Origin: Aureisphaera galaxeae | Lineage (GTDB): Bacteria > Bacteroidota > Bacteroidia > Flavobacteriales > Flavobacteriaceae | Direction: 5' to 3' | Length of the DNA: 64,000 nt | Assembly: GCF_028561275.1 (NCBI RefSeq) | Contig: NZ_JAQQTF010000002.1 | Location: forward strand, 248,001 to 312,000 | Shown here: in pieces, positions 1-64,000 of the stretch | Position numbering within the stretch: the stretch's first letter is position 1 | Layout of the letters: each line of letters opens with the position of its first letter | Notes under the pieces: generated by a model | What the model was told of the DNA's origin: nothing | Database searches by the model: none | What the model saw: the letters and a program-made list of their open reading frames with translations, nothing else | Made by a program: the position numbers and the translations under genes

Positions 1-1315
1 CACGTCCAGATCCCGTTCCAAAGTTCTCTTCAAAATCGATGAAGGAACATTCAGGATCAATTGTACAATCTGGACTGGTAAGGAAATTAATGGTAACTGA
101 ATCCGTTAGGGTACATCCAGCAACGGTCACCTCTACAGTATAAGTGTCTGTAGAAGTAACAGTGATACTAGAGGTAGTTTCACCCGTACTCCATAAGTAT
201 GTGGCTCCAGAAGTATTACCTTCTAACTCGGCAACTATTTCATGTGAAGGGGTATCGCAGAAATAACGATCGTCTCCTAGTTCTACACTAAAATCGGCGT
301 CTGGAATTACTTCCACTTCATCGGTCAATATTACTTCGTCACCATTACAGTTGGTGTAGGTAATTCTAGCGGTGTAGGTAGCATTTCCACTGGGGCATAC
401 ATTTACGGTAGGATCGGTGCCTATTACGTTTCCGTCTGCATCCAACCATTCGAATTCGTAGGTAGGAGCACCTGCAGGTGAAAATTGCCAAGCCTCGTTA
501 TTGGTAGTCCATGGAGAATCCGAAGTCTGTCTTCCTGGTGGAACGTATGCAGTATCACCAGCGTCATTCTGGATTCCGATTACGGCATTTCCACTGTTCC
601 AACTATCGCAAGTAGGCTTGTCTTGAATGTATACTTCTACTACATTAGAGAATTCATAGAAAACCATCATTTGTGTAGCAAGAAGGTCATTACAAGAGAA
701 CATGGGTACTTCGAAGTAAGAAACCACCAATACACGATTGGGGAATTCTCCTAACACCTCGTAGGCAATCTCTTCGGTGGTCGATACCGAAGGATCGATA
801 TCATGACAGGGACTAAAAACATTGGCCTCACTTAGTGTCTCGTTAGTGTTGTTAGGCAAGTCTTCTGAAAAAGACCATCCGTTGGTTGTATCTCCTGGAT
901 CCACATCGAATCGAATAACTCCGTTGGATCCTACTTGAAATTGGGTTTCAATATTTTCGAAAAAACAAAAATCAAAAGGTAGATCATCTACTACCGACCA
1001 GGCATCATCAATGTCTGGGTTTAATGGGTTTGCCAATCCGTTAAATGGGAATGGGGGGTTATAATCGATGCTATTTACATTGTAAGCATTCGATATGGTC
1101 TCGAAAGTCTCCAAGAAGGAGGCAGTTAGGTCTACACATCCTCCACTACCACACGGGATCGATACATCGGGTCCAGCATCCACAAAAAGAGAACCAGGAC
1201 CTTGTGCATGAAGCTCGTCCGAAGTAGTAATGAAAAAACAGGTTATAAAGGAAAATAACAAATAGTAGAACTTGCGATTCCTAACGGAATCGAAGTTAAG
1301 TAGTGGTGTATTCAT
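1..1315 (-). CDS. Secreted PKD/T9SS-type surface protein, 3' end cut by window
   Basis: The reading frame is open on the minus strand from an ATG at 1313-1315 to base 1, about 438 residues, and its C-terminus lies outside the window. It begins with a basic, hydrophobic signal peptide ending near LHAQG. The mature part is acidic and cysteine-containing, starting with a VDAGPDVSIPCGSGGC segment that is typical of long flavobacterial PKD-like T9SS proteins. Further on, an Ig/PKD-like unit contains YLWSTGETTSSITVTSTDTY, the usual form of adhesion-type repeats in this group. The missing end probably carries a T9SS sorting domain, but this cannot be seen. It is likely a surface or gliding-associated protein. 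The specific function is unknown. Confidence 0.85.
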   Translation of the reverse strand, partial: MNTPLLNFDSVRNRKFYYLLFSFITCFFITTSDELHAQGPGSLFVDAGPDVSIPCGSGGCVDLTASFLETFETISNAYNVNSIDYNPPFPFNGLANPLNPDIDDAWSVVDDLPFDFCFFENIETQFQVGSNGVIRFDVDPGDTTNGWSFSEDLPNNTNETLSEANVFSPCHDIDPSVSTTEEIAYEVLGEFPNRVLVVSYFEVPMFSCNDLLATQMMVFYEFSNVVEVYIQDKPTCDSWNSGNAVIGIQNDAGDTAYVPPGRQTSDSPWTTNNEAWQFSPAGAPTYEFEWLDADGNVIGTDPTVNVCPSGNATYTARITYTNCNGDEVILTDEVEVIPDADFSVELGDDRYFCDTPSHEIVAELEGNTSGATYLWSTGETTSSITVTSTDTYTVEVTVAGCTLTDSVTINFLTSPDCTIDPECSFIDFEENFGTGSGR

Positions 1316-1438
1316 TTTTTGGTATTGGTTTTGGTCACGCTAAAATATAGAAATTTGAAGATTCTTACCTTAATAGTAACTTTTTTAGATGAAATGTGAG
1401 AATTTTAGGATAAAAAACTGTGATTTTTCGGTTAAATG

Positions 1439-2398
1439 TTAATGAATGTCGAAAATGGCATATACGGGAAAATGATCGCTATATCCACCAAGATATTTCT
1501 TCCCGACATAGGTTCTAAAAGGAAGTCCTTTGTACTTTCCTTTACGTTCCCGTAACTCTTCAGGATTAAAAATGGAAGCCTTCTTAAATCGGAAGGGATT
1601 TTCATGTCCTTTCAAAAAATTATGGGATATGATAATTTGATCGAACAAATGCCAGTTTTCACGGTGCTTTAAAGTGCCTTCATATTTGGTTAAAAGTACT
1701 TCCATGGGATTGTATAACTCCCCATTCACAAGGGTTTTTATGCTTTCACTATTGGGGTCATCATTAAAGTCGCCCATGATGACGATTCGAGCTTCAGGAT
1801 CGTTGGCGTATATCTCATCCAGAATCTCTAAGTTCTTCTTTGCAGCAGCAATACGCTTGTGGGCTGTTTCTTCCGTACCTTTTCTACGCGATGGCCAATG
1901 ATTCACTAGCAGGTGAAGCATTTGTCCTTCCAGTTCACCCTTTACGTAGAGAATGTCTCGGGTATAATCCCTCTCGCCAAACTCATTGGTGAGATATACG
2001 GTATAGGTATTGGCCTCTATCACCTCAAATATCTTCTTACGGTAGAGTAGGGCTGTATCAATGCCCCGTTCATCGGAAGAATCGAAGTGCACAAAGTCGT
2101 AGCCTTTTTTCTTGAGGAATTTGGAGTCAATAAGATCCCTTAAAACCGCGGCGTTTTCCATTTCGGCTAAACCCAATATAGCTGGCGGATAACCGACATC
2201 CTCATATCCAATATTCGAAATAACGCGGCCCATTTTCTTCAGCTTCTTGCGGTAGCGTTTTTCATTCCAATCCTTATCCGAATCGGGAGTGAAATCGTCA
2301 TCCAATGTGTTTGGGTCGTCTGTAGTATCGAAGAGGTTTTCGAGATTGTAGAATGCTATGGAATAACGATGGTCTTTTTTTGAGGAGTTTTTCGACAT
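1439..2398 (-). CDS. Endonuclease/exonuclease/phosphatase family protein
   Basis: This 319-residue protein has the EEP (DNase I-like) fold signatures. They are an N-terminal AFYNLENLF block with Asn and Glu metal ligands, a central IVIMGDFNDDP block with the catalytic Asp/Asn pair, and a C-terminal YSDHFPVY block with the Asp-His pair. There is no clear signal peptide, because the N-terminus MSKNSSKKDHRYS is polar, so it may be cytoplasmic. The family hydrolyses phosphodiester bonds in nucleic acids or phospho-sugars/lipids, and the substrate cannot be decided from sequence. It is divergent from hflX, with about 70 bp between the two starts. The full domain set is present, with no sign of truncation. 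Confidence 0.88.
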   Translation of the reverse strand: MSKNSSKKDHRYSIAFYNLENLFDTTDDPNTLDDDFTPDSDKDWNEKRYRKKLKKMGRVISNIGYEDVGYPPAILGLAEMENAAVLRDLIDSKFLKKKGYDFVHFDSSDERGIDTALLYRKKIFEVIEANTYTVYLTNEFGERDYTRDILYVKGELEGQMLHLLVNHWPSRRKGTEETAHKRIAAAKKNLEILDEIYANDPEARIVIMGDFNDDPNSESIKTLVNGELYNPMEVLLTKYEGTLKHRENWHLFDQIIISHNFLKGHENPFRFKKASIFNPEELRERKGKYKGLPFRTYVGKKYLGGYSDHFPVYAIFDIH

Positions 2399-2446
2399 GC
2401 ATCAATTTTGAACCTAAAATACAAAATTTGGCAACAAACACTTTCG

Positions 2447-2454
2447 TACCTTTG
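2447..2454 (+). promoter_or_regulatory. Bacteroidota -7 promoter element before hflX
   Basis: The sequence TACCTTTG matches the consensus TAnnTTTG exactly and ends 17 bases before the hflX ATG. A TTTG lies at 2427-2430, 16 bases upstream, and can serve as a -33 element at slightly short spacing. Confidence 0.55.
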
Positions 2455-2471
2455 CGCCATTGCAATGATTT

Positions 2472-3680
2472 ATGTTAGATAAACAAGAAATAGAATACGA
2501 AAAAACGGTCCTTATAGGTCTGGTAACGAGGCAACAGGATGAGGAGAAGGCCAAGGAATATTTGGACGAATTGGAATTCTTGGCATATACGGCCGGAGGG
2601 GAGGTGCTAAAACGCTTCACCCAAAAAATGGAAGTGCCCAATCCCAAGACCTTTATTGGGAGTGGAAAGCTGGAGGAGGTGCGCCTATATGTGGAAGAGA
2701 ACAAGGTAGGAACGGCCATCTTCGATGATGAATTGTCTCCTGCCCAGCAAAAGAATATAGAACGGATCCTGCAGTGCAAGATCATAGATAGAACCAATCT
2801 TATCCTGGACATATTCGCCCAACGGGCCAAAACGAGCTATGCCCGCACCCAAGTAGAATTGGCACAATATGAGTACTTGCTCCCACGCTTGGCGGGTATG
2901 TGGACACACTTGGAAAGGCAACGAGGGGGTATCGGGATGCGTGGACCAGGGGAAACGGAGATTGAAACCGACCGTCGTATTGTTCGCGATCGCATTTCCT
3001 TGTTGAAAAAGAAGTTGGCCACTATCGATAAGCAGATGGCCGTGCAACGCGGAAATAGAGGAGCTTTGGTACGCGTGGCCTTGGTAGGTTATACCAATGT
3101 GGGTAAATCTACGCTGATGAATGTCATTAGCAAGAGTGATGTTTTCGCAGAGAATAAGTTGTTTGCTACCCTAGATACCACAGTGCGTAAGGTAGTGATA
3201 GGGAATCTTCCCTTTTTGCTGAGTGATACCGTAGGGTTTATTAGAAAATTACCGACACAATTGGTAGAGTCTTTCAAAAGTACTTTGGATGAGGTGCGCG
3301 AAGCGGATATGCTATTGCATGTCGTTGATATTTCGCATCCTTCCTTCGAAGATCATATTGCTTCCGTAAATGGCATTTTGGATGAAATAGATGGTGCGGA
3401 TAAGCCTACCTTGATGGTTTTCAACAAAATCGATGCCTACCAACCAGAGGTGATCGATGAGGATGATTTGGTGACCGAAAGAACCAAAGCGCATTATACC
3501 ATTGATGATTGGAAGAATACGTATATGAACCGTGAAAACGGAGATGCGATATTTATCTCTGCGTTGAACAAGGAAAATTTAGATACGTTCAGAAAGGTGG
3601 TTTATCAGAAGGTGCGTTCCATTCACGTAACCCGCTTTCCGTACAATAACTTTCTCTATCCGGAATACATTGAAGAATAA
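2472..3680 (+). CDS. hflX: Ribosome-associated GTPase HflX
   Basis: This 402-residue protein matches HflX in length and domain order. The N-terminal HflX domain contains FIGSGKLEEV (about residues 61-70) and the glycine-rich linker RGGIGMRGPGETEIETDRR (151-169). The G domain follows, with G1 GYTNVGKST (206-214), a TLDTT switch (233-237), G3 DTVG (252-255) and G4 NKID (318-321). HflX binds ribosomes and splits stalled or heat-damaged 70S particles in a GTP-dependent way. The gene has its own promoter and ends in a strong bidirectional terminator, so it is monocistronic. Confidence 0.97.
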   Translation: MLDKQEIEYEKTVLIGLVTRQQDEEKAKEYLDELEFLAYTAGGEVLKRFTQKMEVPNPKTFIGSGKLEEVRLYVEENKVGTAIFDDELSPAQQKNIERILQCKIIDRTNLILDIFAQRAKTSYARTQVELAQYEYLLPRLAGMWTHLERQRGGIGMRGPGETEIETDRRIVRDRISLLKKKLATIDKQMAVQRGNRGALVRVALVGYTNVGKSTLMNVISKSDVFAENKLFATLDTTVRKVVIGNLPFLLSDTVGFIRKLPTQLVESFKSTLDEVREADMLLHVVDISHPSFEDHIASVNGILDEIDGADKPTLMVFNKIDAYQPEVIDEDDLVTERTKAHYTIDDWKNTYMNRENGDAIFISALNKENLDTFRKVVYQKVRSIHVTRFPYNNFLYPEYIEE

Positions 3681-3713
3681 AAAAAGCCCGACAAAACTGT
3701 CGGGCTTTTTTTA
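3681..3713. terminator. Bidirectional rho-independent terminator between hflX and the DUF3078 gene
   Basis: A perfect 9-bp stem (3685-3693 with 3698-3706, AGCCCGACA/TGTCGGGCT) and a 4-base loop are flanked by A-run and T-run tails. It can therefore stop transcription from both convergent genes. Confidence 0.92.
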
Positions 3714-3734
3714 TTCAATTAGTCAAATGTGTTT

Positions 3735-4652
3735 CTAGATTCCAAACGTAACCCCTACTCCTAGGGCTTCACGAATTTGAAAACCTTGAACGGCGTTGTC
3801 GTCATAAATGGCTTGGAAAGTGGCATTGGCAGTAATCCACTTGTTCACTTTCATCACCAAGTTCATGGTGTAATCCAAATCTACGTTCTGAGGATCTTCC
3901 AAGTAGTTGCTATACAAGTTCAAGATGTTTTCCATGGAAATGTTTTCCATAAGATCGATTTTGGCGTAGGCTCCTAACGCAGCACCAAATTCGAAGCGTG
4001 AGGATTCATTAGCTTCTACCCCAAAGTAACCTCCTGCAGCATTGAAAGCATCGATCGCTGCCTGATCACTTCCTACATTGGTAAAGTCACCGCTAACGAA
4101 GATAAAACGCGCCGTAGCGGGTGCGATATTCACTTTAAGGTTGTCGCTCTTTTTCCAAAGAAAACCAGGACCTGCTTGTAAATACCCCGGAGACATGAAT
4201 CGTGTAAATTCGGTACGGGTTTCGTTTCCGTTTTCGTCGGTTCCAAAGTTATATCCAGAGGTAAACTGAGTTCTGAAGTTCATAAAGAAAGAGTAGTACC
4301 AAAGGCTCTCCTTAATTTGGCGTCCTATGATGGAGTTCAATTCCAAACGATCGTTCGTTTTACGGGTAAATTCCTGATCACGGGTTTGGGTAATACCATA
4401 ATCGGCCATGATACGGTTGTCCCATGTCAATTTACCTTGTTTGTAGTTGAAATCGTAGGCAAGGGTTCCGTTTATCGCATAATTGGAAGTACCCCCACCA
4501 GTCCATTCGGCGTTGAATGCTGCCTGACTGAACAATAGGGAGATATTTCCTGCTTTGGTCCATCCGTCCTGAGGGCCATCTGCCGCATCATCCTGCGCAA
4601 AAGACGCAAGGGGAAGCACAAAAAGAGCGGATAATAACAAAAGTTTTTTCAT
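3735..4652 (-). CDS. DUF3078 family outer-membrane-associated protein
   Basis: The product is 305 residues, starting at the ATG at 4650-4652. This start puts a clean signal peptide (MKKLLLLSALFVLPLASFAQ) at the N-terminus, whereas an in-frame ATG 75 bases upstream would bury it. The mature protein has a W-rich start (GWTKAGNISLLFSQAAFNAEW), alternating amphipathic strands and a final ALGVGVTFGI strand, all typical of the Bacteroidota-specific DUF3078 family. The residue pattern suggests an outer-membrane or periplasmic beta-barrel, and the function is unknown. It lies 109 bp downstream of the SUF operon but has its own -7 candidate (CAAAATTA on the plus strand at 4676-4683). Confidence 0.9.
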   Translation of the reverse strand: MKKLLLLSALFVLPLASFAQDDAADGPQDGWTKAGNISLLFSQAAFNAEWTGGGTSNYAINGTLAYDFNYKQGKLTWDNRIMADYGITQTRDQEFTRKTNDRLELNSIIGRQIKESLWYYSFFMNFRTQFTSGYNFGTDENGNETRTEFTRFMSPGYLQAGPGFLWKKSDNLKVNIAPATARFIFVSGDFTNVGSDQAAIDAFNAAGGYFGVEANESSRFEFGAALGAYAKIDLMENISMENILNLYSNYLEDPQNVDLDYTMNLVMKVNKWITANATFQAIYDDNAVQGFQIREALGVGVTFGI

Positions 4653-4675
4653 GATGTTGAGTTTAATGTGTGTTG

Positions 4676-4683
4676 CAAAATTA
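4676..4683 (-). promoter_or_regulatory. -7 promoter element before the DUF3078 gene
   Basis: On the minus strand this reads TAATTTTG, an exact TAnnTTTG match, 23 bases before the ATG. No convincing -33 element was found at the usual spacing. Confidence 0.4.
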
Positions 4684-4761
4684 GCATTTCTTTGCTTCAA
4701 GGGAAGAAACCATCCCTTTAAAAACAATGCTTTCGACTAAAGACAGGGAAAAAACGACAAG

Positions 4762-5271
4762 CTACTTTTTTCTTTTGTACAGGGGAACCGAAGAACAGGC
4801 CTCTCCGTACATGATGCTCTTTGCTAGGGGTTGTAAGCGCTGTGCCAATTGCACATAAGCGTTGTCGGGTATATACTTATCTGAACAGCCTTTTATGATA
4901 ACAGGCTTGTCTTGATATTCAGAAAGGTCTAGGTTGGATATAGTGTCCATGTAAAGGGATGCCTCCATTTCCTCACGAGAACCAATATGGACTTTGGAAG
5001 CGATACCGCTTAGTTGAAGGGAAACCAAAAGAAAAGCCCAACCCGGAATAATGGCATCGGTAGCGCAATGAATAAACACATAGGCATCCTTGTACTGATC
5101 CCAATCGTGATTGTTTATGTGCTCACGATATTCCTTTTCCCGAAGGATAAGGCCTTCGTACAGCCATTGGCTAATGTCCAATTCCATTCGTTCACCAGCA
5201 GGATACAATTCCTCCAAATCGATGGTAACAAGCGGACTGTTGGCAACTCTATTTACGATTTCCTTTTCCAT
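4762..5271 (-). CDS. DUF2480 family protein, last gene of the SUF operon
   Basis: This 169-residue soluble protein has no signal peptide. It matches DUF2480 in its N-terminus (MEKEIVNRVANSPLVTIDLE), a central VFIHCATDAIIPGWAFLL segment and an IIKGCSDKYIP segment. It contains several cysteines, two of them in the HCAT and KGCSD blocks, so a role in metal or sulfur handling is possible but unproven. It follows the DUF59 gene by 19 bp on the same strand, so it is probably co-transcribed with the Fe-S assembly genes. This gene order is an independent hint of a link to Fe-S biogenesis. Confidence 0.88.
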   Translation of the reverse strand: MEKEIVNRVANSPLVTIDLEELYPAGERMELDISQWLYEGLILREKEYREHINNHDWDQYKDAYVFIHCATDAIIPGWAFLLVSLQLSGIASKVHIGSREEMEASLYMDTISNLDLSEYQDKPVIIKGCSDKYIPDNAYVQLAQRLQPLAKSIMYGEACSSVPLYKRKK

Positions 5272-5290
5272 AATTCAGGGACAAAAGGCA

Positions 5291-5614
5291 TTATAGCATG
5301 CCCAATTCTAATTTGGCCTCTTCACTCATAAGGTCTTGGCTCCATGGCGGATCGAAAGTGATTTCCACTTCGGCATCGGCCACCATCTTAATACTTTTCA
5401 CCTTGTCCTCCACTTCCACGGGAAGCGTTTCGGCTACTGGGCAATTGGGAGTGGTAAGGGTCATCAATATTTTCACTTCCTGATCCTCATTCACAAAAAC
5501 ATCATAGATCAATCCCAATTCATAGATATCTACAGGGATTTCCGGATCATAAATGGTCTTCAGGACCTTCACTATTTTTTCACCCAATTCGGTGGTATCT
5601 ACTTCGGTACTCAT
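5291..5614 (-). CDS. DUF59/MIP18 family Fe-S assembly protein (SufT-like)
   Basis: This 107-residue protein has the MIP18/DUF59 core. The hallmark elements are YDPEIPVDIYELGLIYDV near residue 20 and the MTLTTPNCPVAETLP block with the conserved cysteine. Proteins of this family help mature Fe-S proteins or transfer clusters to targets. Here it sits between sufE and the DUF2480 gene with gaps of 6 and 19 bp, which fixes its role in the SUF pathway. Annotated homologues are variously called SufT, PaaD-like or SUF system Fe-S cluster assembly protein. Confidence 0.93.
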   Translation of the reverse strand: MSTEVDTTELGEKIVKVLKTIYDPEIPVDIYELGLIYDVFVNEDQEVKILMTLTTPNCPVAETLPVEVEDKVKSIKMVADAEVEITFDPPWSQDLMSEEAKLELGML

Positions 5615-5620
5615 AGCATT

Positions 5621-6055
5621 TTATTTAAGCTGTGCCTGATAGGCCACAGCATACAATTTCATTTGTTTTATCATGGACACCAACCCATTGGCTCGCGTAG
5701 GGGATAGGTGTTCCTTTAAACCGATTTCATCGATAAAGGAAGTGTCTGCATTCACGATACTTTCGGGTGTCTGGTGTGAAAACACACGAATGAGAACGGC
5801 AATGATTCCTTTGGTGATGATGGCATCGCTATCTGCCGTAAAGACAACGGTATCGCCATCCATTTCAGAATGTAACCATACTTTACTCTGGCATCCTTTA
5901 ATGAGTTTGTCGTCGGTTTTCAATTCAGGCTGAATTAAAGGGAGGCCTTTCCCCAATTCGATAAGATGTTCGTATTTGTCCATCCAATCTTCGAAGAGGG
6001 AAAACTCATCGATCAATTCTTCCTGCAAGGCTGCAATGGGCCTAGTTTCCTTCAT
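5621..6055 (-). CDS. sufE: Cysteine desulfuration protein SufE
   Basis: SufE accepts persulfide sulfur from SufS and stimulates its desulfurase activity. The 144-residue form starts at MKETRP. A longer start at 6073 (six more residues, MQEKKE) is possible but increases the overlap with the upstream META gene from 14 to 32 bp. The family signatures are a DWMDKYEHLIELGKGLP segment and the active-site cysteine in KGCQSKVWL (residue 55 in this numbering). It overlaps the META gene upstream, and the DUF59 gene follows 6 bp later, so translation is probably coupled. Confidence 0.93.
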   Translation of the reverse strand: MKETRPIAALQEELIDEFSLFEDWMDKYEHLIELGKGLPLIQPELKTDDKLIKGCQSKVWLHSEMDGDTVVFTADSDAIITKGIIAVLIRVFSHQTPESIVNADTSFIDEIGLKEHLSPTRANGLVSMIKQMKLYAVAYQAQLK

Positions 6056-6476
6056 TTCTTTCTTTTCTTGCAATTAACAATTCGCTTCTATCAGTCTTGG
6101 AATAAAGGGTGAGCATACTGTTTTCCAAGTCATACGATCCCGTATTCCGTAGGGCATTCAAAAAAGCATTTTCTACGTCCATTATTGGCTGGTCGCAGGC
6201 CATTTCGGTATTTCCAATGTCGCTCATGGTTAGGGCATACAGATCCAAGGCATATTTCCCGAAGAAACTGTTGCAACCTGTATTTCCACGAATGGTTTTG
6301 TCTAAGGCAACAAAGGTAATCGTAGGGGCATTTTCGGATATCTCAGAACCTCCAATACTGGTCACCGTATAATTTCCAGTAAGATGTACATTACCTGCCA
6401 CGTCGATTACTTTTTTGGTTTCATCGCAGCTGCTAAAGAGCGCTATGCTAAAGAGAATTGCAATTACTTTTTTCAT
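6042..6476 (-). CDS. META-domain lipoprotein in the SUF operon
   Basis: The 144-residue product has a lipoprotein signal (MKKVIAILFSIALFSSC, cysteine at residue 17) followed by a single META domain. Recognisable META parts are LTGNYTVTSIGGSEI, the RGNTGCNSFFGKY block and DIGNTEMACDQP. META/HslJ proteins in enteric bacteria are heat-inducible and linked to drug tolerance, but their molecular role is unclear. As a lipoprotein it is membrane-anchored outside the cytoplasm, unlike the rest of the operon. It lies between sufS (52 bp gap) and sufE (overlapping). Confidence 0.9.
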   Translation of the reverse strand: MKKVIAILFSIALFSSCDETKKVIDVAGNVHLTGNYTVTSIGGSEISENAPTITFVALDKTIRGNTGCNSFFGKYALDLYALTMSDIGNTEMACDQPIMDVENAFLNALRNTGSYDLENSMLTLYSKTDRSELLIARKERNEGN

Positions 6477-6528
6477 ATGGTTGAGGTTTAGTGTTTTGAA
6501 GTCCTAAGATACGGAAATATCCAAGGCT

Positions 6529-7746
6529 TTAACTCAACATCATTTTTGCTTTTTTCACCGCACTCACCAATCGATCCACTTCTTCCATCGTATTGTAAAA
6601 CGCAAAAGAAGCCCTTACTGTTCCAGGGATTTGATAAAAATCCATAATGGGCTGTGCACAATGGTGCCCAGTTCGTACGGCTATTCCCAACTTATCAACG
6701 ATGGTGCCAATATCATACGGATGGATTCCTTCGATATTGAAAGAAATCACCGAAGTCTTATCGGGTCCCGTACCGTAAATCTTTAGCCCTTCAATCTTTA
6801 GAAGTTCCTCTGTGGCATAGGCCAACAGTTCACTTTCGTATTGAGCGATGGCTTCGAAACCAATATTATTTAGGTACTCTAGAGCCGCTCCAAATCCGAT
6901 ACCCCCAGCAATATTGGGCGTACCCGCTTCGAATTTATGCGGAAGATCGGCATAGGTGGTCTTTTCGAAAGTTACCTCCTTGATCATTTCCCCTCCTCCT
7001 TGATAGGGAGGAAGTTTATTGAGCCACTCCAATTTTCCATAGAGCATTCCCACTCCTGTTGGGCCACACATTTTATGGGCAGAAGTTACATAGAAGTCGC
7101 AATCCAATGCCTGAAGGTCCGGTTTAACGTGCGAACAGGATTGTGCCCCATCAATCAATACAGCAGCACCTACTTCATGCGCTTTTTCTATGATTTTAGC
7201 AATGGGGTTGATGGTTCCCAAAGCATTCGAAATATGGTTCACAAATACCAACTTTGTGGCCGAAGAGAGTAATTGTTCGTACTCTGAAAAAATCAGCGTT
7301 CCATTTTCATTCAGTGGAATGACTTTGAGTGTTGCTCCCGTCCGTTCGCACAACATTTGCCAAGGAACAATATTGGAATGGTGTTCCAAAGCCGAAACGA
7401 TGATCTCATCGCCCTCCTTCAGAAAGGAAGAAAAGCCATTGGCCACCAAATTGATCCCATGGGTGGTTCCCGAAGTGAAAATCACTTCATGGGTATGCCT
7501 TATATTGAAATGGGCCTGTATCTTTTTTCGTGCGATTTCATAGGCATCGGTTGCTTCTTGGGATAGCGTGTGCACCCCGCGATGGATATTGGCATTGTAA
7601 TGGCTATAATAATGCACCAAGGTATCTATGACCTGCTGCGGCTTTTGCGAAGTGGCCGCATTGTCCAAGTACACCAAAGGGTGGCCATTTACCTCACGAT
7701 GAAGGATGGGAAAGTCATTGCGTATTTCCTGAACATTCAAGGCCAT
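6529..7746 (-). CDS. sufS: Cysteine desulfurase SufS
   Basis: This 405-residue PLP enzyme matches group II desulfurases. The PLP lysine is K225 in TSAHKMCGPTG, the substrate histidine lies in ALEHHSN (about 119-125), and the catalytic cysteine is C363 in RTGHHCAQP. It removes sulfur from cysteine as a persulfide and hands it to SufE, encoded two genes downstream. The start MALNVQEIRNDFPIL is in line with the family. It follows sufD by 14 bp. Confidence 0.97.
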   Translation of the reverse strand: MALNVQEIRNDFPILHREVNGHPLVYLDNAATSQKPQQVIDTLVHYYSHYNANIHRGVHTLSQEATDAYEIARKKIQAHFNIRHTHEVIFTSGTTHGINLVANGFSSFLKEGDEIIVSALEHHSNIVPWQMLCERTGATLKVIPLNENGTLIFSEYEQLLSSATKLVFVNHISNALGTINPIAKIIEKAHEVGAAVLIDGAQSCSHVKPDLQALDCDFYVTSAHKMCGPTGVGMLYGKLEWLNKLPPYQGGGEMIKEVTFEKTTYADLPHKFEAGTPNIAGGIGFGAALEYLNNIGFEAIAQYESELLAYATEELLKIEGLKIYGTGPDKTSVISFNIEGIHPYDIGTIVDKLGIAVRTGHHCAQPIMDFYQIPGTVRASFAFYNTMEEVDRLVSAVKKAKMMLS

Positions 7747-7760
7747 ATGGGATACGCTTT

Positions 7761-9074
7761 TTATAGGTTGAACCCTAAATTAACACCAATTTTATTGGCT
7801 ATCAGTTTGTTGATACGTCGCTTAAGCTCAGGAATCTTAACACCTTCCAATACATTGTTGGCAAAGGCATACATGAGCAAGGCTCTGGCCTCTTTCTTGG
7901 CGATTCCCCTCGAACGAAGATAGAAAAGGGCATCTTCATCCAGTTGCCCAATAGTACAACCGTGAGAGCACTTCACATCATCTGCAAAGATTTCCAACTG
8001 TGGTTTCGAATTTATCGTGGCCTTATCACTGATAAGAATGTTGTTGTTCTGCTGAAAAGCATCCAGTTTTTGGGCTTCTTTCTCTACGTATACCTTTCCG
8101 TTGAAAACCCCAGTGGAATTATCATCGAAAATCCCTTTGTAATCTTGGTGACTTTCGCAATTCGGAGCAATGTGATGCACCAATGTATTGTGATCTACAT
8201 GCTGTTTGCCTTCCAAAATGGTAATCCCATTCAGTACCGAATCGCAACGTTCCCCATGCTGATAGAAGTTGAGGTTGTTACGTATCAATTTTCCACCAAA
8301 GGAGAAGGTGTGTACCTTACAGATACTATCGCGCTCTTGCTTGATATGGGTATGATCGATAAGCGAAGCCGAAATGCGATCATTCTGGATTTTATAATAA
8401 TCTACAAACGCTCTTTTTTCAGCAAAAATCTCGGTCACCGAATTGGTAAACACGGCATTGTCTGAAAGACTTTGATGACGTTCTATGATCTGAACATGTG
8501 CATTTTCTTCAACCACCACCAAATTACGTGGTTGTAGAAGCATAGCAGCTTCATTCCCTGTAGCGAAGTTGATAATCTCGATAGGCTTTTCTACTTCCGT
8601 ATGCTTCGGAATGTAGATATAAGCCCCTTCCTTGGCAAAAGCTGTATTAAGGGAAGTTAAACTACTTTCTTGGGCAACTTTGTTGTAGTACGCTTCGATC
8701 ACAGGCTTGTACTTGTCCTTGCTTAAAGCAGAAGAAAGTAAGCACACATCCATGCCATCGTGCGTAGTTTCGGATAGGAAGGAACTGTAGACCCCATCTA
8801 CAAATACAATTTTGTAGGTGTCTACATCGTGAAGGAAATATTTCTTCACATCTTTTAGTTCCAACGTATTTTCCTTCTTAGGGAAAATGCTGTAATCCGG
8901 TTTCAGCAAAGTTTTTAATGAGGTGTATTTCCAAGCTTCTTGTTTTTTGGTAGGAAATCCTAGATCCTCAAAATTCTTTATAGCTTGTGTCCTAAGATCA
9001 TGAATAGGGGAGTCTACCTCCAAATGGTCTTCGAAAGCGAGATAGGACGATAATAATTTTTCTTTTAAGCTCAT
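7761..9074 (-). CDS. sufD: Fe-S cluster scaffold subunit SufD
   Basis: The 437-residue SufD subunit carries the SufBD beta-helix core with DALQQN-like DAFQQNNNILIS and the C-terminal block CSHGCTIGQLDEDALFYLRS, where the conserved Cys and His of the family lie. SufD pairs with SufB and SufC in the SufBC2D scaffold and is needed for iron acquisition during cluster assembly. The N-terminal KKQEAWKYTSLKTL motif is typical. It lies 18 bp after sufC and 14 bp before sufS, in one transcription unit. Confidence 0.96.
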   Translation of the reverse strand: MSLKEKLLSSYLAFEDHLEVDSPIHDLRTQAIKNFEDLGFPTKKQEAWKYTSLKTLLKPDYSIFPKKENTLELKDVKKYFLHDVDTYKIVFVDGVYSSFLSETTHDGMDVCLLSSALSKDKYKPVIEAYYNKVAQESSLTSLNTAFAKEGAYIYIPKHTEVEKPIEIINFATGNEAAMLLQPRNLVVVEENAHVQIIERHQSLSDNAVFTNSVTEIFAEKRAFVDYYKIQNDRISASLIDHTHIKQERDSICKVHTFSFGGKLIRNNLNFYQHGERCDSVLNGITILEGKQHVDHNTLVHHIAPNCESHQDYKGIFDDNSTGVFNGKVYVEKEAQKLDAFQQNNNILISDKATINSKPQLEIFADDVKCSHGCTIGQLDEDALFYLRSRGIAKKEARALLMYAFANNVLEGVKIPELKRRINKLIANKIGVNLGFNL

Positions 9075-9092
9075 CTTGGTTTTGGCTTGTCT

Positions 9093-9842
9093 TTACACCA
9101 ATTCTTCCTTAATCCAATCGTATCCTTTTTCCTCTAACTGGTATGCCAGTTCCTTGGGTCCGGATTTCACGATTTTTCCATCCATAAGTACATGTACAAA
9201 ATCAGGCACGATGTAGTCCAATAGACGTTGGTAGTGTGTAATAACGATCACTGCATTGTCATCGCTCTTTAACTTATTCACCCCATTGGCAACAATCTTA
9301 AGCGCATCGATATCCAATCCGGAATCGGTTTCGTCTAAGATCGCCAATTTAGGTTCCATCATAGCCATTTGGAAAATCTCATTTCGCTTTTTCTCACCTC
9401 CGGAGAACCCTTCGTTCAAGGAGCGGGAAAGGAACTTACGGTCAATTTCCAAAAGATCGGCTTTCTCTTTTATTTTCTTCAACATTTCGCCCGCTGGCAT
9501 ATCCTCTTGGCCTTTGGCCTTTCGGGTTTCGTTAATGGCGGTCTTAATGAAGTTGGTTACGGTTACCCCTGGAATTTCTACGGGATACTGAAAAGAAAGG
9601 AAAATACCTTTATGTGCTCTTTCCTCGGGATCCAATTCTGAAATGTCTTCTCCTTCCAGCATAACATCACCGTCGGTAATTTCGAATTCTTCTTTTCCTG
9701 CAACCACGGCAGCGAGCGTACTTTTCCCAGAACCGTTAGGTCCCATAATGGCATGTACTTCACCTGGATTTACCTCAAGGTCTATTCCCTTCAGGATATC
9801 TTTCTCTTCTACGCTTGCATGCAAGTTTTTTATGTGTAGCAT
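9093..9842 (-). CDS. sufC: Fe-S assembly ATPase SufC
   Basis: This 249-residue ABC-type ATPase has a Walker A GPNGSGKST (34-42), a signature FSGGEKKR (146-153) and a Walker B LAILDETDSGLD (167-178), exactly the SufC variants. It powers conformational change of the SufBC2D scaffold in the cytoplasm. There is no transmembrane partner, so it is not a transporter. The upstream lipoprotein gene ends one base before its ATG, so the two are translationally close. Confidence 0.98.
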   Translation of the reverse strand: MLHIKNLHASVEEKDILKGIDLEVNPGEVHAIMGPNGSGKSTLAAVVAGKEEFEITDGDVMLEGEDISELDPEERAHKGIFLSFQYPVEIPGVTVTNFIKTAINETRKAKGQEDMPAGEMLKKIKEKADLLEIDRKFLSRSLNEGFSGGEKKRNEIFQMAMMEPKLAILDETDSGLDIDALKIVANGVNKLKSDDNAVIVITHYQRLLDYIVPDFVHVLMDGKIVKSGPKELAYQLEEKGYDWIKEELV

Positions 9843-9843
9843 A

Positions 9844-10251
9844 TTAACTTTTCTTTTCTTCTATTTTTATATCTGCCTCCGCTGGTGCATCGCTAACAGT
9901 AACGATTTCTTTGATGGTAAGAACTTCGTCCCAACCTTCATCCCCGGCTGCTTTTTTATTCAAAATTCCTTTTACCACTACAGGAACCATGTCGAATTCT
10001 TCATTCTTAACAGGGGCTACTCTTTTCGCTAATTCCTCAGCCATTTCGTCCAAAGCCACTCCGTAAATGAAATTGTTTCCTTTTAACACGGCACCGTCGT
10101 CCAAATAGATAAACTCACCGCTATACATGCTGTATTCGTTTTCCAATAACTTTGGAGTTTCTTCTTGAGCAGCGGTTTTTTCTTCACCGTTCTTACAGGA
10201 AAATAGAACAGCAGCTAAAGCGAAAGTGAGTAGTAAAAGTGATCTTTTCAT
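9844..10251 (-). CDS. Small lipoprotein inserted between sufB and sufC
   Basis: The protein is 135 residues, starting at the ATG at 10249-10251, because only this start gives a lipoprotein signal (MKRSLLLLTFALAAVLFSC, cysteine 19). A longer frame reaching 10374 runs into the end of sufB and is rejected. The mature part is acidic, with an EFIYLDDGAVLKGNNFIYGV segment and a strand-rich VVVKGILNKK segment that could form a small OB-like beta domain. No family was recognised with certainty. The function is unknown. Its place inside the SUF operon, with gaps of 25 bp and 1 bp, implies co-expression with the Fe-S machinery. Confidence 0.85.
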   Translation of the reverse strand: MKRSLLLLTFALAAVLFSCKNGEEKTAAQEETPKLLENEYSMYSGEFIYLDDGAVLKGNNFIYGVALDEMAEELAKRVAPVKNEEFDMVPVVVKGILNKKAAGDEGWDEVLTIKEIVTVSDAPAEADIKIEEKKS

Positions 10252-10276
10252 TGTATTTGGTTGTTTTTTATGATGA

Positions 10277-11725
10277 TTATCCAACAGAGCCTTCAAGGCT
10301 AATTTCCAATAGTTTTTGAGCCTCCACTGCAAATTCCATAGGAAGCTTGTTAAGTACTTCTTTACTGAATCCATTTACGATAAGCGCAATGGCCTTTTCG
10401 GTATCGATTCCACGTTGGTTGCAGTAGAAAATTTGGTCTTCCCCAATCTTACTTGTCGTTGCTTCATGTTCTACCTGGGCCGTCTTGTTATTGGTTTCGA
10501 TGTATGGGAAGGTATGAGCCCCACACTTGTTCCCCATAAGCAGGGAATCACACTGTGAGAAGTTCCTGGCATTTTCTGCGCGGGGATGGATTTTTACCAA
10601 TCCACGATAACTGTTCTGTGATTTTCCGGCCGAAATTCCTTTCGAAATAATCGTACTTCGGGTATTCTTCCCTAAGTGGATCATTTTTGTTCCTGTATCG
10701 GCTTGCTGGAAGTTATTGGTCACTGCGATGGAGTAGAACTCCCCGATGGAGTTGTCGCCTTTAAGTACGCAACTTGGGTACTTCCAGGTAACTGCACTTC
10801 CTGTTTCCACCTGTGTCCAAGAAATTTTTGCGTTTTTCTCGCAAATTCCACGTTTGGTCACAAAGTTGAATACCCCACCATTTCCTTCTTTGTCCCCAGG
10901 GAACCAGTTCTGAACGGTAGAATATTTTATTTCCGCATCGTCTAGGGCGATCAATTCAACCACTGCAGCGTGTAACTGATTTTCATCACGCGAAGGAGCC
11001 GTGCAACCCTCTAGGTAGCTTACGTAACTTCCTTCGTCTGCAATAACCAGCGTACGCTCAAACTGTCCGGTACCGGCCTGGTTAATCCTGAAATAAGTGG
11101 AAAGCTCCATAGGGCAACGAACCCCTTTAGGAATGTAACAGAATGAACCATCGCTAAATACTGCACTATTTAGGGCAGCGTAGAAGTTATCTTTTTGAGG
11201 TACGACACTTCCAATGTATTTCTTTACCAATTCTGGGTGTTCCTGAATGGCTTCTGAAATGGAACAGAAAATGATCCCTTTCTCCGCCAAGGTATCTTTG
11301 AAGGTAGTGGCTACAGAAACCGAATCCATAACGATATCTACGGCAACACCGGCCAATTTCTTCTGCTCTTCTAAAGAAATACCCAGTTTGTTGAAGGTTT
11401 CCAGCAATTCTGGATCTACCTCGTCTATGCTATTGTATTTTGGCTTGGTTGAAGGTGCCGAGTAGTAGGAGATATTTTGAAAATTCGGTTTTTCATAGGT
11501 CACATTGGCCCATTCGGGTTCTTCCATTGCTTTCCAAATGCGGAAAGCTTCCAATCGCCATTCGGTCATCCATTCGGGCTCGTTCTTCTTTGCGGAAATA
11601 GCACGAACAATATCCTCGTCAAGACCTACCGGAAAAGTTTCCGATTCTATATCGGTATAGAAACCATACTCGTATTCTTTGGTCTCAAGTTCTTTTTTTA
11701 AATCGTCTTCAGTGAATTTTCCCAT
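10277..11725 (-). CDS. sufB: Fe-S cluster scaffold subunit SufB
   Basis: The 482-residue SufB has the family start [20 protein letters not shown] and the blocks [18 protein letters not shown] and [22 protein letters not shown]-terminal [14 protein letters not shown] block contains the cluster-related cysteine. It is the scaffold on which clusters are built with SufC and SufD. It follows sufA by 15 bp. Confidence 0.97.
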
Positions 11726-11740
11726 TTCTTGATCCCAGTT

Positions 11741-12070
11741 TTATAGTGAAAAGCTTTCTCCGCAACCGCAGGTACGGTTGGCATTTGGATTATTGAATAC
11801 AAATCCTTTTCCGTTAAGCCCACCGCTGTATTCCAGTGTGGTACCTACCAGATATAAAAAGCTCTTTTTGTCTACAATGATTTTGACAAAGTTGTCTTCA
11901 AATAGCTTATCGGTATCCCCTTGTGCATCGTCGAACTTGAGTTCGTAGGACAGGCCGGAACAACCACCACTCTTAACACCTACGCGCACAAAGTCCTTCT
12001 CAATACTGAATCCTTCTTCGGACATTAGCTGAGAAATCTTGTCTTTTGCACTTTCACTAACCTTTATCAT
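11741..12070 (-). CDS. sufA: HesB/IscA-family Fe-S carrier, first gene of the SUF operon
   Basis: This 109-residue A-type carrier has the three conserved cysteines: C37 in GVKSGGCSGLSYEL and C101/C103 in the C-terminal RTCGCGESF. It takes clusters from the SufBCD scaffold to target proteins. The symbol sufA is used because of its position at the head of the operon. By sequence alone it could equally be called IscA or ErpA-like. Confidence 0.94.
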   Translation of the reverse strand: MIKVSESAKDKISQLMSEEGFSIEKDFVRVGVKSGGCSGLSYELKFDDAQGDTDKLFEDNFVKIIVDKKSFLYLVGTTLEYSGGLNGKGFVFNNPNANRTCGCGESFSL

Positions 12071-12099
12071 CTATATAGAGTTATTCTAAATTAGGACTG

Positions 12100-12107
12100 C
12101 AAATATA
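12100..12107 (-). promoter_or_regulatory. -7 promoter element before the SUF operon
   Basis: On the minus strand this reads TATATTTG, an exact TAnnTTTG match 29 bases before the sufA ATG. No clear -33 box was found. No IscR-like palindrome was recognised. Confidence 0.42.
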
Positions 12108-12221
12108 CTGCAAATAGCATTTTAAACCATGTGCACGGCACATTAAAAGCTTATGCTACTATAGATTTATGTAATAATTAACAAGTAAGGTGTTGAGCGC
12201 CTGTTACTGGCCAATATTAGA

Positions 12222-13292
12222 CTATTGGCGAAAATCGGGATTGTTGATGAAACTCTCATCAGAAAGGGTGAGGAGAAATGCCTTAAGATCTGCCTTGTCG
12301 CTCTCGGTCATATGGGCACCTCCGGTGGATACATTCTTCATAAGGGGATCTATGGTTTCCGAGAATACCAGGCCTTCACTGTAGTGATTAATCACTTCCT
12401 CTATGGTAGCAAAACGTCCGTCATGCATAAAGGGGGCAGTGTACGCTAGATTACGTAAACTTGGGGATTTAAAATGGCCAAATTCACGCGGATCTCCAGA
12501 GAATCCACCAAGACCTAAGTCGGTAATGATTTCGTCCATCCCATTGTTGTGGAAGATATTATCGGTCCATAAGGGGTTGGCTGGTAAACCGTGACAGTGA
12601 AAACAATCGCCGCGTCCTTCATCCAAAAAAACATTAAGCCCGTTTTCCTCTTCCGGGGTCAACTCGGCTAGACCTAGTTGAAAACGATCGAATTTAGAGT
12701 TGGCCGAAACCAAGGTTCTCAAAAATTGGGCAATGGCTTTACTCACATTAACGGAGTCGATTCTGCTCGTGCCAAAAGCCTGTTCAAAAAGTTCAGGGTA
12801 TTCGGCATCGGCTTGTAAGGTGCTTTCGGCATTGGGCCAGGTATTGGCCATTTCATTGGGATCTACCACTGGATCGAAGATTTGTGCCTCCAAACCGAGG
12901 GCTCTACCATCCCAAAAGAATTTATTTTCAAAGTTCCATGCAATATTGAACAACGGCATAGAGTGTCGGGTGCCAGGATTGCCATTGATACCCAAACTAA
13001 ATTGTCTAGGATCGGAGAATGCATGCTCGGGGCGGTGGCAATCTGCACAGGCCTGTGTACCATTTCCAGAAAGAATGGGATCGAAGAAAAGTTTCTTGCC
13101 CAAGGCAATACCTTCTTCGGTTAAAGGATTGTCCTCTGGAATTACAGGCGGTAATAGTTTTCCCTGAAAAACTTCGGGTACCCCTAAAGTCACTGGAGTA
13201 GGGGTATATGTGGGCTCATCATCGGTGTCCTTGCAAGCATGCAAGGCAATGATCAACACACATACACCCAAATATTTCCAGTACTTATTCAT
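12222..13292 (-). CDS. Di-haem MbnH/CcpA-family cytochrome c peroxidase-like lipoprotein
   Basis: This 356-residue protein has a lipoprotein signal (MNKYWKYLGVCVLIIALHAC, cysteine 20). It has two haem c sites, C82-A-D-C-H86 and C230-F-H-C-H234, with a PFMHDGRF segment (287-294) typical of the CcpA/MauG superfamily. The gene starts 2 bp after the MbnP gene, which is the known MbnP-MbnH arrangement. In that pair the di-haem enzyme oxidises a tryptophan of MbnP to kynurenine and so creates a copper site. The pairing is seen here; the chemistry is inferred from the family. Classic H2O2 detoxification remains an alternative. Confidence 0.93.
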   Translation of the reverse strand: MNKYWKYLGVCVLIIALHACKDTDDEPTYTPTPVTLGVPEVFQGKLLPPVIPEDNPLTEEGIALGKKLFFDPILSGNGTQACADCHRPEHAFSDPRQFSLGINGNPGTRHSMPLFNIAWNFENKFFWDGRALGLEAQIFDPVVDPNEMANTWPNAESTLQADAEYPELFEQAFGTSRIDSVNVSKAIAQFLRTLVSANSKFDRFQLGLAELTPEEENGLNVFLDEGRGDCFHCHGLPANPLWTDNIFHNNGMDEIITDLGLGGFSGDPREFGHFKSPSLRNLAYTAPFMHDGRFATIEEVINHYSEGLVFSETIDPLMKNVSTGGAHMTESDKADLKAFLLTLSDESFINNPDFRQ

Positions 13293-13294
13293 GT

Positions 13295-14107
13295 TTAGTC
13301 TTCTGTAATAACGGTTCCTAGGCTGAAAACTCCAGCAGATCCATTCTCGTTCATATCCAATTGTGCCTCGTAGTTAGGCATCAAAACGGTGAACCAAGTG
13401 TTCAAATCCCAAGTGTTTGGGTTGGCGAACCATTCTGCTACGTCCATTTGAACTTCCACAGAAGTAGTACTACCCACGCTAACAGTTCCTAAGTTTACCG
13501 TAAAGGAAGTATCTGTTAGTTCGTCTAGAGTTCCTGGCCCTGGAGGCAAGGTATTGTGCCTGTTGGCTCTAATGGTGTGGTATTGGAAGTTCTCTGTGGC
13601 ACCAAGGCTATTTACATAGGTTCCTTCCATACGCATATAGTGGTATCCGCCACCCAATGGGTCTGGCACACCCCAACCACCGTCGGCAGTATTAAGGTCT
13701 TCATAACCACCAGCAGCATCATTGTCCTCGTCGTTAAATCCAAACGTGAAAGACACGGTGTAATCTCCTTTAGGAAGATCAAACCCTGGTGTAAAGTTGA
13801 TGTTACTTCCCGTACGGGCATTCACCAAATTATAGTCTCCAGCAGTATATGCTGTTCCGTCTGTGGCGGTAAAGGTAATATCCGAGATTAGGTATACCAA
13901 TTTGGAAAGCGTAAGGCTTTCTCCGTTCGCGTTGGTATAGGAAGTGGTTTCATAATCTGCATTTTCAATAGCCGTACCACCAAAGTTGTGCGTAAATGTA
14001 AAGTCTACAGTCACATTTGCTGGGGCAGACGAATCATCATCATTGTTACAGCTTACTAGGGCGATAGTAGCTACCAATAGCAAAGCAATTTTTTTCAATT
14101 TCATCAT
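13295..14107 (-). CDS. MbnP-family copper-binding lipoprotein
   Basis: The 270-residue lipoprotein (lipobox ending at C20) contains an MbnP domain from about residue 34 to 265. Typical parts are DFTFTHNFGG with H40, the LSKLVYLISDI strand, and GWGVPDPLGGGYHYMRMEG with W145 and H156, followed by YHTIRANRHNT with H177 and H184. MbnP proteins bind copper at the periplasm or cell surface. In studied members a tryptophan is converted to kynurenine by the di-haem partner, and W145 is the best candidate here by position. The di-haem gene is next, 2 bp away. Confidence 0.92.
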   Translation of the reverse strand: MMKLKKIALLLVATIALVSCNNDDDSSAPANVTVDFTFTHNFGGTAIENADYETTSYTNANGESLTLSKLVYLISDITFTATDGTAYTAGDYNLVNARTGSNINFTPGFDLPKGDYTVSFTFGFNDEDNDAAGGYEDLNTADGGWGVPDPLGGGYHYMRMEGTYVNSLGATENFQYHTIRANRHNTLPPGPGTLDELTDTSFTVNLGTVSVGSTTSVEVQMDVAEWFANPNTWDLNTWFTVLMPNYEAQLDMNENGSAGVFSLGTVITED

Positions 14108-14161
14108 TTCTTTTTTTTAGTATTTAAAGGGTTAAGGTTTATTTTATGGTAAGCTGTAGGC

Positions 14162-15583
14162 TTATTTGATTTTCGCAATCATTAAGTCTTTAATTCCTTT
14201 GTTTTGGGTAATATCTCCGTCGTTACTATCGGTTTCTCCCACTAGGATTAGTTTGTTGTCTGTAGTTTCGATAGCCCCATTACCGAAGTCAAGCTCAGAA
14301 CCACCCAAGTTCATTTCAAACTGAGGGACTCCACTTTCGTTAATGACCAAAATCCAAGCATCGTTTTGTCCGTTGTTTTCGGCAACGTCCCCATCAACAC
14401 TTCGTGAAGATCCGGCAATAACATACTTGCCACTGGACATAGGAGTAATACTTTGTGCAGAGTCGAATTGGGTTCCCCCGTAGGTGCGTTCCCAAATAAT
14501 AGATCCATTGGTGCTGGAGAATTTAACAGCCCATAGATCGGCATTTCCTTTAAGATTGGAAACATCTTGATCGGCACTTCGTGTGTCTCCCACAAAGATG
14601 AAATTACCATCGGTAGTTTCCGTCACACTAAATCCATTATCAATTTCAGAACCTCCAAAAGATTTTTCCCATTGGATGTCCCCTTGATCATTGATTTTAA
14701 TGGCCCAATAATCGTAGGATCCTTTAGGGTTTGTAATATCGAAATCATTACTCTCGGCAGCTCCAGTTAAGAGATAACCATTATCGGATGTTTGCAATAC
14801 ATCGTAACCACGATCGTTATTGGTGCCTCCAAAATAGCGACGCCATTCTTTGTTTCCGTTGGCATCCAATTTAATACCCCAGTATTCACCCAAACCGTGT
14901 CGGTTGTTACGGGAGTCTCCTTTGTCATCGGGAAGTAGGTCGTCTCCTTGTCCGCCACTACCGGCAAGGTCTAGGAACCCAACAGCAAAATAACCGCCAT
15001 CACTGGTCTGAACGACACTCAGGCCTTGTTCGCCTCCTAAAAATCCATGGTGGGTTTCCCATTGTAGGTTGCCACTACCATCAATTTTTACGATCCAAAT
15101 ATCCTGAAAGCCTTCATTCCCTCCTACGTCGCCATCGCTACTTCGGCTGTATCCAATAAGAATATAACCCCCGTCATCGGTTTTGCTTAGGGAATAACCT
15201 TCGTCGTCATTGCTTCCGCCGTAGGTTTTGCTCCAAACTTTTTCACCTTGAGGATTTACTTTTAGTACCCAAAAATCATTGCTGGGATCTGATTTATCTG
15301 TAATGTCCCCGTCCGTACTTTTGGTAGAACCGATGATGACATAGCTTCCATCATCTGCCTGTACCACGTCATTGGCCTCATCGATATCGCTACCTCCAAA
15401 GGTTTTTACGAAGTCGATTTCACCCAAGAATCCTGTAGGATCGGGATCTGGATCCGGGTCAGGGTCCGGATCTACTATGGTATCATCAGACGGAGCGTCG
15501 TCTCCACCGCAAGAGGTGAAGACGATACCCGCCATAACCATAAAGGTTAATAATAATATGAACTTTTTCTTTTTCAATAGCAT
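14162..15583 (-). CDS. Seven-repeat beta-propeller lipoprotein with Asp-Pro linker
   Basis: This 473-residue lipoprotein (MLLKKKKFILLLTFMVMAGI..., cysteine 25) has an acidic Asp-Pro dipeptide linker at about residues 38-49. Seven repeats of roughly 55-60 residues follow. Each begins with a FGGS.xD motif, carries a DGGYxxxG strand and ends in a D.W..KI...G...W strand, as expected for a seven-bladed propeller. Such proteins are often called delta-60 or WD-like repeat proteins, and no enzymatic motif is visible. It lies between the anchor-B gene (6 bp) and the MbnP gene (54 bp), so it is probably part of the same surface cluster. Confidence 0.88.
   Translation of the reverse strand: MLLKKKKFILLLTFMVMAGIVFTSCGGDDAPSDDTIVDPDPDPDPDPDPTGFLGEIDFVKTFGGSDIDEANDVVQADDGSYVIIGSTKSTDGDITDKSDPSNDFWVLKVNPQGEKVWSKTYGGSNDDEGYSLSKTDDGGYILIGYSRSSDGDVGGNEGFQDIWIVKIDGSGNLQWETHHGFLGGEQGLSVVQTSDGGYFAVGFLDLAGSGGQGDDLLPDDKGDSRNNRHGLGEYWGIKLDANGNKEWRRYFGGTNNDRGYDVLQTSDNGYLLTGAAESNDFDITNPKGSYDYWAIKINDQGDIQWEKSFGGSEIDNGFSVTETTDGNFIFVGDTRSADQDVSNLKGNADLWAVKFSSTNGSIIWERTYGGTQFDSAQSITPMSSGKYVIAGSSRSVDGDVAENNGQNDAWILVINESGVPQFEMNLGGSELDFGNGAIETTDNKLILVGETDSNDGDITQNKGIKDLMIAKIK
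15433..15474 (-). repeat. Asp-Pro dipeptide-encoding tandem repeat
   Basis: A GGATCC/GGGTCC-like hexamer is repeated imperfectly inside the lipoprotein gene and encodes the alternating Asp-Pro linker. It is length-variable DNA in principle. Confidence 0.6.
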
Positions 15584-15589
15584 AAAAAA

Positions 15590-16999
15590 TTATTTTACCA
15601 CCAATCGCTTGGTCGTAGTGTTATTTATCGTAACGAGGTACATTCCAGTGTTTAAGCTTGTAATGTTGATTGTTTCCGATAAACGTGAAGCGTAGGTATT
15701 GTCCAACACTTTTTGTCCAAGGACATTAAAGATTTCTACACGAGCAATTCCTTCTTCCGTAGAAGAAACGGTCAATCTGTCCGTTGCTGGATTCGGGAAA
15801 AGTGAGAATTTAGTTTGCTCAAAGTCCTCGGTAGAAAGAGACCCAGACGCTTTCACAAGTGTCATACCTGCATCTCCGGTAATTACAATATTTTCACTGG
15901 CAAAAAATGGATATACGTTCCAAGAACCAGAGTAGTTGGCACTGTTGTTAGAAGGATATGTATCGAAGTATCCATCTAGGGTAATATTTCCATTTTCAAT
16001 ATCACTAATATCCAAAACACGTAGTCCAGCAGCATAGTTAGATAGGTAGAACTTATCACCAACCACATATCCATTGTGGTCTACAGCTGCAGTATCGCCC
16101 TCGTAGGCAAAATCGTATAGTGGGTTATCTAGGTCGCTTAGATCGAAAACCACAGTACGCGTATTGAATCCGAAGTCGAACTCATCTCCTTCGTCTCCCA
16201 ATAGGAAGTATCTCTGGTCTTCAGTAAACCATCCTTGGTGGGTGTACCCTACATTAGGATAGTCGGTGCTTCCCAATTGTACGGGATTAGACTTATCTGT
16301 AATATCAACAATAACAAGTTCATCGGCATTACTACCAATGAAAATCTCTTTTCCTGCATGCTCAGTATCAGGTCCGTTGTAGGTTACGATTTGAGCATCG
16401 TGTGTGTATCCGTCGGTGGCATAACCTCCTTCGAAAACAGGGTTTGTAGGATCTTGGATGTTAATGAAAATAGGTCCTCCACTAAAAAGACTGGAACCAA
16501 TAGGATAGGCATATCCGGTATCTTCATTAATCGCAATATTGTGCGCGCTTCCGAAACTGTTGTCGTGCGCATCATTTGTAAAGGTAGTTGGAGGGCTGGC
16601 AACATTTCTAAGACGAGTAAGGTCGAATACTTGCATTCCGTGTCCGCCAGCTTCACTTACAATAAAAGCGTGGTTGTCGTATACCTTAACATCTCTCCAG
16701 ATGCTACTGTCTGTATGCGTTGGAAGTTTTCCTAGGTACACAGGATTTACAGGATCGGAAACATCAATAAATGCCGTTCCATTGGTTAGCCCAACAATGG
16801 CATATTCTTTTCCGTCTTGAGGGTCGGTCCATCCCCAAGAGTCGTTTGCTCCAGAGGCTCCCATAGTCCCGTTAGAAATTCTTGATTGTAGATCGTATCC
16901 AGAGCAGGGGAAGGTATCGGCTGTACCACCCGTACATGGGCTCTGTGCGAAGGTGATGCCGGTAGCCAAAAGTAGGATAGCCGTAGTAATTTTTTTCAT
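15590..16999 (-). CDS. Choice-of-anchor B family protein, T9SS cargo (copy 1)
   Basis: The 469-residue protein has a signal peptide (MKKITTAILLLATGITFAQ), a choice-of-anchor B / LVIVD-like propeller (about 20-385) and a T9SS type A sorting domain at the end (FSLFPNPATDRLTV to the basic tail). Signatures are NDSWGWTDPQDGKEYA, SEAGGHGMQVFDLTRLR, THQGWFTEDQRYF and DHNGYVVGD. It is exported to the outer surface via the outer membrane. The biochemical role is unknown. It is the closest of the three T9SS copies to the MbnP/MbnH genes. Confidence 0.93.
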   Translation of the reverse strand: MKKITTAILLLATGITFAQSPCTGGTADTFPCSGYDLQSRISNGTMGASGANDSWGWTDPQDGKEYAIVGLTNGTAFIDVSDPVNPVYLGKLPTHTDSSIWRDVKVYDNHAFIVSEAGGHGMQVFDLTRLRNVASPPTTFTNDAHDNSFGSAHNIAINEDTGYAYPIGSSLFSGGPIFINIQDPTNPVFEGGYATDGYTHDAQIVTYNGPDTEHAGKEIFIGSNADELVIVDITDKSNPVQLGSTDYPNVGYTHQGWFTEDQRYFLLGDEGDEFDFGFNTRTVVFDLSDLDNPLYDFAYEGDTAAVDHNGYVVGDKFYLSNYAAGLRVLDISDIENGNITLDGYFDTYPSNNSANYSGSWNVYPFFASENIVITGDAGMTLVKASGSLSTEDFEQTKFSLFPNPATDRLTVSSTEEGIARVEIFNVLGQKVLDNTYASRLSETINITSLNTGMYLVTINNTTTKRLVVK

Positions 17000-17045
17000 C
17001 GAAGTTTTAATTAGGGTTCTTAATAACTGTTTTAAAAGGTTATAA

Positions 17046-17076
17046 CTAAACCATAACGAAATATGTTATGGTTTAG
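17046..17076. repeat. Perfect inverted repeat between anchor-B genes
   Basis: A 12-bp perfect inverted repeat (CTAAACCATAAC at 17046-17057, GTTATGGTTTAG at 17065-17076) with a 7-base loop lies in the 118-bp gap. No long T-run follows on either strand. It may therefore be an mRNA hairpin or an operator rather than a terminator. Confidence 0.7.
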
Positions 17077-17117
17077 TCTATAAACCTGAAAATTTTGCCA
17101 AATTTACAACAAAACGC

Positions 17118-19049
17118 TTATTTCTTTACGATTCTTTTAGTTATAAGGTTGTTAATATTTATAAAATAAATTCCTTCCGCAAGGGATGAAATGCTAATGT
17201 TTTGTCTTTGTACATCCATGTTACTCATATCGATCAACTGCTTCCCAGTAACATCAAAAATTGCGATGTTGTTAATGTTCTGATTTTCAGAAACTACTGT
17301 AATTTGATCGCTGGATGGATTTGGGAAAATGGATAATCCTTGTTCCAATAGCGATTCAGAAACTCCTAGAGGTTCGTCTACAGTTAAAACGAAAGAACAG
17401 GTGTTCGTATTTCCTTCATCATCTGTAGTTTCAAAAGAAATTGTATGTGTTCCTACAGCCATCTCGGTTCCGGACACCGGGTCTTGGGTAATAGCTAACG
17501 TAGAAGTACAGTTATCGGCTGCTGCCACATCTCCATTCAACACATAGTCCGGTAACGTATAGGTGCTGGTTGCCTCATCGGCTACCACGGTTTCATCTAG
17601 GTGGCAGTCCGTGAATGACGGTGCCATGGTATCTTCTATTGTAATGGTAGCAGTACATGTATCTGTATTTCCTGAAGGATCCGTTACTGTAACTGTTACC
17701 ACATGATCTCCTAGGTCGCTACAATCGAAGCTGTTTTCACTTAGGGTTACGGTATAGGAACCACTGTCATCGCTAGAGCCTCCGTCTACATCACTTCCTG
17801 CAACAATTACGTCTCCGTTACTTCCCAATTGCGCTGTGAAGTCTTGACAAACCGCTACAGGATCTGTGTTGTCTACACCGGCAGCTTTTACCAAGAAAAA
17901 TCCACGGTTAATATCACTAATTACGATGTTTCCACTTCCGAAGTAAGGATAAACGCTCCATGCTCCGTCGAAACTAGCACTGTTGCTTGGTGGATAAGTG
18001 TCGAAGAAACCTTCTTCGGTCATGCTACCACTAGCAATATTGGAAAGATCGATTACACGAAGTCCAGCTCGGTAATTTGCCATATAATATTTGTTGCCTT
18101 TTACATAACCATTGTGGTCAATTGCTGCAGTAGGTCCCGTATAGTCGAAATGGTGTTGAGGGTTGTCTAAGTCTTCGAAATCGAAAACAATGGTTCGAGT
18201 ATTGAATCCAAAATTCAATTCGTCGGTTTCGTCTCCCAAGATGAAATATCTCTGATCTTCAGTGAACCACCCTTGGTGCGTATACCCCACATTGCCATAG
18301 GAAATGGAAGAAATGTTTTGTGGATTGGACTTATCGGTAATGTCTACAATCACTACTTCATTTTCGTTACTTCCAATAAGAATTTCCCTTCCTGTATAAT
18401 CTGAATCTGGACCATTGTAGGTAACCACCTGTGCATCGTGACTATAGTCATCCATTCCGTATCCACCTTCCCCAACTGGGTTCTGAGGGTCTTGGATATT
18501 GATGAAGACAGGACCTCCGTTGAATAGGCTGGACCCAACAGGATAAGCATATCCTGTATCTTCGTTGATTACAATGTTGTGGGCATCGCCAAAACCATTG
18601 TAGTGAGCATCTTCGGAGAAGGTTACCGGTGGGTTGGTTACATTTCTCAATCGAGTTAGATCGAATACCTGCATTCCGTGTCCACCAGCTTCACTTACAA
18701 CAAAAGCATGGTTGTTGTATGTTTTAACATCTCTCCAAGAACTACTCGTGGTATGAGTAGGTAACTTTCCAAGATAAACAGGGTTTACGGGGTCGGATAC
18801 ATCAATAAAAGCCGTTCCGTTGTTCAGGGCAATGATGGCATATTCTTTTCCGTCCAAGTCATCGGTCCATCCCCAGGAATCATTTCCGGAGCCGGCATTA
18901 AGCCCACTAAGGTTTATGTGTGATTGCAGATCGTACCCATTACATGGATACGCTCCTGCAGATCCTCCGGTACATGGGGTCTGAGCTACGGCACATTGAA
19001 TAGAAACCGCTGCAAATAGAAAAAGTAGGTTTTTCATAAGTAAGTTCAA
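17118..19049 (-). CDS. Choice-of-anchor B family protein with two HYR-like domains, T9SS cargo (copy 2)
   Basis: The 643-residue paralogue has a signal peptide ending near CAVAQ. Its propeller (about 22-390) is the same as in copy 1. It then carries two extra HYR/Ig-like domains at about 395-560, recognisable from DNTDPVAVCQDFTAQLG, TVTVTDPSGNTDTC and FETTDDEGNTNTCSF, and finally a T9SS type A domain (LSIFPNPSSDQITV). The extra domains make it about 170 residues longer than its neighbours. HYR domains are usually adhesion-type spacers, so this copy may reach further from the cell. The gap to the upstream copy is 22 bp. Confidence 0.93.
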   Translation of the reverse strand: MNLLMKNLLFLFAAVSIQCAVAQTPCTGGSAGAYPCNGYDLQSHINLSGLNAGSGNDSWGWTDDLDGKEYAIIALNNGTAFIDVSDPVNPVYLGKLPTHTTSSSWRDVKTYNNHAFVVSEAGGHGMQVFDLTRLRNVTNPPVTFSEDAHYNGFGDAHNIVINEDTGYAYPVGSSLFNGGPVFINIQDPQNPVGEGGYGMDDYSHDAQVVTYNGPDSDYTGREILIGSNENEVVIVDITDKSNPQNISSISYGNVGYTHQGWFTEDQRYFILGDETDELNFGFNTRTIVFDFEDLDNPQHHFDYTGPTAAIDHNGYVKGNKYYMANYRAGLRVIDLSNIASGSMTEEGFFDTYPPSNSASFDGAWSVYPYFGSGNIVISDINRGFFLVKAAGVDNTDPVAVCQDFTAQLGSNGDVIVAGSDVDGGSSDDSGSYTVTLSENSFDCSDLGDHVVTVTVTDPSGNTDTCTATITIEDTMAPSFTDCHLDETVVADEATSTYTLPDYVLNGDVAAADNCTSTLAITQDPVSGTEMAVGTHTISFETTDDEGNTNTCSFVLTVDEPLGVSESLLEQGLSIFPNPSSDQITVVSENQNINNIAIFDVTGKQLIDMSNMDVQRQNISISSLAEGIYFININNLITKRIVKK

Positions 19050-19071
19050 TTAGGGTTTGGTGAATTTAAGT

Positions 19072-20508
19072 TTATTGTTTTACGATTTTTTTTGTTGTCT
19101 TGTTGTTCACTTTTACATAGTAAATACCGGCCGAAAGTGATGAAATATCAACAGTTTCAGACGTATTTCCAGAGGCATTCCTTACAATTAATTGTTGTCC
19201 AAGGACATTGTGTACAGCAATCGAATTAATCGGGGCATTTGCTGTACGGATGTTAATTGCGTTTTGCGCTGGGTTAGGGCTCAGGGTAAGTTGGCTCGCT
19301 AGGCTGAAATCTTCAGTACCTAAAGAAGATTCACGTAAGATATACATCCCTCCCGTATAACTGGTATCTGAAAAGAACAGCGAAGAAACCAAGATGTTTC
19401 CACTGTTGAAATAAGGATATACATTCCAGGCACCATCATATCCAGCACCATCGCCACTGGTATAAATGTCGAAGTATCCAACTTCGGAAGCATTTCCATT
19501 TTCAATATCCGAAATATCCACTACGCGAAGTCCAGCTTCGTAATTTGCTAAGTAGAAAAGATCTCCGTTTACGTAACCGTTATGATCGGTTGCCGAAGTT
19601 GGCCCTGTGTAATCAAAATGATGTACGGGATTGTCCAAATCGGTAAAATCGAAAACCAAAGTTCTCGTGTTGAATCCGAAGTTCAATTCGTCGATCTCAT
19701 CACCTAAAATAAAATAGGCATGATCGTCCGTTAGCCATCCCTGGTGGGTGTATGCAACATTGGTGTATCCTATGGTTGAAATGGTCATTGGGTTCGCTTT
19801 GTCCGTAATATCTGCAATGACAATCTCGGTAGTATTACTTCCAATATAAATCTCGCGTCCCGTGTAATCCGTATCAGGGCCGTTGTAGGTTACAACCTGT
19901 CCATCGTGGCTATAGCCACCATCACTGTATCCTCCTACACCCACTGGATTTAGAGGGTCAGAAATATCTACGAAATGAGGTCCACCTCCGAAGGTTGTGG
20001 TTCCAACCCCATAAGCATAGGCTTCACTTTCATTGATTACCAAATTATGAGCGTTACCAAATCCGCTGTAATGCGCATCTGCCGTAAAGGTCTCTGGGGG
20101 AGAAGCAACGGATCTCAATTTGGTAAGATCGAACACCTGCATTCCATGTCCACTAGCCTCACTTACCACAAAAGCATAGTTGTCATATACTTTCACATCC
20201 CTCCATAAACTGGGGGCAGTATGTGTGGGTAATTTTCCAAGGTATAGTGGATTTACAGGATCTGAAATATCCACAAAAGCAACACCATTGTCTACACCGA
20301 CAAGTGCATATTCCTTTCCGTCTTGTGGATCGGTCCATCCCCAAGAATCATTTGCATTGGTAGCACCAAAAGTGGTCCATGGGATAAAGGACATTAGATC
20401 ATATCCATTACAAGGATAGGAACCCGCCATTCCTCCAATACATTCAGTTTGGGCCGTAACGGAGTAGGAAATAAATAGTAAGCCAAGGGATAGTAAAATT
20501 CTTCTCAT
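19072..20508 (-). CDS. Choice-of-anchor B family protein, T9SS cargo (copy 3)
   Basis: The 478-residue paralogue has a signal peptide (MRRILLSLGLLFISYSVTAQ), the propeller with NDSWGWTDPQDGKEYALVG, EASGHGMQVFDLTKLR, THQGWLTDDHAYF and DHNGYVNGD, and a T9SS type A domain (LTLSPNPAQNAINI). It is clearly homologous to copies 1 and 2 over the whole propeller. An exact -7 box upstream (20535-20542) suggests it may start a transcript running down into copies 2 and 1. Confidence 0.93.
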   Translation of the reverse strand: MRRILLSLGLLFISYSVTAQTECIGGMAGSYPCNGYDLMSFIPWTTFGATNANDSWGWTDPQDGKEYALVGVDNGVAFVDISDPVNPLYLGKLPTHTAPSLWRDVKVYDNYAFVVSEASGHGMQVFDLTKLRSVASPPETFTADAHYSGFGNAHNLVINESEAYAYGVGTTTFGGGPHFVDISDPLNPVGVGGYSDGGYSHDGQVVTYNGPDTDYTGREIYIGSNTTEIVIADITDKANPMTISTIGYTNVAYTHQGWLTDDHAYFILGDEIDELNFGFNTRTLVFDFTDLDNPVHHFDYTGPTSATDHNGYVNGDLFYLANYEAGLRVVDISDIENGNASEVGYFDIYTSGDGAGYDGAWNVYPYFNSGNILVSSLFFSDTSYTGGMYILRESSLGTEDFSLASQLTLSPNPAQNAINIRTANAPINSIAVHNVLGQQLIVRNASGNTSETVDISSLSAGIYYVKVNNKTTKKIVKQ

Positions 20509-20534
20509 TTCTAAGCAATTTTTTAAAATGCGAC

Positions 20535-20542
20535 CAAATCTA
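20535..20542 (-). promoter_or_regulatory. -7 promoter element before anchor-B copy 3
   Basis: On the minus strand this reads TAGATTTG, an exact TAnnTTTG match, 26 bases before the ATG at 20508. A TTG-like sequence lies 15 bases further upstream, which is short of the usual spacing. Confidence 0.4.
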
Positions 20543-20749
20543 ACAAATTATACCGAGCAAAAGCGTTAAATACCTATATATATGGCCTATTTATGAGATT
20601 TTTAGGAGTCTCATATGGTGCTATTCAGGGTAAGCTTTCGTCAGGAACTGTGCTTTCGCGGCTACTTGGTCTTCATAATGAAAACTACAAGACACATAAA
20701 TATGAGAAAAAATGTCGCAAAACTATGAGATGGATCATGGTTTCAAAAA

Positions 20750-22009
20750 CTAATTTTTTCTAACAATAAAGAGTCCTTTTTCGATATCGCTTATGGCAAT
20801 ATTTCCACTGTTGAAAAAGGGGTAGACATTCCAAACACCGTCGAAACTTGTTCCGTTGTTTAATGGGTATGTATCGAAGTAGCCAATTTCGAAAATGTCC
20901 TGACTGCCAATATCCGAGATGTCCATCACACGCATGCCACCCGCATAATTTGCCTGGTAAAACAGATTTCCTTTCACATATCCGTTGTGATCTATGGATG
21001 AGGTTTGTCCGAAATAATTAAAATGGAATTGTGGGTTGTCCAGATCGAACAAATCCCAAACAATGGTGCGGGCATTAAAGCCGAACTCGATCTCATCGAA
21101 TTCATCCCCCAATAAAAAATAACGTTGGTCTTGTGTAAACCATCCTTGGTGTGTAAAACCTGTTTGCAGATAGGTAACTGAAGCGATATTTTGTGGATTG
21201 GCCTTGTCTGTAACATCTACAATGACAAAGCGATTTTCGTTGCTGCCAAAGAAAATTTCTTTTCCCGTATGATCGGTGTCGGGTCCTTGATAGGTAATGA
21301 CCTGTGCATCGTGGCTATAGTTGTCCAAACCATAGCCGCCCTCATCAATGGGATTTAATGGGTCTTGAATGTTTATGAAATAAGGGCCGCCACTGAAGGA
21401 ATCCGAACCGAGGACATAGGCATATCCCACATCTTCGTTTATGGCAATGTTATGGGCACCCCCGAAATTGGTGAAATGGGCGTCCATTTCGAAAGAGGCG
21501 GGAGGGTTGGTGATGTCCCGTAAACGAGTAAGATCAAACACCTGCATTCCATGGTTTTCACCTTCGCTAACAATAAACGCATAATTGTTGTATACCTTTA
21601 TATCCCTCCAAGGACTGCTAAAGGAGGCAGACGGAAGTTTCCCTAAGTATACCGGATTTTCCGAATCTGAAATATCGATAAACGCCGTTCCGTTAGAAAG
21701 CCCCAACAACACATATTCCTTCGCGGTCATGGGATCTGTCCAACCCCAGGAATCGTTGGCACTCCCAGCATTGAAAAAAGAAAGGGGGATATGACTTATG
21801 AGATCGAATCCGTTACAATCGAAATAACCCGCTTTTCCATTTACACATGGGGTGAACGAAAGTTGGGCGCTGGGATCATAGGTGACGGTTTCTTCGGTGT
21901 CATTTCCATTTCCATTGGTATTCGTGTTAGAAGATTCACGGGAATCGTCATCACTGGAGCAGGACATCGACAATGCAAAAACCAAAAGCAAACCTGTTAT
22001 CTTTTTCAT
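20750..22009 (-). CDS. Choice-of-anchor B family lipoprotein (copy 4)
   Basis: The 419-residue paralogue starts at the ATG at 22007-22009. An in-frame ATG 18 bases upstream would put six extra residues before the lipoprotein signal. The signal (MKKITGLLLVFALSMSC, cysteine 17) makes it a lipoprotein, and there is no T9SS domain at the C-terminus, which stops after the propeller at GLFIVRKN. A polar Asn/Gly/Asp linker (SSDDDSRESSNTNTNGNGND) leads to the propeller with NDSWGWTDPMTAKEYVLLG and THQGWFTQDQRYF. It is thus a membrane-tethered version of the family. It is 241 bp upstream of copy 3. Confidence 0.92.
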   Translation of the reverse strand: MKKITGLLLVFALSMSCSSDDDSRESSNTNTNGNGNDTEETVTYDPSAQLSFTPCVNGKAGYFDCNGFDLISHIPLSFFNAGSANDSWGWTDPMTAKEYVLLGLSNGTAFIDISDSENPVYLGKLPSASFSSPWRDIKVYNNYAFIVSEGENHGMQVFDLTRLRDITNPPASFEMDAHFTNFGGAHNIAINEDVGYAYVLGSDSFSGGPYFINIQDPLNPIDEGGYGLDNYSHDAQVITYQGPDTDHTGKEIFFGSNENRFVIVDVTDKANPQNIASVTYLQTGFTHQGWFTQDQRYFLLGDEFDEIEFGFNARTIVWDLFDLDNPQFHFNYFGQTSSIDHNGYVKGNLFYQANYAGGMRVMDISDIGSQDIFEIGYFDTYPLNNGTSFDGVWNVYPFFNSGNIAISDIEKGLFIVRKN

Positions 22010-22153
22010 ACTTCCTAAAGTAGCCATTTTGAAACTTCAATTTTCTTACAAAGTAGTTAAACTGTTGTTTTTTAGGTCTGTATTTATAAAATAAGACTTT
22101 GAGACCGAAGAAATTATTTTTGAAACCGGCTTACCTCCTTAGTATTTAAGCTG

Positions 22154-22161
22154 TATTTTTG
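22154..22161 (+). promoter_or_regulatory. -7 promoter element before thiL
   Basis: TATTTTTG matches TAnnTTTG exactly and lies 18 bases before the thiL ATG. It also carries the common downstream C. The -33 region is not clear. Confidence 0.45.
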
Positions 22162-22179
22162 CAGCGCTAAATGTAGATT

Positions 22180-23232
22180 ATGCTAGAAGATAAAAATAAG
22201 GCGCGCACCCCTATTTCAGAATTGGGAGAATTTGGACTCATAGACCACCTTACCCAGAACATAGAAATTAAACATACTTCTACCGTTAAAGGCATTGGTG
22301 ATGATGCTGCGGTAATTGCCCCTGAGAAGGGAATGCAACAAGTAGTTACCACCGATTTATTGGTAGAAGGGGTGCATTTCGATTTGGGATATATGCCCCT
22401 TAAGCATTTAGGATACAAATCGGTGATGGTAAATCTGAGCGATGTGTATGCGATGAATGCCACCGCCAAACAGATCACGGTTTCCCTAGCAGTTTCCAAT
22501 CGATTTCCTGTAGAAGCTTTGGAAGAATTGTATGACGGTATTAAGACTGCTGCCCGTATTTATGATGTAGATGTTATTGGTGGGGACACGACTTCTTCTA
22601 CCGCTGGATTGGTGATTAGCATAACCGCTATCGGAGAAGCGGCCAAAGACAAAATCGTATATCGTAATGGAGCTCAAGAAAATGACCTTTTAGTGGTTAC
22701 AGGGGACCTAGGAGCGGCTTATTTGGGGCTACAAGTATTGGAACGTGAAAAGCAGGTGTTCCAAACCAATCCCAATGCACAACCCGAATTGGATAGCTAC
22801 ACCTATTTGGTAGAACGCCAGCTAAAGCCGGAAGCCAGAAAAGATATTCCTAAGTTATTGGAGGATTTGGAAGTGGTTCCTACGGCCATGATCGACATAA
22901 GCGATGGTCTCTCCAGTGAAATCATTCATATATGTAAGCAATCTAAAGTAGGTTGCAATTTGTACGAAGATAAAATTCCTTTAGATCCTCAAGTGATTTC
23001 TACCTGCGAGGAATTTCAGTTAGACAGTACTACCATAGCTCTGAGTGGAGGGGAGGATTATGAATTGTTGTTCACCGTTAAAATGGAGGACTTTCCAAAA
23101 ATTAAGGCCAACCCCAACCTAACGGTCATTGGACACATAACCCAAGAAAAAGAAGGGATGCACCTCATTACACGAGCCGATACCAAAATTCCTTTGGTAG
23201 CCCGTGGATGGAATGCCTTAAAAGAGGAATAA
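22180..23232 (+). CDS. thiL: Thiamine-monophosphate kinase
   Basis: The 350-residue enzyme phosphorylates thiamine monophosphate to the active diphosphate cofactor in the cytoplasm. Family motifs are GIGDDAAVI (38-46), a VDVIGGDTTSS block near 130, an IDISDGLSSEI block near 228 and SGGEDYELLF near 290. These form the ATP- and metal-binding site of the PurM-like fold. The length fits the family. No other thiamine gene is nearby, and the two small genes downstream point the other way. Confidence 0.97.
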   Translation: MLEDKNKARTPISELGEFGLIDHLTQNIEIKHTSTVKGIGDDAAVIAPEKGMQQVVTTDLLVEGVHFDLGYMPLKHLGYKSVMVNLSDVYAMNATAKQITVSLAVSNRFPVEALEELYDGIKTAARIYDVDVIGGDTTSSTAGLVISITAIGEAAKDKIVYRNGAQENDLLVVTGDLGAAYLGLQVLEREKQVFQTNPNAQPELDSYTYLVERQLKPEARKDIPKLLEDLEVVPTAMIDISDGLSSEIIHICKQSKVGCNLYEDKIPLDPQVISTCEEFQLDSTTIALSGGEDYELLFTVKMEDFPKIKANPNLTVIGHITQEKEGMHLITRADTKIPLVARGWNALKEE

Positions 23233-23233
23233 T

Positions 23234-23437
23234 TTAAATAGCCTTTCTATTACTGAAATGCTGCTCGAAAAGAGTGTTGTTCTCTTCCCAGTATTTGGTA
23301 AGCTTTACAATCTGTCCGTAACCGTCTTCGGTATATTTTTGTTTACAACAAGTACATTGGTATTCACGGATTTGGGAATTCTTGTCTCGTAAGGAGACAA
23401 AATTATGTCCTACGATTTTACAGATTAGCTTTTTCAT
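23234..23437 (-). CDS. Small zinc-ribbon-like protein (copy 1)
   Basis: This 67-residue basic protein has a CTCC pair and an N-terminal cysteine. The pattern is CKIVGHNFVSLRDKNSQ, then EYQCTCCKQKYTEDGYG, which resembles a zinc ribbon. It is paralogous to the gene just upstream, sharing the GH-F/Y start, the EY-C--C core and a D--G-I/L tail. The two frames overlap by 20 bp (23418-23437), so translation is probably coupled. Small proteins of this type recur in Flavobacteriaceae, but no function is known. DNA, RNA or protein binding is possible. Confidence 0.72.
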   Translation of the reverse strand: MKKLICKIVGHNFVSLRDKNSQIREYQCTCCKQKYTEDGYGQIVKLTKYWEENNTLFEQHFSNRKAI

Positions 23438-23687
23438 AAGATACAGGGATTTTGCGCCTCATTTTTTTCTGAAAAAAATCGGCAAGCGAAGTGTTCAATT
23501 GTCTGGTTTTACTGGTGAGGATTTCCAGTCGGCCCGTCATGCTGTCGGTGACCTCTTTGCCACAATTGGTACATCGGTATTCGTTAATATGGTTTGTTAT
23601 CTTCCGAGTCACCACGTAATCATGGCCTAAAGTGCTGCATAATAGTCCAGAAAAGGTGAACGATTGCTTAGGGGATTCAGTTCTCAT
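23418..23687 (-). CDS. Small zinc-ribbon-like protein (copy 2)
   Basis: This 89-residue protein is homologous to its downstream neighbour. Shared parts are LGHDYVVTRKITNHINEYRC, then TNCGKEVTDSMTGRLEIL. A CxxC pair (RCTNCG) and an upstream cysteine (LLCSTLGHD) suggest a single zinc site. The C-terminus is lysine/arginine-rich. No known function. A real gene is favoured by the paralogy and conserved cysteines, and because the frame is not a shadow of another gene. Confidence 0.72.
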   Translation of the reverse strand: MRTESPKQSFTFSGLLCSTLGHDYVVTRKITNHINEYRCTNCGKEVTDSMTGRLEILTSKTRQLNTSLADFFQKKMRRKIPVSYEKANL

Positions 23688-23749
23688 GGTCGGTAGATTT
23701 GGTGATTAAACTTACACAAAAAATCCAAAAAACCGACAAAAAGCACAAT

Positions 23750-24520
23750 TTATTCGATGAAATGCACAATTTTAACAATTTCAGACCTATTTTCTATCCA
23801 ACTCATATGACTTCCATCCAAAATCTTGAGGGTTACTCCAGTAGCTTTTGCCATTTCTTTAGATACCGATAAGGGGACAACGGGATCCTTACTGCCACAT
23901 ACGATGGTTTTTTCACCGGGGAAATTTTTAAAGACATCGGTACGGTCCTTTCTATCTTTCATACCGCGAATTGCTGCCATGATTCCTTCTGTAGGAAATT
24001 GAAGGGCTTCCTCTTTAAGTTTTTTGATTTCGGAGGCATAGGTATTTCGTACTTCTGGATAGAACAGATTGGAAATGGCCATGCTCACAATAGTATCCTT
24101 ATCGGCTTCGATAAAACGCAAAGCACGATCACGTTGCTTTTTGCGGTCCGCACTGTCTGCAAAGGTGGTAGAGTTAAGCAATACCAGATGATTTATTAAG
24201 GTGGTATGCTTTTCGGCAAGGGCCAAGGCTATGTAACCACCCATAGAGTGTCCTACAAAGGAGGCATTTTTAAGGTTGAGGTGATTCAATAATTGATAGA
24301 CCACATTTGCCATAAGTTCCATAGTGTGAACTTCATCGATAACGCCACTTTTTCCATGGCCCGGAAGATCTATATATATAAAGGTATATTTTCCAGAAAG
24401 AGCGCTTACAATTTCTTCCCACATCGTACTGCTTTCCAAAAAGCCATGCAAAAGGACGATAGCAGGACCTGTTCCGGTCTGTTCATAAAAAATCGGGACC
24501 TCGTTGTAGTGATAAATCAT
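23750..24520 (-). CDS. Alpha/beta hydrolase
   Basis: This 256-residue alpha/beta-fold hydrolase starts at the ATG at 24518-24520 (MIYHYNEVPIFYEQTG). A longer frame to 24715 overlaps brnQ and has no homology-like features. The oxyanion-hole motif LLHGFLES, the nucleophile elbow VGHSMGGY (serine nucleophile), an acid in CGSKDPVVP and a histidine in LDGSHMSWIE complete the catalytic triad. There is no signal peptide. The substrate is unknown; the family includes esterases, lipases and MenH-like enzymes. It is divergent from brnQ, with only 31 bp between starts. Confidence 0.9.
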   Translation of the reverse strand: MIYHYNEVPIFYEQTGTGPAIVLLHGFLESSTMWEEIVSALSGKYTFIYIDLPGHGKSGVIDEVHTMELMANVVYQLLNHLNLKNASFVGHSMGGYIALALAEKHTTLINHLVLLNSTTFADSADRKKQRDRALRFIEADKDTIVSMAISNLFYPEVRNTYASEIKKLKEEALQFPTEGIMAAIRGMKDRKDRTDVFKNFPGEKTIVCGSKDPVVPLSVSKEMAKATGVTLKILDGSHMSWIENRSEIVKIVHFIE

Positions 24521-24551
24521 TTTTCTATATTCGGCAGACAAATATCCGCCA

Positions 24552-25835
24552 ATGAGCCCGACCAAACAAACCTTCGTTACTGCTTTTGCCCTTTTCTCAT
24601 TATTTTTTGGCGCCGGAAACTTAATTCTCCCTCCCTTTTTAGGATACAATGCAGGAGATGCTTGGTTTTGGGTAATCCTGGGATTCGCCATTTCTGCGGT
24701 GATCATTCCCATCATGGCTATTTACGGTCATGCACGGCTTCAAGGAACCATGCTCGATTTCGCCAATAAGGTATCGCCAGCATTTGCCATGGTCTATGCC
24801 ATTGCAGTATATATCATTTCTATCACGTTGCCTTCACCTAGAACGGCTTCCGTTACCTATGAAATGGCCATCCAGCCCTATTTTTCCATGTCGTCTCTTA
24901 CCCTGAGTTTTATATACTTCGCCTTGGTATTGGTTTTTGTGTTGAACCGTACCAAGATATTGAGCATCATTGGGAAGTTCCTTACACCTTTAATCATCAT
25001 CATATTATTGCTCATCATTGGGATTGGTCTATTTGCCGATGTGGAACCTATTCGTGCTACCCTTTTCAATTCACCATTGACAGAAGGAATATTGGAGGGC
25101 TATCAAACCTTCGATGCTATTGGAGGCGTGGTCGTAGGAGGTGTCATTGTGATTTCTTTTGCGCTTCAAGGGACCTATAACTATGAAGACAAAAGAAGGA
25201 TGATTGGTAAGTCGGGATTGTATGCCGGATTGGGATTGCTTTTCATCTATGGAGGTCTCATCGCTTTGGGGGCGTATTATAGCGGAACCCTGGAAATTGA
25301 AAACCGTGTAGAATTGCTAACCCTATTAAGTACCAAAACGCTGGGTGATATAGGAACTGCCTTTCTTGCCGTTCTCGTGGCATTGGCTTGTTTTACCACT
25401 GCGGTGGGAATTGTGACAGGAGTGGCCGATTTCGTAAAAGGCGTTTTCGGGAATTCCCAAAAGGCCTACATCTTCACAGGTGTCTTGGGATGTATCCTTG
25501 GGGTTGTTATCGGTCAGTTCGATGTGCATTATATTATAGACGTAGCGCTTCCCGCCCTTATGTTCATTTACCCCATTACCATTGCCCTTATTTTTCTAAA
25601 TGTCCTTCCCGAACGGTATCGTCCACGAAGGGTATTTCAAGGTGTGATTCTAGTAACCTTTTTGTTTAGCATTCCCGATTTTTTAGGTTTTCTATTACCA
25701 AAAGGGTCTCTTCAATCTATAAAAGATATCATTCCATTTAGCAATGAACATATGGGATGGATACTTCCTGCGCTGCTTGCTTTTGTGCTTTTGAATCTTT
25801 TCGGAAATCGTGAAAAAAATACGGCCGAATCCTAA
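24552..25835 (+). CDS. brnQ: Branched-chain amino acid transport system II carrier protein
   Basis: The 427-residue inner-membrane protein has about twelve hydrophobic segments and the N-terminal LFSLFFGAGNLILPPFLGY block diagnostic of the BrnQ/LIVCS family. It imports leucine, isoleucine and valine with cations (Na+ or H+). No periplasmic binding protein or ABC genes are near, as expected for this secondary carrier. It shares a short divergent promoter region with the hydrolase gene. Confidence 0.95.
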   Translation: MSPTKQTFVTAFALFSLFFGAGNLILPPFLGYNAGDAWFWVILGFAISAVIIPIMAIYGHARLQGTMLDFANKVSPAFAMVYAIAVYIISITLPSPRTASVTYEMAIQPYFSMSSLTLSFIYFALVLVFVLNRTKILSIIGKFLTPLIIIILLLIIGIGLFADVEPIRATLFNSPLTEGILEGYQTFDAIGGVVVGGVIVISFALQGTYNYEDKRRMIGKSGLYAGLGLLFIYGGLIALGAYYSGTLEIENRVELLTLLSTKTLGDIGTAFLAVLVALACFTTAVGIVTGVADFVKGVFGNSQKAYIFTGVLGCILGVVIGQFDVHYIIDVALPALMFIYPITIALIFLNVLPERYRPRRVFQGVILVTFLFSIPDFLGFLLPKGSLQSIKDIIPFSNEHMGWILPALLAFVLLNLFGNREKNTAES

Positions 25836-25841
25836 AATTGA

Positions 25842-25885
25842 CGTTTTCGACCTTATTTTTCGAAAACCCCTAATAATCGAAAACG
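25842..25885. repeat. Inverted repeat in the brnQ downstream gap
   Basis: CGTTTTCGA (25842-25850) and TCGAAAACG (25877-25885) form a perfect 9-bp inverted repeat. An additional internal TCGAAAAC lies at 25860-25867. The 258-base gap 25836-26093 is otherwise AT-rich and holds two nearly identical CATTTTTT(T)GAAAT stretches near 25929 and 25962. No gene was found there. Confidence 0.55.
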
Positions 25886-26038
25886 TTGTAGTTTTTTAGG
25901 ACTGAAATTTTTGTACGTTCAAGGGCATCATTTTTTTGAAATATTCTGAATTTAACCCCCTTCATTTTTTGAAATTTTCAATAAAGGGCACCTCTTTTTG
26001 TCAGTATCGTAAATCGCTCATTTTTTATCACTTAAGTG

Positions 26039-26069
26039 TTGGTTACAAGGGTCGGCTTCTATAGATTTG
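26039..26069 (+). promoter_or_regulatory. Consensus promoter for the CBM48-like gene
   Basis: TTG (26039-26041), 20 bases, then TAGATTTG (26062-26069) match both Bacteroidota promoter boxes exactly. The -7 box lies over an upstream in-frame ATG at 26067, which supports the later start at 26094. Confidence 0.72.
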
Positions 26070-26093
26070 AAACCATATCAAACACTGAAAATT

Positions 26094-26390
26094 ATGGCAA
26101 TTACCAAGCAGTACTTGAAAAGCAAACCGGTATGTAAAGTAACCTTTACCGTGCCGGCAGAAGAGGCTCATGAAGTAAAAGTAGTGGGGACCTTCAACGA
26201 ATGGAATACAGAAGCAACTCCTTTAAAGAAACTAAAGAATGGAAACTTTAAGGGAACCGTAAATTTGGATAAAGACCAGTCATACGAATTTAGATATGTA
26301 GTAGACGGTAGTTATACCAACGACGAGCAGGCAGATGCCTATGCTTGGAGCGATTACGCTGCGGCGGAGAACGGTGTGTTGCACCTGTAA
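26094..26390 (+). CDS. Stand-alone CBM48/isoamylase early-set domain protein
   Basis: The 98-residue protein is a single early-set beta-sandwich. VCKVTFTVPAEEAHEVKVVG, then TFNEWNTEATPLKKLKNGNF and YEFRYVVDGSYTNDEQAD match the glycogen-binding fold of AMPK-beta and branching enzymes. The start at 26094 follows the promoter; an ATG 27 bases earlier would lie inside the -7 box. It has no catalytic part, so it is a carbohydrate-binding or regulatory domain on its own. Such proteins are common in Flavobacteriaceae, but their partner is unknown. Confidence 0.9.
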   Translation: MAITKQYLKSKPVCKVTFTVPAEEAHEVKVVGTFNEWNTEATPLKKLKNGNFKGTVNLDKDQSYEFRYVVDGSYTNDEQADAYAWSDYAAAENGVLHL

Positions 26391-26395
26391 CAAAA

Positions 26396-26427
26396 AAGAA
26401 ACTCCGGACACTGTCCGGAGTTTTTAT
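26396..26427. terminator. Bidirectional terminator between the CBM48 gene and the aminopeptidase P gene
   Basis: AAACTCCGGACA (26399-26410) and TGTCCGGAGTTT (26412-26423) are perfect complements. A runs lie on the left and T runs on the right, so it serves both convergent genes. Confidence 0.92.
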
Positions 26428-27720
26428 TTATGAGTTCATCAAGTCTTCGATTTCTTCGGCCTCGATGGGAATATTGCCCATGAGGTTGACAGGATCACCC
26501 TGTTGCTGAACGACAACATCGTCCTCCAATCGGATACCGAAACCTTCTTCTGGAATATAAATCCCAGGCTCTACCGTAAATACCATATTGGCTTCTATGG
26601 GTTCCCAAAGGATACCGTAGTCATGCGTGTCTAAGCCAATATGATGGGACGTCCCGTGCATGAAGTACTTTTTATAGGCAGGCCAATCGGGATTCTCGTT
26701 CTGTACATCGGCCTTATCCAATAATCCCAACCCTAGAAGTTCTGAGGTCATGAGCTTTCCAACCTCTACATGGTATTCTTTCCAAAAAGCACCTGGCACC
26801 AACAGTTTAGTGGCCTCATTTTTTACACGATTCACCGCATTGTAAACGTCCTTCTGGCGATCGGTAAATCGTCCATTTACCGGAATGGTACGGGTCATGT
26901 CGCTACTGTAATTGGCATATTCGGCACCCACATCCATTAAGATAAGATCCCCATCCTTACACTGCTGATTGTTTTCAATATAGTGTAGAACATTGGCATT
27001 GTTACCACTTGCAATGATAGGGGTATAGGCAAATCCTTTGGATCGATTGCACAAAAATTCATGCATGTACTCGGCTTCTATTTCGAATTCCCAAACATTG
27101 GGTTTTACAAAATTCAATACCCTGCGGAATCCTTTTTCAGTAATGTTGCAGGCGGTTTGCATCAAATCGATTTCAATAGCATCCTTAACCGATCGTAAAC
27201 GTTGGAGGATAGGATTACTCTTCGCCCAGCTGTGTGCAGGAAATTTTTCCTTGGTCGCTTTTATGAAACGATCTTCACGGGTTTGGGTTTCTACGGCTTG
27301 GCGGTAATGTTCGTTGGTGTTGAAATATACGGTATCGGCTTGCGTCATCAATTCGAAGAAAACCTTATCGAATTCACTGAGCCAATACACGGTTTTTACT
27401 CCGCTTACTTCGAAGGCGCGATCCTTGGTTAATTTCTCTCCTTCCCAAACGGCAATATGCTCATTGGTTTCCCTAAGGAAAAGTACTTCGCGATGTTTCT
27501 CCTCTGCAGCATCTGGAAATAATACCAAAATACTTTCTTCCTGGTCAACGCCACTCAAGAACAGAATGTCCCTATGCTGATTAAACGGCATGGTACTATC
27601 GGCACTCACGGGATAGATGTCATTACTATTGAATACCGCTAAACTACTGGGTTTCATACGCGCCATAAAGTTTTTACGGTTCTTTATATACAGGTTGCGG
27701 TCTATGGTATGGTATTTCAT
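26428..27720 (-). CDS. Aminopeptidase P family protein (Xaa-Pro aminopeptidase)
   Basis: This 430-residue metallopeptidase has an N-terminal aminopeptidase P creatinase-like domain (start YHTIDRNLYIKNRKNFM). The pita-bread catalytic domain carries the metal ligands in LMDVGAEYANYSSDMTRTIP (two Asp), HGTSHHIGLDTHD (His), EPGIYIPEEGFGIRLEDDV (two Glu). It removes an N-terminal residue preceding proline. It has no signal peptide, so it is cytoplasmic. Confidence 0.95.
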   Translation of the reverse strand: MKYHTIDRNLYIKNRKNFMARMKPSSLAVFNSNDIYPVSADSTMPFNQHRDILFLSGVDQEESILVLFPDAAEEKHREVLFLRETNEHIAVWEGEKLTKDRAFEVSGVKTVYWLSEFDKVFFELMTQADTVYFNTNEHYRQAVETQTREDRFIKATKEKFPAHSWAKSNPILQRLRSVKDAIEIDLMQTACNITEKGFRRVLNFVKPNVWEFEIEAEYMHEFLCNRSKGFAYTPIIASGNNANVLHYIENNQQCKDGDLILMDVGAEYANYSSDMTRTIPVNGRFTDRQKDVYNAVNRVKNEATKLLVPGAFWKEYHVEVGKLMTSELLGLGLLDKADVQNENPDWPAYKKYFMHGTSHHIGLDTHDYGILWEPIEANMVFTVEPGIYIPEEGFGIRLEDDVVVQQQGDPVNLMGNIPIEAEEIEDLMNS

Positions 27721-27791
27721 GGAATTGTACTTAAAGGATTCGTTCTTCCAAATGTACGCAATGGCGCAAAGAACTACCTAGCCAAATGTCC

Positions 27792-28376
27792 TTATTTCAC
27801 GTTTTTCCGAATTCGGCTCATGTGGCGGGTAGAAATGCCCAAAAAAGAAGCGAGATAATGAAGTGGTACTTGTTGCAGTAATTTGGGTTCGTTTTCCAGC
27901 ATTTTTTGGTAGCGCTCTTCTGGGGTAAGAGTGAGCAGATCGATGCGATAGTCGTCTATTCTATAGATCTGGTTTTCGATGAGGTTGTAATAAAAGGTAT
28001 AGAATGTAGGGTTATTTTTAAGGAGATATTCAAAAGCATTCAGTTCGATCACCCAAAGATCGCAATCGCTCAGGGCACGGATGTTTTTTCGGGAAGGAGT
28101 ACGAAACCGAAAGCTTTTCAAAGCAGCAGTGCAGGAATTCCGTAAGGCCAGATAGGTGGTTTTTTCCTCTCCCAAGATGCTTAGGGAATGCTGCAGGATG
28201 CCGTTTTCTATGTAACAGAAATAAGGGCATATTTGGCCTTCTTCCACAAAGAAGCTGTTTTTGAAAAGTGATAGGGGGCGGAAGGCGTTCTGAATATCGG
28301 AAAGCCCAGATTCCATCGCAGGATTGTCGATGATCGTCTTCAAATAAGTTTCAAAATGTTCTGGAGATCGTTCCAT
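27792..28376 (-). CDS. Crp/Fnr family transcriptional regulator
   Basis: The 194-residue regulator has an N-terminal cyclic-nucleotide-binding-like beta-roll (about 25-120, with KNSFFVEEGQICPYFCYIEN). Its C-terminal DNA-binding part is VPLHYLASFLGISTRHMSRI. The C-terminal part matches the compact Crp/Fnr version common in Bacteroidota, where the domain usually does not bind cAMP with the classical residues. Its targets are unknown. It is encoded divergently from the 948-residue BNR protein gene. Confidence 0.9.
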   Translation of the reverse strand: MERSPEHFETYLKTIIDNPAMESGLSDIQNAFRPLSLFKNSFFVEEGQICPYFCYIENGILQHSLSILGEEKTTYLALRNSCTAALKSFRFRTPSRKNIRALSDCDLWVIELNAFEYLLKNNPTFYTFYYNLIENQIYRIDDYRIDLLTLTPEERYQKMLENEPKLLQQVPLHYLASFLGISTRHMSRIRKNVK

Positions 28377-28453
28377 GGTTTCTCGTTCTCGTTACCGAAG
28401 GTAAAAAGATTCGGAGAATTGCGGGCTGGGATGTTAAACTTCCCCAAATAATT

Positions 28454-28483
28454 TTGAAGTATTTTTATCAAACTGTACTTTTC
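28454..28483 (+). promoter_or_regulatory. Near-consensus promoter for the VPS10/BNR gene
   Basis: TTG at 28454-28456, 19 bases, then TACTTTTC at 28476-28483. Only the last base of the -7 box departs from TAnnTTTG. Confidence 0.38.
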
Positions 28484-28502
28484 AAGAAGAAAAACCACCA
28501 AA

Positions 28503-31349
28503 ATGAAAAAAATACTCTCCATCGCTCTAGGGTTGCTTTCGTATGTCGCATTTTCACAGCAACCGGCAACCCCAGCTTCAGAAGTAGAAAAAGGAATTAC
28601 CCAAAAGACCGAAATGGCCAAGAATTCTATGGTTAGGAACTTACCTTTCAAAAATATTGGCCCTACCATAATGAGTGGACGTGTGGTCGACTTTGCGGTA
28701 AACCCCAACAATCCTATAGAATTCTATGTGGGTTATGCGAGTGGGGGGGTATGGCATACCAAAAACAACGGAACCACCTTCGAACCAGTATTGGATAGCA
28801 GCCCGACCCAAAATGTGGGAAGTTTAGCCGTAGATTGGAAGAGTAGAACCATTTGGGTAGGAACCGGAGAGGTGAATTCGTCCCGTTCGTCTTATGCTGG
28901 TATTGGTATATTGCAATCTACCGATAATGGTAAGACTTGGAAGAACATGGGACTTAAAGATTCCCATCACATCAGTAAGATCATTATCAATCCCAACAAC
29001 TCCGACGAGCTGTTGGTAAGTGCCGTGGGGCATTTGTATTCCAAGAACACAGAACGAGGTGTTTATAAAACCATTGATGGCGGGAAGTCTTGGAACAAGA
29101 CATTATATGTAGATGATCAGAGTGGAATTATTGAAATGGATGTACATCCTTCCAATTTCAATATCGTATATGCTTCCTCTTGGGATAAGGACCGAAAGGC
29201 GTGGAACTTCAGGGGAAGTGGTGCAGGAAGTGCCATCTATAAAAGTACCGATGCCGGAAATTCTTGGACTAAGATTTCGGTGGACGGTAGTGGATTCCCA
29301 ACAGGAGAAGGTGTAGGACGTATTGGTTTGGCAGTAGTAAATGAAAATGTGGTTTATGCCATTCACGACAGTCAGTTCCGTCGCGAAAAGGAGAAGGATG
29401 ATGAAGAAACTAAGGATGAACTTTCTAAAGACGATTTTAAGACCATGACCAAGGATCAGTTCTTGGCGTTGGATAACAAAAAGCTAGAGCAATTTTTACG
29501 CGGCAATCGATTTCAGGACAAGTACAAGGCGGAAAATGTAAAACAAATGATTCGCAGCGGCAGTGCAGAACCCATAGATCTCGCCAAGTATTTGGAAGAT
29601 GCTAATACATTGTTGTTCGATACTCCAGTGATTGGCGCAGAGGTATATAAAAGTGAGAATGGAGGAAAGACATGGAAAAAGACACACGATGGGTATTTGG
29701 ATGGATTGTACTACAGTTATGGATACTACTTCGGAAAAATCCACGTAGATCCCAGTAATGCAGATGGTATTTACATTTATGGAGTTCCTATATTAAAGTC
29801 TAAAGATGGCGGAAAGTCTTTTACTTCTATTACTGCCGATAACGTTCACGCCGATCATCACGCCCTTTGGATCAACCCTAAACAACCGGGACATCTTATT
29901 GATGGGAATGATGGAGGGGTAAACATTTCGTATGACGACGGGGAAAACTGGATTAAGTGCAATACGCCTTCGGTAGGGCAGTTTTATGCTATTAATGTAG
30001 ACAATGAGAAGCCCTACAATGTGTATGGTGGATTGCAGGATAATGGGGTTTGGGTAGGAGCACATACCTATGAAGAAAGTGTTGAATGGCACCAAAGAGG
30101 CCAATATCCTTATGAAGGCATCATGGGCGGTGATGGTATGCAGATAGAAATAGACAACAGAGATAGTAATATTGTGTATACCGGATTTCAGTTCGGGAAC
30201 TATTTTAGAATTAACCGAAAAGCAGGTCAGAGGAAATATCTCAACATAAAACACGAATTGGGAGAAAACCCCTACCGTTTCAATTGGCAAACACCTATCG
30301 AGTTGAGTGATCACAATCAGGATATTCTTTACTTAGGAGGAAACAAATTGATGCGTTCTATGAATCAAGGGGACGATTGGACGGCTATTTCGTTCGATCT
30401 TACCCAAGGAGGAAAACCTGGAAATGTCGCTTATGGGACCATTACGAGCTTGAGCGAATCCCCGTTCCAATTCGGATTGATTTACACGGGAAGTGACGAT
30501 GGCTTGGTGTATGTTACCAAGAATGGAGGAGGTGATTGGAAGAAACTATCCAATTCCTTTCCGAAGGATTTATGGGTAAGTCGTGTCATTGCCTCTAGCC
30601 ATAAAAAATCGAGGGTGTACGTTACCTTGAATGGTTATCGTTGGGATGATTTTAAACCCTATGTCTATGTTTCTGAAGATTTCGGAGCGACGTGGAAGAA
30701 CATCAGTTCTAATTTACCCACTTCTCCCGTAAACGTTATTAAGGAGGATCCAGAAAATATGAATGTGTTGTATTTGGGAACGGATAATGGAGCCTACGTA
30801 TCCTTGGATCGCGGTGTCAATTGGATGCCTTTTGTAGAAGGATTAACGAATGTGGCCTATCATGATTTGGTCATTCAGGAAGAAGCGAAGCATTTGGTGT
30901 TGGGAACGCATGGACGTTCTATTTACGTAGGGGATATTTCCTTAATTCAGCAGTTGTCTTCAGATACTATGGGTGAGGTGCTAGTCGCAGGAATAAAGGG
31001 AATGAGAGCTTCTGTCCGCTGGGGAAGTACTGGGTTCAATAGTTTCGGAGATCCCTTTGTGCCGGAGATGAATATTCAGTTTTACAGCCCTTCCGATGGA
31101 AAAGCTACCCTCACCGTAAGTACAGAAGATGGAGCAGAATTGCAGCAAATGACTCAAGACGCTTCCAGGGGAATTAACATGGCCGTGTATGACCTTACCC
31201 TTTCCAAAAAGGGAAGAAAGGCTATGGAGAATGCTGGGAATAAAATAAAGGAAGCGGACAATGGCGAATACTACTTGCCGAAAGGATCTTATAAAGTAGT
31301 TGTATCCGTAAATGGCAAGAGCCATGAGCAAATGTTTGAGTTGAAATAG
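28503..31349 (+). CDS. VPS10/sortilin-type BNR-repeat protein, secreted
   Basis: This 948-residue protein has a signal peptide (MKKILSIALGLLSYVAFSQ) and a propeller with many Asp-box (BNR) repeats of the form S-x-D-x-G-x-x-W. Examples are STDNGKTWKNM, TIDGGKSWNKT, STDAGNSWTKIS, SENGGKTWKKTH, SYDDGENWIKC and SEDFGATWKNI, about nine in all. A 70-residue acidic insertion (KEKDDEETKDELSKDDFK) lies near residues 297-330. The fold resembles sialidase and xyloglucanase (GH74/VPS10) propellers, but catalytic residues cannot be assigned. There is no T9SS domain at the C-terminus (SVNGKSHEQMFELK), so the protein may be periplasmic. Confidence 0.88.
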   Translation: MKKILSIALGLLSYVAFSQQPATPASEVEKGITQKTEMAKNSMVRNLPFKNIGPTIMSGRVVDFAVNPNNPIEFYVGYASGGVWHTKNNGTTFEPVLDSSPTQNVGSLAVDWKSRTIWVGTGEVNSSRSSYAGIGILQSTDNGKTWKNMGLKDSHHISKIIINPNNSDELLVSAVGHLYSKNTERGVYKTIDGGKSWNKTLYVDDQSGIIEMDVHPSNFNIVYASSWDKDRKAWNFRGSGAGSAIYKSTDAGNSWTKISVDGSGFPTGEGVGRIGLAVVNENVVYAIHDSQFRREKEKDDEETKDELSKDDFKTMTKDQFLALDNKKLEQFLRGNRFQDKYKAENVKQMIRSGSAEPIDLAKYLEDANTLLFDTPVIGAEVYKSENGGKTWKKTHDGYLDGLYYSYGYYFGKIHVDPSNADGIYIYGVPILKSKDGGKSFTSITADNVHADHHALWINPKQPGHLIDGNDGGVNISYDDGENWIKCNTPSVGQFYAINVDNEKPYNVYGGLQDNGVWVGAHTYEESVEWHQRGQYPYEGIMGGDGMQIEIDNRDSNIVYTGFQFGNYFRINRKAGQRKYLNIKHELGENPYRFNWQTPIELSDHNQDILYLGGNKLMRSMNQGDDWTAISFDLTQGGKPGNVAYGTITSLSESPFQFGLIYTGSDDGLVYVTKNGGGDWKKLSNSFPKDLWVSRVIASSHKKSRVYVTLNGYRWDDFKPYVYVSEDFGATWKNISSNLPTSPVNVIKEDPENMNVLYLGTDNGAYVSLDRGVNWMPFVEGLTNVAYHDLVIQEEAKHLVLGTHGRSIYVGDISLIQQLSSDTMGEVLVAGIKGMRASVRWGSTGFNSFGDPFVPEMNIQFYSPSDGKATLTVSTEDGAELQQMTQDASRGINMAVYDLTLSKKGRKAMENAGNKIKEADNGEYYLPKGSYKVVVSVNGKSHEQMFELK

Positions 31350-31384
31350 CCCAAGAGCACATACATTAACATTAATCTTGTTGT

Positions 31385-32149
31385 ATGGCTACATATACGG
31401 AACAAGTAGATCGAATATGCTATAAGCTTAAGAAAGCCCGAAAGAAGGATACGGGGTATAAAGTATTTGGTTCTTCTCACCATAAGTATAAAATCGGGAA
31501 AGTCATTGCCGAAAGTGAAGTTAGCTCGTTTGAGGAAAAGTATAAGGTAGCATTACCTGAATGCTATAAAAGTTTTGTTACGAGAATAGGTAATGGCGGT
31601 GTATCCCATTCTAATTCTGCTGCGGGGCCTTTTTATGGCATTTATCCCTTTGCCGAAAATATACATGAGATTGTGGTTCCGGCTAAAATATTTTTATCTA
31701 ATGAAGTAAAAATCTACCCCAATATGAGTGATGCGTATTGGGATGAACTTACGTATAGGGTTGAGAATGATGAGGACATTTCGGAGAATGATTACGATGA
31801 AGAATTAAGTAAGATTTTTGGTGGGATTTTACCTATTGGCTCGCAGGGATGTTCTTACGTGCACGGATTAGTGTTGCAAGGAGTAAATAAAGGGAAAGTG
31901 GTTAATTTGGATATTTCCTTACAAAAACCTCAATTTACCTTTGAGGATAATTTTTTGGATTGGTATGAGCGCTGGTTGGACGAGGTAATATCGGGAAAAC
32001 TTATTAACGATGGACCAAATTGGTTTGGTTATTCAGAACGATCTTTGGAAGATATTCAAAATCGGGAAGCCTTGGATGATCAAATTGAAGACTCGAACGG
32101 TCAAATAAAAGAAAGTAAGAAGCGAAAGTGGTTTGAGATATGGAAATAA
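31385..32149 (+). CDS. SMI1/KNR4 family protein
   Basis: The 254-residue soluble protein has an SMI1/KNR4 (SUKH) domain, seen in EVSSFEEKYKVALPECYKSF, then VTRIGNGGVSHSNSAAGPFYG and a DISLQKPQFTFEDNFLDWY segment. SUKH proteins are often immunity proteins for polymorphic toxins, though many act elsewhere. No toxin gene is next to it, so an orphan immunity or a housekeeping role is equally possible. Its bases look rather AT-rich beside its neighbours. It begins 35 bp after the BNR gene. Confidence 0.85.
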   Translation: MATYTEQVDRICYKLKKARKKDTGYKVFGSSHHKYKIGKVIAESEVSSFEEKYKVALPECYKSFVTRIGNGGVSHSNSAAGPFYGIYPFAENIHEIVVPAKIFLSNEVKIYPNMSDAYWDELTYRVENDEDISENDYDEELSKIFGGILPIGSQGCSYVHGLVLQGVNKGKVVNLDISLQKPQFTFEDNFLDWYERWLDEVISGKLINDGPNWFGYSERSLEDIQNREALDDQIEDSNGQIKESKKRKWFEIWK

Positions 32150-32168
32150 GTAAACAAATCATATAAAA

Positions 32169-32198
32169 AGAACTCCGAATCTTTCCGGGGTTTTTTTA
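32169..32198 (+). terminator. Rho-independent terminator after the SMI1/KNR4 gene
   Basis: AACTCCG (32171-32177) pairs with CGGGGTT (32186-32192), with one G-T wobble, followed by a T run. Confidence 0.75.
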
Positions 32199-32253
32199 TG
32201 CCCAAAACCCTCTTTTTGGATTCAGTCTAAATAAGGTAAAAATGGGTAATTTT

Positions 32254-32284
32254 TTGGCAATCGCTCATTTGAGACGTAAATTTG
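32254..32284 (+). promoter_or_regulatory. Consensus promoter of the sdhCAB operon
   Basis: TTG (32254-32256), 20 bases, TAAATTTG (32277-32284): both boxes match exactly. The promoter lies inside a longer upstream frame beginning at 32242, which shows that the true sdhC start is the ATG at 32314. Confidence 0.75.
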
Positions 32285-32313
32285 CAATTCAAAATTTTGA
32301 AAAGAAAACCATA

Positions 32314-32988
32314 ATGGGAATCAACTCATCTTCCATCGCCCGGAAAGTAGCCATGGCACTCTCGGGACTGTTTCTAGTTTTTTTCTTAGCACAACATTTC
32401 ACCATTAATTTAACCTCGGTTTTTTCGCCGGATACCTTTAACGAATGGTCCCATTTTATGGGAACGAATCGGTTGGTGCAAGCATTATTGCAGCCGATCC
32501 TTATTTTCGGTGTGATTTTCCACTTCGTAATGGGCTTCATCCTTGAGATCAAGAATCGTAATGCTCGAAATGTAAAGTATGCTTCTTACAAAGGAGGTGC
32601 AAATGCCTCTTGGGCATCGAGAAATATGATTATTTCCGGTATAGTAGTACTTGCCTTCTTGGTGTTACACTTTATCGATTTCTGGATTCCAGAAATCAAT
32701 ACCAAATACATCGTAGGGGATATGTCCGGTATGCATGATGGTGAGTTTAGATACTACCATGAATTGCAGGAGAAATTCGTAAGCCCTTTGCGTGTAGGTG
32801 CCTATGTACTTGCTTTTGCCTTGTTGGCATTGCACCTATGGCATGGATTCGCAAGTTCCTTCCAAAGTGTTGGATTCAACAATAAATATTCTAAGGCACT
32901 GACCAAATTTGCAAAGGTGTATGCGATTGTGATTCCGCTTGGATTCATTTTCATCGCCTTGTTTCACCACCTAAATCATAACCACTAA
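32314..32988 (+). CDS. sdhC: Succinate dehydrogenase cytochrome b558 subunit
   Basis: The 224-residue membrane anchor starts at the ATG at 32314, directly after the promoter. It has about five hydrophobic helices. Haem-ligand candidate histidines lie in LAQHFTINL (residues 21-29), [30 protein letters not shown] and LFHHLNHNH. It anchors SdhA and SdhB to the inner membrane and passes electrons to menaquinone. Flavobacterial sdhC has this size and a single large subunit instead of SdhC plus SdhD. It is 11 bp upstream of sdhA. Confidence 0.95.
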
Positions 32989-32999
32989 TAAAGGAAGCT

Positions 33000-35003
33000 A
33001 TGTCAGTACAAGATTCAAAATTGCCCAAAGGACCACTAGCCGAAAAGTGGACAAAACATAAAAACGAAATCAATCTCGTAAACCCTGCCAACAAGCGTAA
33101 TATAGACGTGATCGTTGTAGGGACAGGTTTGGCTGGAGGAAGTGCCGCTGCTACCTTGGCCGAATTGGGATATAACGTAAAGACTTTCTGCTATCAAGAT
33201 TCCCCACGTAGAGCACACTCTATTGCCGCTCAGGGAGGAATCAATGCAGCCAAAAACTATCAGGGAGACGGAGACTCCACCTATCGTTTGTTTTACGATA
33301 CCATTAAAGGGGGTGACTACCGTTCCCGGGAAGAAAATGTATACCGACTTGCTGAGGTTTCTGCCAATATTATCGACCAATGTGTGGCGCAAGGAGTTCC
33401 TTTTGCCCGCGAATATGGCGGATTGTTAGACAACCGTTCCTTTGGAGGGGTGCTAGTATCGCGTACCTTCTATGCGAAGGGACAAACGGGACAACAATTA
33501 TTGCTAGGGGCTTACTCTGCTATGAACCGTCAAATTAACCGTGGGAAAATACAATCCTATAACCGACATGAAATGTTGGATTTGGTGGTGGTTGGCGGAA
33601 AAGCGCGAGGAATCATTGCTCGTGATCTGGTAACCGGTGAAATTGAAAGACATTCAGCTCACGCAGTAGTGATTGCTACAGGTGGATACGGAAATGTATT
33701 CTTCCTGTCTACCAATGCGATGGGAAGTAACGTAACCGCTTCTTGGAAAATTCATAAAAGAGGGGCCTACTTTGCCAACCCATGTTACACTCAGATTCAC
33801 CCGACCTGTATTCCTGTTTCTGGAGATCACCAATCGAAACTTACTTTGATGTCCGAGTCACTTCGTAACGACGGACGAATTTGGGTGCCCAAGAAAAAAG
33901 AGGATGCCATTGCCATTCGCGAAGGGAAAAAGAAACCCACAGAATTGAGCGAAGAAGAGCGCGATTACTATCTAGAGCGTCGCTATCCTTCCTTCGGTAA
34001 CTTAGTGCCAAGGGACGTAGCTTCTAGAGCTGCTAAAGAGCGTTGTGATGCTGGTTTTGGTGTAAATAAAACAGGAGAGGCTGTGTATTTGGATTTCTCC
34101 AGTGCTATCATGCGCTACGGGAAAGAGCAGGCGGCCATTCAAAAAATTGAGAACCCAAGTGAGGAAGTGATCCGTGGATTTGGAGAAAAGGTGGTCGAAA
34201 ACAAATACGGAAACCTTTTCCAGATGTACGAGAAGATCGTAGATGAGAATCCGTACAAAACCCCAATGATGATTTATCCTGCGGTACACTACACTATGGG
34301 TGGTATTTGGGTAGATTATAACTTACAGACGACTATCCCAGGATGCTATGCGGCTGGGGAGGCGAATTTTAGCGATCACGGAGCAAACCGATTGGGAGCT
34401 TCTGCATTGATGCAAGGATTGGCCGACGGATATTTTGTACTACCTTACACTATTGGAGATTACCTTTCTCACGATATTAGAACCGGAGCAATTTCTACTG
34501 ACCTGCCCGAGTTCGAGGAGGCCGAGAAGAATGTTAGGAATCAATTGGAAAAATTGATCAACAACAACGGAACAAAGAGTGTGGATCATTTCCATAAACG
34601 CCTGGGAAAAATCATGTGGAACCAGGTTGGGATGGCGCGTAATGAAAAAGGATTGACCGCGGCAATTGCCGAAATCAAATCTTTACGTGAAGAATTCTAT
34701 AAAGAGGTACGTGTTCCTGGAGAAATGAACGAAATGAACCCAGAATTGGAAAAAGCCATGCGTGTTGCCGATTTCCTGGAACTTGGGGAATTGTTTGCCA
34801 AGGATGCCCTGCACAGAAACGAATCTTGCGGAGGCCACTTTAGGGAAGAGTATCAGACCGAAGAAGGGGAAGCCCTTAGGGATGACGAAAACTTTATGTA
34901 CGTTGCTGCTTGGGAATACAAAGGAGAGCCAAGCGATGCGGTATTGCATAAGGAGCACTTGGAGTACGATAATATTGAAGTAAAAACTAGAAGTTACAAA
35001 TAA
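33000..35003 (+). CDS. sdhA: Succinate dehydrogenase flavoprotein subunit
   Basis: This 667-residue FAD enzyme has the dinucleotide motif [17 protein letters not shown], the covalent-FAD histidine in [12 protein letters not shown], and the active-site blocks HPTCIPVSG and a C-terminal [19 protein letters not shown]. It oxidises succinate to fumarate in the citric acid cycle. The 667-residue form with insertions is typical of the Bacteroidota/epsilon-type fumarate reductase-like group. It is the middle gene of sdhCAB. Confidence 0.97.
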
Positions 35004-35013
35004 ACATACAGCT

Positions 35014-35760
35014 ATGAAGTTAACCTTAAAAATTTGGAGACAAAAGAATGCGACGGCCAAAGGAAGTATGCAAACTTATCCTATCGATGGGATCGATGGC
35101 GATATGTCTTTCTTGGAAATGCTGGATGTTTTAAATACGGAACTCATTGAAAAAGGAGAAGAGCCTGTAGTATTCGATCACGACTGTCGTGAAGGAATTT
35201 GCGGTGCTTGTTCCCTACAGATTAATGGAGAGCCTCATGGACCAGACAGATTAGTTACTACTTGCCAGTTGCACATGCGTAAGTTTAATGATGGAGATAC
35301 CATTGTTATTGAACCATTTCGTGCGAAGGCATTCCCGGTAATTAAGGACCTAATGGTAGATCGTAGTGCTTTCGATCGCATTCAACAAGCAGGAGGATAC
35401 ATATCTGTAAACACCTCTGGAAATACGATCGATGCAAATGCCATTCCTGTTGAAAAGGAAGATGCCGATGCTGCATTTAACGCTGCCACCTGCATTGGTT
35501 GTGGAGCTTGTGTTGCTGCTTGTAAAAATGCAAGTGCGATGCTATTTACCTCTGCCAAGGTGAGCCAGTATGCACTATTGCCACAAGGAAGGGTAGAAGC
35601 TACGCGCCGTGTGCTTAATATGGTAGAGCAGATGGACAAAGAAGGATTTGGTAACTGTACCAATACCGGAGCTTGTGAAGTAGAATGTCCTAAGGGAATT
35701 TCTCTGGAGAACATTGCGAGAATGAACCGAGAATACCTTACGGCTAGTTTTAAAGGATAG
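35014..35760 (+). CDS. sdhB: Succinate dehydrogenase iron-sulfur subunit
   Basis: The 248-residue subunit carries the [2Fe-2S] site ([13 protein letters not shown] with a later CQLHM) and two cluster sites, [15 protein letters not shown] and [15 protein letters not shown], for [4Fe-4S] and [3Fe-4S] centres. It transfers electrons from SdhA to SdhC. It is 10 bp after sdhA and ends the operon at a terminator. Confidence 0.97.
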
Positions 35761-35783
35761 ACAGTTTTAGATATACTTATATA

Positions 35784-35814
35784 TTATCCCGGACCTTTGG
35801 TTCGGGATTTTTTT
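35784..35814 (+). terminator. Terminator of the sdhCAB operon
   Basis: ATCCCGGAC (35786-35794) and GTTCGGGAT (35800-35808) form a stem with one wobble and a 5-base loop, followed by a run of seven T. Confidence 0.85.
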
Positions 35815-35839
35815 ATCTGTTTTGTACTTTTAAAGAGTC

Positions 35840-36316
35840 GTGGAATACAAAGAAGACAAAATAAAAGTACCTAGGTTCGAAGAAGAGGCGGGGTTTTATA
35901 CTACTAAAAAACGTTCTAGGATTATGAGTAAGATTCGGGCGAAGGATACAAAGCCCGAAATGCGCTTTAGAAGGGCGCTATGGGCTCGAGGGATTCGATA
36001 TCGGGTAAATGCGAAACGACTTCCCGGTAAGCCAGACGTTTCCATCTTAAAATACAAATTGGCCGTTTTTATCGATGGTGAATTTTGGCACGGCTATGAC
36101 TGGGATGTAAAAAGGGAAACCATTAAAAGCAATCGCGGATTCTGGATTCCAAAAATTGAGCGAAACATTCAGAAGGATCAGGAAGTAAATCGGCAGTTAC
36201 AAGAAATGGGCTTTACGGTATTCCGGTTTTGGGCAGGTGAAATTAAAAATGATGTAAACACCTGTGTAAACGACGTCGTGGGTTACATTAAATCCTACCC
36301 GTATTTGGCTAGATAG
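35840..36316 (+). CDS. Very-short-patch-repair (Vsr)-like endonuclease, zinc-less subtype
   Basis: The 158-residue protein starts at GTG, since only this start covers the family's N-terminal arm (TTKKRSRIMSKIRAKDTKPE). Vsr features are DTKPE (about 36-40), LPGKPDVSILKYKLAVFIDG with catalytic D66, GEFWHGYDW with H84, and FWIPKIERNIQKD near 101-113. Canonical Vsr has structural zinc cysteines, one in the GCFWH block and one in a WEC-type block near the end. Here these are E81 and WAGE, so the zinc site seems lost. There is no methyltransferase gene beside it. It ends overlapping the histidine kinase gene by 8 bp. Confidence 0.85.
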   Translation: MEYKEDKIKVPRFEEEAGFYTTKKRSRIMSKIRAKDTKPEMRFRRALWARGIRYRVNAKRLPGKPDVSILKYKLAVFIDGEFWHGYDWDVKRETIKSNRGFWIPKIERNIQKDQEVNRQLQEMGFTVFRFWAGEIKNDVNTCVNDVVGYIKSYPYLAR

Positions 36317-38546
36317 CCTGTAAATGATTTTTGTTTTCCCGGTGGCGCAGATTCTTCAAAATCGTTTGTATGAACTGATTTACATCGTATGGTTTTACAA
36401 TGATATCATTCATACCCGATTGATAGATCTTATGACGCATTTCCTCTATTTCTACTGCCGTTAATGCGATGATTGGTAGGAATTCGTCGAATTCGCGAAT
36501 CGAAGCGGTCGCCTGTATTCCATCCATAATGGGCATATTGATGTCCATAAGTACTAAGTCGAATTTTTTGGACTTGACCATGTCTACCGCTTTTTGACCA
36601 TTATCGGCGATGGTACAAACCACCCCTTCTTTTTCCAGGATCTTTTGGGTAACGATTTGATTAATGCGGTTGTCTTCTACGATGAGAATTTGTTTTTCCT
36701 CTAGGATCGTAATATCAATAAGGGTAGAGGCATCTTCCTTTGGAGCTTCTTTTGCATCGGCAATTCCATATACCAAAGAGAAGCGGAAGGTTGATCCTTT
36801 GCCTAATTCACTTTCCACTTCCAGATCGGAATTGGATAGGGCTAATAACTTCTTAACAATAGGCAGTCCCAAACCAGTACCTTGATAATTGTATTCTTGG
36901 GAGGCAGCTTGCGAAAACTCTTCAAAAATGGTGGTGATTTTCTCCTTGGCGATCCCAATTCCATTATCGGCAATATCAAATTGAACATCCACATGATTTT
37001 CTGAAACTTGATGGGCTCTGGCAGAAACCTGAATAACTCCATTCTCGGTAAATTTCACAGCGTTTCCAATCAGATTCATCAGGATTTGAGATAAACGCAA
37101 CGGATTCCCAGAGATCATGGTTGGAATGGTCGGGTCCACATAAATCTTGATCAGGTTTTTGTTTTGAATCTTCATGTATTCGAAAGAAGAAACAATGGTT
37201 TCCAATAATTCCTTGAGATTGAATGCCGAGTGTGAATCCTCCATATTGTTGGAGTCAATCTTATTAATTTGAAGCACATCGTTGATTAGTGCCAATAGAT
37301 AATCTGCCGAGAATTTTAGGGATTTTAAATCCTTTTCATGGGCTTTAAGCTCATCGTTTTCCATAAGGATAGTACTTAGCCCAATCACCCCATAGAGCGG
37401 CGTTCGCAATTCATGACTCACGGTAGAAAAGAAATTACTCTTGGCCGTTGCATATTTTTCCGATTGTTCCTTGGCCTGAAGGTACGCTTGATTTTTGTCC
37501 TTTAAAAGAAGCACCAATTGCTTCCTTCTTCTAAAAGCCATCCATAAAACGACAAGTAAAGAAATTACCCCTATTGAAGTGGCGATGAGGATTTTGTTCA
37601 GCAAACTTTTACTCCTCACTTTTTCTGCCTGGAGCTTATTTTGCAATTCGGCCTCCATGATGCCCCTTCGGTATTCATTAACTTGGAATTTGGCAGACAT
37701 GGCTTCCACCTCCGCAGAAGTCATTTTCAGTAGATTTTTCTCAAAGTGGTCTTCGTATTTCTTTCGTAGCTCTAAGGATTCTTCAAATTTTCCTTGACCG
37801 GCCAAACTTTCACTAAAGTCGTAATAAATATTCTCCAACTCGGCAGTATAGTTCCCCTCTTCGGCCCATTTCATAGCTCTGTTTAGATAGATATCGGCCA
37901 TTTCATAGTTTTCCTTTTCCAGATAATACTGACCGTATAATGCTTCTACAGTAATGCGAAATGCTGGGTGCGGATCGTGCTTAACGAGCTTCTTCACCTT
38001 TACCAAACTTAAAAACGCCTGATTGTATTCCTTGGCTTCCAAGGCAGTGATGATCTTATTGTAATGCGCTTTGGCAAGATAAGAGGAATCCCTTAATGCT
38101 TCGAAGGCCCTAATCGATTTGTTGTGATACTCAAGGGCTACATCGGTTTTGTTGTACAGGTTGCTGTTTATATTCGCCAAGTCCATATAGGTAATGGCCA
38201 TGGCTGTGTCGTTTTTGGCAACTTGCGCAAACTTTTCGGCTTTCTTAAAACTTTCCAAGGCCAAAATACTATCGTTTAGGGCCATATAATCGTATCCTAA
38301 ATGACGGTACCCTTTATAGATGTAGGCAGTTTTATTGCTGATAAGCGCATTTTTAAGAAGCTCGATATTTACTCCTAAAGAAGCCTTATAATCACCATCT
38401 AAATAATAGGTGTTTGAAGAGTCAACAAGTTTTTCGAAATACGTCGTGCTAAGCAAATAGGAATCTCGCTCCTGCGCAGATGTACCTTGGGATAAGGCAA
38501 TTGCGGGGCATAAACAAAGCAGTATGAAACAGAAGTTCCGTACCAT
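36309..38546 (-). CDS. Hybrid sensor histidine kinase with periplasmic TPR domain
   Basis: The 745-residue protein starts at the ATG at 38544-38546, giving a signal peptide (MVRNFCFILLCLCPAIALSQ). Domain order: periplasmic TPR-like helical region (25-290), transmembrane helix (318-336), HisKA with H378 in FFSTVSHELRTPL, HATPase with NLIGNAVKFTENG (491-503), DNGIGIA (527-533) and GTGLG (556-560), then a receiver with D625 and phosphoacceptor D668 in LMDINMP, and K718. It is a self-contained phosphorelay protein with no response-regulator gene adjacent. The signal is unknown. Confidence 0.95.
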   Translation of the reverse strand: MVRNFCFILLCLCPAIALSQGTSAQERDSYLLSTTYFEKLVDSSNTYYLDGDYKASLGVNIELLKNALISNKTAYIYKGYRHLGYDYMALNDSILALESFKKAEKFAQVAKNDTAMAITYMDLANINSNLYNKTDVALEYHNKSIRAFEALRDSSYLAKAHYNKIITALEAKEYNQAFLSLVKVKKLVKHDPHPAFRITVEALYGQYYLEKENYEMADIYLNRAMKWAEEGNYTAELENIYYDFSESLAGQGKFEESLELRKKYEDHFEKNLLKMTSAEVEAMSAKFQVNEYRRGIMEAELQNKLQAEKVRSKSLLNKILIATSIGVISLLVVLWMAFRRRKQLVLLLKDKNQAYLQAKEQSEKYATAKSNFFSTVSHELRTPLYGVIGLSTILMENDELKAHEKDLKSLKFSADYLLALINDVLQINKIDSNNMEDSHSAFNLKELLETIVSSFEYMKIQNKNLIKIYVDPTIPTMISGNPLRLSQILMNLIGNAVKFTENGVIQVSARAHQVSENHVDVQFDIADNGIGIAKEKITTIFEEFSQAASQEYNYQGTGLGLPIVKKLLALSNSDLEVESELGKGSTFRFSLVYGIADAKEAPKEDASTLIDITILEEKQILIVEDNRINQIVTQKILEKEGVVCTIADNGQKAVDMVKSKKFDLVLMDINMPIMDGIQATASIREFDEFLPIIALTAVEIEEMRHKIYQSGMNDIIVKPYDVNQFIQTILKNLRHRENKNHLQAI

Positions 38547-38661
38547 GTTCGAGGTTAAGTTTATAAAATTCGGGTGGTGCAATGTACGGATTTTCTTTCA
38601 ATTAGCTAAATTTTGGGTCAAATCTTGCCCATAAGAAGGCCTTCGTTTAATTTTATCGGCT

Positions 38662-39801
38662 ATGATCATATCCAAACTTCCCAACGTTACTACCACCATT
38701 TTTACTGTGATGAGTAAAATGGCCAAAGACTATGGCGCCATTAATTTGTCGCAAGGATTTCCCGATTTTCCAAGTGATTCATTATTAACTCAATATGTGA
38801 GTGAAGCCATGGATGCGGGGCACAATCAATATGCTCCTATGCAAGGGGATCTGGGCTTACGAGAGATCATTACCCAGAAAACGCAATCACTATATGGAAG
38901 AACGTACGACCCCAATACAGAGATCACCATTACAGCAGGGGCGACGCAGGCTATTTTCACTGCAATTGCGGCTACCATTAACAAGGGAGATGAGGTCATT
39001 GTATTTAGTCCAGCCTACGATTGTTACGAACCGGCCATAGAGTTGTTTGGCGGAATTAGTGTGCCCATTCAACTACGGCCTCCGAGTTATGCTCCCGATT
39101 GGGATAAGGTTGCCCATCATATTACCGACAGGACCAAAATGATTATGGTCAATACACCGCACAATCCCAGTGGAGCCATTCTTTCCGAAGACGATATGCT
39201 GCAACTTCAGGCGTTGGCCGAGAAGCATAATCTTTGGGTCATAAGTGACGAGGTATATGAGCATATTATTTTCGATGGACATGCACATCAAAGCGCAGCG
39301 CGTTTCGAAGGCCTTTCTAAGCGTTCCTTTATTACAGCTTCCTTTGGAAAAACCTTTCACAATACCGGTTGGAAAATGGGCTATTGTTTGGCACCCGAGC
39401 CTTTAATGAGCGAATTTCAGAAAGTACACCAGTACAATGTGTTCTCTGTGCACCATCCGGCACAAAAAGGATTGGCAAAGTACCTTCAGAAGGAGTCACA
39501 CTATTTGAGTTTGCCCGTCTTCTACCAACAGAAACGTGATGCTCTGTTGCATCTCATCAAAGATTCCCGTTTCAACATCCTTCCGGCGAAAGGAACCTAT
39601 TTTCAGTTATTGGATTATTCGGCTATTTCGGATGAAGGCGATGTTGCTTTTGCTGAACGTTTGACCAAGGAGCATGGCCTCGCTACCATCCCGACTTCCG
39701 TATTCAATAAAAACCAGGAGGATTTCAAACAGATTCGGGTGTGTTTTGCGAAAAAAGAAGAGACCCTTACTGCCGCCGCCAATATTTTGAACGGATTATG
39801 A
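38662..39801 (+). CDS. Methionine aminotransferase (YbdL-type)
   Basis: The 379-residue class I/II aminotransferase has PLP lysine K230 in ASFGKTFHNTGWKMGY, VNTPHNPSGAILS and WVISDEVYEHIIFDG. Close relatives (E. coli YbdL) transaminate methionine/2-oxo-4-methylthiobutyrate, often with glutamine as amino donor. The nearby omega-amidase gene supports this function: it would hydrolyse the 2-oxoglutaramate by-product. About 77 bp separate it from the ankyrin gene. Confidence 0.9.
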   Translation: MIISKLPNVTTTIFTVMSKMAKDYGAINLSQGFPDFPSDSLLTQYVSEAMDAGHNQYAPMQGDLGLREIITQKTQSLYGRTYDPNTEITITAGATQAIFTAIAATINKGDEVIVFSPAYDCYEPAIELFGGISVPIQLRPPSYAPDWDKVAHHITDRTKMIMVNTPHNPSGAILSEDDMLQLQALAEKHNLWVISDEVYEHIIFDGHAHQSAARFEGLSKRSFITASFGKTFHNTGWKMGYCLAPEPLMSEFQKVHQYNVFSVHHPAQKGLAKYLQKESHYLSLPVFYQQKRDALLHLIKDSRFNILPAKGTYFQLLDYSAISDEGDVAFAERLTKEHGLATIPTSVFNKNQEDFKQIRVCFAKKEETLTAAANILNGL

Positions 39802-39878
39802 TAAGAAAAATATAAATCGTTTGTCGATCTGAGGGCGGAACACTACATTTATCCTACTGCTTTTTAAATGCTTCCTCT

Positions 39879-40352
39879 ATGAGTGCACCCTTGTTCGACG
39901 CGATACGAAATGATGATCTGGAAACGGTTTCTACCCTGTTGAAATCGCAACCCGGAATGGTAACTTCAAAAGACCCAAGAGGGTCCACTCCTTTGTTATT
40001 GGCCACCTACTACGGATATAAAGGCATTGCCGAAGAATTGTTGAAACATCCTCAGGATGTGGACGTTCAAGATGCTTCTGGCAATACGGCACTTATGGGT
40101 GTATGTTTCAAAGGCTATGAGGAGATTGCCCAATTGCTTATCGATCATGGTGCCAATGTGAATCAGACCAATTTTAACGGCGCTACAGCATTGATTTTTG
40201 CGGCTACTTTTGCACGAACAGGTTTGGTACAACTGTTATTGGAAAATGGAGCGGATCCTACGATGAAGGACGATCGTGGTAATACGGCTGCAGATCATGC
40301 CAAGATGCAGGGTGTTGAGGCAATTGTAGAACTATTAAACGGAATGGAGTGA
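39879..40352 (+). CDS. Ankyrin-repeat protein
   Basis: The 157-residue protein consists of about four to five ankyrin repeats (DPRGSTPLLLATYYGYKG, DASGNTALMGVCFKGYEE, NFNGATALIFAATFARTG, DDRGNTAADHAKMQGVEA), with no signal peptide. It is likely a cytoplasmic protein-binding module. It overlaps the omega-amidase gene by 4 bp (the GTG of the amidase lies inside its final codons), so the two are translationally coupled, and it may regulate or scaffold that enzyme. The biological role is unknown. Confidence 0.92.
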   Translation: MSAPLFDAIRNDDLETVSTLLKSQPGMVTSKDPRGSTPLLLATYYGYKGIAEELLKHPQDVDVQDASGNTALMGVCFKGYEEIAQLLIDHGANVNQTNFNGATALIFAATFARTGLVQLLLENGADPTMKDDRGNTAADHAKMQGVEAIVELLNGME

Positions 40353-41128
40353 GCGACACATTAAATGTAACCATCATTCAATCCCATCTTCATTGGGAGA
40401 ATGCCGAGGCCAACAGAGCGATGTTTTCGGAAAAGTTGGTATCCATTCCCGAAGGGACCGATCTCGTTATTTTACCAGAAATGTTTACTACGGGCTTCAC
40501 CATGAACGCGACACCCCTGGCCGAAACTATGGAAGGGAATACGATTGCTTGGATGAAACAAGAAGCCATTCGCAGCAAAGCTGCCATTATGGGTAGTATC
40601 ATTATTGAAGAAGAAGGCAACTATTACAACCGACTCATCTTCATGGATGAAAAAGGGGAATGGCAATCGTACGATAAAAGGCACACCTTTACCCTGGCAG
40701 GCGAACATAAAACCTATACACGAGGCGAAGCGCATTTGTTGTTGGAATACAAGGGATGGAAAATAAATCCCCTTATTTGTTACGATCTCCGTTTTCCGGT
40801 ATGGGCAAGGAACACCCAGAATTATGACCTCCTCATTTATGTAGCCAATTGGCCTAAGCGGCGTATTGTGGCTTGGGATGCCCTGTTAAAAGCAAGAGCC
40901 ATTGAGAATATGGCGTATTGCATTGGGGTGAACCGCGTAGGATTGGATGGCAACGGCCACGAGTATGTTGGGCACAGTGCCGTATATGATGTATTGGGGG
41001 AGCAAGTATCCACAGAAGATTTTGAAAAAGAGTTTGTAGAACACCTTGTGCTTTCCAAAGAACACATAGAGAAAAACCGAAGGCATCTTCAGTTCTTAAA
41101 TGACAGGGATGCTTTTAGTCTAGAATAA
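40349..41128 (+). CDS. Omega-amidase (nitrilase superfamily, YafV-type)
   Basis: The 259-residue protein starts at GTG in the overlap with the ankyrin gene. The catalytic Glu-Lys-Cys triad is E44 (LVILPEMFTTGF), K110 (YDKRHTF) and C144 (PLICYDLRFP). It fits omega-amidases that hydrolyse 2-oxoglutaramate to 2-oxoglutarate and ammonia. Together with the upstream aminotransferase it suggests the glutamine transaminase-omega-amidase route. Its last 14 bp overlap the end of the convergent Ig-like gene. Confidence 0.92.
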   Translation: MSDTLNVTIIQSHLHWENAEANRAMFSEKLVSIPEGTDLVILPEMFTTGFTMNATPLAETMEGNTIAWMKQEAIRSKAAIMGSIIIEEEGNYYNRLIFMDEKGEWQSYDKRHTFTLAGEHKTYTRGEAHLLLEYKGWKINPLICYDLRFPVWARNTQNYDLLIYVANWPKRRIVAWDALLKARAIENMAYCIGVNRVGLDGNGHEYVGHSAVYDVLGEQVSTEDFEKEFVEHLVLSKEHIEKNRRHLQFLNDRDAFSLE

Positions 41129-42740
41129 AAGTTTCTGGCAGACTCCAGTTAGCACGGACCTCGATGGGTTTAGGATAGTACGCCACTTCTTCGGGCTGTA
41201 CCTTCATTAAATAATTACCTGTATCCCAACTTCCATTTTCGTTTTCATCGTAGATAATCCGAATGTAGTAGTTGTCGGGTTCCAAAAAGTCGAAAAAGGA
41301 AGGAGCGTCTTCGGCCGAAGTGATGTAATTGCTACGGATCAATTTGTATTTACTATCTACCAATTCCACTATGATAGGGAATTTTTTCGCATTCTGAAGG
41401 GTAAAGGTAATGGTGCCATAATCGGCTTCCGTTTGCGTCCTAAAATTATATGCCAAGGTATCCAGGCTCTTGTTGCCATAGAAATCGGTAAAGGCTTCTG
41501 GAAGGATTTGAACGCTGTAAAGTTGGTCCACTTGCTTTTCAAAAATTAAGGAAGCCACATTGTAGCGTTCATCTATATAGGTGGTGACGGGTATTTGCAT
41601 GGAATCCTTGTCCATGACCGTAATCTTTTCTGTATCCAAGGCCACCAACGGATTGTTCCCTTTTAGCTTAATACTGTCTCTAGGGATGACAGTTCCTGGG
41701 CTCACTTTCGATATTTTCAAGGTATCCAGATAAAGGTCTTTCATGACCACTGTTAATGTGTCCAGTTGCTCGCGATTCTGGGCCAAGAATTGAAGGGTGT
41801 CGGTAGTTGTTTCAAACTCAAAAGGAGGCTTAAAGAAGTAATTCAAGGTATCGGTAGCCGATTCCCAATAGGTTTTGTATTCGTATCCTTCGGGCAAATC
41901 GAACAAGGGAGTAAGCTTTAACGAATCTACATTTCCTTCGTATCCAAAGATGATTCTTTGCTTGCTTGGATAATTAGGGCGGGCCATGCGGTATTCCAGA
42001 ACCTCTTTGAACATTTTAATCTGGAAGGAACTATCGGTTGGCGTACTTACGACACCCTCTATAAACCCAATTTTGTCGGTTTTGGGTTGAAAGATATAAT
42101 CGTTCACGCTTTCCTGTAAGGCTACCAAGAGAAAGTTACCTTCCTTTATATTGGTAAGTTTGTATGCATAGGTAGAATCTCTTGTGGTGGTGATATAGGT
42201 TGGCTTTTCTAGGTAGACGATGGAATCTGTAAAGGCTTCGTTTCGTTCGTACAACATAACGGTAACCGGGTCCTTCGATTTCAATAACAGCGCATCCTTT
42301 ATAGTTCCTTCTACGGTGAGACTGTCGATAAAGTCACCCGTTGAGAATACATATTTATAGTAGTCGAAACTGTTATCCTCGTTATTGTCTACGATACTTT
42401 TCCCAAAGTTGAAAGAGTAGGTGGTGTTTTCCTTTAATGTATCCTGAATCTGAATCTTCAACACTTTAGAAGTACTCAAAGGTGTAATTACAGGCTGGTT
42501 GGTAAAGGGAGGGGATACGATTAAATTACTCTGAAGGTCTTTCAGTTTAATGTACTCGTCGAAATAAATTCGAATTTCATCTCCTTCATATAAAGTGCTG
42601 TAGTTCTCAGGATTGCTTTTTATGATCACTGGCGGAATGGAATCCTTGGGACCTCCCGAAGGGGTTCCCCTCTTGGCACATTGCGAAAAAAGCAGGATAC
42701 AGCCGAAAACCAATAAGAAATGTAGGAGTTGCCTATTCAT
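41115..42740 (-). CDS. Ig-like domain lipoprotein (Big_5 type)
   Basis: This 541-residue lipoprotein has a lipobox (LLFSQC, cysteine 21) followed by AKRGTPSGGPKD, common in the family. An SbsA/Big_5-like Ig domain begins with PPVIIKSNPENYSTLYEGDE, and the middle part is beta-rich. The C-terminus carries FLEPDNYYIRIIYDENENG, a typical calcium-like DxNxNG block. It is probably anchored in the outer membrane, and its function is unknown. Its promoter lies almost on the start codon. Confidence 0.9.
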   Translation of the reverse strand: MNRQLLHFLLVFGCILLFSQCAKRGTPSGGPKDSIPPVIIKSNPENYSTLYEGDEIRIYFDEYIKLKDLQSNLIVSPPFTNQPVITPLSTSKVLKIQIQDTLKENTTYSFNFGKSIVDNNEDNSFDYYKYVFSTGDFIDSLTVEGTIKDALLLKSKDPVTVMLYERNEAFTDSIVYLEKPTYITTTRDSTYAYKLTNIKEGNFLLVALQESVNDYIFQPKTDKIGFIEGVVSTPTDSSFQIKMFKEVLEYRMARPNYPSKQRIIFGYEGNVDSLKLTPLFDLPEGYEYKTYWESATDTLNYFFKPPFEFETTTDTLQFLAQNREQLDTLTVVMKDLYLDTLKISKVSPGTVIPRDSIKLKGNNPLVALDTEKITVMDKDSMQIPVTTYIDERYNVASLIFEKQVDQLYSVQILPEAFTDFYGNKSLDTLAYNFRTQTEADYGTITFTLQNAKKFPIIVELVDSKYKLIRSNYITSAEDAPSFFDFLEPDNYYIRIIYDENENGSWDTGNYLMKVQPEEVAYYPKPIEVRANWSLPETFILD

Positions 42741-43040
42741 CGCCGCAAAATTAAAGAAATTGTATTAGGCAATAACGGCTTTTTGTCAATACTATTAAGT
42801 TACCCCTTATAAATTCTAAAATCTGTCTGTACTTGGCTTCTTGTCAATAGTTCCCTGTCGGATTTCACGACTTGTTACGGAATGAACTCCGAAAGCGTGC
42901 CTCAAATTCGAAAAAATCATTAAGTTAGGGGGCAAAAAAAAGAACTCAACCGCCTGTGAAACAACCTCAAAAGCTTCCGTGGGGAGAAGAAATGGAAAGG
43001 TGAAAAAGGAAAAGGATTGGGATCCCAAATAGTTTGAATT
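42741..43040. other. 300-base intergenic region before the TetR gene
   Basis: No credible gene is seen. Besides the promoter above, it holds a TTGTCAATA repeat at 42783-42791 and 42841-42849, 58 bases apart. It may contain TetR operators, but no clear palindrome was found. A 70-residue frame on the minus strand is not supported by any protein-like feature. Confidence 0.6.
42746..42772 (-). promoter_or_regulatory. Promoter of the Ig-like lipoprotein gene
   Basis: On the minus strand TAATTTTG (plus 42746-42753) is an exact -7 match, with TTG 16 bases further upstream (42770-42772). Only five bases separate it from the ATG, so a very short or absent 5' leader is expected. Confidence 0.55.
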
Positions 43041-43616
43041 ATGAACACTGACACGAAAGACGTTCGAAGCGCTATTATTGACACTGCCTCACAACTGTTC
43101 TACAAAAACGGATACAATAATACAGGAATAGACGAGATCCTTACGGAGGCAAATATTAATGAAAAAACCCTGAATACGTATTTTGATTCGAAAGAAGAAA
43201 TATGCCTTGCCCATCTAAAGCATAGGAATGAAGAGTTTTCAAAACAAGTATTTTCTTACACACAACAAGCACCGGAGGGTAAGGATAGAATCCTAGCCGT
43301 GTTTAATTTTTTGGAACTTTTTTATAAGATGGAAGAGTTTAATGGGTGCTGGTCGGTCAAGGTGTTGTCCGAACTTCCTCCCAATAACATTGTGTTACGA
43401 TCTGAAATCATGTCGCAAAAAAAGGGTTTACTCGGTTTCATTGAAACACTGCTGGTTGAAAACGCACAAAAGGGTTCCAAGGAAGACTTCAAAACACTGG
43501 CACAAAGAATATATCTGCTATTAGAAGGAGCAGTAGCCCAAAGTAATATTCACAAGGAAGAATGGCCCATCGTACAGGCCAAGGAAATGTGCCGCAATCT
43601 TTTGAAGGATTTCTAA
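43041..43616 (+). CDS. TetR/AcrR family transcriptional regulator
   Basis: The 191-residue regulator has an N-terminal helix-turn-helix (about 10-55, with GYNNTGIDEILTEANINEKT and FDSKEEICLAH) and an alpha-helical ligand-binding part. It probably represses a transporter or detoxification gene, but none lies next to it, so its target is unknown. The repeated TTGTCAATA upstream is a possible operator. Confidence 0.9.
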   Translation: MNTDTKDVRSAIIDTASQLFYKNGYNNTGIDEILTEANINEKTLNTYFDSKEEICLAHLKHRNEEFSKQVFSYTQQAPEGKDRILAVFNFLELFYKMEEFNGCWSVKVLSELPPNNIVLRSEIMSQKKGLLGFIETLLVENAQKGSKEDFKTLAQRIYLLLEGAVAQSNIHKEEWPIVQAKEMCRNLLKDF

Positions 43617-43638
43617 TGACCTTTTTTGAACGGGTTTG

Positions 43639-44301
43639 TTAAGCAATCGCAATCGTGGCAATACTAATTTTAGCGCCAGAATCTTTCAATAATTGCGTGG
43701 CGCAGGATTCTAGAGTGGCTCCTGTCGTAATGATATCGTCTACCAATAAAATGTGCTTGTTTCGAAGTGGGTCTGCGTTGGGCACGGTAAAGATTTCATC
43801 CGTTCCAAATCGGGTAATCCGTTTTTTAAATACCTGCGAATTGGTTTTAGAAGTCTTTAGCAGGACCTTTTCAGAAAAAGGAACCTCCAAGGCCTTTGCG
43901 ATTTCCATTCCGAATCCTGTAACTTGATTATATCCCCTTTTCCTTCGCTTCTGTCTGTGTATGGGTACTGGAATCACCATATCAATATCCCCATAGCTTT
44001 CTATGGTTTGCAATTCGCTCCCTAACCACTCCCCAAAAAAGGGCGAAATTTTTTCTTGTCCACGATATTTTAGGTTATGCAAAATCTCCTGCGTTATACC
44101 ATTTTTTTGAAACCGAAATAGAGCGGTAGCCTCGACCAAAGGAAACCTTCCATAGAAGATATTTCTCATACTTGGGTCGCCAGATCGATGATGACAGGCC
44201 AAAGGCAAGTCATGCCTGCATTTCGTGCAAATAATCCGTTCCGCCTTTAATAACGGGGCTTTACAGCCATTGCAAATTTTTGGAAATAAGATATTTAACA
44301 T
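43639..44301 (-). CDS. comF: ComF family phosphoribosyltransferase-like protein
   Basis: This 220-residue protein has a Zn-finger-like N-terminus with CNGCKAPL and CTKCRHDLP (about 10-35) and a C-terminal PRT domain with PVPIHRQKRRKRGYNQ and the PRPP loop LLVDDIITTGATLE. ComF proteins are needed for DNA uptake during transformation in several bacteria. The role in this organism is not established. It is convergent with the TetR gene, 22 bp apart. Confidence 0.93.
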   Translation of the reverse strand: MLNILFPKICNGCKAPLLKAERIICTKCRHDLPLACHHRSGDPSMRNIFYGRFPLVEATALFRFQKNGITQEILHNLKYRGQEKISPFFGEWLGSELQTIESYGDIDMVIPVPIHRQKRRKRGYNQVTGFGMEIAKALEVPFSEKVLLKTSKTNSQVFKKRITRFGTDEIFTVPNADPLRNKHILLVDDIITTGATLESCATQLLKDSGAKISIATIAIA

Positions 44302-44352
44302 ATTTTAATATTTTTTACCATTTCCTAAACTTTCCCTATTTTGGCCTTTTAT

Positions 44353-44360
44353 TACATTTG
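44353..44360 (+). promoter_or_regulatory. -7 element before the coiled-coil gene
   Basis: TACATTTG matches TAnnTTTG exactly, 26 bases before the start codon. The nearest TTG is too close (9 bases) for a good -33 element. Confidence 0.35.
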
Positions 44361-44386
44361 ACCTACAAACCTAAATCTTACATGTT

Positions 44387-45268
44387 ATGAGTAACGAGAA
44401 TAACAGTACAAAGTTTAAAGTACTAATTGGATTACTTTCCGCAATGTTAATTGCTTTGGCCGTTTACACGGTCTCACTTTACAATGATAGTAAAAGTAAT
44501 ATAACAACGCTCGAAACCCAAAAAACCGAAATTGAAGACGAATTACAAGAACTTATCGCCAATTACGATGAGGTAATTCAAGACAATGAGCTAAAGGACA
44601 AAGATCTTTTGGCCGCGAAAGAGCGTATTGAGGTATTACTGGATTCTGTAAAGACAGCAGAAGCTAACGTCGCTTTAATTAGACGCTATCGCGCCGAAAT
44701 TGGAAGATTGAAAGATGAGCGAAAGATACTTTTTAGAAGAGCCGATAGTTTAGCAAAAGCCAATGAAATGCTAGCCATGAGAATGGATAGCACCACCACT
44801 ATCCTTAACGAAACCATTCGCGTGGTAGACTCTGTAGGAGAGGAAAACATCGCCATGGCAGAAACCATTAAAAGAGGTTCTGTGGTAAAGGCTACCGATC
44901 TTCGTGGAGAGGCGGTAATTGTTCGTAAAAGTGGTAAAATAGTAGATACCAAGCGATCCAGTAGAGCCGATAAGGTAAGAGCTTGTTTCACATTGGCTCC
45001 CAATATCATCGCCAAAAAAGGAGATCGTCTGTTGTACATTCAAGTAATTAATCCGAAGAGCAACTTACTAGGAGATAAAGCCACTATGGAGTTCGAAGAG
45101 GGGACACTTGATTACAGTGCTACTACCAAAGTGTTCTATGAGCAGGAAGAATTGGATGTTTGCGTATTGGTAGATGCGACCGAAGAAGACCTTGTGGAAG
45201 GAAGATATATCATCAATGTTTTCGATGGTGCTACGCAAGTAGCGACAGCTTCCATGACGCTTAAGTAA
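44387..45268 (+). CDS. Membrane-anchored coiled-coil protein
   Basis: This 293-residue protein has a short cytoplasmic N-terminus, one transmembrane helix (about 11-31, VLIGLLSAMLIALAVYTVSL) and a long coiled coil (36-165) rich in Lys, Glu and Asp. Its C-terminal domain is beta-strand-rich (about 180-293, with RACFTLAPNIIAKKGDRLLY). No enzymatic motif is visible. It is common in flavobacteria and has no assigned function. A structural role in the cell envelope is likely. A candidate -7 box (TACATTTG, 44353-44360) precedes it, and a strong terminator follows. Confidence 0.8.
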   Translation: MSNENNSTKFKVLIGLLSAMLIALAVYTVSLYNDSKSNITTLETQKTEIEDELQELIANYDEVIQDNELKDKDLLAAKERIEVLLDSVKTAEANVALIRRYRAEIGRLKDERKILFRRADSLAKANEMLAMRMDSTTTILNETIRVVDSVGEENIAMAETIKRGSVVKATDLRGEAVIVRKSGKIVDTKRSSRADKVRACFTLAPNIIAKKGDRLLYIQVINPKSNLLGDKATMEFEEGTLDYSATTKVFYEQEELDVCVLVDATEEDLVEGRYIINVFDGATQVATASMTLK

Positions 45269-45288
45269 ATACATCTTAAAAAAGATAG

Positions 45289-45320
45289 AGCCGCTACGAT
45301 GTTATCGTAGCGGTTTTTTT
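45289..45320 (+). terminator. Rho-independent terminator after the coiled-coil gene
   Basis: CCGCTACGAT (45291-45300), GTT loop and ATCGTAGCGG (45304-45313) form a perfect 10-bp stem followed by a T run to 45320. Confidence 0.93.
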
Positions 45321-45327
45321 ATTTTTG
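45320..45327 (+). promoter_or_regulatory. -7 promoter element of glyS, fused to the upstream terminator tail
   Basis: TATTTTTG matches the consensus and uses the last T of the terminator's T run. It ends four bases before the glyS ATG, so transcription would start at or on the start codon. No clean -33 box is visible within the hairpin. Confidence 0.5.
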
Positions 45328-45331
45328 CGCC

Positions 45332-46867
45332 ATGGCAAATAAGGAAGATCACTTTAAGAAGGTAATATCGCACGCCAAAGAGTATGGGTACATATTTGGA
45401 TCCAGCGAAATCTATGATGGATTGAGTGCGGTATATGACTACGCGCAGAATGGTGTAGAACTCAAAAAAAACATTCGGGAATACTGGTGGAGAAGCATGG
45501 TATACATGCATCAGAACATCGTGGGGATCGACGCTGCGATCCTTATGCACCCTACGACCTGGAAGGCCTCTGGTCACGTAGATGCATTTAACGATCCACT
45601 TATCGACAACAAGGATTCTAAGAAGCGCTACCGCGCCGATGTTTTGGTCGAAGACTATGCCGAGAAACTGAATCAGAAAGCACAAAAGGAAATTACCAAA
45701 GCCAAGAAGCGCTTTGGGGATGCTTTCGATGAAGCCCAGTTCGTAACCACCAATCCACGTGTGGTAAAGTATCTTTCTCAAAAAGAAGCGGCTTTAAAGC
45801 GCTTGGCCAAGTCATTGGAAAATGAGGATCTGGCCGATGTAAAAGCCTTGATCGAGGAGCTAGAAATAGCCTGTCCCGAAAGTGGATCCAGAAATTGGAC
45901 CGATGTGAAGCAATTCAACCTTATGTTCGGGACCAAATTAGGAGCTTCTGCCGAGAGTGCTACCGATCTTTACTTACGCCCAGAAACCGCACAAGGGATC
46001 TTCGTCAACTTTTTGAATGTTCAGAAAACCGGTAGGATGAAAATTCCTTTCGGAATTGCACAAACCGGTAAGGCGTTCCGTAACGAGATTGTAGCGCGCC
46101 AATTCATTTTCCGTATGCGCGAATTCGAACAAATGGAAATGCAGTTTTTCGTGCGCCCAGGAGAGGAAATGAAGTGGTACGAATACTGGAAGGAAACGCG
46201 CCTTAAATGGCACCTGTCCTTAGGAATGGGAGAGGAAAACTACCGTTTCCACGATCATGAAAAACTAGCGCATTATGCCAATGCTGCGGCCGATATAGAA
46301 TTCAATTTCCCATTCGGATTTAAGGAATTGGAAGGGATTCACTCCCGTACCGATTTCGATTTAAAAGCACACGAAGAATACAGTGGTAAGAAACTACAGT
46401 TCTTCGATCCTGAGATGAACGAAAGCTACGTTCCCTATGTGGTGGAAACTTCCATTGGATTGGACCGTATGTTCTTGGCAATTTTCAGTAATTCCTTGAA
46501 AGAAGAAACGTTGGAGGATGGAAGTTCCCGTGTAGTACTGAAGATTCCTTCTATCCTGGCACCAGTAAAAGCCGCTGTTTTACCTTTAGTGAAGAAAGAT
46601 GGGTTGCCTGATATCGCTAAGGAAATCGTAGATACACTACGTTGGGATTTCAATGTAATTTATGATGAGAAGGATGCTGTAGGGCGTCGTTATAGAAGAC
46701 AGGATGCGGCAGGTACTCCGTTTTGTATCACCGTAGATCATCAGACGCTCGAAGATCAAACAGTAACCCTTAGGGATCGGGATTCTATGGAGCAAGTGCG
46801 TATTCCTATTGCTGAAATTTCTACACACTTAAAAGACACCATTTCCTATCAGAAATGGCTATCATAA
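45332..46867 (+). CDS. glyS: Glycine--tRNA ligase (single-chain, alpha2 type)
   Basis: The 511-residue class II enzyme charges tRNA-Gly in the cytoplasm. Features are AKEYGYIFGSSEIYDGLSAV at the N-terminus, RPETAQGIFVNF and GIAQTGKAFRNEIVARQFIFR (motif 2), and VETSIGLDRMFLAIF with a C-terminal anticodon-binding domain. It is the eukaryote-like single-chain form, not the GlyQ/GlyS pair. The likely promoter is nearly on the ATG, so a leaderless mRNA is probable. Confidence 0.97.
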   Translation: MANKEDHFKKVISHAKEYGYIFGSSEIYDGLSAVYDYAQNGVELKKNIREYWWRSMVYMHQNIVGIDAAILMHPTTWKASGHVDAFNDPLIDNKDSKKRYRADVLVEDYAEKLNQKAQKEITKAKKRFGDAFDEAQFVTTNPRVVKYLSQKEAALKRLAKSLENEDLADVKALIEELEIACPESGSRNWTDVKQFNLMFGTKLGASAESATDLYLRPETAQGIFVNFLNVQKTGRMKIPFGIAQTGKAFRNEIVARQFIFRMREFEQMEMQFFVRPGEEMKWYEYWKETRLKWHLSLGMGEENYRFHDHEKLAHYANAAADIEFNFPFGFKELEGIHSRTDFDLKAHEEYSGKKLQFFDPEMNESYVPYVVETSIGLDRMFLAIFSNSLKEETLEDGSSRVVLKIPSILAPVKAAVLPLVKKDGLPDIAKEIVDTLRWDFNVIYDEKDAVGRRYRRQDAAGTPFCITVDHQTLEDQTVTLRDRDSMEQVRIPIAEISTHLKDTISYQKWLS

Positions 46868-46872
46868 AGTAA

Positions 46873-46896
46873 AAGAGCGGAATCTATTCCGCTCTT
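46873..46896 (-). terminator. Hairpin at the glyS / lipoprotein 3' junction
   Basis: AAGAGCGGAA (46873-46882) and TTCCGCTCTT (46887-46896) form a perfect stem. The T run lies on the minus-strand side, so it mainly serves the lipoprotein gene. It overlaps the end of that gene. Confidence 0.75.
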
Positions 46897-47267
46897 GCAA
46901 ATATTTCGGTAATTTCTACGGGTCTGGCTTCTGGACAACGATTCTGCATACGTAATCCACGGAATTTTATCCACACTTTCTGAGTATCGCTTTTAAACGC
47001 ATCGGTGAGGTTAGTAGGGTCCACTTTTTGCTCTGCAAATCCACCCTTAACATCGATCACATATTCACAGGAGCCTTCGCCTTTTCCAGCGACAATGACA
47101 CCTTTTAGATAGCCTTCGCTTTCCATAGTGGCGGCACTTTTATCTGTTGTTTGCATATCTTGAGTATCGGTCACTTCTTCGGTAGCATCTGTGGCTTCAG
47201 TGACGGTCTTTTTTGTCGAATTACAGGAAGCAATAGCGATGCAGGATAATAGAATGAGGGTTTTCAT
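46884..47267 (-). CDS. Small hypothetical lipoprotein
   Basis: The 127-residue product starts at MKTLILLSCIAIASC (lipobox cysteine 15). An ATG nine bases upstream is also possible. A low-complexity Thr/Asp/Glu stretch (SATMESEGYLKG) precedes a short beta-like domain with GSCEYVIDVKGGFAEQKVDP, then WIKFRGLRMQNRCPEARPVE. Two cysteines in the mature domain could form a disulfide. It has no recognised family. It is convergent with glyS. Confidence 0.8.
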   Translation of the reverse strand: MKTLILLSCIAIASCNSTKKTVTEATDATEEVTDTQDMQTTDKSAATMESEGYLKGVIVAGKGEGSCEYVIDVKGGFAEQKVDPTNLTDAFKSDTQKVWIKFRGLRMQNRCPEARPVEITEIFARAE

Positions 47268-47276
47268 AAAGTTCAT

Positions 47277-47547
47277 GGTGTACGATTTAATTATCTGAAA
47301 CTAAAATTACAATAAATATGCCATTCGTGGGTCCAACGGCATATGTATGGGCTTTAGAACCCCCTCATTTTTTTCTCATAAGTAAGTATTTAAAAACTCC
47401 TTAAAATCTCCTAGAAATAGGCATAAAAATGATTTAATCATCTGTAAATCAATAATTTAATAAAATTAGGGGATTTTGTAATGGGTTGATTTCTAAGGTT
47501 TTGATAAATACTTTTACTTCAGCTAAAACCTAAAAAATTGCTCAGAT
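47277..47547. other. 271-base intergenic region with inverted repeat
   Basis: AT-rich gap with a short inverted repeat, ATATGCC (47316-47322) and GGCATAT (47338-47344). A near-consensus -7 (TACTTTTA, 47509-47516) lies 20 bases after a TTG (47486-47488) and 31 bases before the next gene. Confidence 0.5.
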
Positions 47548-50244
47548 ATGAAACTTTATTATGTAGTAACTATGTTGTTGCTTCTTATTGGAATAGAAGC
47601 ATCGGCACAACAAGCCCCCAACGTGGAGTCGCCCGCAACCTATCATTCGGAATCCGTCTCCATGTATCATGTAGCATCCCTGGCATCTAGAGTCACAGAC
47701 CTAGTTCCTGCGGATACTAGCCCTAAACCGATTAAAGATAAGCGCCACTTTGGAAATAAGGTGATTATCGGAAAAGACCCGCAACGCCAAAACGATTATT
47801 TGGCAAGCAACCCGCATCCTAACACAGGAACCGTTCGCGTATCTCCCCCAAGTTTGGTGTTCGATTCTTACAGTACGGGCGGGTCTCCTTCCGATCCAGC
47901 ATTGGCCGTGGGGCCCAATCACGTATTTGTGGTGTTCAATACTGGATTTATCATTTATGACAAGAACGGAAATGCCCTTACCGCACAATTGGACGACAGT
48001 AACATCTTCACCAATAACGATACGTGCTGCGACCTCACTGTATCTTACGATGCAGCAGCAGATCGTTGGGTGTTGAGTATTCTTTCGGCCACCGCGGCTG
48101 GGAACTCCTTTAGTGGTATTCAAGTAGCCGTATCCGATGGCCCTGATCCTGTTACCGCAGGCTGGAATAGCTATCAATTCAATATGAACACAGATTACCA
48201 AAAGTTATCCGTTTGGAGCGATGGCTACTATATAGCTGCCAACAAGGGTGGAGGTGAAAAAATCCACGCTATAGAAAGAGATGCTATGCTTGCAGGTGCT
48301 GCAAGTGCCGGAATTCAAGGATTCGACTTGCCGGGAATCCAGACAGGTCCTGGAGGATTTTTTGCCCCACAAGCTTTCAATGTTGCAGATGATAACTATC
48401 CTGCTGCTGGAGATGTTCCTTTTGTGTTTCTACAGGACGACGCCTTTGGTGGTATAAGCGATGACCACATTAAACTATGGACCGTAAATGTAGATTGGAC
48501 AACGCCTGGAAATTCTACCGTTTCGGCTGCTACCGAATTTCCGGTAACCCCTTTTATAGGTGTATTCGATGGGGGTGGATTCAGTAATCTGGACCAGCCG
48601 GGCGGTGGAGTAGCCATCGATGCCATTCAACAAACCATAATGAACCAAGCTATGTTCCGCAAATTCGGAACGCACAACTCGGCTGTGTTCTGTCACGTAG
48701 TAGATACTGATGGTGGTAGTGGAGAGTTAGCAGGGATTCGTTGGTACGAATTCCGTCAGAATGGCGATGGGCAACCTTGGTCTTTGTACCAAGAAGGAAC
48801 ATATACTTCGCCTAATGGAAAGCACGCTTGGATGGGAAGTTTAACGATGGATTCTAACGGAAACATCGCCATGGGATATTCTGCCATGGCCGGACCTACC
48901 ACGCCCAACCCTACCGATTTTAGGGTAAGTTCTTACTATACGGGAAGATTTGAAAGTGACCCTCTTGGGACCATGACCGTAATTGAAGAAAACATTGATA
49001 TGGGAACCGCTAACATTGGTGGATTCCGCTATGGAGACTATGGTAAAATAGACATAGACCCTACTAACGACGGTACGTTCTGGTACATCACCGAATACAG
49101 AAAAAGTGCTACCCATGGAGTAGTGGGAGCCTTTACCATTGAGCCTCCGGGGCCAGACGATATTGGTGTTATTGCCATTACGGAACCTAACGACGGTATC
49201 CTAACCGCAAATGAGGATGTTACCATCGAGATTAGAAACTTTGGTAGCAACGATATTACCGATCCAGAGGTACAGTACACCATCGATGGGGGAACCCCTG
49301 TAGTAGAAAATTACTCAGGAACCATTGCTGCAGGAGCCATCGAAACTTTCACTTTTGCGACACAGGCCGATTTGTCGGTGCCTGGCGATTATACCATTGT
49401 GGCCCAGACCAATCTTTCTGGGGATACCAATACTTCGAACGACGCTACAACGAGGGTCGTAACGCATGGGATTTTGTATTGCGAGCCTACTGCGGTACAA
49501 GGGTGTAACTTGGACGGAATCAAGAAATTTATCCTGAATACCATCGATGCCGACGACGGAGGCGATGGATGTAATACAGAGCCAGCATCAAGCCCTGCAG
49601 GGTATGCAGATAGAACTCACTTGTCTACTGTACTGAGCAACCAGGCAGGATCTAATGTGTACACCTTGCAGGCACAACATAACTGGGACGCAGGAGCCGG
49701 TGTAGAAGCATTATCGGTATGGATCGATTTTGACGACAACGGCACCTTCGAACCGACAGAACAATTAATCGCAGGGGAGTTCTTCCAAAGTGCCGATGTG
49801 CTTGAGGACTTTACCCTAACCATTCCTGTAGGAGCACCCATAGGGCAGCACCGATTAAGAGCAAAATCTATCGACACTTCTGCAGATGGTGATGTAAACG
49901 ATCCTTGCACGGATTTCGCGTACGGGGAAGTACAGGATTACACCGTAGATATTCAATCTGTTTTAGGTGTGAACGACCTTTCCATAGAAGCTGCCGAATT
50001 ATTGGTAGTGAACAAAGGAAACAATCAGTTCGAAATCTCCTTAAGAACATCGTACGATGCGGTAGGTTCCATTGGAGTTTATAATCTTTTGGGACAGCAA
50101 TTGGCCTTCAATAATATAGAAAAAGAAGGTGACCGTTATCTATACGATTTGGATATGTCCTATGCTTCTAAAGGTGTGTACCTCATTAAAATGGGGAACC
50201 TAGGACTAAGAACCTTTAAGGCAGTTAAAATTGTAGTTCAATAG
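47548..50244 (+). CDS. Large T9SS cargo protein with CARDB-like and GEVED domains
   Basis: The 898-residue secreted protein has a signal peptide ending SAQQ and a large N-terminal propeller-like region (about 90-530) with LAVGPNHVFVVFNTGF, IYDKNGN and QLNTDYQK-like blocks. Then follow a CARDB-type domain (about 545-640, TVDGGTPVVEN style), a GEVED domain (about 690-800, with WIDFDDNGTFEPTEQ) and a T9SS type A sorting domain. It is probably a surface-attached protein. The N-terminal region is clearly homologous to the next gene, so they are duplicates. The function of that region is unknown. Confidence 0.9.
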   Translation: MKLYYVVTMLLLLIGIEASAQQAPNVESPATYHSESVSMYHVASLASRVTDLVPADTSPKPIKDKRHFGNKVIIGKDPQRQNDYLASNPHPNTGTVRVSPPSLVFDSYSTGGSPSDPALAVGPNHVFVVFNTGFIIYDKNGNALTAQLDDSNIFTNNDTCCDLTVSYDAAADRWVLSILSATAAGNSFSGIQVAVSDGPDPVTAGWNSYQFNMNTDYQKLSVWSDGYYIAANKGGGEKIHAIERDAMLAGAASAGIQGFDLPGIQTGPGGFFAPQAFNVADDNYPAAGDVPFVFLQDDAFGGISDDHIKLWTVNVDWTTPGNSTVSAATEFPVTPFIGVFDGGGFSNLDQPGGGVAIDAIQQTIMNQAMFRKFGTHNSAVFCHVVDTDGGSGELAGIRWYEFRQNGDGQPWSLYQEGTYTSPNGKHAWMGSLTMDSNGNIAMGYSAMAGPTTPNPTDFRVSSYYTGRFESDPLGTMTVIEENIDMGTANIGGFRYGDYGKIDIDPTNDGTFWYITEYRKSATHGVVGAFTIEPPGPDDIGVIAITEPNDGILTANEDVTIEIRNFGSNDITDPEVQYTIDGGTPVVENYSGTIAAGAIETFTFATQADLSVPGDYTIVAQTNLSGDTNTSNDATTRVVTHGILYCEPTAVQGCNLDGIKKFILNTIDADDGGDGCNTEPASSPAGYADRTHLSTVLSNQAGSNVYTLQAQHNWDAGAGVEALSVWIDFDDNGTFEPTEQLIAGEFFQSADVLEDFTLTIPVGAPIGQHRLRAKSIDTSADGDVNDPCTDFAYGEVQDYTVDIQSVLGVNDLSIEAAELLVVNKGNNQFEISLRTSYDAVGSIGVYNLLGQQLAFNNIEKEGDRYLYDLDMSYASKGVYLIKMGNLGLRTFKAVKIVVQ

Positions 50245-50272
50245 TAGTTAAATAAGTTTTTTTGTGAAAGTG

Positions 50273-50302
50273 AAAAGAGCAGGATCCGTCCTGCTCTTTT
50301 TC
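50273..50302 (+). terminator. Rho-independent terminator after the GEVED gene
   Basis: AAAAGAGCAGGA (50273-50284), TCCG loop and TCCTGCTCTTTT (50289-50300) form a perfect 12-bp stem with T run. Confidence 0.92.
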
Positions 50303-50400
50303 GTTCGTAGCCGTTTACCTACCTAAACATTACCCTTTTTTTAGTTCAAAACCTACCAAAACAATAGGAAAATAAAACATAAAAGACTGAAATTTAACTG

Positions 50401-50428
50401 TTTAAGCTATTCAAATAATTGGCTTAAA
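50401..50428. repeat. Inverted repeat in the 253-base gap before the P-domain gene
   Basis: TTTAAGC (50401-50407) and GCTTAAA (50422-50428) with a 14-base loop lie in the gap 50245-50497. No gene was seen in the gap. An operator or leader hairpin is possible, as is chance in AT-rich DNA. Confidence 0.35.
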
Positions 50429-50497
50429 TGCTTGATATTTAAAGAAATGGTAGTATTTTTAAAGCCTCAGTAAAAATTTAACCAAAAACTTGTTGAA

Positions 50498-53455
50498 ATG
50501 AAATTAACTTACGTATTACTGTCGTTTCTACTCCTTGCCAGTTTTGGAGTGGTAGCGCAGGAAAATCAACCTGACGGTCCCTTCTACGTAGGGGAGATTA
50601 CAAGGACTTACGTTCCTCCGATCAATCAGAGATTGTCCGAGATCCCTCAATGGGTAGACAACAACGAAGAGAAGTTGGATGGTCGTTCTTCTAGAGCTAA
50701 GGTTGTTCCTGGAAAGGACAAACAAACCGAAGACGATTACTTCTCAAGAAATCAGCACCCGCTTACTTCAAGTATTCAGGCACAACCGCCAATCTTGGTA
50801 TTCGATGCTGCTGTTTCTAGTTCACAACCAACCGATCCTGCCTTGGCAGTAGGACCGGATCACGTACTGGTTGTATTTAACACAGGATTTATTGTATACG
50901 ACAAAAATGGTGTTGCTCAATCAGGGCAAATGCCACCTAACCCATCTATTTTCCCAAGTAGTGGTTGTTGTGACCTTACGGTTTCCTATGACCAAGCTGC
51001 AGAGCGTTGGGTTCTTTCCTTCTTAGGAGGTGGAGCGCAAATCGCTATTTCCGATGGTACCAGTACTGACCCATTGGCTACTGGATGGAACGTATACAAC
51101 ATTCCTCAGATTAGTGATTACCAAAAACTTTCTCAGTGGAGTGATGGATACTACTTAACCGATAACACGGGAAGTAGTAACCGTGTTTGGGCAATGGACA
51201 GAGCCGCAATGATTGCTGGTGATGCTGGAGCGAGTATCCAAGGTTTCGACCTTCCTGGTATCGTAACTAGTGGTTTCTACAGCCCACAAGCACTTAACGT
51301 AACCGACGATAACCTACCTGCTCCTGGAGGTCTTCCGGTAGTATATCTGCAGGATGACGCATGGGCTGGTGTATCTACGGATCACGTAAAACTTTGGACC
51401 ATTGATGCCGACTTTGCAGACCCAGGTAACTCTACCGTTTCTGCGGCTACCGAATTAACAGCTACTCCATTTATCTCTGTATTCGATGGTGGTAGTTTCT
51501 CTAACTTAACACAGCCAGGTGGTGGTATTGCTATCGATGCATTGCAAGCTACTATCATGAACCAAGCTCAGTTTAGAAAGTTTGGATCTCACAACTCTGC
51601 TGTCTTCAACTTCGTTATTGATGTAGATGCTTCTAGTGGTGAGAAAGCTGCAGTTCGTTGGTACGAATTGCGTCAGTCTGGCGACGGAATGCCATGGTCT
51701 GTATTCCAAGAAGGTACTTACGAATCTCCTGATACTCCAACGGGAGGTGAGAAGCACGCTTGGCATGCGAGTATGATGATGGACGTTCAAGGAAACATCG
51801 GTATGGGATATTCAGCGATGACTGTAGATCCAGGAGATCCTAACCCAATCCAAGTAAGTTCTTACTATACAGGACGTTTTGCTGCAGATCCTCCTGGAAC
51901 CATGACGATCGCAGAGGAGCTTATCCGTAATGGAGACGCTAACATCCCTGGATTACGATACGGTGACTACAGTAAGATCGATATTGATCCTGCCGATGAT
52001 AAAACATTCTGGTTCATCAACGAATACATGAGCCCAGAGCCAGGTACTTCTAGAGCCGATGTTGTTGGGGTATTTAAAATTGCTCCAGACTTTAATACAG
52101 ACGTAGGAGCTATTAGTATCGACGCTCCTAACGATGGTGCTTTAACTGCTACAGAGCAAGTTGATATTACTATCTTCAACTTCGGACAAGACCCACAGTC
52201 TAACATTCCTCTTGAGTTGTACTTGGACGGATCTTTAGTTGCTACAGAAAATTTCGCTGGGCCACTAGATCCTACTACTAACGACACATATACATTCACC
52301 GCTACCTTAGATCTTTCTACAGAAGGTCAGACATACGAAATCGAAGTTCGTACCAACCTAGGGGGTGATGAGGACAACAATAACGATGGTGTTACCAAGA
52401 TGGTAACTCACGTATTGGCTAACGATATTGGTGCTATCGAGATCACTTCTCCAAACACAGGTGAAGGTCTAGGGAACGAAGATGTAACCATTACTATCGA
52501 GAACTTCGGTACTGCCGAGCAGTCTAACTTCGATGTATCGTATACTATCGACGGAGGTACTCCAGTAGTTGAAACGGTTGCAGGTCCTCTTGCGGCTGGC
52601 GGAACTATTACGTACACGTTCGCTCAGCAAGCAGATCTTTCAACACCTGGACAGTCTTACCTTATCGAAGCTTCTTCCGAACTAGGTTCAGACGGAGATG
52701 CTTCTAATAACAGTGTGGCTAAAGGTGTTACTCACTTAGTATGTTCTACACTTACTAATGATACAGATCAGCCTGTAGGTCCAGATGCTGGAACCGTAAC
52801 TGTCTCTACAATTACTGTTACCAACGATTTCACGATCAATGATGTAAATGTTACTCTTAACATCGATCACACTTGGGTAGGAGACTTGGATATTCAGTTG
52901 GTTCACCCAGATAACTCTACTGCGATCACATTGATCGATCGAGTATGTGGAAACTGTCAGAACTTTACCAACACTACTTTAGATGATGAAGCTACCGATC
53001 CTATCGCAGGAGGTACACCACCATTTACTGGATCTTTCCAGCCAAGTGAGCCATTGTCTACTTTCGACGGTCTTTCTTCTGTAGGAGATTGGAGATTGGT
53101 AATTACGGATAATGCGAACCAAGATGGTGGTACACTACTAGACTGGACACTTAACCTATGTGAAGGTGGAGTCTTAAGTGTAGGTGATGAAGTTGCCAAC
53201 AACTCCGAGCTTGTTGTATTGGATCAAGGAAATGATCAGTACAAAGTGTTGTTACCAACTACTACTGTTACCGAAACATTAGAATTCAGCGTACTAAATA
53301 TGAGAGGTCAGATTTTGGCATCTTACCGTTTGAATAACGAAAGCGGAACTGGGTACGAGTATGATCTAGATATGTCTCACGTTCCAGCGGGTGTTTACAT
53401 CATTAGAATTGGAGACAAGAACTTTGGAGGTGTAAAACGAATTATCGTGAGATAA
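50498..53455 (+). CDS. Large T9SS cargo protein with CARDB-like domains and P-domain
   Basis: The 985-residue protein has a signal peptide (MKLTYVLLSFLLLASFGVVAQ) and an N-terminal propeller-like region homologous to the previous gene (shared ALAVGP-HV-VVFNTGFI-YDKNG). Two CARDB-like domains follow (about 535-740, with VDITIFNFGQDPQSN and VTITIENFGTAEQS). Then comes a proprotein-convertase P-domain (about 770-880, with NHTWVGDLDIQLVHP-like DHTWVGDLDIQL and SVGDWRLVITDNANQDGGTL), and a T9SS type A domain. Codons are strongly biased towards T- and C-ending forms, unlike the neighbours, which suggests high expression. P-domains are usually attached to proteases, but no protease triad is visible. 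Confidence 0.9.
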   Translation: MKLTYVLLSFLLLASFGVVAQENQPDGPFYVGEITRTYVPPINQRLSEIPQWVDNNEEKLDGRSSRAKVVPGKDKQTEDDYFSRNQHPLTSSIQAQPPILVFDAAVSSSQPTDPALAVGPDHVLVVFNTGFIVYDKNGVAQSGQMPPNPSIFPSSGCCDLTVSYDQAAERWVLSFLGGGAQIAISDGTSTDPLATGWNVYNIPQISDYQKLSQWSDGYYLTDNTGSSNRVWAMDRAAMIAGDAGASIQGFDLPGIVTSGFYSPQALNVTDDNLPAPGGLPVVYLQDDAWAGVSTDHVKLWTIDADFADPGNSTVSAATELTATPFISVFDGGSFSNLTQPGGGIAIDALQATIMNQAQFRKFGSHNSAVFNFVIDVDASSGEKAAVRWYELRQSGDGMPWSVFQEGTYESPDTPTGGEKHAWHASMMMDVQGNIGMGYSAMTVDPGDPNPIQVSSYYTGRFAADPPGTMTIAEELIRNGDANIPGLRYGDYSKIDIDPADDKTFWFINEYMSPEPGTSRADVVGVFKIAPDFNTDVGAISIDAPNDGALTATEQVDITIFNFGQDPQSNIPLELYLDGSLVATENFAGPLDPTTNDTYTFTATLDLSTEGQTYEIEVRTNLGGDEDNNNDGVTKMVTHVLANDIGAIEITSPNTGEGLGNEDVTITIENFGTAEQSNFDVSYTIDGGTPVVETVAGPLAAGGTITYTFAQQADLSTPGQSYLIEASSELGSDGDASNNSVAKGVTHLVCSTLTNDTDQPVGPDAGTVTVSTITVTNDFTINDVNVTLNIDHTWVGDLDIQLVHPDNSTAITLIDRVCGNCQNFTNTTLDDEATDPIAGGTPPFTGSFQPSEPLSTFDGLSSVGDWRLVITDNANQDGGTLLDWTLNLCEGGVLSVGDEVANNSELVVLDQGNDQYKVLLPTTTVTETLEFSVLNMRGQILASYRLNNESGTGYEYDLDMSHVPAGVYIIRIGDKNFGGVKRIIVR

Positions 53456-53480
53456 GCGTAAGCACATCAATTCATATAGA

Positions 53481-53508
53481 AGAGCGGGCTTTGTCCCGCT
53501 CTTTTTTG
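53481..53508. terminator. Terminator between the P-domain gene and the barrel gene
   Basis: AGAGCGGG (53481-53488) and CCCGCTCT (53495-53502) form a stem with T run. The downstream convergent gene ends at 53511, so it may serve mainly the plus strand. Confidence 0.85.
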
Positions 53509-53510
53509 TT

Positions 53511-56500
53511 TTAGAAATATGCCCGTAATTGAATGGTTCCTGTATGAATGGTGCTAGAGGATTCACTCTTCCTTCCGAAGTAGGAGAGATTAGCATCGAG
53601 GTATTTGGTTATACGTTTTTGAAACAAAAGGTTCCAAGTAAAGTTCACCCCAGGTTGTAGTCCTTCTAACATAGTATAGGCAACAGGAGAAAAAGCAGCC
53701 CCTTCGAATGCGTTGTCTATATAATTGAACTCTCCCGAAATGGAAATTTTCTGAACATTGTTATAGGCAAAGGAAACCCCAATTTTCTGTTGGTCCAGGG
53801 TTTCCATAGCACCCAGTGCATTTTCCTTATTTAGGAACTGATAAAAAACATCGAATCGTGTCTGCCGGTTTAGGAGGTAAGACAGTTTTGGGTTAAGGGA
53901 ATAGGTGTCCAGATCGAAATTTCTATTTTCAAAATTCTCTGAACGACTGTCCGTATTCCCTAAGGTAGCCTTTAGATTGGCTAGCCAAAAGTCCTTGAAT
54001 TTATGGTTGAAGTTGAGTTGATGACTCTCTAACATGTTTTCCTGAAGCCCTAGGGAAATAAGATTACTGGCCGAACTGGAAATATAGGTATAGCTTGTGG
54101 TATACTTCTGCTTTCCACGATTGAAGAACAAGGCATTCCTGAAATTTAAGGTAAGGCCCAATTGCCCATCACCGCCACCCTTAAAAGGATTGATATCCGC
54201 AATATCGTTGGTGCGTTCTATTTTGCGATCTATGACATAACTCGTCTGATTGTAAAAATGGGAAAGGAACTTTTTGAACCCCGTAGCATTCTGCCATGAT
54301 TTGGGATTCAAGGTGACGGTCTGGCTCAATTTGTTGTTCCGAATTCGCACAAATATCTGATTGGGCAATAATACACGAACATATTCCGCCTGATCCTGAA
54401 ACTGGGCCACTTCAAATTCATTCAGTTCTTGGACGCCATTGTCATTGTAATCGATCCAGGTAAAGGTTCCCTGTCCGGGTTCTACCTGTACAAATGTGAA
54501 TTCCTGTTGTGGAATTACACCGCTATTGGATTCTATAGCGGTATTTAATCGAACACCTCCTTTCCAAAGGTTTTGGGAGTACAGCAAACGGGTGTTGATG
54601 ATCTTTTCATCCTCTTGGTTTTCGTCTTCATTTTCCAAAAGACGATAGCTTCCAAAAAGGGATAATTGCGTGTTTTTATTTTGAATGAGCCGCGCATTGG
54701 CAAAGTAGTCATGAGAAGTACTTACCCGTTCCACTCGGTTATTTCGAAGACTGTCATTAATCCGATAGCGATATCCTACCTGTCCATATACTTTTGTACT
54801 GTCACCTACACCAGTATATACTTCGTACGCAGCAAAACGTTGGCTTAAAGGTGTAAGACTATCGTTGGCAATGGCTTTTACCTCGTTGTCTTCTGCGAGG
54901 TACTTGGCACCCACCCATGCTTTTTCAAAAGAATAGGCCGCATTTACCTGTCCCCTTGCGAATTTGGATTCTAGCACTTCCCCCTTGCTATCCAAATAAC
55001 TACCATTCAGCAATAACTGTAGTTTGTTCCATCGAGTGTTCGCTGCAAGGACATGCCGCGTCCCTTCAAAATTTTCGGAATAGTCTAGATTTTGGAATTC
55101 GTAGCGCCCCCCTCCATATTTGGGATGCGAAAGTTCCACTCCGGAAGTGACAAAACGTTGGTCTCCCAGTGGATTTTCAAGGTTCCAATCTCTATTGAAT
55201 TCAATATTGTACAGTCGCTCTATGGTTTGGAAATCCTTATGTAAATAATCCAAGGATGCAAAGGCATCGACCCTAAGGGTATCTTGGGTGGTCCACAGGC
55301 GTTGTTTGGCTTTAAAATGTCCCCCAAAGCCATCGTTGTCACCGTTATCTATATTCGAGAAGAGATTGACATCGTTGATGCTTCCAGTAAGTTCAAAATC
55401 CACGAGTGTCTTTTCGGAAGGGCGGTAACTTCCATAGACACCTCCCAATTGTAATTTCTCGGGAGCGTCTAACCTAATGATGGGCTCATAATTTCCTTGT
55501 GGAATACCATCTATGGGAGCAACGTATTCAAAAATACGGGTAATGGCACTTTCGTCGCTAATAATATAATTTCCCAAATTATCCCCCACCAAACTGAAAC
55601 GGACATTGAACAGTTCATCTTCAGGATTGTTGGAAAACACAAAAATTTCGGTTCCGTTAAGGTCTTCCTTTCGGTACAAAATCTTGTTTTCAGAAAATGT
55701 ATCGGGAACGGCACTTGGAGCATTCATGAGATTCAAATTGTCACCAGCAGCGGAAAGAATACCCACTTGTTCTTCGGTGAGACTTTGTTGCAGCGGCTGA
55801 TTTTTAGCATCACTTTCAGAATACACATAGGCACCTACCTTAAATGTTTCGGCTTCGTATTCACCGCCACCATACCCGATAAAACGGGTGTAGCTCTGGT
55901 CGGTAAACTGGTATTCTACCGTAATACGCATATTGGCATTGATGGGGTATGTGGGATTGAATTTTATTTCCCCTGCGTTGTAATCGATTACATAATCCTC
56001 GTTTTCCCCGCGCTTTAGGAGTAGTCCATTCACATATACGCGCTCACTGCCGGAAACAATAAGAATAAAGAGTTCGCCATTGGGACCTACAAGTTTATAG
56101 GGTCCTTGATTTCCTTCCTGTCCTTGAAATTGACTTCGTTGAAAAACCCCACGTACCAGAGCACCGGAAGCATAAGCAGAAGTTTTAGAACCATCTTTAT
56201 GGTCGAAAGTGCCGCTTAAGGAAATCCCCTGCACTTTTTTGGTAAAGCGCCCAAAATAGGTATGACTGTTCTGAAGGTCCACATCTCCTGCCCGAATGTT
56301 CCATTTATCGCCGTACAATTCAATAAAAATCTGGTCGAACTCGTCCAAGCTTTGGGAATAGCCCCCTTCTTGGGTAGGAATGTTGGCATCCTGTATGGAA
56401 GCCCGGATATTGATTTTATCACTCAGTTTTCCTGTAATCTGAAGATCAAGCTCGCTATTAACCACAGCATTCTGGTTACTTCCTATGGTAATACCCCGGG

Positions 56501-56927
56501 TAATGCTTCCCAAGGTGTTCAATCCCGCAAAAGGGGAATTGGTGACGGTTCGATTGCTTTGTCCCAAGGTATATAACTGATCCAGTTTTCCTGTGTTTTC
56601 AGAAATAATGTTAGGATCTAACAAGAAGTAATCCTTAGTGAGATAGGAAGGGTATTCCAAATAGTTGATGGTAATGGTGTCATGCCGTTGTAATGCATCT
56701 TCTGGAAAGACCACCCAACCCTTTTCGAAATTGATTTGGTAGGAGATACTATCGATAGGGGTTCCCGCTTTGTCCAGTACCGAAAACTCAGAAGGATTTA
56801 TACCTGCTTTGTTCAGGTAAATGGTATCTTTTATAGGGAGCCGTTTCGTTTTGTAATTGGAAAGGGTATCCTGTGCATGGACAGTAAGGCCCAAACAAAA
56901 TAAAAAAAGACAGAAATACCATTTCAT
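53511..56927 (-). CDS. SprA-like large outer-membrane beta-barrel protein
   Basis: The 1138-residue protein has a signal peptide (MKWYFCLFLFCLGLTVHAQ), an N-terminal domain and a long strand-rich barrel ending in an aromatic strand (TGTIQLRAYF). The stretch LGSITRGITIGSNQNAV (139-155), then DLQITGKL, ASIQDANIPTQEGG (176-189) and IRAGDVDL (211-218) resembles conserved blocks of SprA/Sov, the T9SS translocon pore. It is much shorter than SprA (about 2,300 residues), so it is a paralogue or a related barrel, not the translocon itself. Its neighbourhood of T9SS cargo genes is in keeping with a role in surface-protein export or assembly. Confidence 0.8.
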   Translation of the reverse strand: MKWYFCLFLFCLGLTVHAQDTLSNYKTKRLPIKDTIYLNKAGINPSEFSVLDKAGTPIDSISYQINFEKGWVVFPEDALQRHDTITINYLEYPSYLTKDYFLLDPNIISENTGKLDQLYTLGQSNRTVTNSPFAGLNTLGSITRGITIGSNQNAVVNSELDLQITGKLSDKINIRASIQDANIPTQEGGYSQSLDEFDQIFIELYGDKWNIRAGDVDLQNSHTYFGRFTKKVQGISLSGTFDHKDGSKTSAYASGALVRGVFQRSQFQGQEGNQGPYKLVGPNGELFILIVSGSERVYVNGLLLKRGENEDYVIDYNAGEIKFNPTYPINANMRITVEYQFTDQSYTRFIGYGGGEYEAETFKVGAYVYSESDAKNQPLQQSLTEEQVGILSAAGDNLNLMNAPSAVPDTFSENKILYRKEDLNGTEIFVFSNNPEDELFNVRFSLVGDNLGNYIISDESAITRIFEYVAPIDGIPQGNYEPIIRLDAPEKLQLGGVYGSYRPSEKTLVDFELTGSINDVNLFSNIDNGDNDGFGGHFKAKQRLWTTQDTLRVDAFASLDYLHKDFQTIERLYNIEFNRDWNLENPLGDQRFVTSGVELSHPKYGGGRYEFQNLDYSENFEGTRHVLAANTRWNKLQLLLNGSYLDSKGEVLESKFARGQVNAAYSFEKAWVGAKYLAEDNEVKAIANDSLTPLSQRFAAYEVYTGVGDSTKVYGQVGYRYRINDSLRNNRVERVSTSHDYFANARLIQNKNTQLSLFGSYRLLENEDENQEDEKIINTRLLYSQNLWKGGVRLNTAIESNSGVIPQQEFTFVQVEPGQGTFTWIDYNDNGVQELNEFEVAQFQDQAEYVRVLLPNQIFVRIRNNKLSQTVTLNPKSWQNATGFKKFLSHFYNQTSYVIDRKIERTNDIADINPFKGGGDGQLGLTLNFRNALFFNRGKQKYTTSYTYISSSASNLISLGLQENMLESHQLNFNHKFKDFWLANLKATLGNTDSRSENFENRNFDLDTYSLNPKLSYLLNRQTRFDVFYQFLNKENALGAMETLDQQKIGVSFAYNNVQKISISGEFNYIDNAFEGAAFSPVAYTMLEGLQPGVNFTWNLLFQKRITKYLDANLSYFGRKSESSSTIHTGTIQLRAYF

Positions 56928-57050
56928 ACGTACTACAACTTGCCCTTAGGGTTTTTATTTTGTTGATTGTTTTGTGAAAACCTTTCTGGGGAGCCTATCT
57001 GTAAATATACATTGTTATTTATTTTAGCCTAACTCGTAACAGATCAGAAT

Positions 57051-57815
57051 ATGAAAATAATATCCTATAATGTAAATGGTATTCGTGCGGCCATGAGAAA
57101 GGGGTTTCTGGATTGGTTAAAAAGTGCTAATCCGGATGTTATCTGCATCCAGGAAACCAAGGCCATGCAAGAACAAGTGGAGGTATCAGAAATTGAAGCT
57201 GCCGGCTATCCGTATCACTATTGGTTCAGTGCCGAAAAGAAAGGTTACAGCGGAGTTGCTATTTTTTGTAAAGAAGAACCCAAGCATGTGGAATACGGTA
57301 CCGGAATTGCCTCTATGGATATGGAAGGACGTAATATAAGGGTAGACTATGATGGAGTTTCTATTATGAGCCTCTATCTGCCCAGCGGGACCAATCTGGC
57401 CCGATTGGAACATAAGTTGGAATACATGGCCCTTTTTCAGGAATATGTGGATGAATTGAAAAAGTCTGTTCCCAATTTGGTGATTTGTGGCGATTACAAT
57501 ATTTGCCATGAAGCCATCGATATTCACGATCCTGTTCGTAATAAAAATGTTTCTGGGTTTCTTCCTGTAGAACGTGAATGGATCGGGAATTTTATAAAAA
57601 GCGGTTTTATAGATTCGTTCAGACATTTCAACAAAGAACCCCATAACTATACGTGGTGGAGCTATCGCGCTAACTCTCGAGCCAACAACAAGGGCTGGAG
57701 AATCGATTACAACATGGTGGCACAGCCTTTGCAAGAAAACCTGAAGCGGGCCGTTATATTACCCGAAGCGTACCATAGCGACCATTGTCCGCATATGGTG
57801 GAATTAGAATTTTAA
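57051..57815 (+). CDS. xth: Exodeoxyribonuclease III
   Basis: The 254-residue protein of the EEP fold matches exonuclease III / AP endonuclease. Catalytic blocks are ISYNVNGIRAA (N7), VICIQETKAM (Glu), VICGDYNICHEAIDI (Asp, Asn), WRIDYNMVA and the final YHSDHCPHMVELEF (Asp-His pair). It cuts DNA 5' of abasic sites in base excision repair. It is followed by the first REP-like element. Confidence 0.95.
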   Translation: MKIISYNVNGIRAAMRKGFLDWLKSANPDVICIQETKAMQEQVEVSEIEAAGYPYHYWFSAEKKGYSGVAIFCKEEPKHVEYGTGIASMDMEGRNIRVDYDGVSIMSLYLPSGTNLARLEHKLEYMALFQEYVDELKKSVPNLVICGDYNICHEAIDIHDPVRNKNVSGFLPVEREWIGNFIKSGFIDSFRHFNKEPHNYTWWSYRANSRANNKGWRIDYNMVAQPLQENLKRAVILPEAYHSDHCPHMVELEF

Positions 57816-57830
57816 TGACATCCTTTGTCT

Positions 57831-57884
57831 GGTCGAGCGCAGTCGAGACCTTGTAATATTTAAACCTCTCGACTGCGCTCGAGG
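57831..57884. repeat. REP-like palindromic element, copy A
   Basis: TCGAGCGCAGTCGAGA (57833-57848) and TCTCGACTGCGCTCGA (57867-57882) are perfect 16-bp inverted copies separated by 18 bases. Flanking GACATCC-type sequences (right side at 57885-57891) extend the unit. The element lies between xth and the ompA-like gene. Confidence 0.9.
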
Positions 57885-57907
57885 AGACATCCCCAAAACC
57901 TAACATC

Positions 57908-58861
57908 ATGAAAAGAATAATCCTAGGAACCTTACTTATAGCACTTACCACTTCCTGTGTATCCTCGAAAATATACGAAGACCTGAAGGCCCAACACGAT
58001 GCCCTTAAAGCCGAAAATGAAGCCTTGATGGCTCGATTGGATGGAGAAGGAGGCGGAAATGGTGAAGCCTATACCATAGAAAACCTGAGAAAAGAACTGG
58101 AAAAGCTACGCGCTGAAAAGACTCAGGCCGAAATGGAATTGGCTGCGGCCAAAAGCAATTATGATCGTATGAAGGAATCCTACGACGCACTGGAGGCCAA
58201 TAGTTCTTCTACTTTGACCGAAAACCTAGAGCGCAATAGAAGGCTGCTGGAAGAATTGGAAGCCAAGGAAAGAGCCCTTATGGAGGAGGAGCAGCGATTG
58301 GCCGAAATTCAAAAACAGTTGCAGGAACGGTCCAACAGGGTGGACGAATTGGAATCCATCATCGCTTCCAAGGATGCCAAAATGAGGGATCTTAAAAATG
58401 CTATATCGGATGCCTTGACCAATTTTGAAGGAAACGGACTCACCATAGAACAACGGGATGGAAAAGTGTACGTTTCCATGGAAAACAAATTACTATTCGA
58501 AAGTGGAAGCTGGGCAGTGAATACCCGTGGACAAGAAGCCGTAGTGGCTTTGGGAAGGGTGCTGGCCCAGAACAAGGAAATTGCTGTGCTCATTGAAGGG
58601 CATACGGACAATGTCCCTTACGGCGGAAATGGAAACATAAAAAACAACTGGGATCTTTCTACGAAAAGAGCCACAGCTATTGTAAATATCCTCGCCCAAG
58701 ATCGAGGAATTCCCAAAGAAAACCTTACAGCAGCTGGCCGGGGGGAATATGCACCAATCGTTTCTAATGCTACCTCCGAAGGACGTGCCAAAAACAGAAG
58801 GATAGAAGTGATCTTAACGCCAAAGCTGGATGAGATTACCCGTTTGTTGAATGATTTATAA
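57908..58861 (+). CDS. OmpA-family lipoprotein with coiled coil
   Basis: The 317-residue lipoprotein (MKRIILGTLLIALTTSC, cysteine 17) has a long Lys/Glu-rich coiled coil (about 24-165) and a C-terminal OmpA-type peptidoglycan-binding domain (about 190-310). The latter contains VLIEGHTDNVPYGG, NWDLSTKRATAIVN and GRAKNRRIEVILTP. It probably links the outer membrane to the cell wall. It is a single gene framed by two copies of the REP-like palindrome, one 19 bp before its start and one after its stop. Confidence 0.93.
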   Translation: MKRIILGTLLIALTTSCVSSKIYEDLKAQHDALKAENEALMARLDGEGGGNGEAYTIENLRKELEKLRAEKTQAEMELAAAKSNYDRMKESYDALEANSSSTLTENLERNRRLLEELEAKERALMEEEQRLAEIQKQLQERSNRVDELESIIASKDAKMRDLKNAISDALTNFEGNGLTIEQRDGKVYVSMENKLLFESGSWAVNTRGQEAVVALGRVLAQNKEIAVLIEGHTDNVPYGGNGNIKNNWDLSTKRATAIVNILAQDRGIPKENLTAAGRGEYAPIVSNATSEGRAKNRRIEVILTPKLDEITRLLNDL

Positions 58862-58868
58862 CAGGTCT

Positions 58869-58925
58869 CCTCGAGCGCAGTCGAGAGGTCCTATGAACGT
58901 ATGTAGGTCTCGACTGCGCTCGACC
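58869..58925. repeat. REP-like palindromic element, copy B
   Basis: TCGAGCGCAGTCGAGA (58871-58886) and TCTCGACTGCGCTCGA (58908-58923) match copy A perfectly, with a 21-base spacer. Right flank CCTGACATCC (58924-58933) resembles that of copy A. It lies between the ompA-like gene and the anti-sigma-like gene and could also end transcription of both. Confidence 0.9.
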
Positions 58926-58953
58926 TGACATCCCATTAAAGACATAACTCCGT

Positions 58954-59688
58954 TTATAGTTTCTTCAAAATATGCTGAGCGTCCTTGTATTCGTCCGCAG
59001 TATCGGGAATCGTTCTAAAGAGGGCTTTAGCCTCTTCTATATTATTCCTTTTCCATAAGCTAACGGCCTTATAGAAGGTCGCTTTGTACTTGTAGAGCGA
59101 ATTGCCCGTTTGTAGACGCTCGTATAGACTGTCCGAATCCGAATATTGCGCTAAGGCATCATGGGACAACGCCTTGTAGAAAAGTAGTTCTGAGTTCTCA
59201 GAGTCATTTTCCAATGCAATGGTGAAATTGGCAATTGCATCTTCATAGGAACCTTCATTGAATGCGGTTTCCGCTTGCTTAAGGACTTCAGTATCTGCAC
59301 TACGTTCGGTTAAGGTGATTTGCTCAGAAAAGCTGTAATCTCCAGGTGCTGCAGGCCCCATATTCTGAATCACAAAAAATCCGATGAGTAGCGCTATGGA
59401 AGCTGCGATTCCGTATTGCCAAGGACGGAACTTGATTACTTTGGTTTCTTTCTCTTCAGAAGACCCTTTGTCGAAATAGTCATTTCCTATGTTTTCCAGT
59501 TGGTTTTTGAAATCGGCCCGTTCTTCAGAAAATTCGTGCGCCAAATGGGTCCTAAGTTCTTTGTAAGTATCAAAATCCTTGGCGAAGGATGTATCTTCGG
59601 CCAAGCGTTTTTCGAATGCCAATCGATCGGCTTCAGAAAGGAGTCCTTCCAGATAATCTTCAAATAATATGGTAGTAGCCTCGTCCAT
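58954..59688 (-). CDS. Anti-sigma-like membrane protein with TPR domain
   Basis: The 244-residue protein has a cytoplasmic N-terminal region (FEDYLEGLLSEADRLAFEKR, 9-28) like the sigma-binding arm of Bacteroidota anti-sigma factors. One transmembrane helix (about 91-107, YGIAASIALLIGFFVIQN) and a periplasmic TPR-like region (130-240) follow. No zinc-finger HC2 motif is seen. It starts 6 bp after the sigma gene, so they form an operon. It presumably holds the sigma factor in check, but this is inferred only from position and topology. Confidence 0.82.
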   Translation of the reverse strand: MDEATTILFEDYLEGLLSEADRLAFEKRLAEDTSFAKDFDTYKELRTHLAHEFSEERADFKNQLENIGNDYFDKGSSEEKETKVIKFRPWQYGIAASIALLIGFFVIQNMGPAAPGDYSFSEQITLTERSADTEVLKQAETAFNEGSYEDAIANFTIALENDSENSELLFYKALSHDALAQYSDSDSLYERLQTGNSLYKYKATFYKAVSLWKRNNIEEAKALFRTIPDTADEYKDAQHILKKL

Positions 59689-59694
59689 GGGGTA

Positions 59695-60279
59695 TTAAAG
59701 TTCTTTTAATTGTTTGTACACTTGGGATTCCTGAGCCCACTTGGTGAGTTGGCCAATACAAAGGGACTTTTTCTTTCGCGCATACGCATAGGAAATATTA
59801 AGCTGTGACGCTATTTCTTCCATAGAAAAACTTCCGAAGGACAACTGCAAGATTTCTTTACAGGTATCTCCCAATTTTTGAAACAGTTCCTTGAACAGCT
59901 GCATTTTGGTTTCGAAATGTTCGGTTTGCTGCACCTGATCTTGTAGTGTTTCAGAATCAAATCCAGCTAAGGGGTCATTTGTTACCCTTTCCTTCGCACT
60001 TTTTTTCAATCGAGTGAACCACTTCCGCTTACAGATCATAAAAAAGTAAGCATCGAAAGGACAGGTAAGCTTTAAATCTTTGGTTTTGGCTTGGTCATAA
60101 ATAATGAGTAGTACTTCTTGGATAAGATCCTTGGCGGCGTCTTCGTCACCACTGTTTTGCTTTACAAAGCCAATCACCTTAGGAGCGAATTTGGTATAAA
60201 TCTCTTGAATGCGCTTGCCATCGTTCTGTAGCAATGCATCGATATATTTTTGGTCATCATGAACCGTGTTTTGCCCCAT
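59695..60279 (-). CDS. ECF-type RNA polymerase sigma factor
   Basis: The 194-residue protein starts at the ATG at 60277-60279 (MGQNTVHDDQKYIDALLQND). Region 2 spans about 20-90 (YTKFAPKVIGFVKQNSGDED, DLIQEVLLIIYDQA, FDAYFFMICKRKW), and region 4 has the HTH SFGSFSMEEIASQLNISYAY (about 143-170). It is an extracytoplasmic-function-like sigma factor of the Bacteroidota TPR/anti-sigma type. A bipartite box in the gap beside it is repeated 2.7 kb further on, which suggests that it drives the neighbouring secreted-protein genes. Confidence 0.92.
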   Translation of the reverse strand: MGQNTVHDDQKYIDALLQNDGKRIQEIYTKFAPKVIGFVKQNSGDEDAAKDLIQEVLLIIYDQAKTKDLKLTCPFDAYFFMICKRKWFTRLKKSAKERVTNDPLAGFDSETLQDQVQQTEHFETKMQLFKELFQKLGDTCKEILQLSFGSFSMEEIASQLNISYAYARKKKSLCIGQLTKWAQESQVYKQLKEL

Positions 60280-60323
60280 AAACACTTGTAAAAGTAGTTT
60301 AAAGGTAAAAAATTTATCACAGA

Positions 60324-60353
60324 GGGGTAACAATTAAAAGGCTAGTGGATATA
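60324..60353 (+). promoter_or_regulatory. Candidate ECF promoter box, copy 1
   Basis: GGGGTAACAAT (60324-60334) followed by 10 bases and GTGGATATA (60345-60353). The upstream part contains the AAC core common in ECF -35 boxes. It lies 55 bases before the T9SS gene start. Confidence 0.72.
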
Positions 60354-60408
60354 GGAATATGATTCCAGTGAAGAACACTGAAACTAATAACCTTAAAACC
60401 TTTTAATT

Positions 60409-62973
60409 ATGAAAACTATCCATTCACTTACAATGCTATTGCTATTGTTCGTATCGAACGTGGTAATAGGACAAATGAAGGACACCTTAGTGACCTTTCA
60501 AGGAAAACAACTCCATTTCGATTACGATGTGAGTTGGTCTCCTTCCGAATTTCAGGACCGGCTTAACGAATTTAAAGCCAATCAAGCCATGCGTTCGTTT
60601 AAGGCTTCGCCTTCTATTAGTGCGATTTTAGACGACATTCCCATTAGCAACGACCCTTGCCGTAATGGTGGGTTCGAAGATGGGTATAACGATTGGACCG
60701 GATTAAGTCTCACACACAGTTTAACCACCATCCCTATTGAAAATGGTTTGGTAACCAGCCCAGGAATTGCACCGCTTCCCTTTACCGGAACGGGTTTTGG
60801 ACAGAACTATACTTCTTTGGAAACTACGGGGCTTGACCCGGTTATTTCGGTAGCTTCCCCACCATTTCCCCTTCAGCGAACGGCTCCCGGAACTTCGGGA
60901 ACGCAATCCTTACGATTGGGGAACGATCAACCCGGCTTCGGTGCCGAAGGAGTAGCCAAGCGATTCATTGTGACTCCAGACAATGCCGAATATTATTTTC
61001 AGTATGCCATTGTCATGGATAGGAGCCATTCCAATCCCGATGGCTCTATAAACGGGACAGAGGTATTTTTTATCGCTGAGGCCTCAGACATGTCCGGTGC
61101 TACCATCGACAAAGTAGTGGATGTGGGTAATCCGGGAAATCCATTCATCAATGCCGTTAACGGCGGATCTACTTACTTCCGCGATTGGCGTTGTGCTTAT
61201 TTGGACCTTACGTCGCATATTGGACAGGAAGTGGTGATCATGTTCATCAATTCCGACTGTTCTGCTGGAGGGCATAAAGGGTATACCTATGTTGATGATG
61301 TTTGCGAAGAATGCGAAAACGTAAACGAAGGGGATATCGATTTGAACCTTGAAGATGGCGATTGCTTGTACTTCCCATATACAGTAAATGGAGACTTCTT
61401 AGTCCCTGCGGGAGCTACGAGTGTAAACATTACGTTAGAAATTTATCAAAGTAATGTACTGGTAAACACCATTACCTCTCCTTCCATTTCGCCACCTAAC
61501 TACTCCTTCACTTTGGCGCCGACAGATTTTCCAGATCAGACCCCGGGTTCATGTTATGACTTGGTTGCCGTACTTACCTTCGATCTTGTAGATCTTAACG
61601 GAAACGTAGTAACAGTAACGCAAAAGTCCTCCAAGGAGGTATTGGGCGTACAGGATGGAGAGCGTCCAGGGCTTAACAATGATGTTTGCTTCTGCGATGA
61701 CAGCCAGAATGGTGAAGAAGGATCGTATTGCTGTCCAGGAGAGAACCTAGTAACCAATGGGAATTTCGAGTTTGGAAATACAGGTTTCTCCAGCAGTTAT
61801 ATTCAAACTGCTAGTACCTATCCAGGCGAATATGATGTAACGAATACGGCTGCGAATTTCGGCGCTACGGTAACCGATCACTCTTTCTGTGAAGATCCTA
61901 TTACCTATGCAGTGAACGATCAGTTTATGGTCGTAAATGGTCGCACTCAACAAAGTGGTACCGCAATTATTTGGGATCAGACGCTCACCGGTTTGGAGCA
62001 AGGGGAACGTTATAAGTTCTGCGCGAATTTCAAAAATATGCCGCAATGTACTTTCGATATTCTACCTGTAGTTTATATGAATGCAGGAACGACTTCCTCG
62101 GGAGCACAGACCATAAATACCAACCCCACCGATCCTTGCGATTGGCAGACGGTGGAAATCACTTTTACCGCTAGTGGAGGTTCTCAAAACATAAGGATCT
62201 TGTTGGATGAAGGCGGCAATGGAGATGGCAATGACGTGGCCATAGATGACATTTTTGTAGGGCAATTGGCCGATCCGGATTTGCAAATTACCGTACAACA
62301 TGATGGTACCACTAATACCATTACCGGCTCTTTGAATACCATTTCCACGACCGATGATACCTTACACGGTTCCGACTGTGAGTACTACTGGTTTGTGGCA
62401 GAAACAGGATTCCCGTTGTCCATTGACTTTAGCACTTTCGCTTATGGAAATGGCAGTGGTAGTATGTTACCTCCGTTTGCATCAGTGCCAGGACCTGCAT
62501 GGGGACTAACGACGAATTTCCCAGGGTACACCTTTGTGGACAATCAACTTTACATTATAGGGATGTACACGCCAGAATGTGGTTGCTACGATGCTGGGTT
62601 TACCTATCAGTTAACCTTTAACACCTTGCATTCGCAAGATATGGAGGATCAAATGCGGGAGGCTATTATCGATGCCATCCTCAATGGACTCGACGGTACA
62701 CTATCCAATGATAATGAAGTGGAGATAGTACAGGAGAAGATGGTACTCTATCCAAATCCTGCGGAGGATGCATTTACCATTCAATTATTGGATGATACCA
62801 TTACCGAGATTCAAGTTTTGGACATTAGTGGAAAAACGGTAATAGGAGAGAAGAGAAGAGGAGAAAATCAAGCAGAATCTATCGATGTAGCTTCCTTGTC
62901 TACCGGAGTATACTTCGTGAAAGTACAGAGTGCACTTGGTAAGTCCTATAAATCGAAATTAATTAAGCGATAG
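60409..62973 (+). CDS. T9SS cargo protein with carbohydrate-binding-like domains
   Basis: The 854-residue protein has a signal peptide ending VVIGQ and no clear catalytic domain. Two jelly-roll-like domains contain NDPCRNGGFEDGYNDWTGL (about 82-100) and GENLVTNGNFEFGNTGFSSS (about 445-465), both with the GxFExG motif of carbohydrate-binding or adhesion modules. Cysteine pairs are frequent (DVCEECENV). A T9SS type A domain ends the protein (MVLYPNPAEDAFTIQLL to KSKLIKR). The gene follows the sigma/anti-sigma pair divergently and has the shared ECF-like box, so it is probably a target. Confidence 0.9.
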   Translation: MKTIHSLTMLLLLFVSNVVIGQMKDTLVTFQGKQLHFDYDVSWSPSEFQDRLNEFKANQAMRSFKASPSISAILDDIPISNDPCRNGGFEDGYNDWTGLSLTHSLTTIPIENGLVTSPGIAPLPFTGTGFGQNYTSLETTGLDPVISVASPPFPLQRTAPGTSGTQSLRLGNDQPGFGAEGVAKRFIVTPDNAEYYFQYAIVMDRSHSNPDGSINGTEVFFIAEASDMSGATIDKVVDVGNPGNPFINAVNGGSTYFRDWRCAYLDLTSHIGQEVVIMFINSDCSAGGHKGYTYVDDVCEECENVNEGDIDLNLEDGDCLYFPYTVNGDFLVPAGATSVNITLEIYQSNVLVNTITSPSISPPNYSFTLAPTDFPDQTPGSCYDLVAVLTFDLVDLNGNVVTVTQKSSKEVLGVQDGERPGLNNDVCFCDDSQNGEEGSYCCPGENLVTNGNFEFGNTGFSSSYIQTASTYPGEYDVTNTAANFGATVTDHSFCEDPITYAVNDQFMVVNGRTQQSGTAIIWDQTLTGLEQGERYKFCANFKNMPQCTFDILPVVYMNAGTTSSGAQTINTNPTDPCDWQTVEITFTASGGSQNIRILLDEGGNGDGNDVAIDDIFVGQLADPDLQITVQHDGTTNTITGSLNTISTTDDTLHGSDCEYYWFVAETGFPLSIDFSTFAYGNGSGSMLPPFASVPGPAWGLTTNFPGYTFVDNQLYIIGMYTPECGCYDAGFTYQLTFNTLHSQDMEDQMREAIIDAILNGLDGTLSNDNEVEIVQEKMVLYPNPAEDAFTIQLLDDTITEIQVLDISGKTVIGEKRRGENQAESIDVASLSTGVYFVKVQSALGKSYKSKLIKR

Positions 62974-62990
62974 CCTTAGAGCCCTTCGCT

Positions 62991-63030
62991 AAAAGCCCTT
63001 TGGATACCCTATCTCCAAGGGGCTTTTTAA
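62991..63030 (+). terminator. Rho-independent terminator after the T9SS gene
   Basis: AAAAGCCCTTTGGA (62991-63004) pairs with TCCAAGGGGCTTTT (63014-63027), with one wobble, and ends in a T run. Confidence 0.82.
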
Positions 63031-63045
63031 TTTTTTTCAAAATAA

Positions 63046-63075
63046 GGGGTAACAATGTTTAGGGTGGTGGATATA
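63046..63075 (+). promoter_or_regulatory. Candidate ECF promoter box, copy 2
   Basis: GGGGTAACAAT (63046-63056), 10 bases, then GTGGATATA (63067-63075): identical boxes and identical spacing to copy 1, 33 bases before the next gene. Confidence 0.72.
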
Positions 63076-63108
63076 AGGTCAAATAACAAAAACTAAAATC
63101 TTTCAATT

Positions 63109-64000
63109 ATGAAAACTAAATTACTTCTTTCGACCCTAACCTTTTTTATGAGCCTTTACATGGCCGCGCAGTACCAAACCAATGTAAGCGTAGCCAATGA
63201 ACACTATCACGATCTAAATCAGACTATCATTAACGATGGTACCGATGACATTATGGTCGCTTCCAATTTATTCGATCCCGGTATGACCAATCAAGTAATT
63301 TCTTTGAAGAGAATTAATCAATTTGGAAATGTAGTTTGGGCAAGGGAATATGACGCCCTTCCTTTGGTAAACGCAAGGGTATTCGACATTGTAAACCGTT
63401 TCGATTTGGTATACATCACCGGATCGGTAGATGTAGGAGGAATTAAGAGAGTCTTTATCGCCGAGATTGACGCTGCCACTGGCGGGGTATTAAACTCACA
63501 ATTCTATGACATTGTTTCTCCTAACTTTAATTCAAGAGGATTGCATATTGAATACACCGAAAGCGACGCCGATGGCGATGGAGCTCCAGACCCAGGATTG
63601 GTAGTAGGTGGTTTCTTTAGCGATTGCTATAATTTGAGTACTACCTGTATTAACAATATAGGGTTTGTATTACGCACGGATGCTGGTCTAAACCACATTT
63701 GGGCAGCTGAGTTAGATGCTCTGGCTCCCGGTGCTTCGGCAGACTACGATTTTGTAAACCGTATCACAGAAACCAGCGATGGCTTTTTCCTTACCGGAAG
63801 TGCTACAGGATTGAATTCCTCTAGCTTTACCCAACAAGGAGTATTGGCCCATAAGATCGATTTTATGGGGAACCCGATTTGGGACAATAGCTATCTCTTT
63901 GGAAACTCTCAGGATGTCAGTGTAGATGCTTACTATGATGCTGGAACCAATGAGATTTATATGTTGGCCAACTATTCCGTTTCCCACTATTTCGGGGTAA
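63109..64000 (+). CDS. Secreted repeat protein, 3' end cut by window
   Basis: The frame is open from the ATG at 63109 to the window edge, about 297 residues. It has a signal peptide (MKTKLLLSTLTFFMSLYMAAQ) and a propeller-like mature part with repeats such as ISLKRINQFGNVVWAREYD, VFIAEIDAATGGVLNSQFYD and GFFLTGSATGLN. The C-terminus is missing; a T9SS domain is expected from context but not seen. It shares the ECF-like box with the previous gene and is likely a co-regulated cargo. Confidence 0.88.
   Translation, partial: MKTKLLLSTLTFFMSLYMAAQYQTNVSVANEHYHDLNQTIINDGTDDIMVASNLFDPGMTNQVISLKRINQFGNVVWAREYDALPLVNARVFDIVNRFDLVYITGSVDVGGIKRVFIAEIDAATGGVLNSQFYDIVSPNFNSRGLHIEYTESDADGDGAPDPGLVVGGFFSDCYNLSTTCINNIGFVLRTDAGLNHIWAAELDALAPGASADYDFVNRITETSDGFFLTGSATGLNSSSFTQQGVLAHKIDFMGNPIWDNSYLFGNSQDVSVDAYYDAGTNEIYMLANYSVSHYFGV

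What the first reader, a model, noticed from the sequence alone, without database searches (positions are those of the whole stretch)
12222..22009. Seven-gene surface copper/haem cluster with four anchor-B paralogues
On one strand lie, in transcription order, four choice-of-anchor B paralogues, a seven-repeat propeller lipoprotein, an MbnP copper-binding lipoprotein and its di-haem MbnH/CcpA partner. Gaps are 241, 22, 118, 6, 54 and 2 bp. Three anchor-B proteins are T9SS cargo and one is a lipoprotein, so the module seems to place members both outside and on the membrane. MbnP/MbnH pairs are known for copper-site maturation; a link to anchor-B proteins as displayed partners is my inference and would be new if confirmed.
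Basis: partly seen in the sequence, partly recalled or inferred. Interest (0 to 1): 0.78.

Follow-up and report, generated by a model that had tools for sequence, protein, structure and literature searches.

The report
Conserved surface copper-propeller operon beside suf
A row of genes found together in dozens of marine bacterial genera pairs unstudied, ring-shaped surface proteins (which look as if they hold a metal) with a known two-protein kit that builds copper-binding sites, so these mystery proteins can now be tested as part of a cell-surface copper system.

Summary
In 151 genomes (one per genus), 49 of 80 MbnP hits have AB 1.4-2.5 kb upstream on the same strand (about 0.04 expected by chance). 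PROP orthologues sit directly behind AB in 72 of 72. In 80 named GTDB loci the order AB(n)-PROP-MbnP-MbnH never varies. Intergenic medians of 6-10 nt imply one operon.

New points: the block occupies one site between thiL and the suf Fe-S operon, which keeps its own promoter. The lipoproteins carry surface-export-like signals. The linked MbnP is a variant that mostly lacks the WxW kynurenine motif and has two invariant His. AB folds (AF2, pLDDT 95) as a seven-bladed propeller with one invariant His at the channel mouth of four consecutive blades; closest PDB fold is the metal-dependent phosphotriesterase Sb-PTE.

Limits: no linkage excess outside Flavobacteriaceae, so shared descent at one locus is a live rival. 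Copper function and an AB-MbnP interaction remain inference.

The parts
20750..22009 (-). AB1: choice-of-anchor B, lipoprotein form (lipobox MSC, then SSDDD export-signal-like motif); an earlier in-frame ATG lies at 22027
   Evidence: TIGR04312 540.9 bits; no T9SS tail; sequence
19072..20508 (-). AB2: choice-of-anchor B with T9SS type A tail
   Evidence: TIGR04312 539 bits, TIGR04183 50 bits
17118..19049 (-). AB3: choice-of-anchor B + HYR domain + T9SS tail; TTG-started ORF, likely start at the ATG four codons in
   Evidence: TIGR04312 584.4 bits, HYR 2e-9; domain model pLDDT 94.8
15590..16999 (-). AB4: choice-of-anchor B with T9SS tail
   Evidence: TIGR04312 536.3 bits
14162..15583 (-). PROP: seven-repeat propeller lipoprotein, constant partner of AB
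   Evidence: no Pfam hit; orthologues directly behind AB in 72/72 genomes
13295..14107 (-). MbnP, AB-linked variant: lipoprotein CNNDDD; no WxW motif (WGV); H156, H177, M243 invariant in the subfamily
   Evidence: PF20243 9e-31; fold match 7l6g MbnP E 1.5e-6
12222..13292 (-). MbnH-like di-haem (MauG/bCcP superfamily) lipoprotein; CxxCH at residues 82-86 and 230-234, inter-haem-type Trp127
   Evidence: CCP_MauG 1e-55; TIGR04039 230.9 bits, below cut-off; 6e1c E 3e-52
12071..12221 (-). MbnH-sufA intergenic stretch with a conserved sufA promoter (TATATTTGCA...ATTTAGA); separates the module from suf
   Evidence: TAnnTTTG upstream of sufA in 131/147 loci vs 16 expected after shuffling
6529..12070 (-). 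suf operon sufA-sufB-lipoprotein-sufC-sufD-sufS, conserved downstream neighbour (context, not part of the module)
22180..23232 (+). thiL-like gene, conserved divergent upstream neighbour (context)
   Evidence: synteny; name assigned from the sequence, not by a family search

Best explanation
The seven genes are an expanded copy of a conserved Flavobacteriaceae operon, AB(1-6)-PROP-MbnP-MbnH, inserted between thiL and the suf Fe-S operon. It most likely encodes a surface-facing copper module. The products are exported by T9SS or as surface lipoproteins. The di-haem MbnH oxidises a tryptophan of the variant MbnP to make or tune a Cu(I) site (two His plus modified Trp, as in MopE/CorA). MbnP then works together with the AB propellers, whose four-His channel site is the likely metal-using or metal-storing end; PROP serves as scaffold. 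Shown: the conserved operon, order, location and folds, the invariant His set and the export-type signals. Inferred: copper as the metal, tryptophan oxidation in this variant, and contact between MbnP and AB.
For: Linkage: 49/80 MbnP hits have AB upstream on the same strand; 47 of 47 fetched loci and 80/80 named loci keep the order, with AB missing only where two contigs end. PROP directly behind AB 72/72 (71 by script plus one overlapping by 4 nt), MbnP directly behind PROP 49/72. Intergenic medians 8.5, 10 and 6 nt. AB model pLDDT 94.8, seven blades; H135, H182, H236, H290 of the modelled domain invariant in 56 sequences and in 20/20 phylum-wide members, including those under 300 bits; best fold match is the metal propeller Sb-PTE 5hrm. 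MbnP fold matches 7l6g only. Export-signal-like acidic N-termini: MbnP 120/125, PROP 98/120, MbnH 101/124, lipid-anchored AB 64/78, against 41/114 for the suf-internal lipoprotein (signal defined in PMC5080379). Precedent: CorA, a surface copper(I) protein with 2 His + kynurenine, co-transcribed with a di-haem partner (PMC3912023).
Against: No expression, metal or interaction data. MbnP/MbnH are dispensable to the AB-PROP pair (absent from 23 of 72). AB also occurs alone and across the phylum without MbnP nearby, so AB has a function that does not need MbnP. The variant MbnP mostly lacks WxW (9 of 44 loci keep it) and 5 of 44 lack the first Trp, so kynurenine formation is doubtful in part of the family. 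Sb-PTE-type enzymes use other metals. Coordinates of the model were not available, so His-His distances are unmeasured.
Confidence: 0.42

Rival explanations
1. Positional hitch-hiking: two unrelated pairs (AB-PROP and MbnP-MbnH) ended up at the thiL-suf site in an ancestor of Flavobacteriaceae and have been inherited together without working together.
For: One location in nearly all genomes. Linked MbnH need not come from more than one recruitment (AU p 0.60 for a single clade). No excess linkage outside the family. suf and thiL are equally conserved neighbours.
Against: Very short internal gaps with an invariant order, against a 158-nt gap and a separate promoter before suf; loss appears to act on the whole module or the whole MbnP-MbnH pair; no variant MbnP was found away from AB-PROP among 44 loci plus 80 named loci.
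Confidence: 0.28
2. AB is a secreted metal-dependent hydrolase (phosphotriesterase or lactonase-like propeller), and MbnP/MbnH do a parallel copper job on the surface; the operon is a co-regulated stress or nutrient set rather than a pathway.
For: Best PDB fold match 5hrm/Sb-PTE (E 5.8e-13), the only non-tail sequence-level hit, at E 0.05; channel-mouth His, Asp, Arg and Lys invariant or nearly so.
Against: The sequence similarity is only a repeat-level match; Sb-PTE metal ligands could not be aligned here; propeller folds are common (over 1,100 PDB matches at E <= 0.001).
Confidence: 0.18
3. AB is itself a substrate of MbnH: the di-haem enzyme oxidises the AB WGW tryptophans next to the four-His site.
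For: AB has WGW in all 56 aligned members; the Trp oxidised in MbnP lies in a WxW motif (my knowledge of the MbnP literature); MbnH and AB are predicted to meet outside the cell.
Against: The WGW motif is equally present in AB of genomes without MbnH at the locus (L082-L090) and in most members of other classes, so its conservation does not depend on MbnH.
Confidence: 0.06

Closest known systems
MbnP/MbnH pair (PF20243, TIGR04039/TIGR04052; 'metallo-mystery pair'; MbnP structure 7l6g)
   Same: Same gene order MbnP then MbnH, MbnP fold, di-haem MauG-type partner, partner pair outside methanobactin operons (described in PMC3621798).
   Different: Embedded behind AB-PROP; the MbnP variant lacks WxW in most members and has extra invariant H156, M243 and W233; MbnH is below the TIGR04039 cut-off.
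CorA/CorB and MopE/SACCP of methanotrophs
   Same: Works like: a surface copper(I) protein with two His and a kynurenine, co-transcribed with a di-haem partner (PMC3912023; MopE PMC3423442).
Choice-of-anchor B (TIGR04312) / LVIVD-repeat proteins
   Same: All four AB proteins are full members.
   Different: The family was known only as a domain with varied anchors; here it has a fixed operon partner, a predicted seven-bladed fold and an invariant four-His set.
Sb-PTE, phosphotriesterase of Sphingobium sp. TCM1 (5hrm)
   Same: Seven-bladed propeller fold; best Foldseek match to AB.
   Different: About 15% identity, TM-score 0.68-0.70; ligand residues not shown to correspond; AB is exported and operon-linked to MbnP.

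Membership tests
Choice-of-anchor B (TIGR04312) | Full-length domain above the 100-bit cut-off | tested here: met
   536-584 bits, 363-364 of 364 positions, four proteins
T9SS cargo | C-terminal type A sorting domain | tested here: met
   AB2, AB3, AB4: TIGR04183 45-52 bits; AB1 none
MbnP (PF20243) | Profile score above the gathering score and MbnP fold | tested here: met
   107.7 vs 27 bits; 7l6g E 1.5e-6
MbnP (PF20243) | WxW motif whose first Trp becomes kynurenine | tested here: not met
   Window has WGV; 9 of 44 linked-variant loci keep WxW, against 28 of 28 classical. So this is a divergent MbnP, not a canonical one.
MbnP (PF20243) | Binds Cu(I) | not testable with these tools
   needs protein
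MbnH equivalog (TIGR04039) | Score above the 362.85-bit cut-off | tested here: not met
   230.9 bits; none of the 151 Flavobacteriaceae genomes reaches the cut-off
MauG/bCcP di-haem superfamily (PF03150) | Domain plus two CxxCH haem sites | tested here: met
   188.8 bits; CxxCH conserved at 82-86 and 230-234
MauG/bCcP di-haem superfamily (PF03150) | Tryptophan-modifying activity | not testable with these tools
   needs enzyme assay
Sb-PTE-like metal propeller | Fold | tested here: met
   Foldseek E 5.8e-13, rank 1
Sb-PTE-like metal propeller | Same metal ligands | tested here: inconclusive
   Sequence alignment only repeat-level, E 0.05; coordinates not available
Surface-exposed Bacteroidota lipoproteins (export signal) | Polar residue then acidic residues at +2 to +6 after the lipid Cys | tested here: met
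   Window: AB1 SSDDD, MbnP NNDDD, MbnH KDTDDE, PROP GGDDA; family counts
Methanobactin operon | mbnA/mbnB/mbnC nearby | tested here: inconclusive
   The recurrent neighbours are thiL and suf and the named window genes include no methanobactin biosynthesis gene, but no specific mbnA/B/C search was run

The most novel reading that the evidence does not exclude
Choice-of-anchor B proteins are a phylum-wide class of exported metalloproteins with a four-His site at the mouth of a seven-bladed propeller channel, and in Flavobacteriaceae this site is metallated or matured with copper by the surface MbnP/MbnH pair encoded in the same operon.
Probability: 0.22. Interest if true: 0.82.

Novelty: new variant of a known kind. 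Interest (0 to 1): 0.62.

Why it matters
It turns a large exported family with no assigned function into a testable metalloprotein hypothesis (four-His propeller). It shows that MbnP/MbnH occurs as part of a conserved surface operon outside methanobactin producers, with an MbnP variant whose kynurenine chemistry is in question. It also places a likely copper module next to the Fe-S assembly operon, and Fe-S clusters are a known target of copper toxicity (established knowledge, not tested here). The genetics are ready: one locus, many culturable genera (Winogradskyella, Tenacibaculum, Ulvibacter, Altibacter, Bizionia), and natural variants with and without the MbnP/MbnH pair.

Tried and rejected
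Independent recruitment of a second MbnP/MbnH lineage to the AB-PROP site (four classical pairs, L035-L038): looked like strong proof of a functional link, but the AU test does not reject a single linked clade (p 0.60), so it is not claimed. One transcription unit with suf: rejected as the default because sufA keeps its own conserved promoter motif and a 158-nt gap. Generality across Bacteroidota: AB and MbnP both occur widely, but linkage outside Flavobacteriaceae is about what chance gives (order and phylum samples; judged by reading the listed coordinates, not every match was listed). PDB search of MbnP by sequence found nothing; fold search was needed. PROP in viral contigs: none. Consensus sigma-70 and full Bacteroidota promoter scans of the window gave no more than chance. 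The main MbnP/MbnH papers are not in the open library, so whether they already mention LVIVD/AB neighbours could not be checked.
Full report
OBSERVATION. Seven ORFs on the minus strand at 12222-22027 match the description exactly, including all six gaps. Profile searches give four full-length choice-of-anchor B (AB) proteins, three of them with T9SS type A tails and one lipoprotein; a lipoprotein without a Pfam hit whose sequence shows seven D-x-W/G-rich repeats (PROP); MbnP (PF20243, 107.7 bits); and a di-haem CCP_MauG protein that hits TIGR04039 below its equivalog cut-off. The best solved relative of the last is the di-haem enzyme 6e1c.

IS THE LINKAGE REAL? Over 151 Flavobacteriaceae genomes, each of a different genus, MbnP was found in 72 and AB (over cut-off) in 77. 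Of 80 MbnP hits, 49 have AB within 20 kb; all 49 are on the same strand with AB upstream at 1.4-2.5 kb, against about 0.04 expected at random. In 47 fetched loci the order is always AB(n)-PROP-MbnP-MbnH. A scan of GTDB contigs with the linked MbnP variant found 468 relatives; the best 80, from Winogradskyella, Tenacibaculum, Ulvibacter, Altibacter, Marinirhabdus, Bizionia, Tamlana and others, all have PROP-MbnP-MbnH in that order, and AB in all but two whose contigs end first. PROP orthologues lie directly behind AB in 72 of 72 genomes (71 by the script, the last overlapping AB by 4 nt), with MbnP directly behind in 49. Median gaps are 8.5, 10 and 6 nt, as in an operon.

WHERE IT SITS. All-against-all clustering of the flanks showed that the whole neighbourhood is conserved: a divergent thiL-like gene on one side and sufA-B-C-D-S on the other. 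With SufB located in 147 genomes, 20 genomes without AB were fetched: most have thiL and sufA side by side, and most of the nine genomes with AB but no linked MbnP have AB-PROP at the suf site, the clear exception being G136. The module is therefore gained or lost as a block at one site, and MbnP-MbnH is its optional half. sufA keeps its own promoter: a TAnnTTTG element lies within 160 nt upstream in 131 of 147 loci against 16 expected after shuffling, including loci without the module; MbnH-sufA gaps have a median of 158 nt. The module is thus a separate transcription unit with possible read-through into suf. Conserved location also means that vertical descent inflates raw counts; the four classical MbnP/MbnH pairs found at the same site do not prove a second recruitment (AU p 0.60).

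TWO MbnP KINDS. Classical MbnPs (28 loci) all have WxW; the AB-linked variant (44 loci) keeps it in 9, and the window has WGV. The first Trp is Phe in 5 of 44. The Met that precedes the classical WxW is missing. The variant has invariant H156, H177, M243 and W233. Profile comparison (E 2e-32) and fold search (only 7l6g significant) show that it is still an MbnP. Two invariant His plus a nearby Trp recall the 2 His + kynurenine copper site of CorA and MopE (PMC3912023, PMC3423442), but that is analogy.

WHAT AB IS. The AF2 model of the AB3 domain (56 sequences, pLDDT 94.8, pTM 0.93) has seven four-stranded blades. Invariant or nearly invariant residues stand at the start of the innermost strand of successive blades: W37/W39, R84/D85/K87, H135, H182/D183, H236, D289/H290, W342/Y345. 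The four His are kept in 20 of 20 members sampled across the phylum, including those under 300 bits. Foldseek ranks Sb-PTE (5hrm) first; the title of its structure paper describes a binuclear metal centre in a seven-bladed propeller (reference list of PMC11656708). A metal or active site at the channel mouth is the natural reading; the metal is not known.

LOCATION OF THE PRODUCTS. Bacteroidota surface lipoproteins carry a polar residue followed by acidic residues just after the lipid Cys (PMC5080379). In the window: AB1 CSSDDD, PROP CGGDDA, MbnP CNNDDD, MbnH CKDTDDE. Across the loci two or more acidic residues at +2 to +7 occur in 98/120 PROP, 120/125 MbnP, 101/124 MbnH and 64/78 lipid-anchored AB, against 41/114 for the lipoprotein between sufB and sufC; an unselected set of nearby lipoproteins gave 70/114, so the signal is suggestive rather than proof. 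With the T9SS tails of the other AB proteins, the whole module probably faces outward.

MECHANISM. Most likely a surface copper module: MbnH modifies MbnP, MbnP holds copper, AB uses or stores metal at its four-His site, PROP scaffolds. The first step is established for classical pairs (my knowledge of the MbnP literature; the papers are not in the held library) but doubtful for variants without WxW. Rivals are hitch-hiking at the suf site and AB as an independent metal hydrolase.

SCOPE. In the phylum sample (248 genomes) and the order sample (198) AB and MbnP are both common but rarely close outside Flavobacteriaceae, and the few close pairs differ in arrangement. The claim is for Flavobacteriaceae only.

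VERDICT. A real, tightly conserved operon, not an accident of one genome. The window is an expanded case (four AB; 76 of 127 clusters have one). No paper found in the open library names choice-of-anchor B, so the module appears undescribed there; prior mention in closed papers cannot be excluded.

Noticed in passing
window 12071-12221; L175-L194 and others upstream of sufA: A strongly conserved element upstream of sufA, of the form GTATATTTGCA-N4-6-ATTTAGA-N3-5-AATCTA, present with and without the AB module; possibly promoter plus an operator for a Fe-S or Rrf2-type regulator.
   Followed up: partly
window 9844-10374: A small lipoprotein (no Pfam hit) is encoded between sufB and sufC in most Flavobacteriaceae suf operons examined (116 loci in the clustering).
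   Followed up: partly
G000: C5, C11, C12:1018966, C14, C16 (loci L001, L091-L094): The window's genome has ten choice-of-anchor B genes in all; the ones outside the cluster that were fetched stand without PROP.
   Followed up: partly
L035-L038: Four genomes carry a classical (WxW) MbnP/MbnH pair at the AB-PROP-suf site instead of the variant pair.
   Followed up: yes
G136:C1:897102-899570 vs sufB at 999783 (locus L086): One genome has AB-PROP about 100 kb away from suf, the only clear relocation seen.
   Followed up: no
G429:C15 and G470:C12 (another family of the order): AB and MbnP lie about 3 kb apart in divergent orientation in two related genomes; may be chance or a separate association.
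   Followed up: no

Follow-up and report, generated by a model that had tools for sequence, protein, structure and literature searches.

A bipartite box that stands before genes for secreted proteins in the window, i.e., in the whole stretch of 64,000 nucleotides that was analyzed, can be assigned with a probability of about 0.9 as the -35/-10 promoter of the ECF sigma factor encoded next to it, which would govern a small regulon that limits itself by negative feedback. We infer that the boxes act as transcription starts and that they would be read by this sigma factor. The box recurs beside the sigma gene across dozens of flavobacterial genera, and what is new here is a copy of the box inside the sigma coding sequence that faces the gene for the putative inhibitor. 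To our knowledge, Bacteroidota contain many ECF factors without known targets; one orthologous ECF group, present in 54 of 400 sampled family genomes, would thereby gain a defined promoter, a short list of targets and a feedback loop that can be put to the test. The features concerned are the following (coordinates in the window, strand, description):

58954..59688, minus, putative anti-sigma factor, 244 aa, TPR hits, one TM helix, beside the sigma gene
59695..60279, minus, ECF sigma factor, 194 aa, ATG start, TIGR02937 4e-17, PF04542 3e-7
59958..59986, minus, intragenic box GGTAACAA-N15-GATTTG, with codon constraint
60300..60307, minus, TACCTTTA, probable sigma-gene promoter, close to the -7 box TAnnTTTG
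60324..60353, plus, box copy 1, -35 core GGTAACAA at 60326-60333, -10 core GATATA at 60348-60353
60409..62973, plus, 854-aa secreted protein, proposed target of box 1, PF18962 1.3e-16, weak CBM_4_9
63046..63075, plus, box copy 2, 33 nt ahead of the ATG of the 580-aa T9SS protein
63109..64000 and past the window end, plus, 580-aa secreted protein, proposed target of box 2, PF18962 2e-9

The box and the genes behind it

The preliminary description of this DNA had reported two exact copies of GGGGTAACAAT-N10-GTGGATATA, with identical boxes and differing intervening bases, upstream of secreted-protein genes and beside an ECF sigma gene, and these statements hold. A pattern search of the window returned the exact copies at 60324-60353 and 63046-63075 and no further match to the full pattern with up to three mismatches, while 100 dinucleotide shuffles of the window gave a mean of 0.01 matches and in no case two. 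The ten intervening bases vary between copies (TAAAAGGCTA, GTTTAGGGTG, TCAAAACCGT). Both boxes are present as drawn, although slightly over-long when compared with the core conserved in the genus and beyond, (G)GGTAACAA-N14-GATATA. Box copy 1 is divergent from the sigma gene and lies 55 nt ahead of the ATG of the 854-aa protein; the corresponding distance for box copy 2 is given above. Both genes encode the C-terminal sorting domain of T9SS cargo (Por_Secre_tail, PF18962; type A in the 854-aa protein).

A genome scan with mismatches, as had been suggested, found the box to be rare. In the 4,589,649 bases on 19 contigs, pattern searches with mismatch limits yielded five matches to the full pattern at up to three mismatches, the two window copies included. 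A third local copy, 1.9 kb outside the window, has one mismatch (contig C12:312946-312975, beyond position 64,000), another match has two mismatches (C11:349541-349570), and a three-mismatch site at C12:809947 was rejected because it is at chance level, the reversed control also yielding one. The core GGTAACAA-N14-GATATA has five exact sites in the genome versus about 0.03 expected from base counting with 14 specified bases, and reversed core controls gave no site at zero mismatches. Three of the five are local, one precedes a small RNA and the MerR-crt operon, and one precedes the gene for a large exported protein.

The full frame of the 580-aa protein spans L006:5110-6852. In the same locus, beyond the window, box 3 is followed by a four-gene run for two lipoproteins, a PKD/DUF7619/DUF7849 protein and finally a TPR-CHAT protein (PF12770, 1.9e-43, with TPRs) that carries the motifs HISTHA and SACETG and, at its C-terminal end, a TM helix. 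In other genera, the box stands before an operon for lipoprotein, PKD/DUF7849 and CHAT proteins. As both T9SS proteins occur, within this sample, almost only in the window's genus, the secreted-protein regulon appears to be a local elaboration of a wider ECF/TPR/CHAT module. The earlier expectation of further targets was thus borne out by the third local unit and two distant sites, although the T9SS cargo turned out to be a genus-level addition.

Several observations on these loci stand on their own. A lipoprotein of the CHAT operon (L142:2788-3816) has a predicted beta-rich fold (pLDDT 85) and no Pfam family; a fold match to the UNC5b cytoplasmic (ZU5-type) region was weak (E=1.4e-3, TM 0.29) and was not used. 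Rfam family RF02914 (DUF805b RNA) occurs in 5' leaders of T9SS/export genes of these ECF/CHAT loci (L050:8513-8547, L051:8780-8815, L055:10248-10282 and 17144-17179, L054:2712-2744) and directly 3' of box 1 in genomes G007 and G005. Perfect core boxes also stand before two small, seemingly unrelated lipoprotein genes in L083 and L081 (G008 C6:83396 and G007 C93:30118), which are probably further genus-level members of the regulon.

One of the two distant sites is a perfect core about 240 nt upstream of an operon for a MerR regulator with a B12-binding domain and carotenoid (crt) genes, and behind this core comes a segment that contains GAAACATAAAGTAA ... CTAAAAAGAAACAT. The other site lies about 60 nt ahead of the gene for a protein of 1079 aa that appears to carry an export signal. 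Box and segment are found at the same place in G007 (exact) and G006 (one mismatch) and, elsewhere in the genome, in G008, so that the segment is a unit of its own. Its copies in the window's genome are:

L007:9477-9523 (G000 C11:349477-349523), minus, small RNA copy, structured segment
C14:220714 and C14:868603, further small RNA copies

The segment is present in 126 of the 400 family genomes, the reversed pattern in none. Across 32 copies it forms two helices with 75 double-sided changes versus 28.6 in shuffles, and the covariation score is 0.457 versus 0.185. The structure consists of an outer stem NNNNAUG/CAUNNNN, an invariant internal loop AAACAUAAAGUAA / CUAAAAAGAAA and a variable inner hairpin, and a search of Rfam gave no match for this small RNA. 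Many other copies are preceded by a sigma54-like TTGGCA...TTTG promoter and followed by a terminator-like hairpin, and one of the two further copies in the window's genome likewise has both the sigma54-like promoter and the hairpin. Small RNAs with sigma54 (Rfp36) and ECF (Rfp11) promoters have been reported for F. psychrophilum (PMC9723704).

Several ECF factors with overlapping -35 specificity might be at work, in which case the distant sites, i.e., those before the RNA and before the C16 protein, would belong to others. Two other ECF/TPR/CHAT loci of the genome with GGGTAACAA or GGGTAACGG before divergent genes speak for such an arrangement; however, both lack GATATA, and the RNA site is retained in G007, G006 and G008, all of which have the orthologous sigma factor. 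We regard this division of the sites as unlikely, though worth keeping in mind, and assign the distant sites to the adjacent sigma factor, while some cross-reading by other ECF factors is possible because the paralogous loci share a GGGTAAC-like -35. Two ECF loci of this genome (L054 and L055; G000 C16:192000-211900 and C12:34000-53900) have a partner gene, a CHAT-like frame of 919-921 aa and a GGGTAAC -35-like stretch combined with a different -10, and are possibly parallel modules with their own specificity.

The sigma gene, its putative inhibitor and the intragenic box

The sigma factor has the build of an ECF (group 4) protein, with sigma-70 regions 2 and 4 only and a length of about 200 aa. 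TIGR02937 spans residues 42-198 of the 212-aa frame that begins at a TTG (4.2e-17; PF04542 3.1e-7); a frame beginning at this TTG (60333) would run into box 1. A PDB search with the sigma profile gave no match at 1e-5. An AAC-containing -35 with a short -10 about 16 nt away, as is typical for this group, is found in GGTAACAA-N14/15-GATATA, which is kept together with the sigma gene and would thus fit as its promoter. On the sigma strand upstream of the sigma ATG, no box was found and only a -7 box of the primary type is present, the octamer TACCTTTA. It resembles TAnnTTTG, the -7 box of the Bacteroidetes primary sigma factor (PMC9723704), has a similar counterpart at the equivalent place in five members of the genus, and is the probable promoter of the sigma gene. 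With this octamer and no box on its own strand, the sigma gene is probably not self-activated.

In every locus that yielded the putative inhibitor gene, this gene adjoins the sigma gene. An AlphaFold model of the protein (pLDDT 86.6, pTM 0.55) has four N-terminal helices (residues 3-73), a disordered link, a TM helix (90-109) and a TPR part (134-243). Searches with the sequence brought up no known anti-sigma domain at a significant level (zf-HC2 in the profile search: E=0.2), and the fold search returned TPR proteins only, which match the TPR part. Ubiquitin fusions retrieved from a PDB search with the N-terminus were judged spurious. In class I anti-sigma factors (ASD-I), which are encoded beside their sigma gene, a cytoplasmic helical domain that binds sigma precedes a TM helix. 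The modeled architecture would fit a membrane anti-sigma factor, and we infer that the TPR protein binds and inhibits the sigma factor.

The intragenic box lies on the sense strand of the sigma gene and is aimed at the anti-sigma-like gene, the ATG of which (59688) follows 270 nt on. V99 is encoded by GTA and T100 by ACA in 56 of 56 dereplicated orthologues, versus about one-third codon use elsewhere in these genes. The codon information at the two positions reaches 1.57 and 1.59 bits; the next column, a serine, has 0.94, and the median of the 71 columns is 0.13. At a spacing of N15 lies another fixed segment, ATCT(A), which is invariant outside the window's genus; within that genus it reads GGATTT or GGATAT. 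The A of this segment occupies a third codon position, although the residue encoded there differs among the orthologues (Val, Ala, Thr, Gly, Pro, Leu); the codon after the fixed A is TCT in 43 of 44 cases. One could argue that demands of the protein or of translation preserve the intragenic GGTAACA, as the encoded V99-T100 is invariant in the alignment. Yet other invariant degenerate residues, of which the serine comes closest, are without such codon fixation, and a third-position A that is fixed while the amino acid changes, exactly at the N15 spacing, is hard to reconcile with a demand of the protein, which makes this explanation very unlikely. The codon patterns show that selection at the intragenic copy acts on nucleotides, at promoter spacing and toward the inhibitor gene. 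The intragenic box is very probably a sigma-dependent promoter of the inhibitor gene and would provide negative feedback. Since its -10 differs (ATCTA; GATTTG in the window), this promoter may be weak. An intragenic promoter can, it seems, be detected from synonymous sites alone.

Co-occurrence of box and sigma gene in the genus and the family

Five of nine genomes of the window's genus have an orthologue of the sigma factor (70-100% identity), and all five contain one to five exact core sites, 18 in total, whereas none of the four genomes without the orthologue has any. Box 1 is kept at the same position in G005-G008, and box 2, with its N14 core, likewise precedes the orthologue of its gene in G005 and in G008. 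In G007 the 854-aa gene has been lost and box 1 is retained, now ahead of the 580-aa gene. In G005 and G008 genes have been inserted, yet the box remains before each target.

For the family, an even draw of 400 genomes was used with an orthologue cut-off of E<=1e-45, which gave the 54 genomes with the sigma orthologue mentioned above. In 398 of these genomes, a comparison that leaves out two N14 members of the genus, the box with a spacer of 15 occurs in 48 of 52 genomes with the sigma gene versus 10 of 346 without it (Fisher p=5e-47), and the latter rate falls within that of the reversed-pattern control, i.e., a few per cent of genomes. A further 80 named loci (Flavobacterium, Dokdonia, Aquimarina, Ulvibacter, and others), of which 77 were analyzable, had yielded boxes in only 5 of 77 cases in a first scan for N14 alone, because the spacer there is N15. 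With N15, the box is divergent from the sigma gene in 73 of 77 loci and lies further out, in the same direction, in the other four; 53 of 77 carry at least two copies ahead of reading frames (reversed control: 0), and only 3 of 177 sites counted lie inside a frame without a nearby start. The draw of 400 genomes is the fairer test, as the 80 named loci are mostly from Flavobacterium and not independent. In the aligned columns, GGTAACA(A) and GAT.T(A) are essentially invariant, the spacer is free in sequence and a weaker conserved stretch follows 3' of the -10. Since the core itself served for site selection, the fixed spacing and the flanking positions are the informative part. Nearly all genera have a spacer of exactly 15 and the window's genus one of 14, which offers a chance to watch ECF spacing evolve with the sigma factor (L142-L221 versus the genus). 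Within the window's genus, boxes are N14, yet the intragenic copy keeps 15.

The reading as a sigma promoter, already put forward in the preliminary description, gains support from this phylogenetic footprinting, in which the box follows the sigma gene and not merely the neighborhood. If the box were no sigma promoter and instead served some other DNA-binding activator or repressor as its operator, a two-part site of 30 bp whose centers lie about two helical turns apart would indeed suit a regulator that binds in tandem. However, the halves are neither repeats nor palindromes, the orientation to the gene is fixed and the distance promoter-like, the change of the spacer (14 or 15) goes with lineage, presence of the box tracks the sigma gene across the family, and among the loci compared no further regulator gene was conspicuously conserved; taken together, this makes an operator highly improbable. 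That the identical boxes are remnants of a recent segmental duplication of an upstream region, as the similar AATTATGAAAACTA stretch at the end of both T9SS leaders might suggest, can practically be dismissed, because the spacers differ, the flanks beyond the boxes differ and do not align, and the boxes are kept across genera with unrelated flanks.

Proposed mechanism and relation to known systems

According to the model that we propose for the ECF promoter, a primary-sigma promoter would provide basal expression of the sigma gene, and the sigma factor would be held by the TPR-bearing membrane protein encoded beside it. Once released, it would start transcription at every copy of the box, i.e., before the genes for the two T9SS surface proteins, the lipoprotein/PKD/CHAT operon, the small RNA and the gene for the large exported protein. 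The intragenic copy would give rise to a transcript of the inhibitor gene only and lead to shut-off. An orphan type of ECF/TPR/CHAT locus would thus become assayable in a laboratory strain; a strain of the laboratory species Flavobacterium johnsoniae is among the named loci (L193) and has the box there with N15.

Envelope-type ECF regulons that include small RNAs are exemplified by sigmaE of E. coli with RybB and MicA. The regulon proposed here would be similar in combining an ECF factor with a small RNA; the RNA is unrelated, and it is a candidate member because of its upstream box. ECF control tied to type IX secretion in Bacteroidota would be a trait shared with the PorXY-SigP system of Porphyromonas gingivalis, which controls the T9SS machinery (PMC4800418), and with the SM6 ECF motif of F. 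psychrophilum, which has a CGT-type -10 and a list of sites that includes the small RNA Rfp11 (PMC9723704). While those systems control the machinery, the targets here would be cargo and a CHAT operon, and GATATA would be a non-classical ECF -10, as it is unlike the CGT-type -10 of the F. psychrophilum motif (PMC9723704).

In the CASP system (Cas7-11/Csx29/Csx30/CASP-sigma), a TPR-CHAT protease cleaves the sigma inhibitor (PMC10028731). The loci studied here share with it an ECF-type sigma factor, a putative sigma inhibitor, a TPR-CHAT protein with the presumed catalytic His and Cys in the HISTHA and SACETG motifs, and three sigma motifs within the locus. They differ in that no Cas protein was found among the genes read in the loci and in that the CHAT protein seems to be exported and membrane-anchored. 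By analogy, the TPR part of the inhibitor could be what the exported CHAT protein acts on. A more far-reaching and rather doubtful scheme would be a widespread flavobacterial stress module, in which an exported, caspase-like TPR-CHAT protease, produced under the ECF sigma factor, acts on the periplasmic TPR part of the inhibitor (positive loop), the intragenic promoter renews the inhibitor (negative loop), and the genus has captured a conserved small structured RNA that is absent from Rfam and of which the same genome also holds a version with a sigma54-type promoter. A literature search did not retrieve a link between ECF factors, CHAT and TPR proteins in Bacteroidetes.

The closest parallel to the feedback arrangement is sigH-rshA of Corynebacterium glutamicum, for which it has been demonstrated that the sigma operon has SigA-type promoters, while a SigH promoter located inside sigH transcribes rshA alone, for shut-off (PMC3489674). 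Phylum and promoter sequence (GGAA/GTT-type in sigH-rshA) are different, and the inhibitor here is a TM-TPR protein. The combination of a promoter of the housekeeping type for the sigma gene with a sigma-dependent intragenic promoter for the anti-sigma gene alone is the same, proposed in the present case from comparative evidence.
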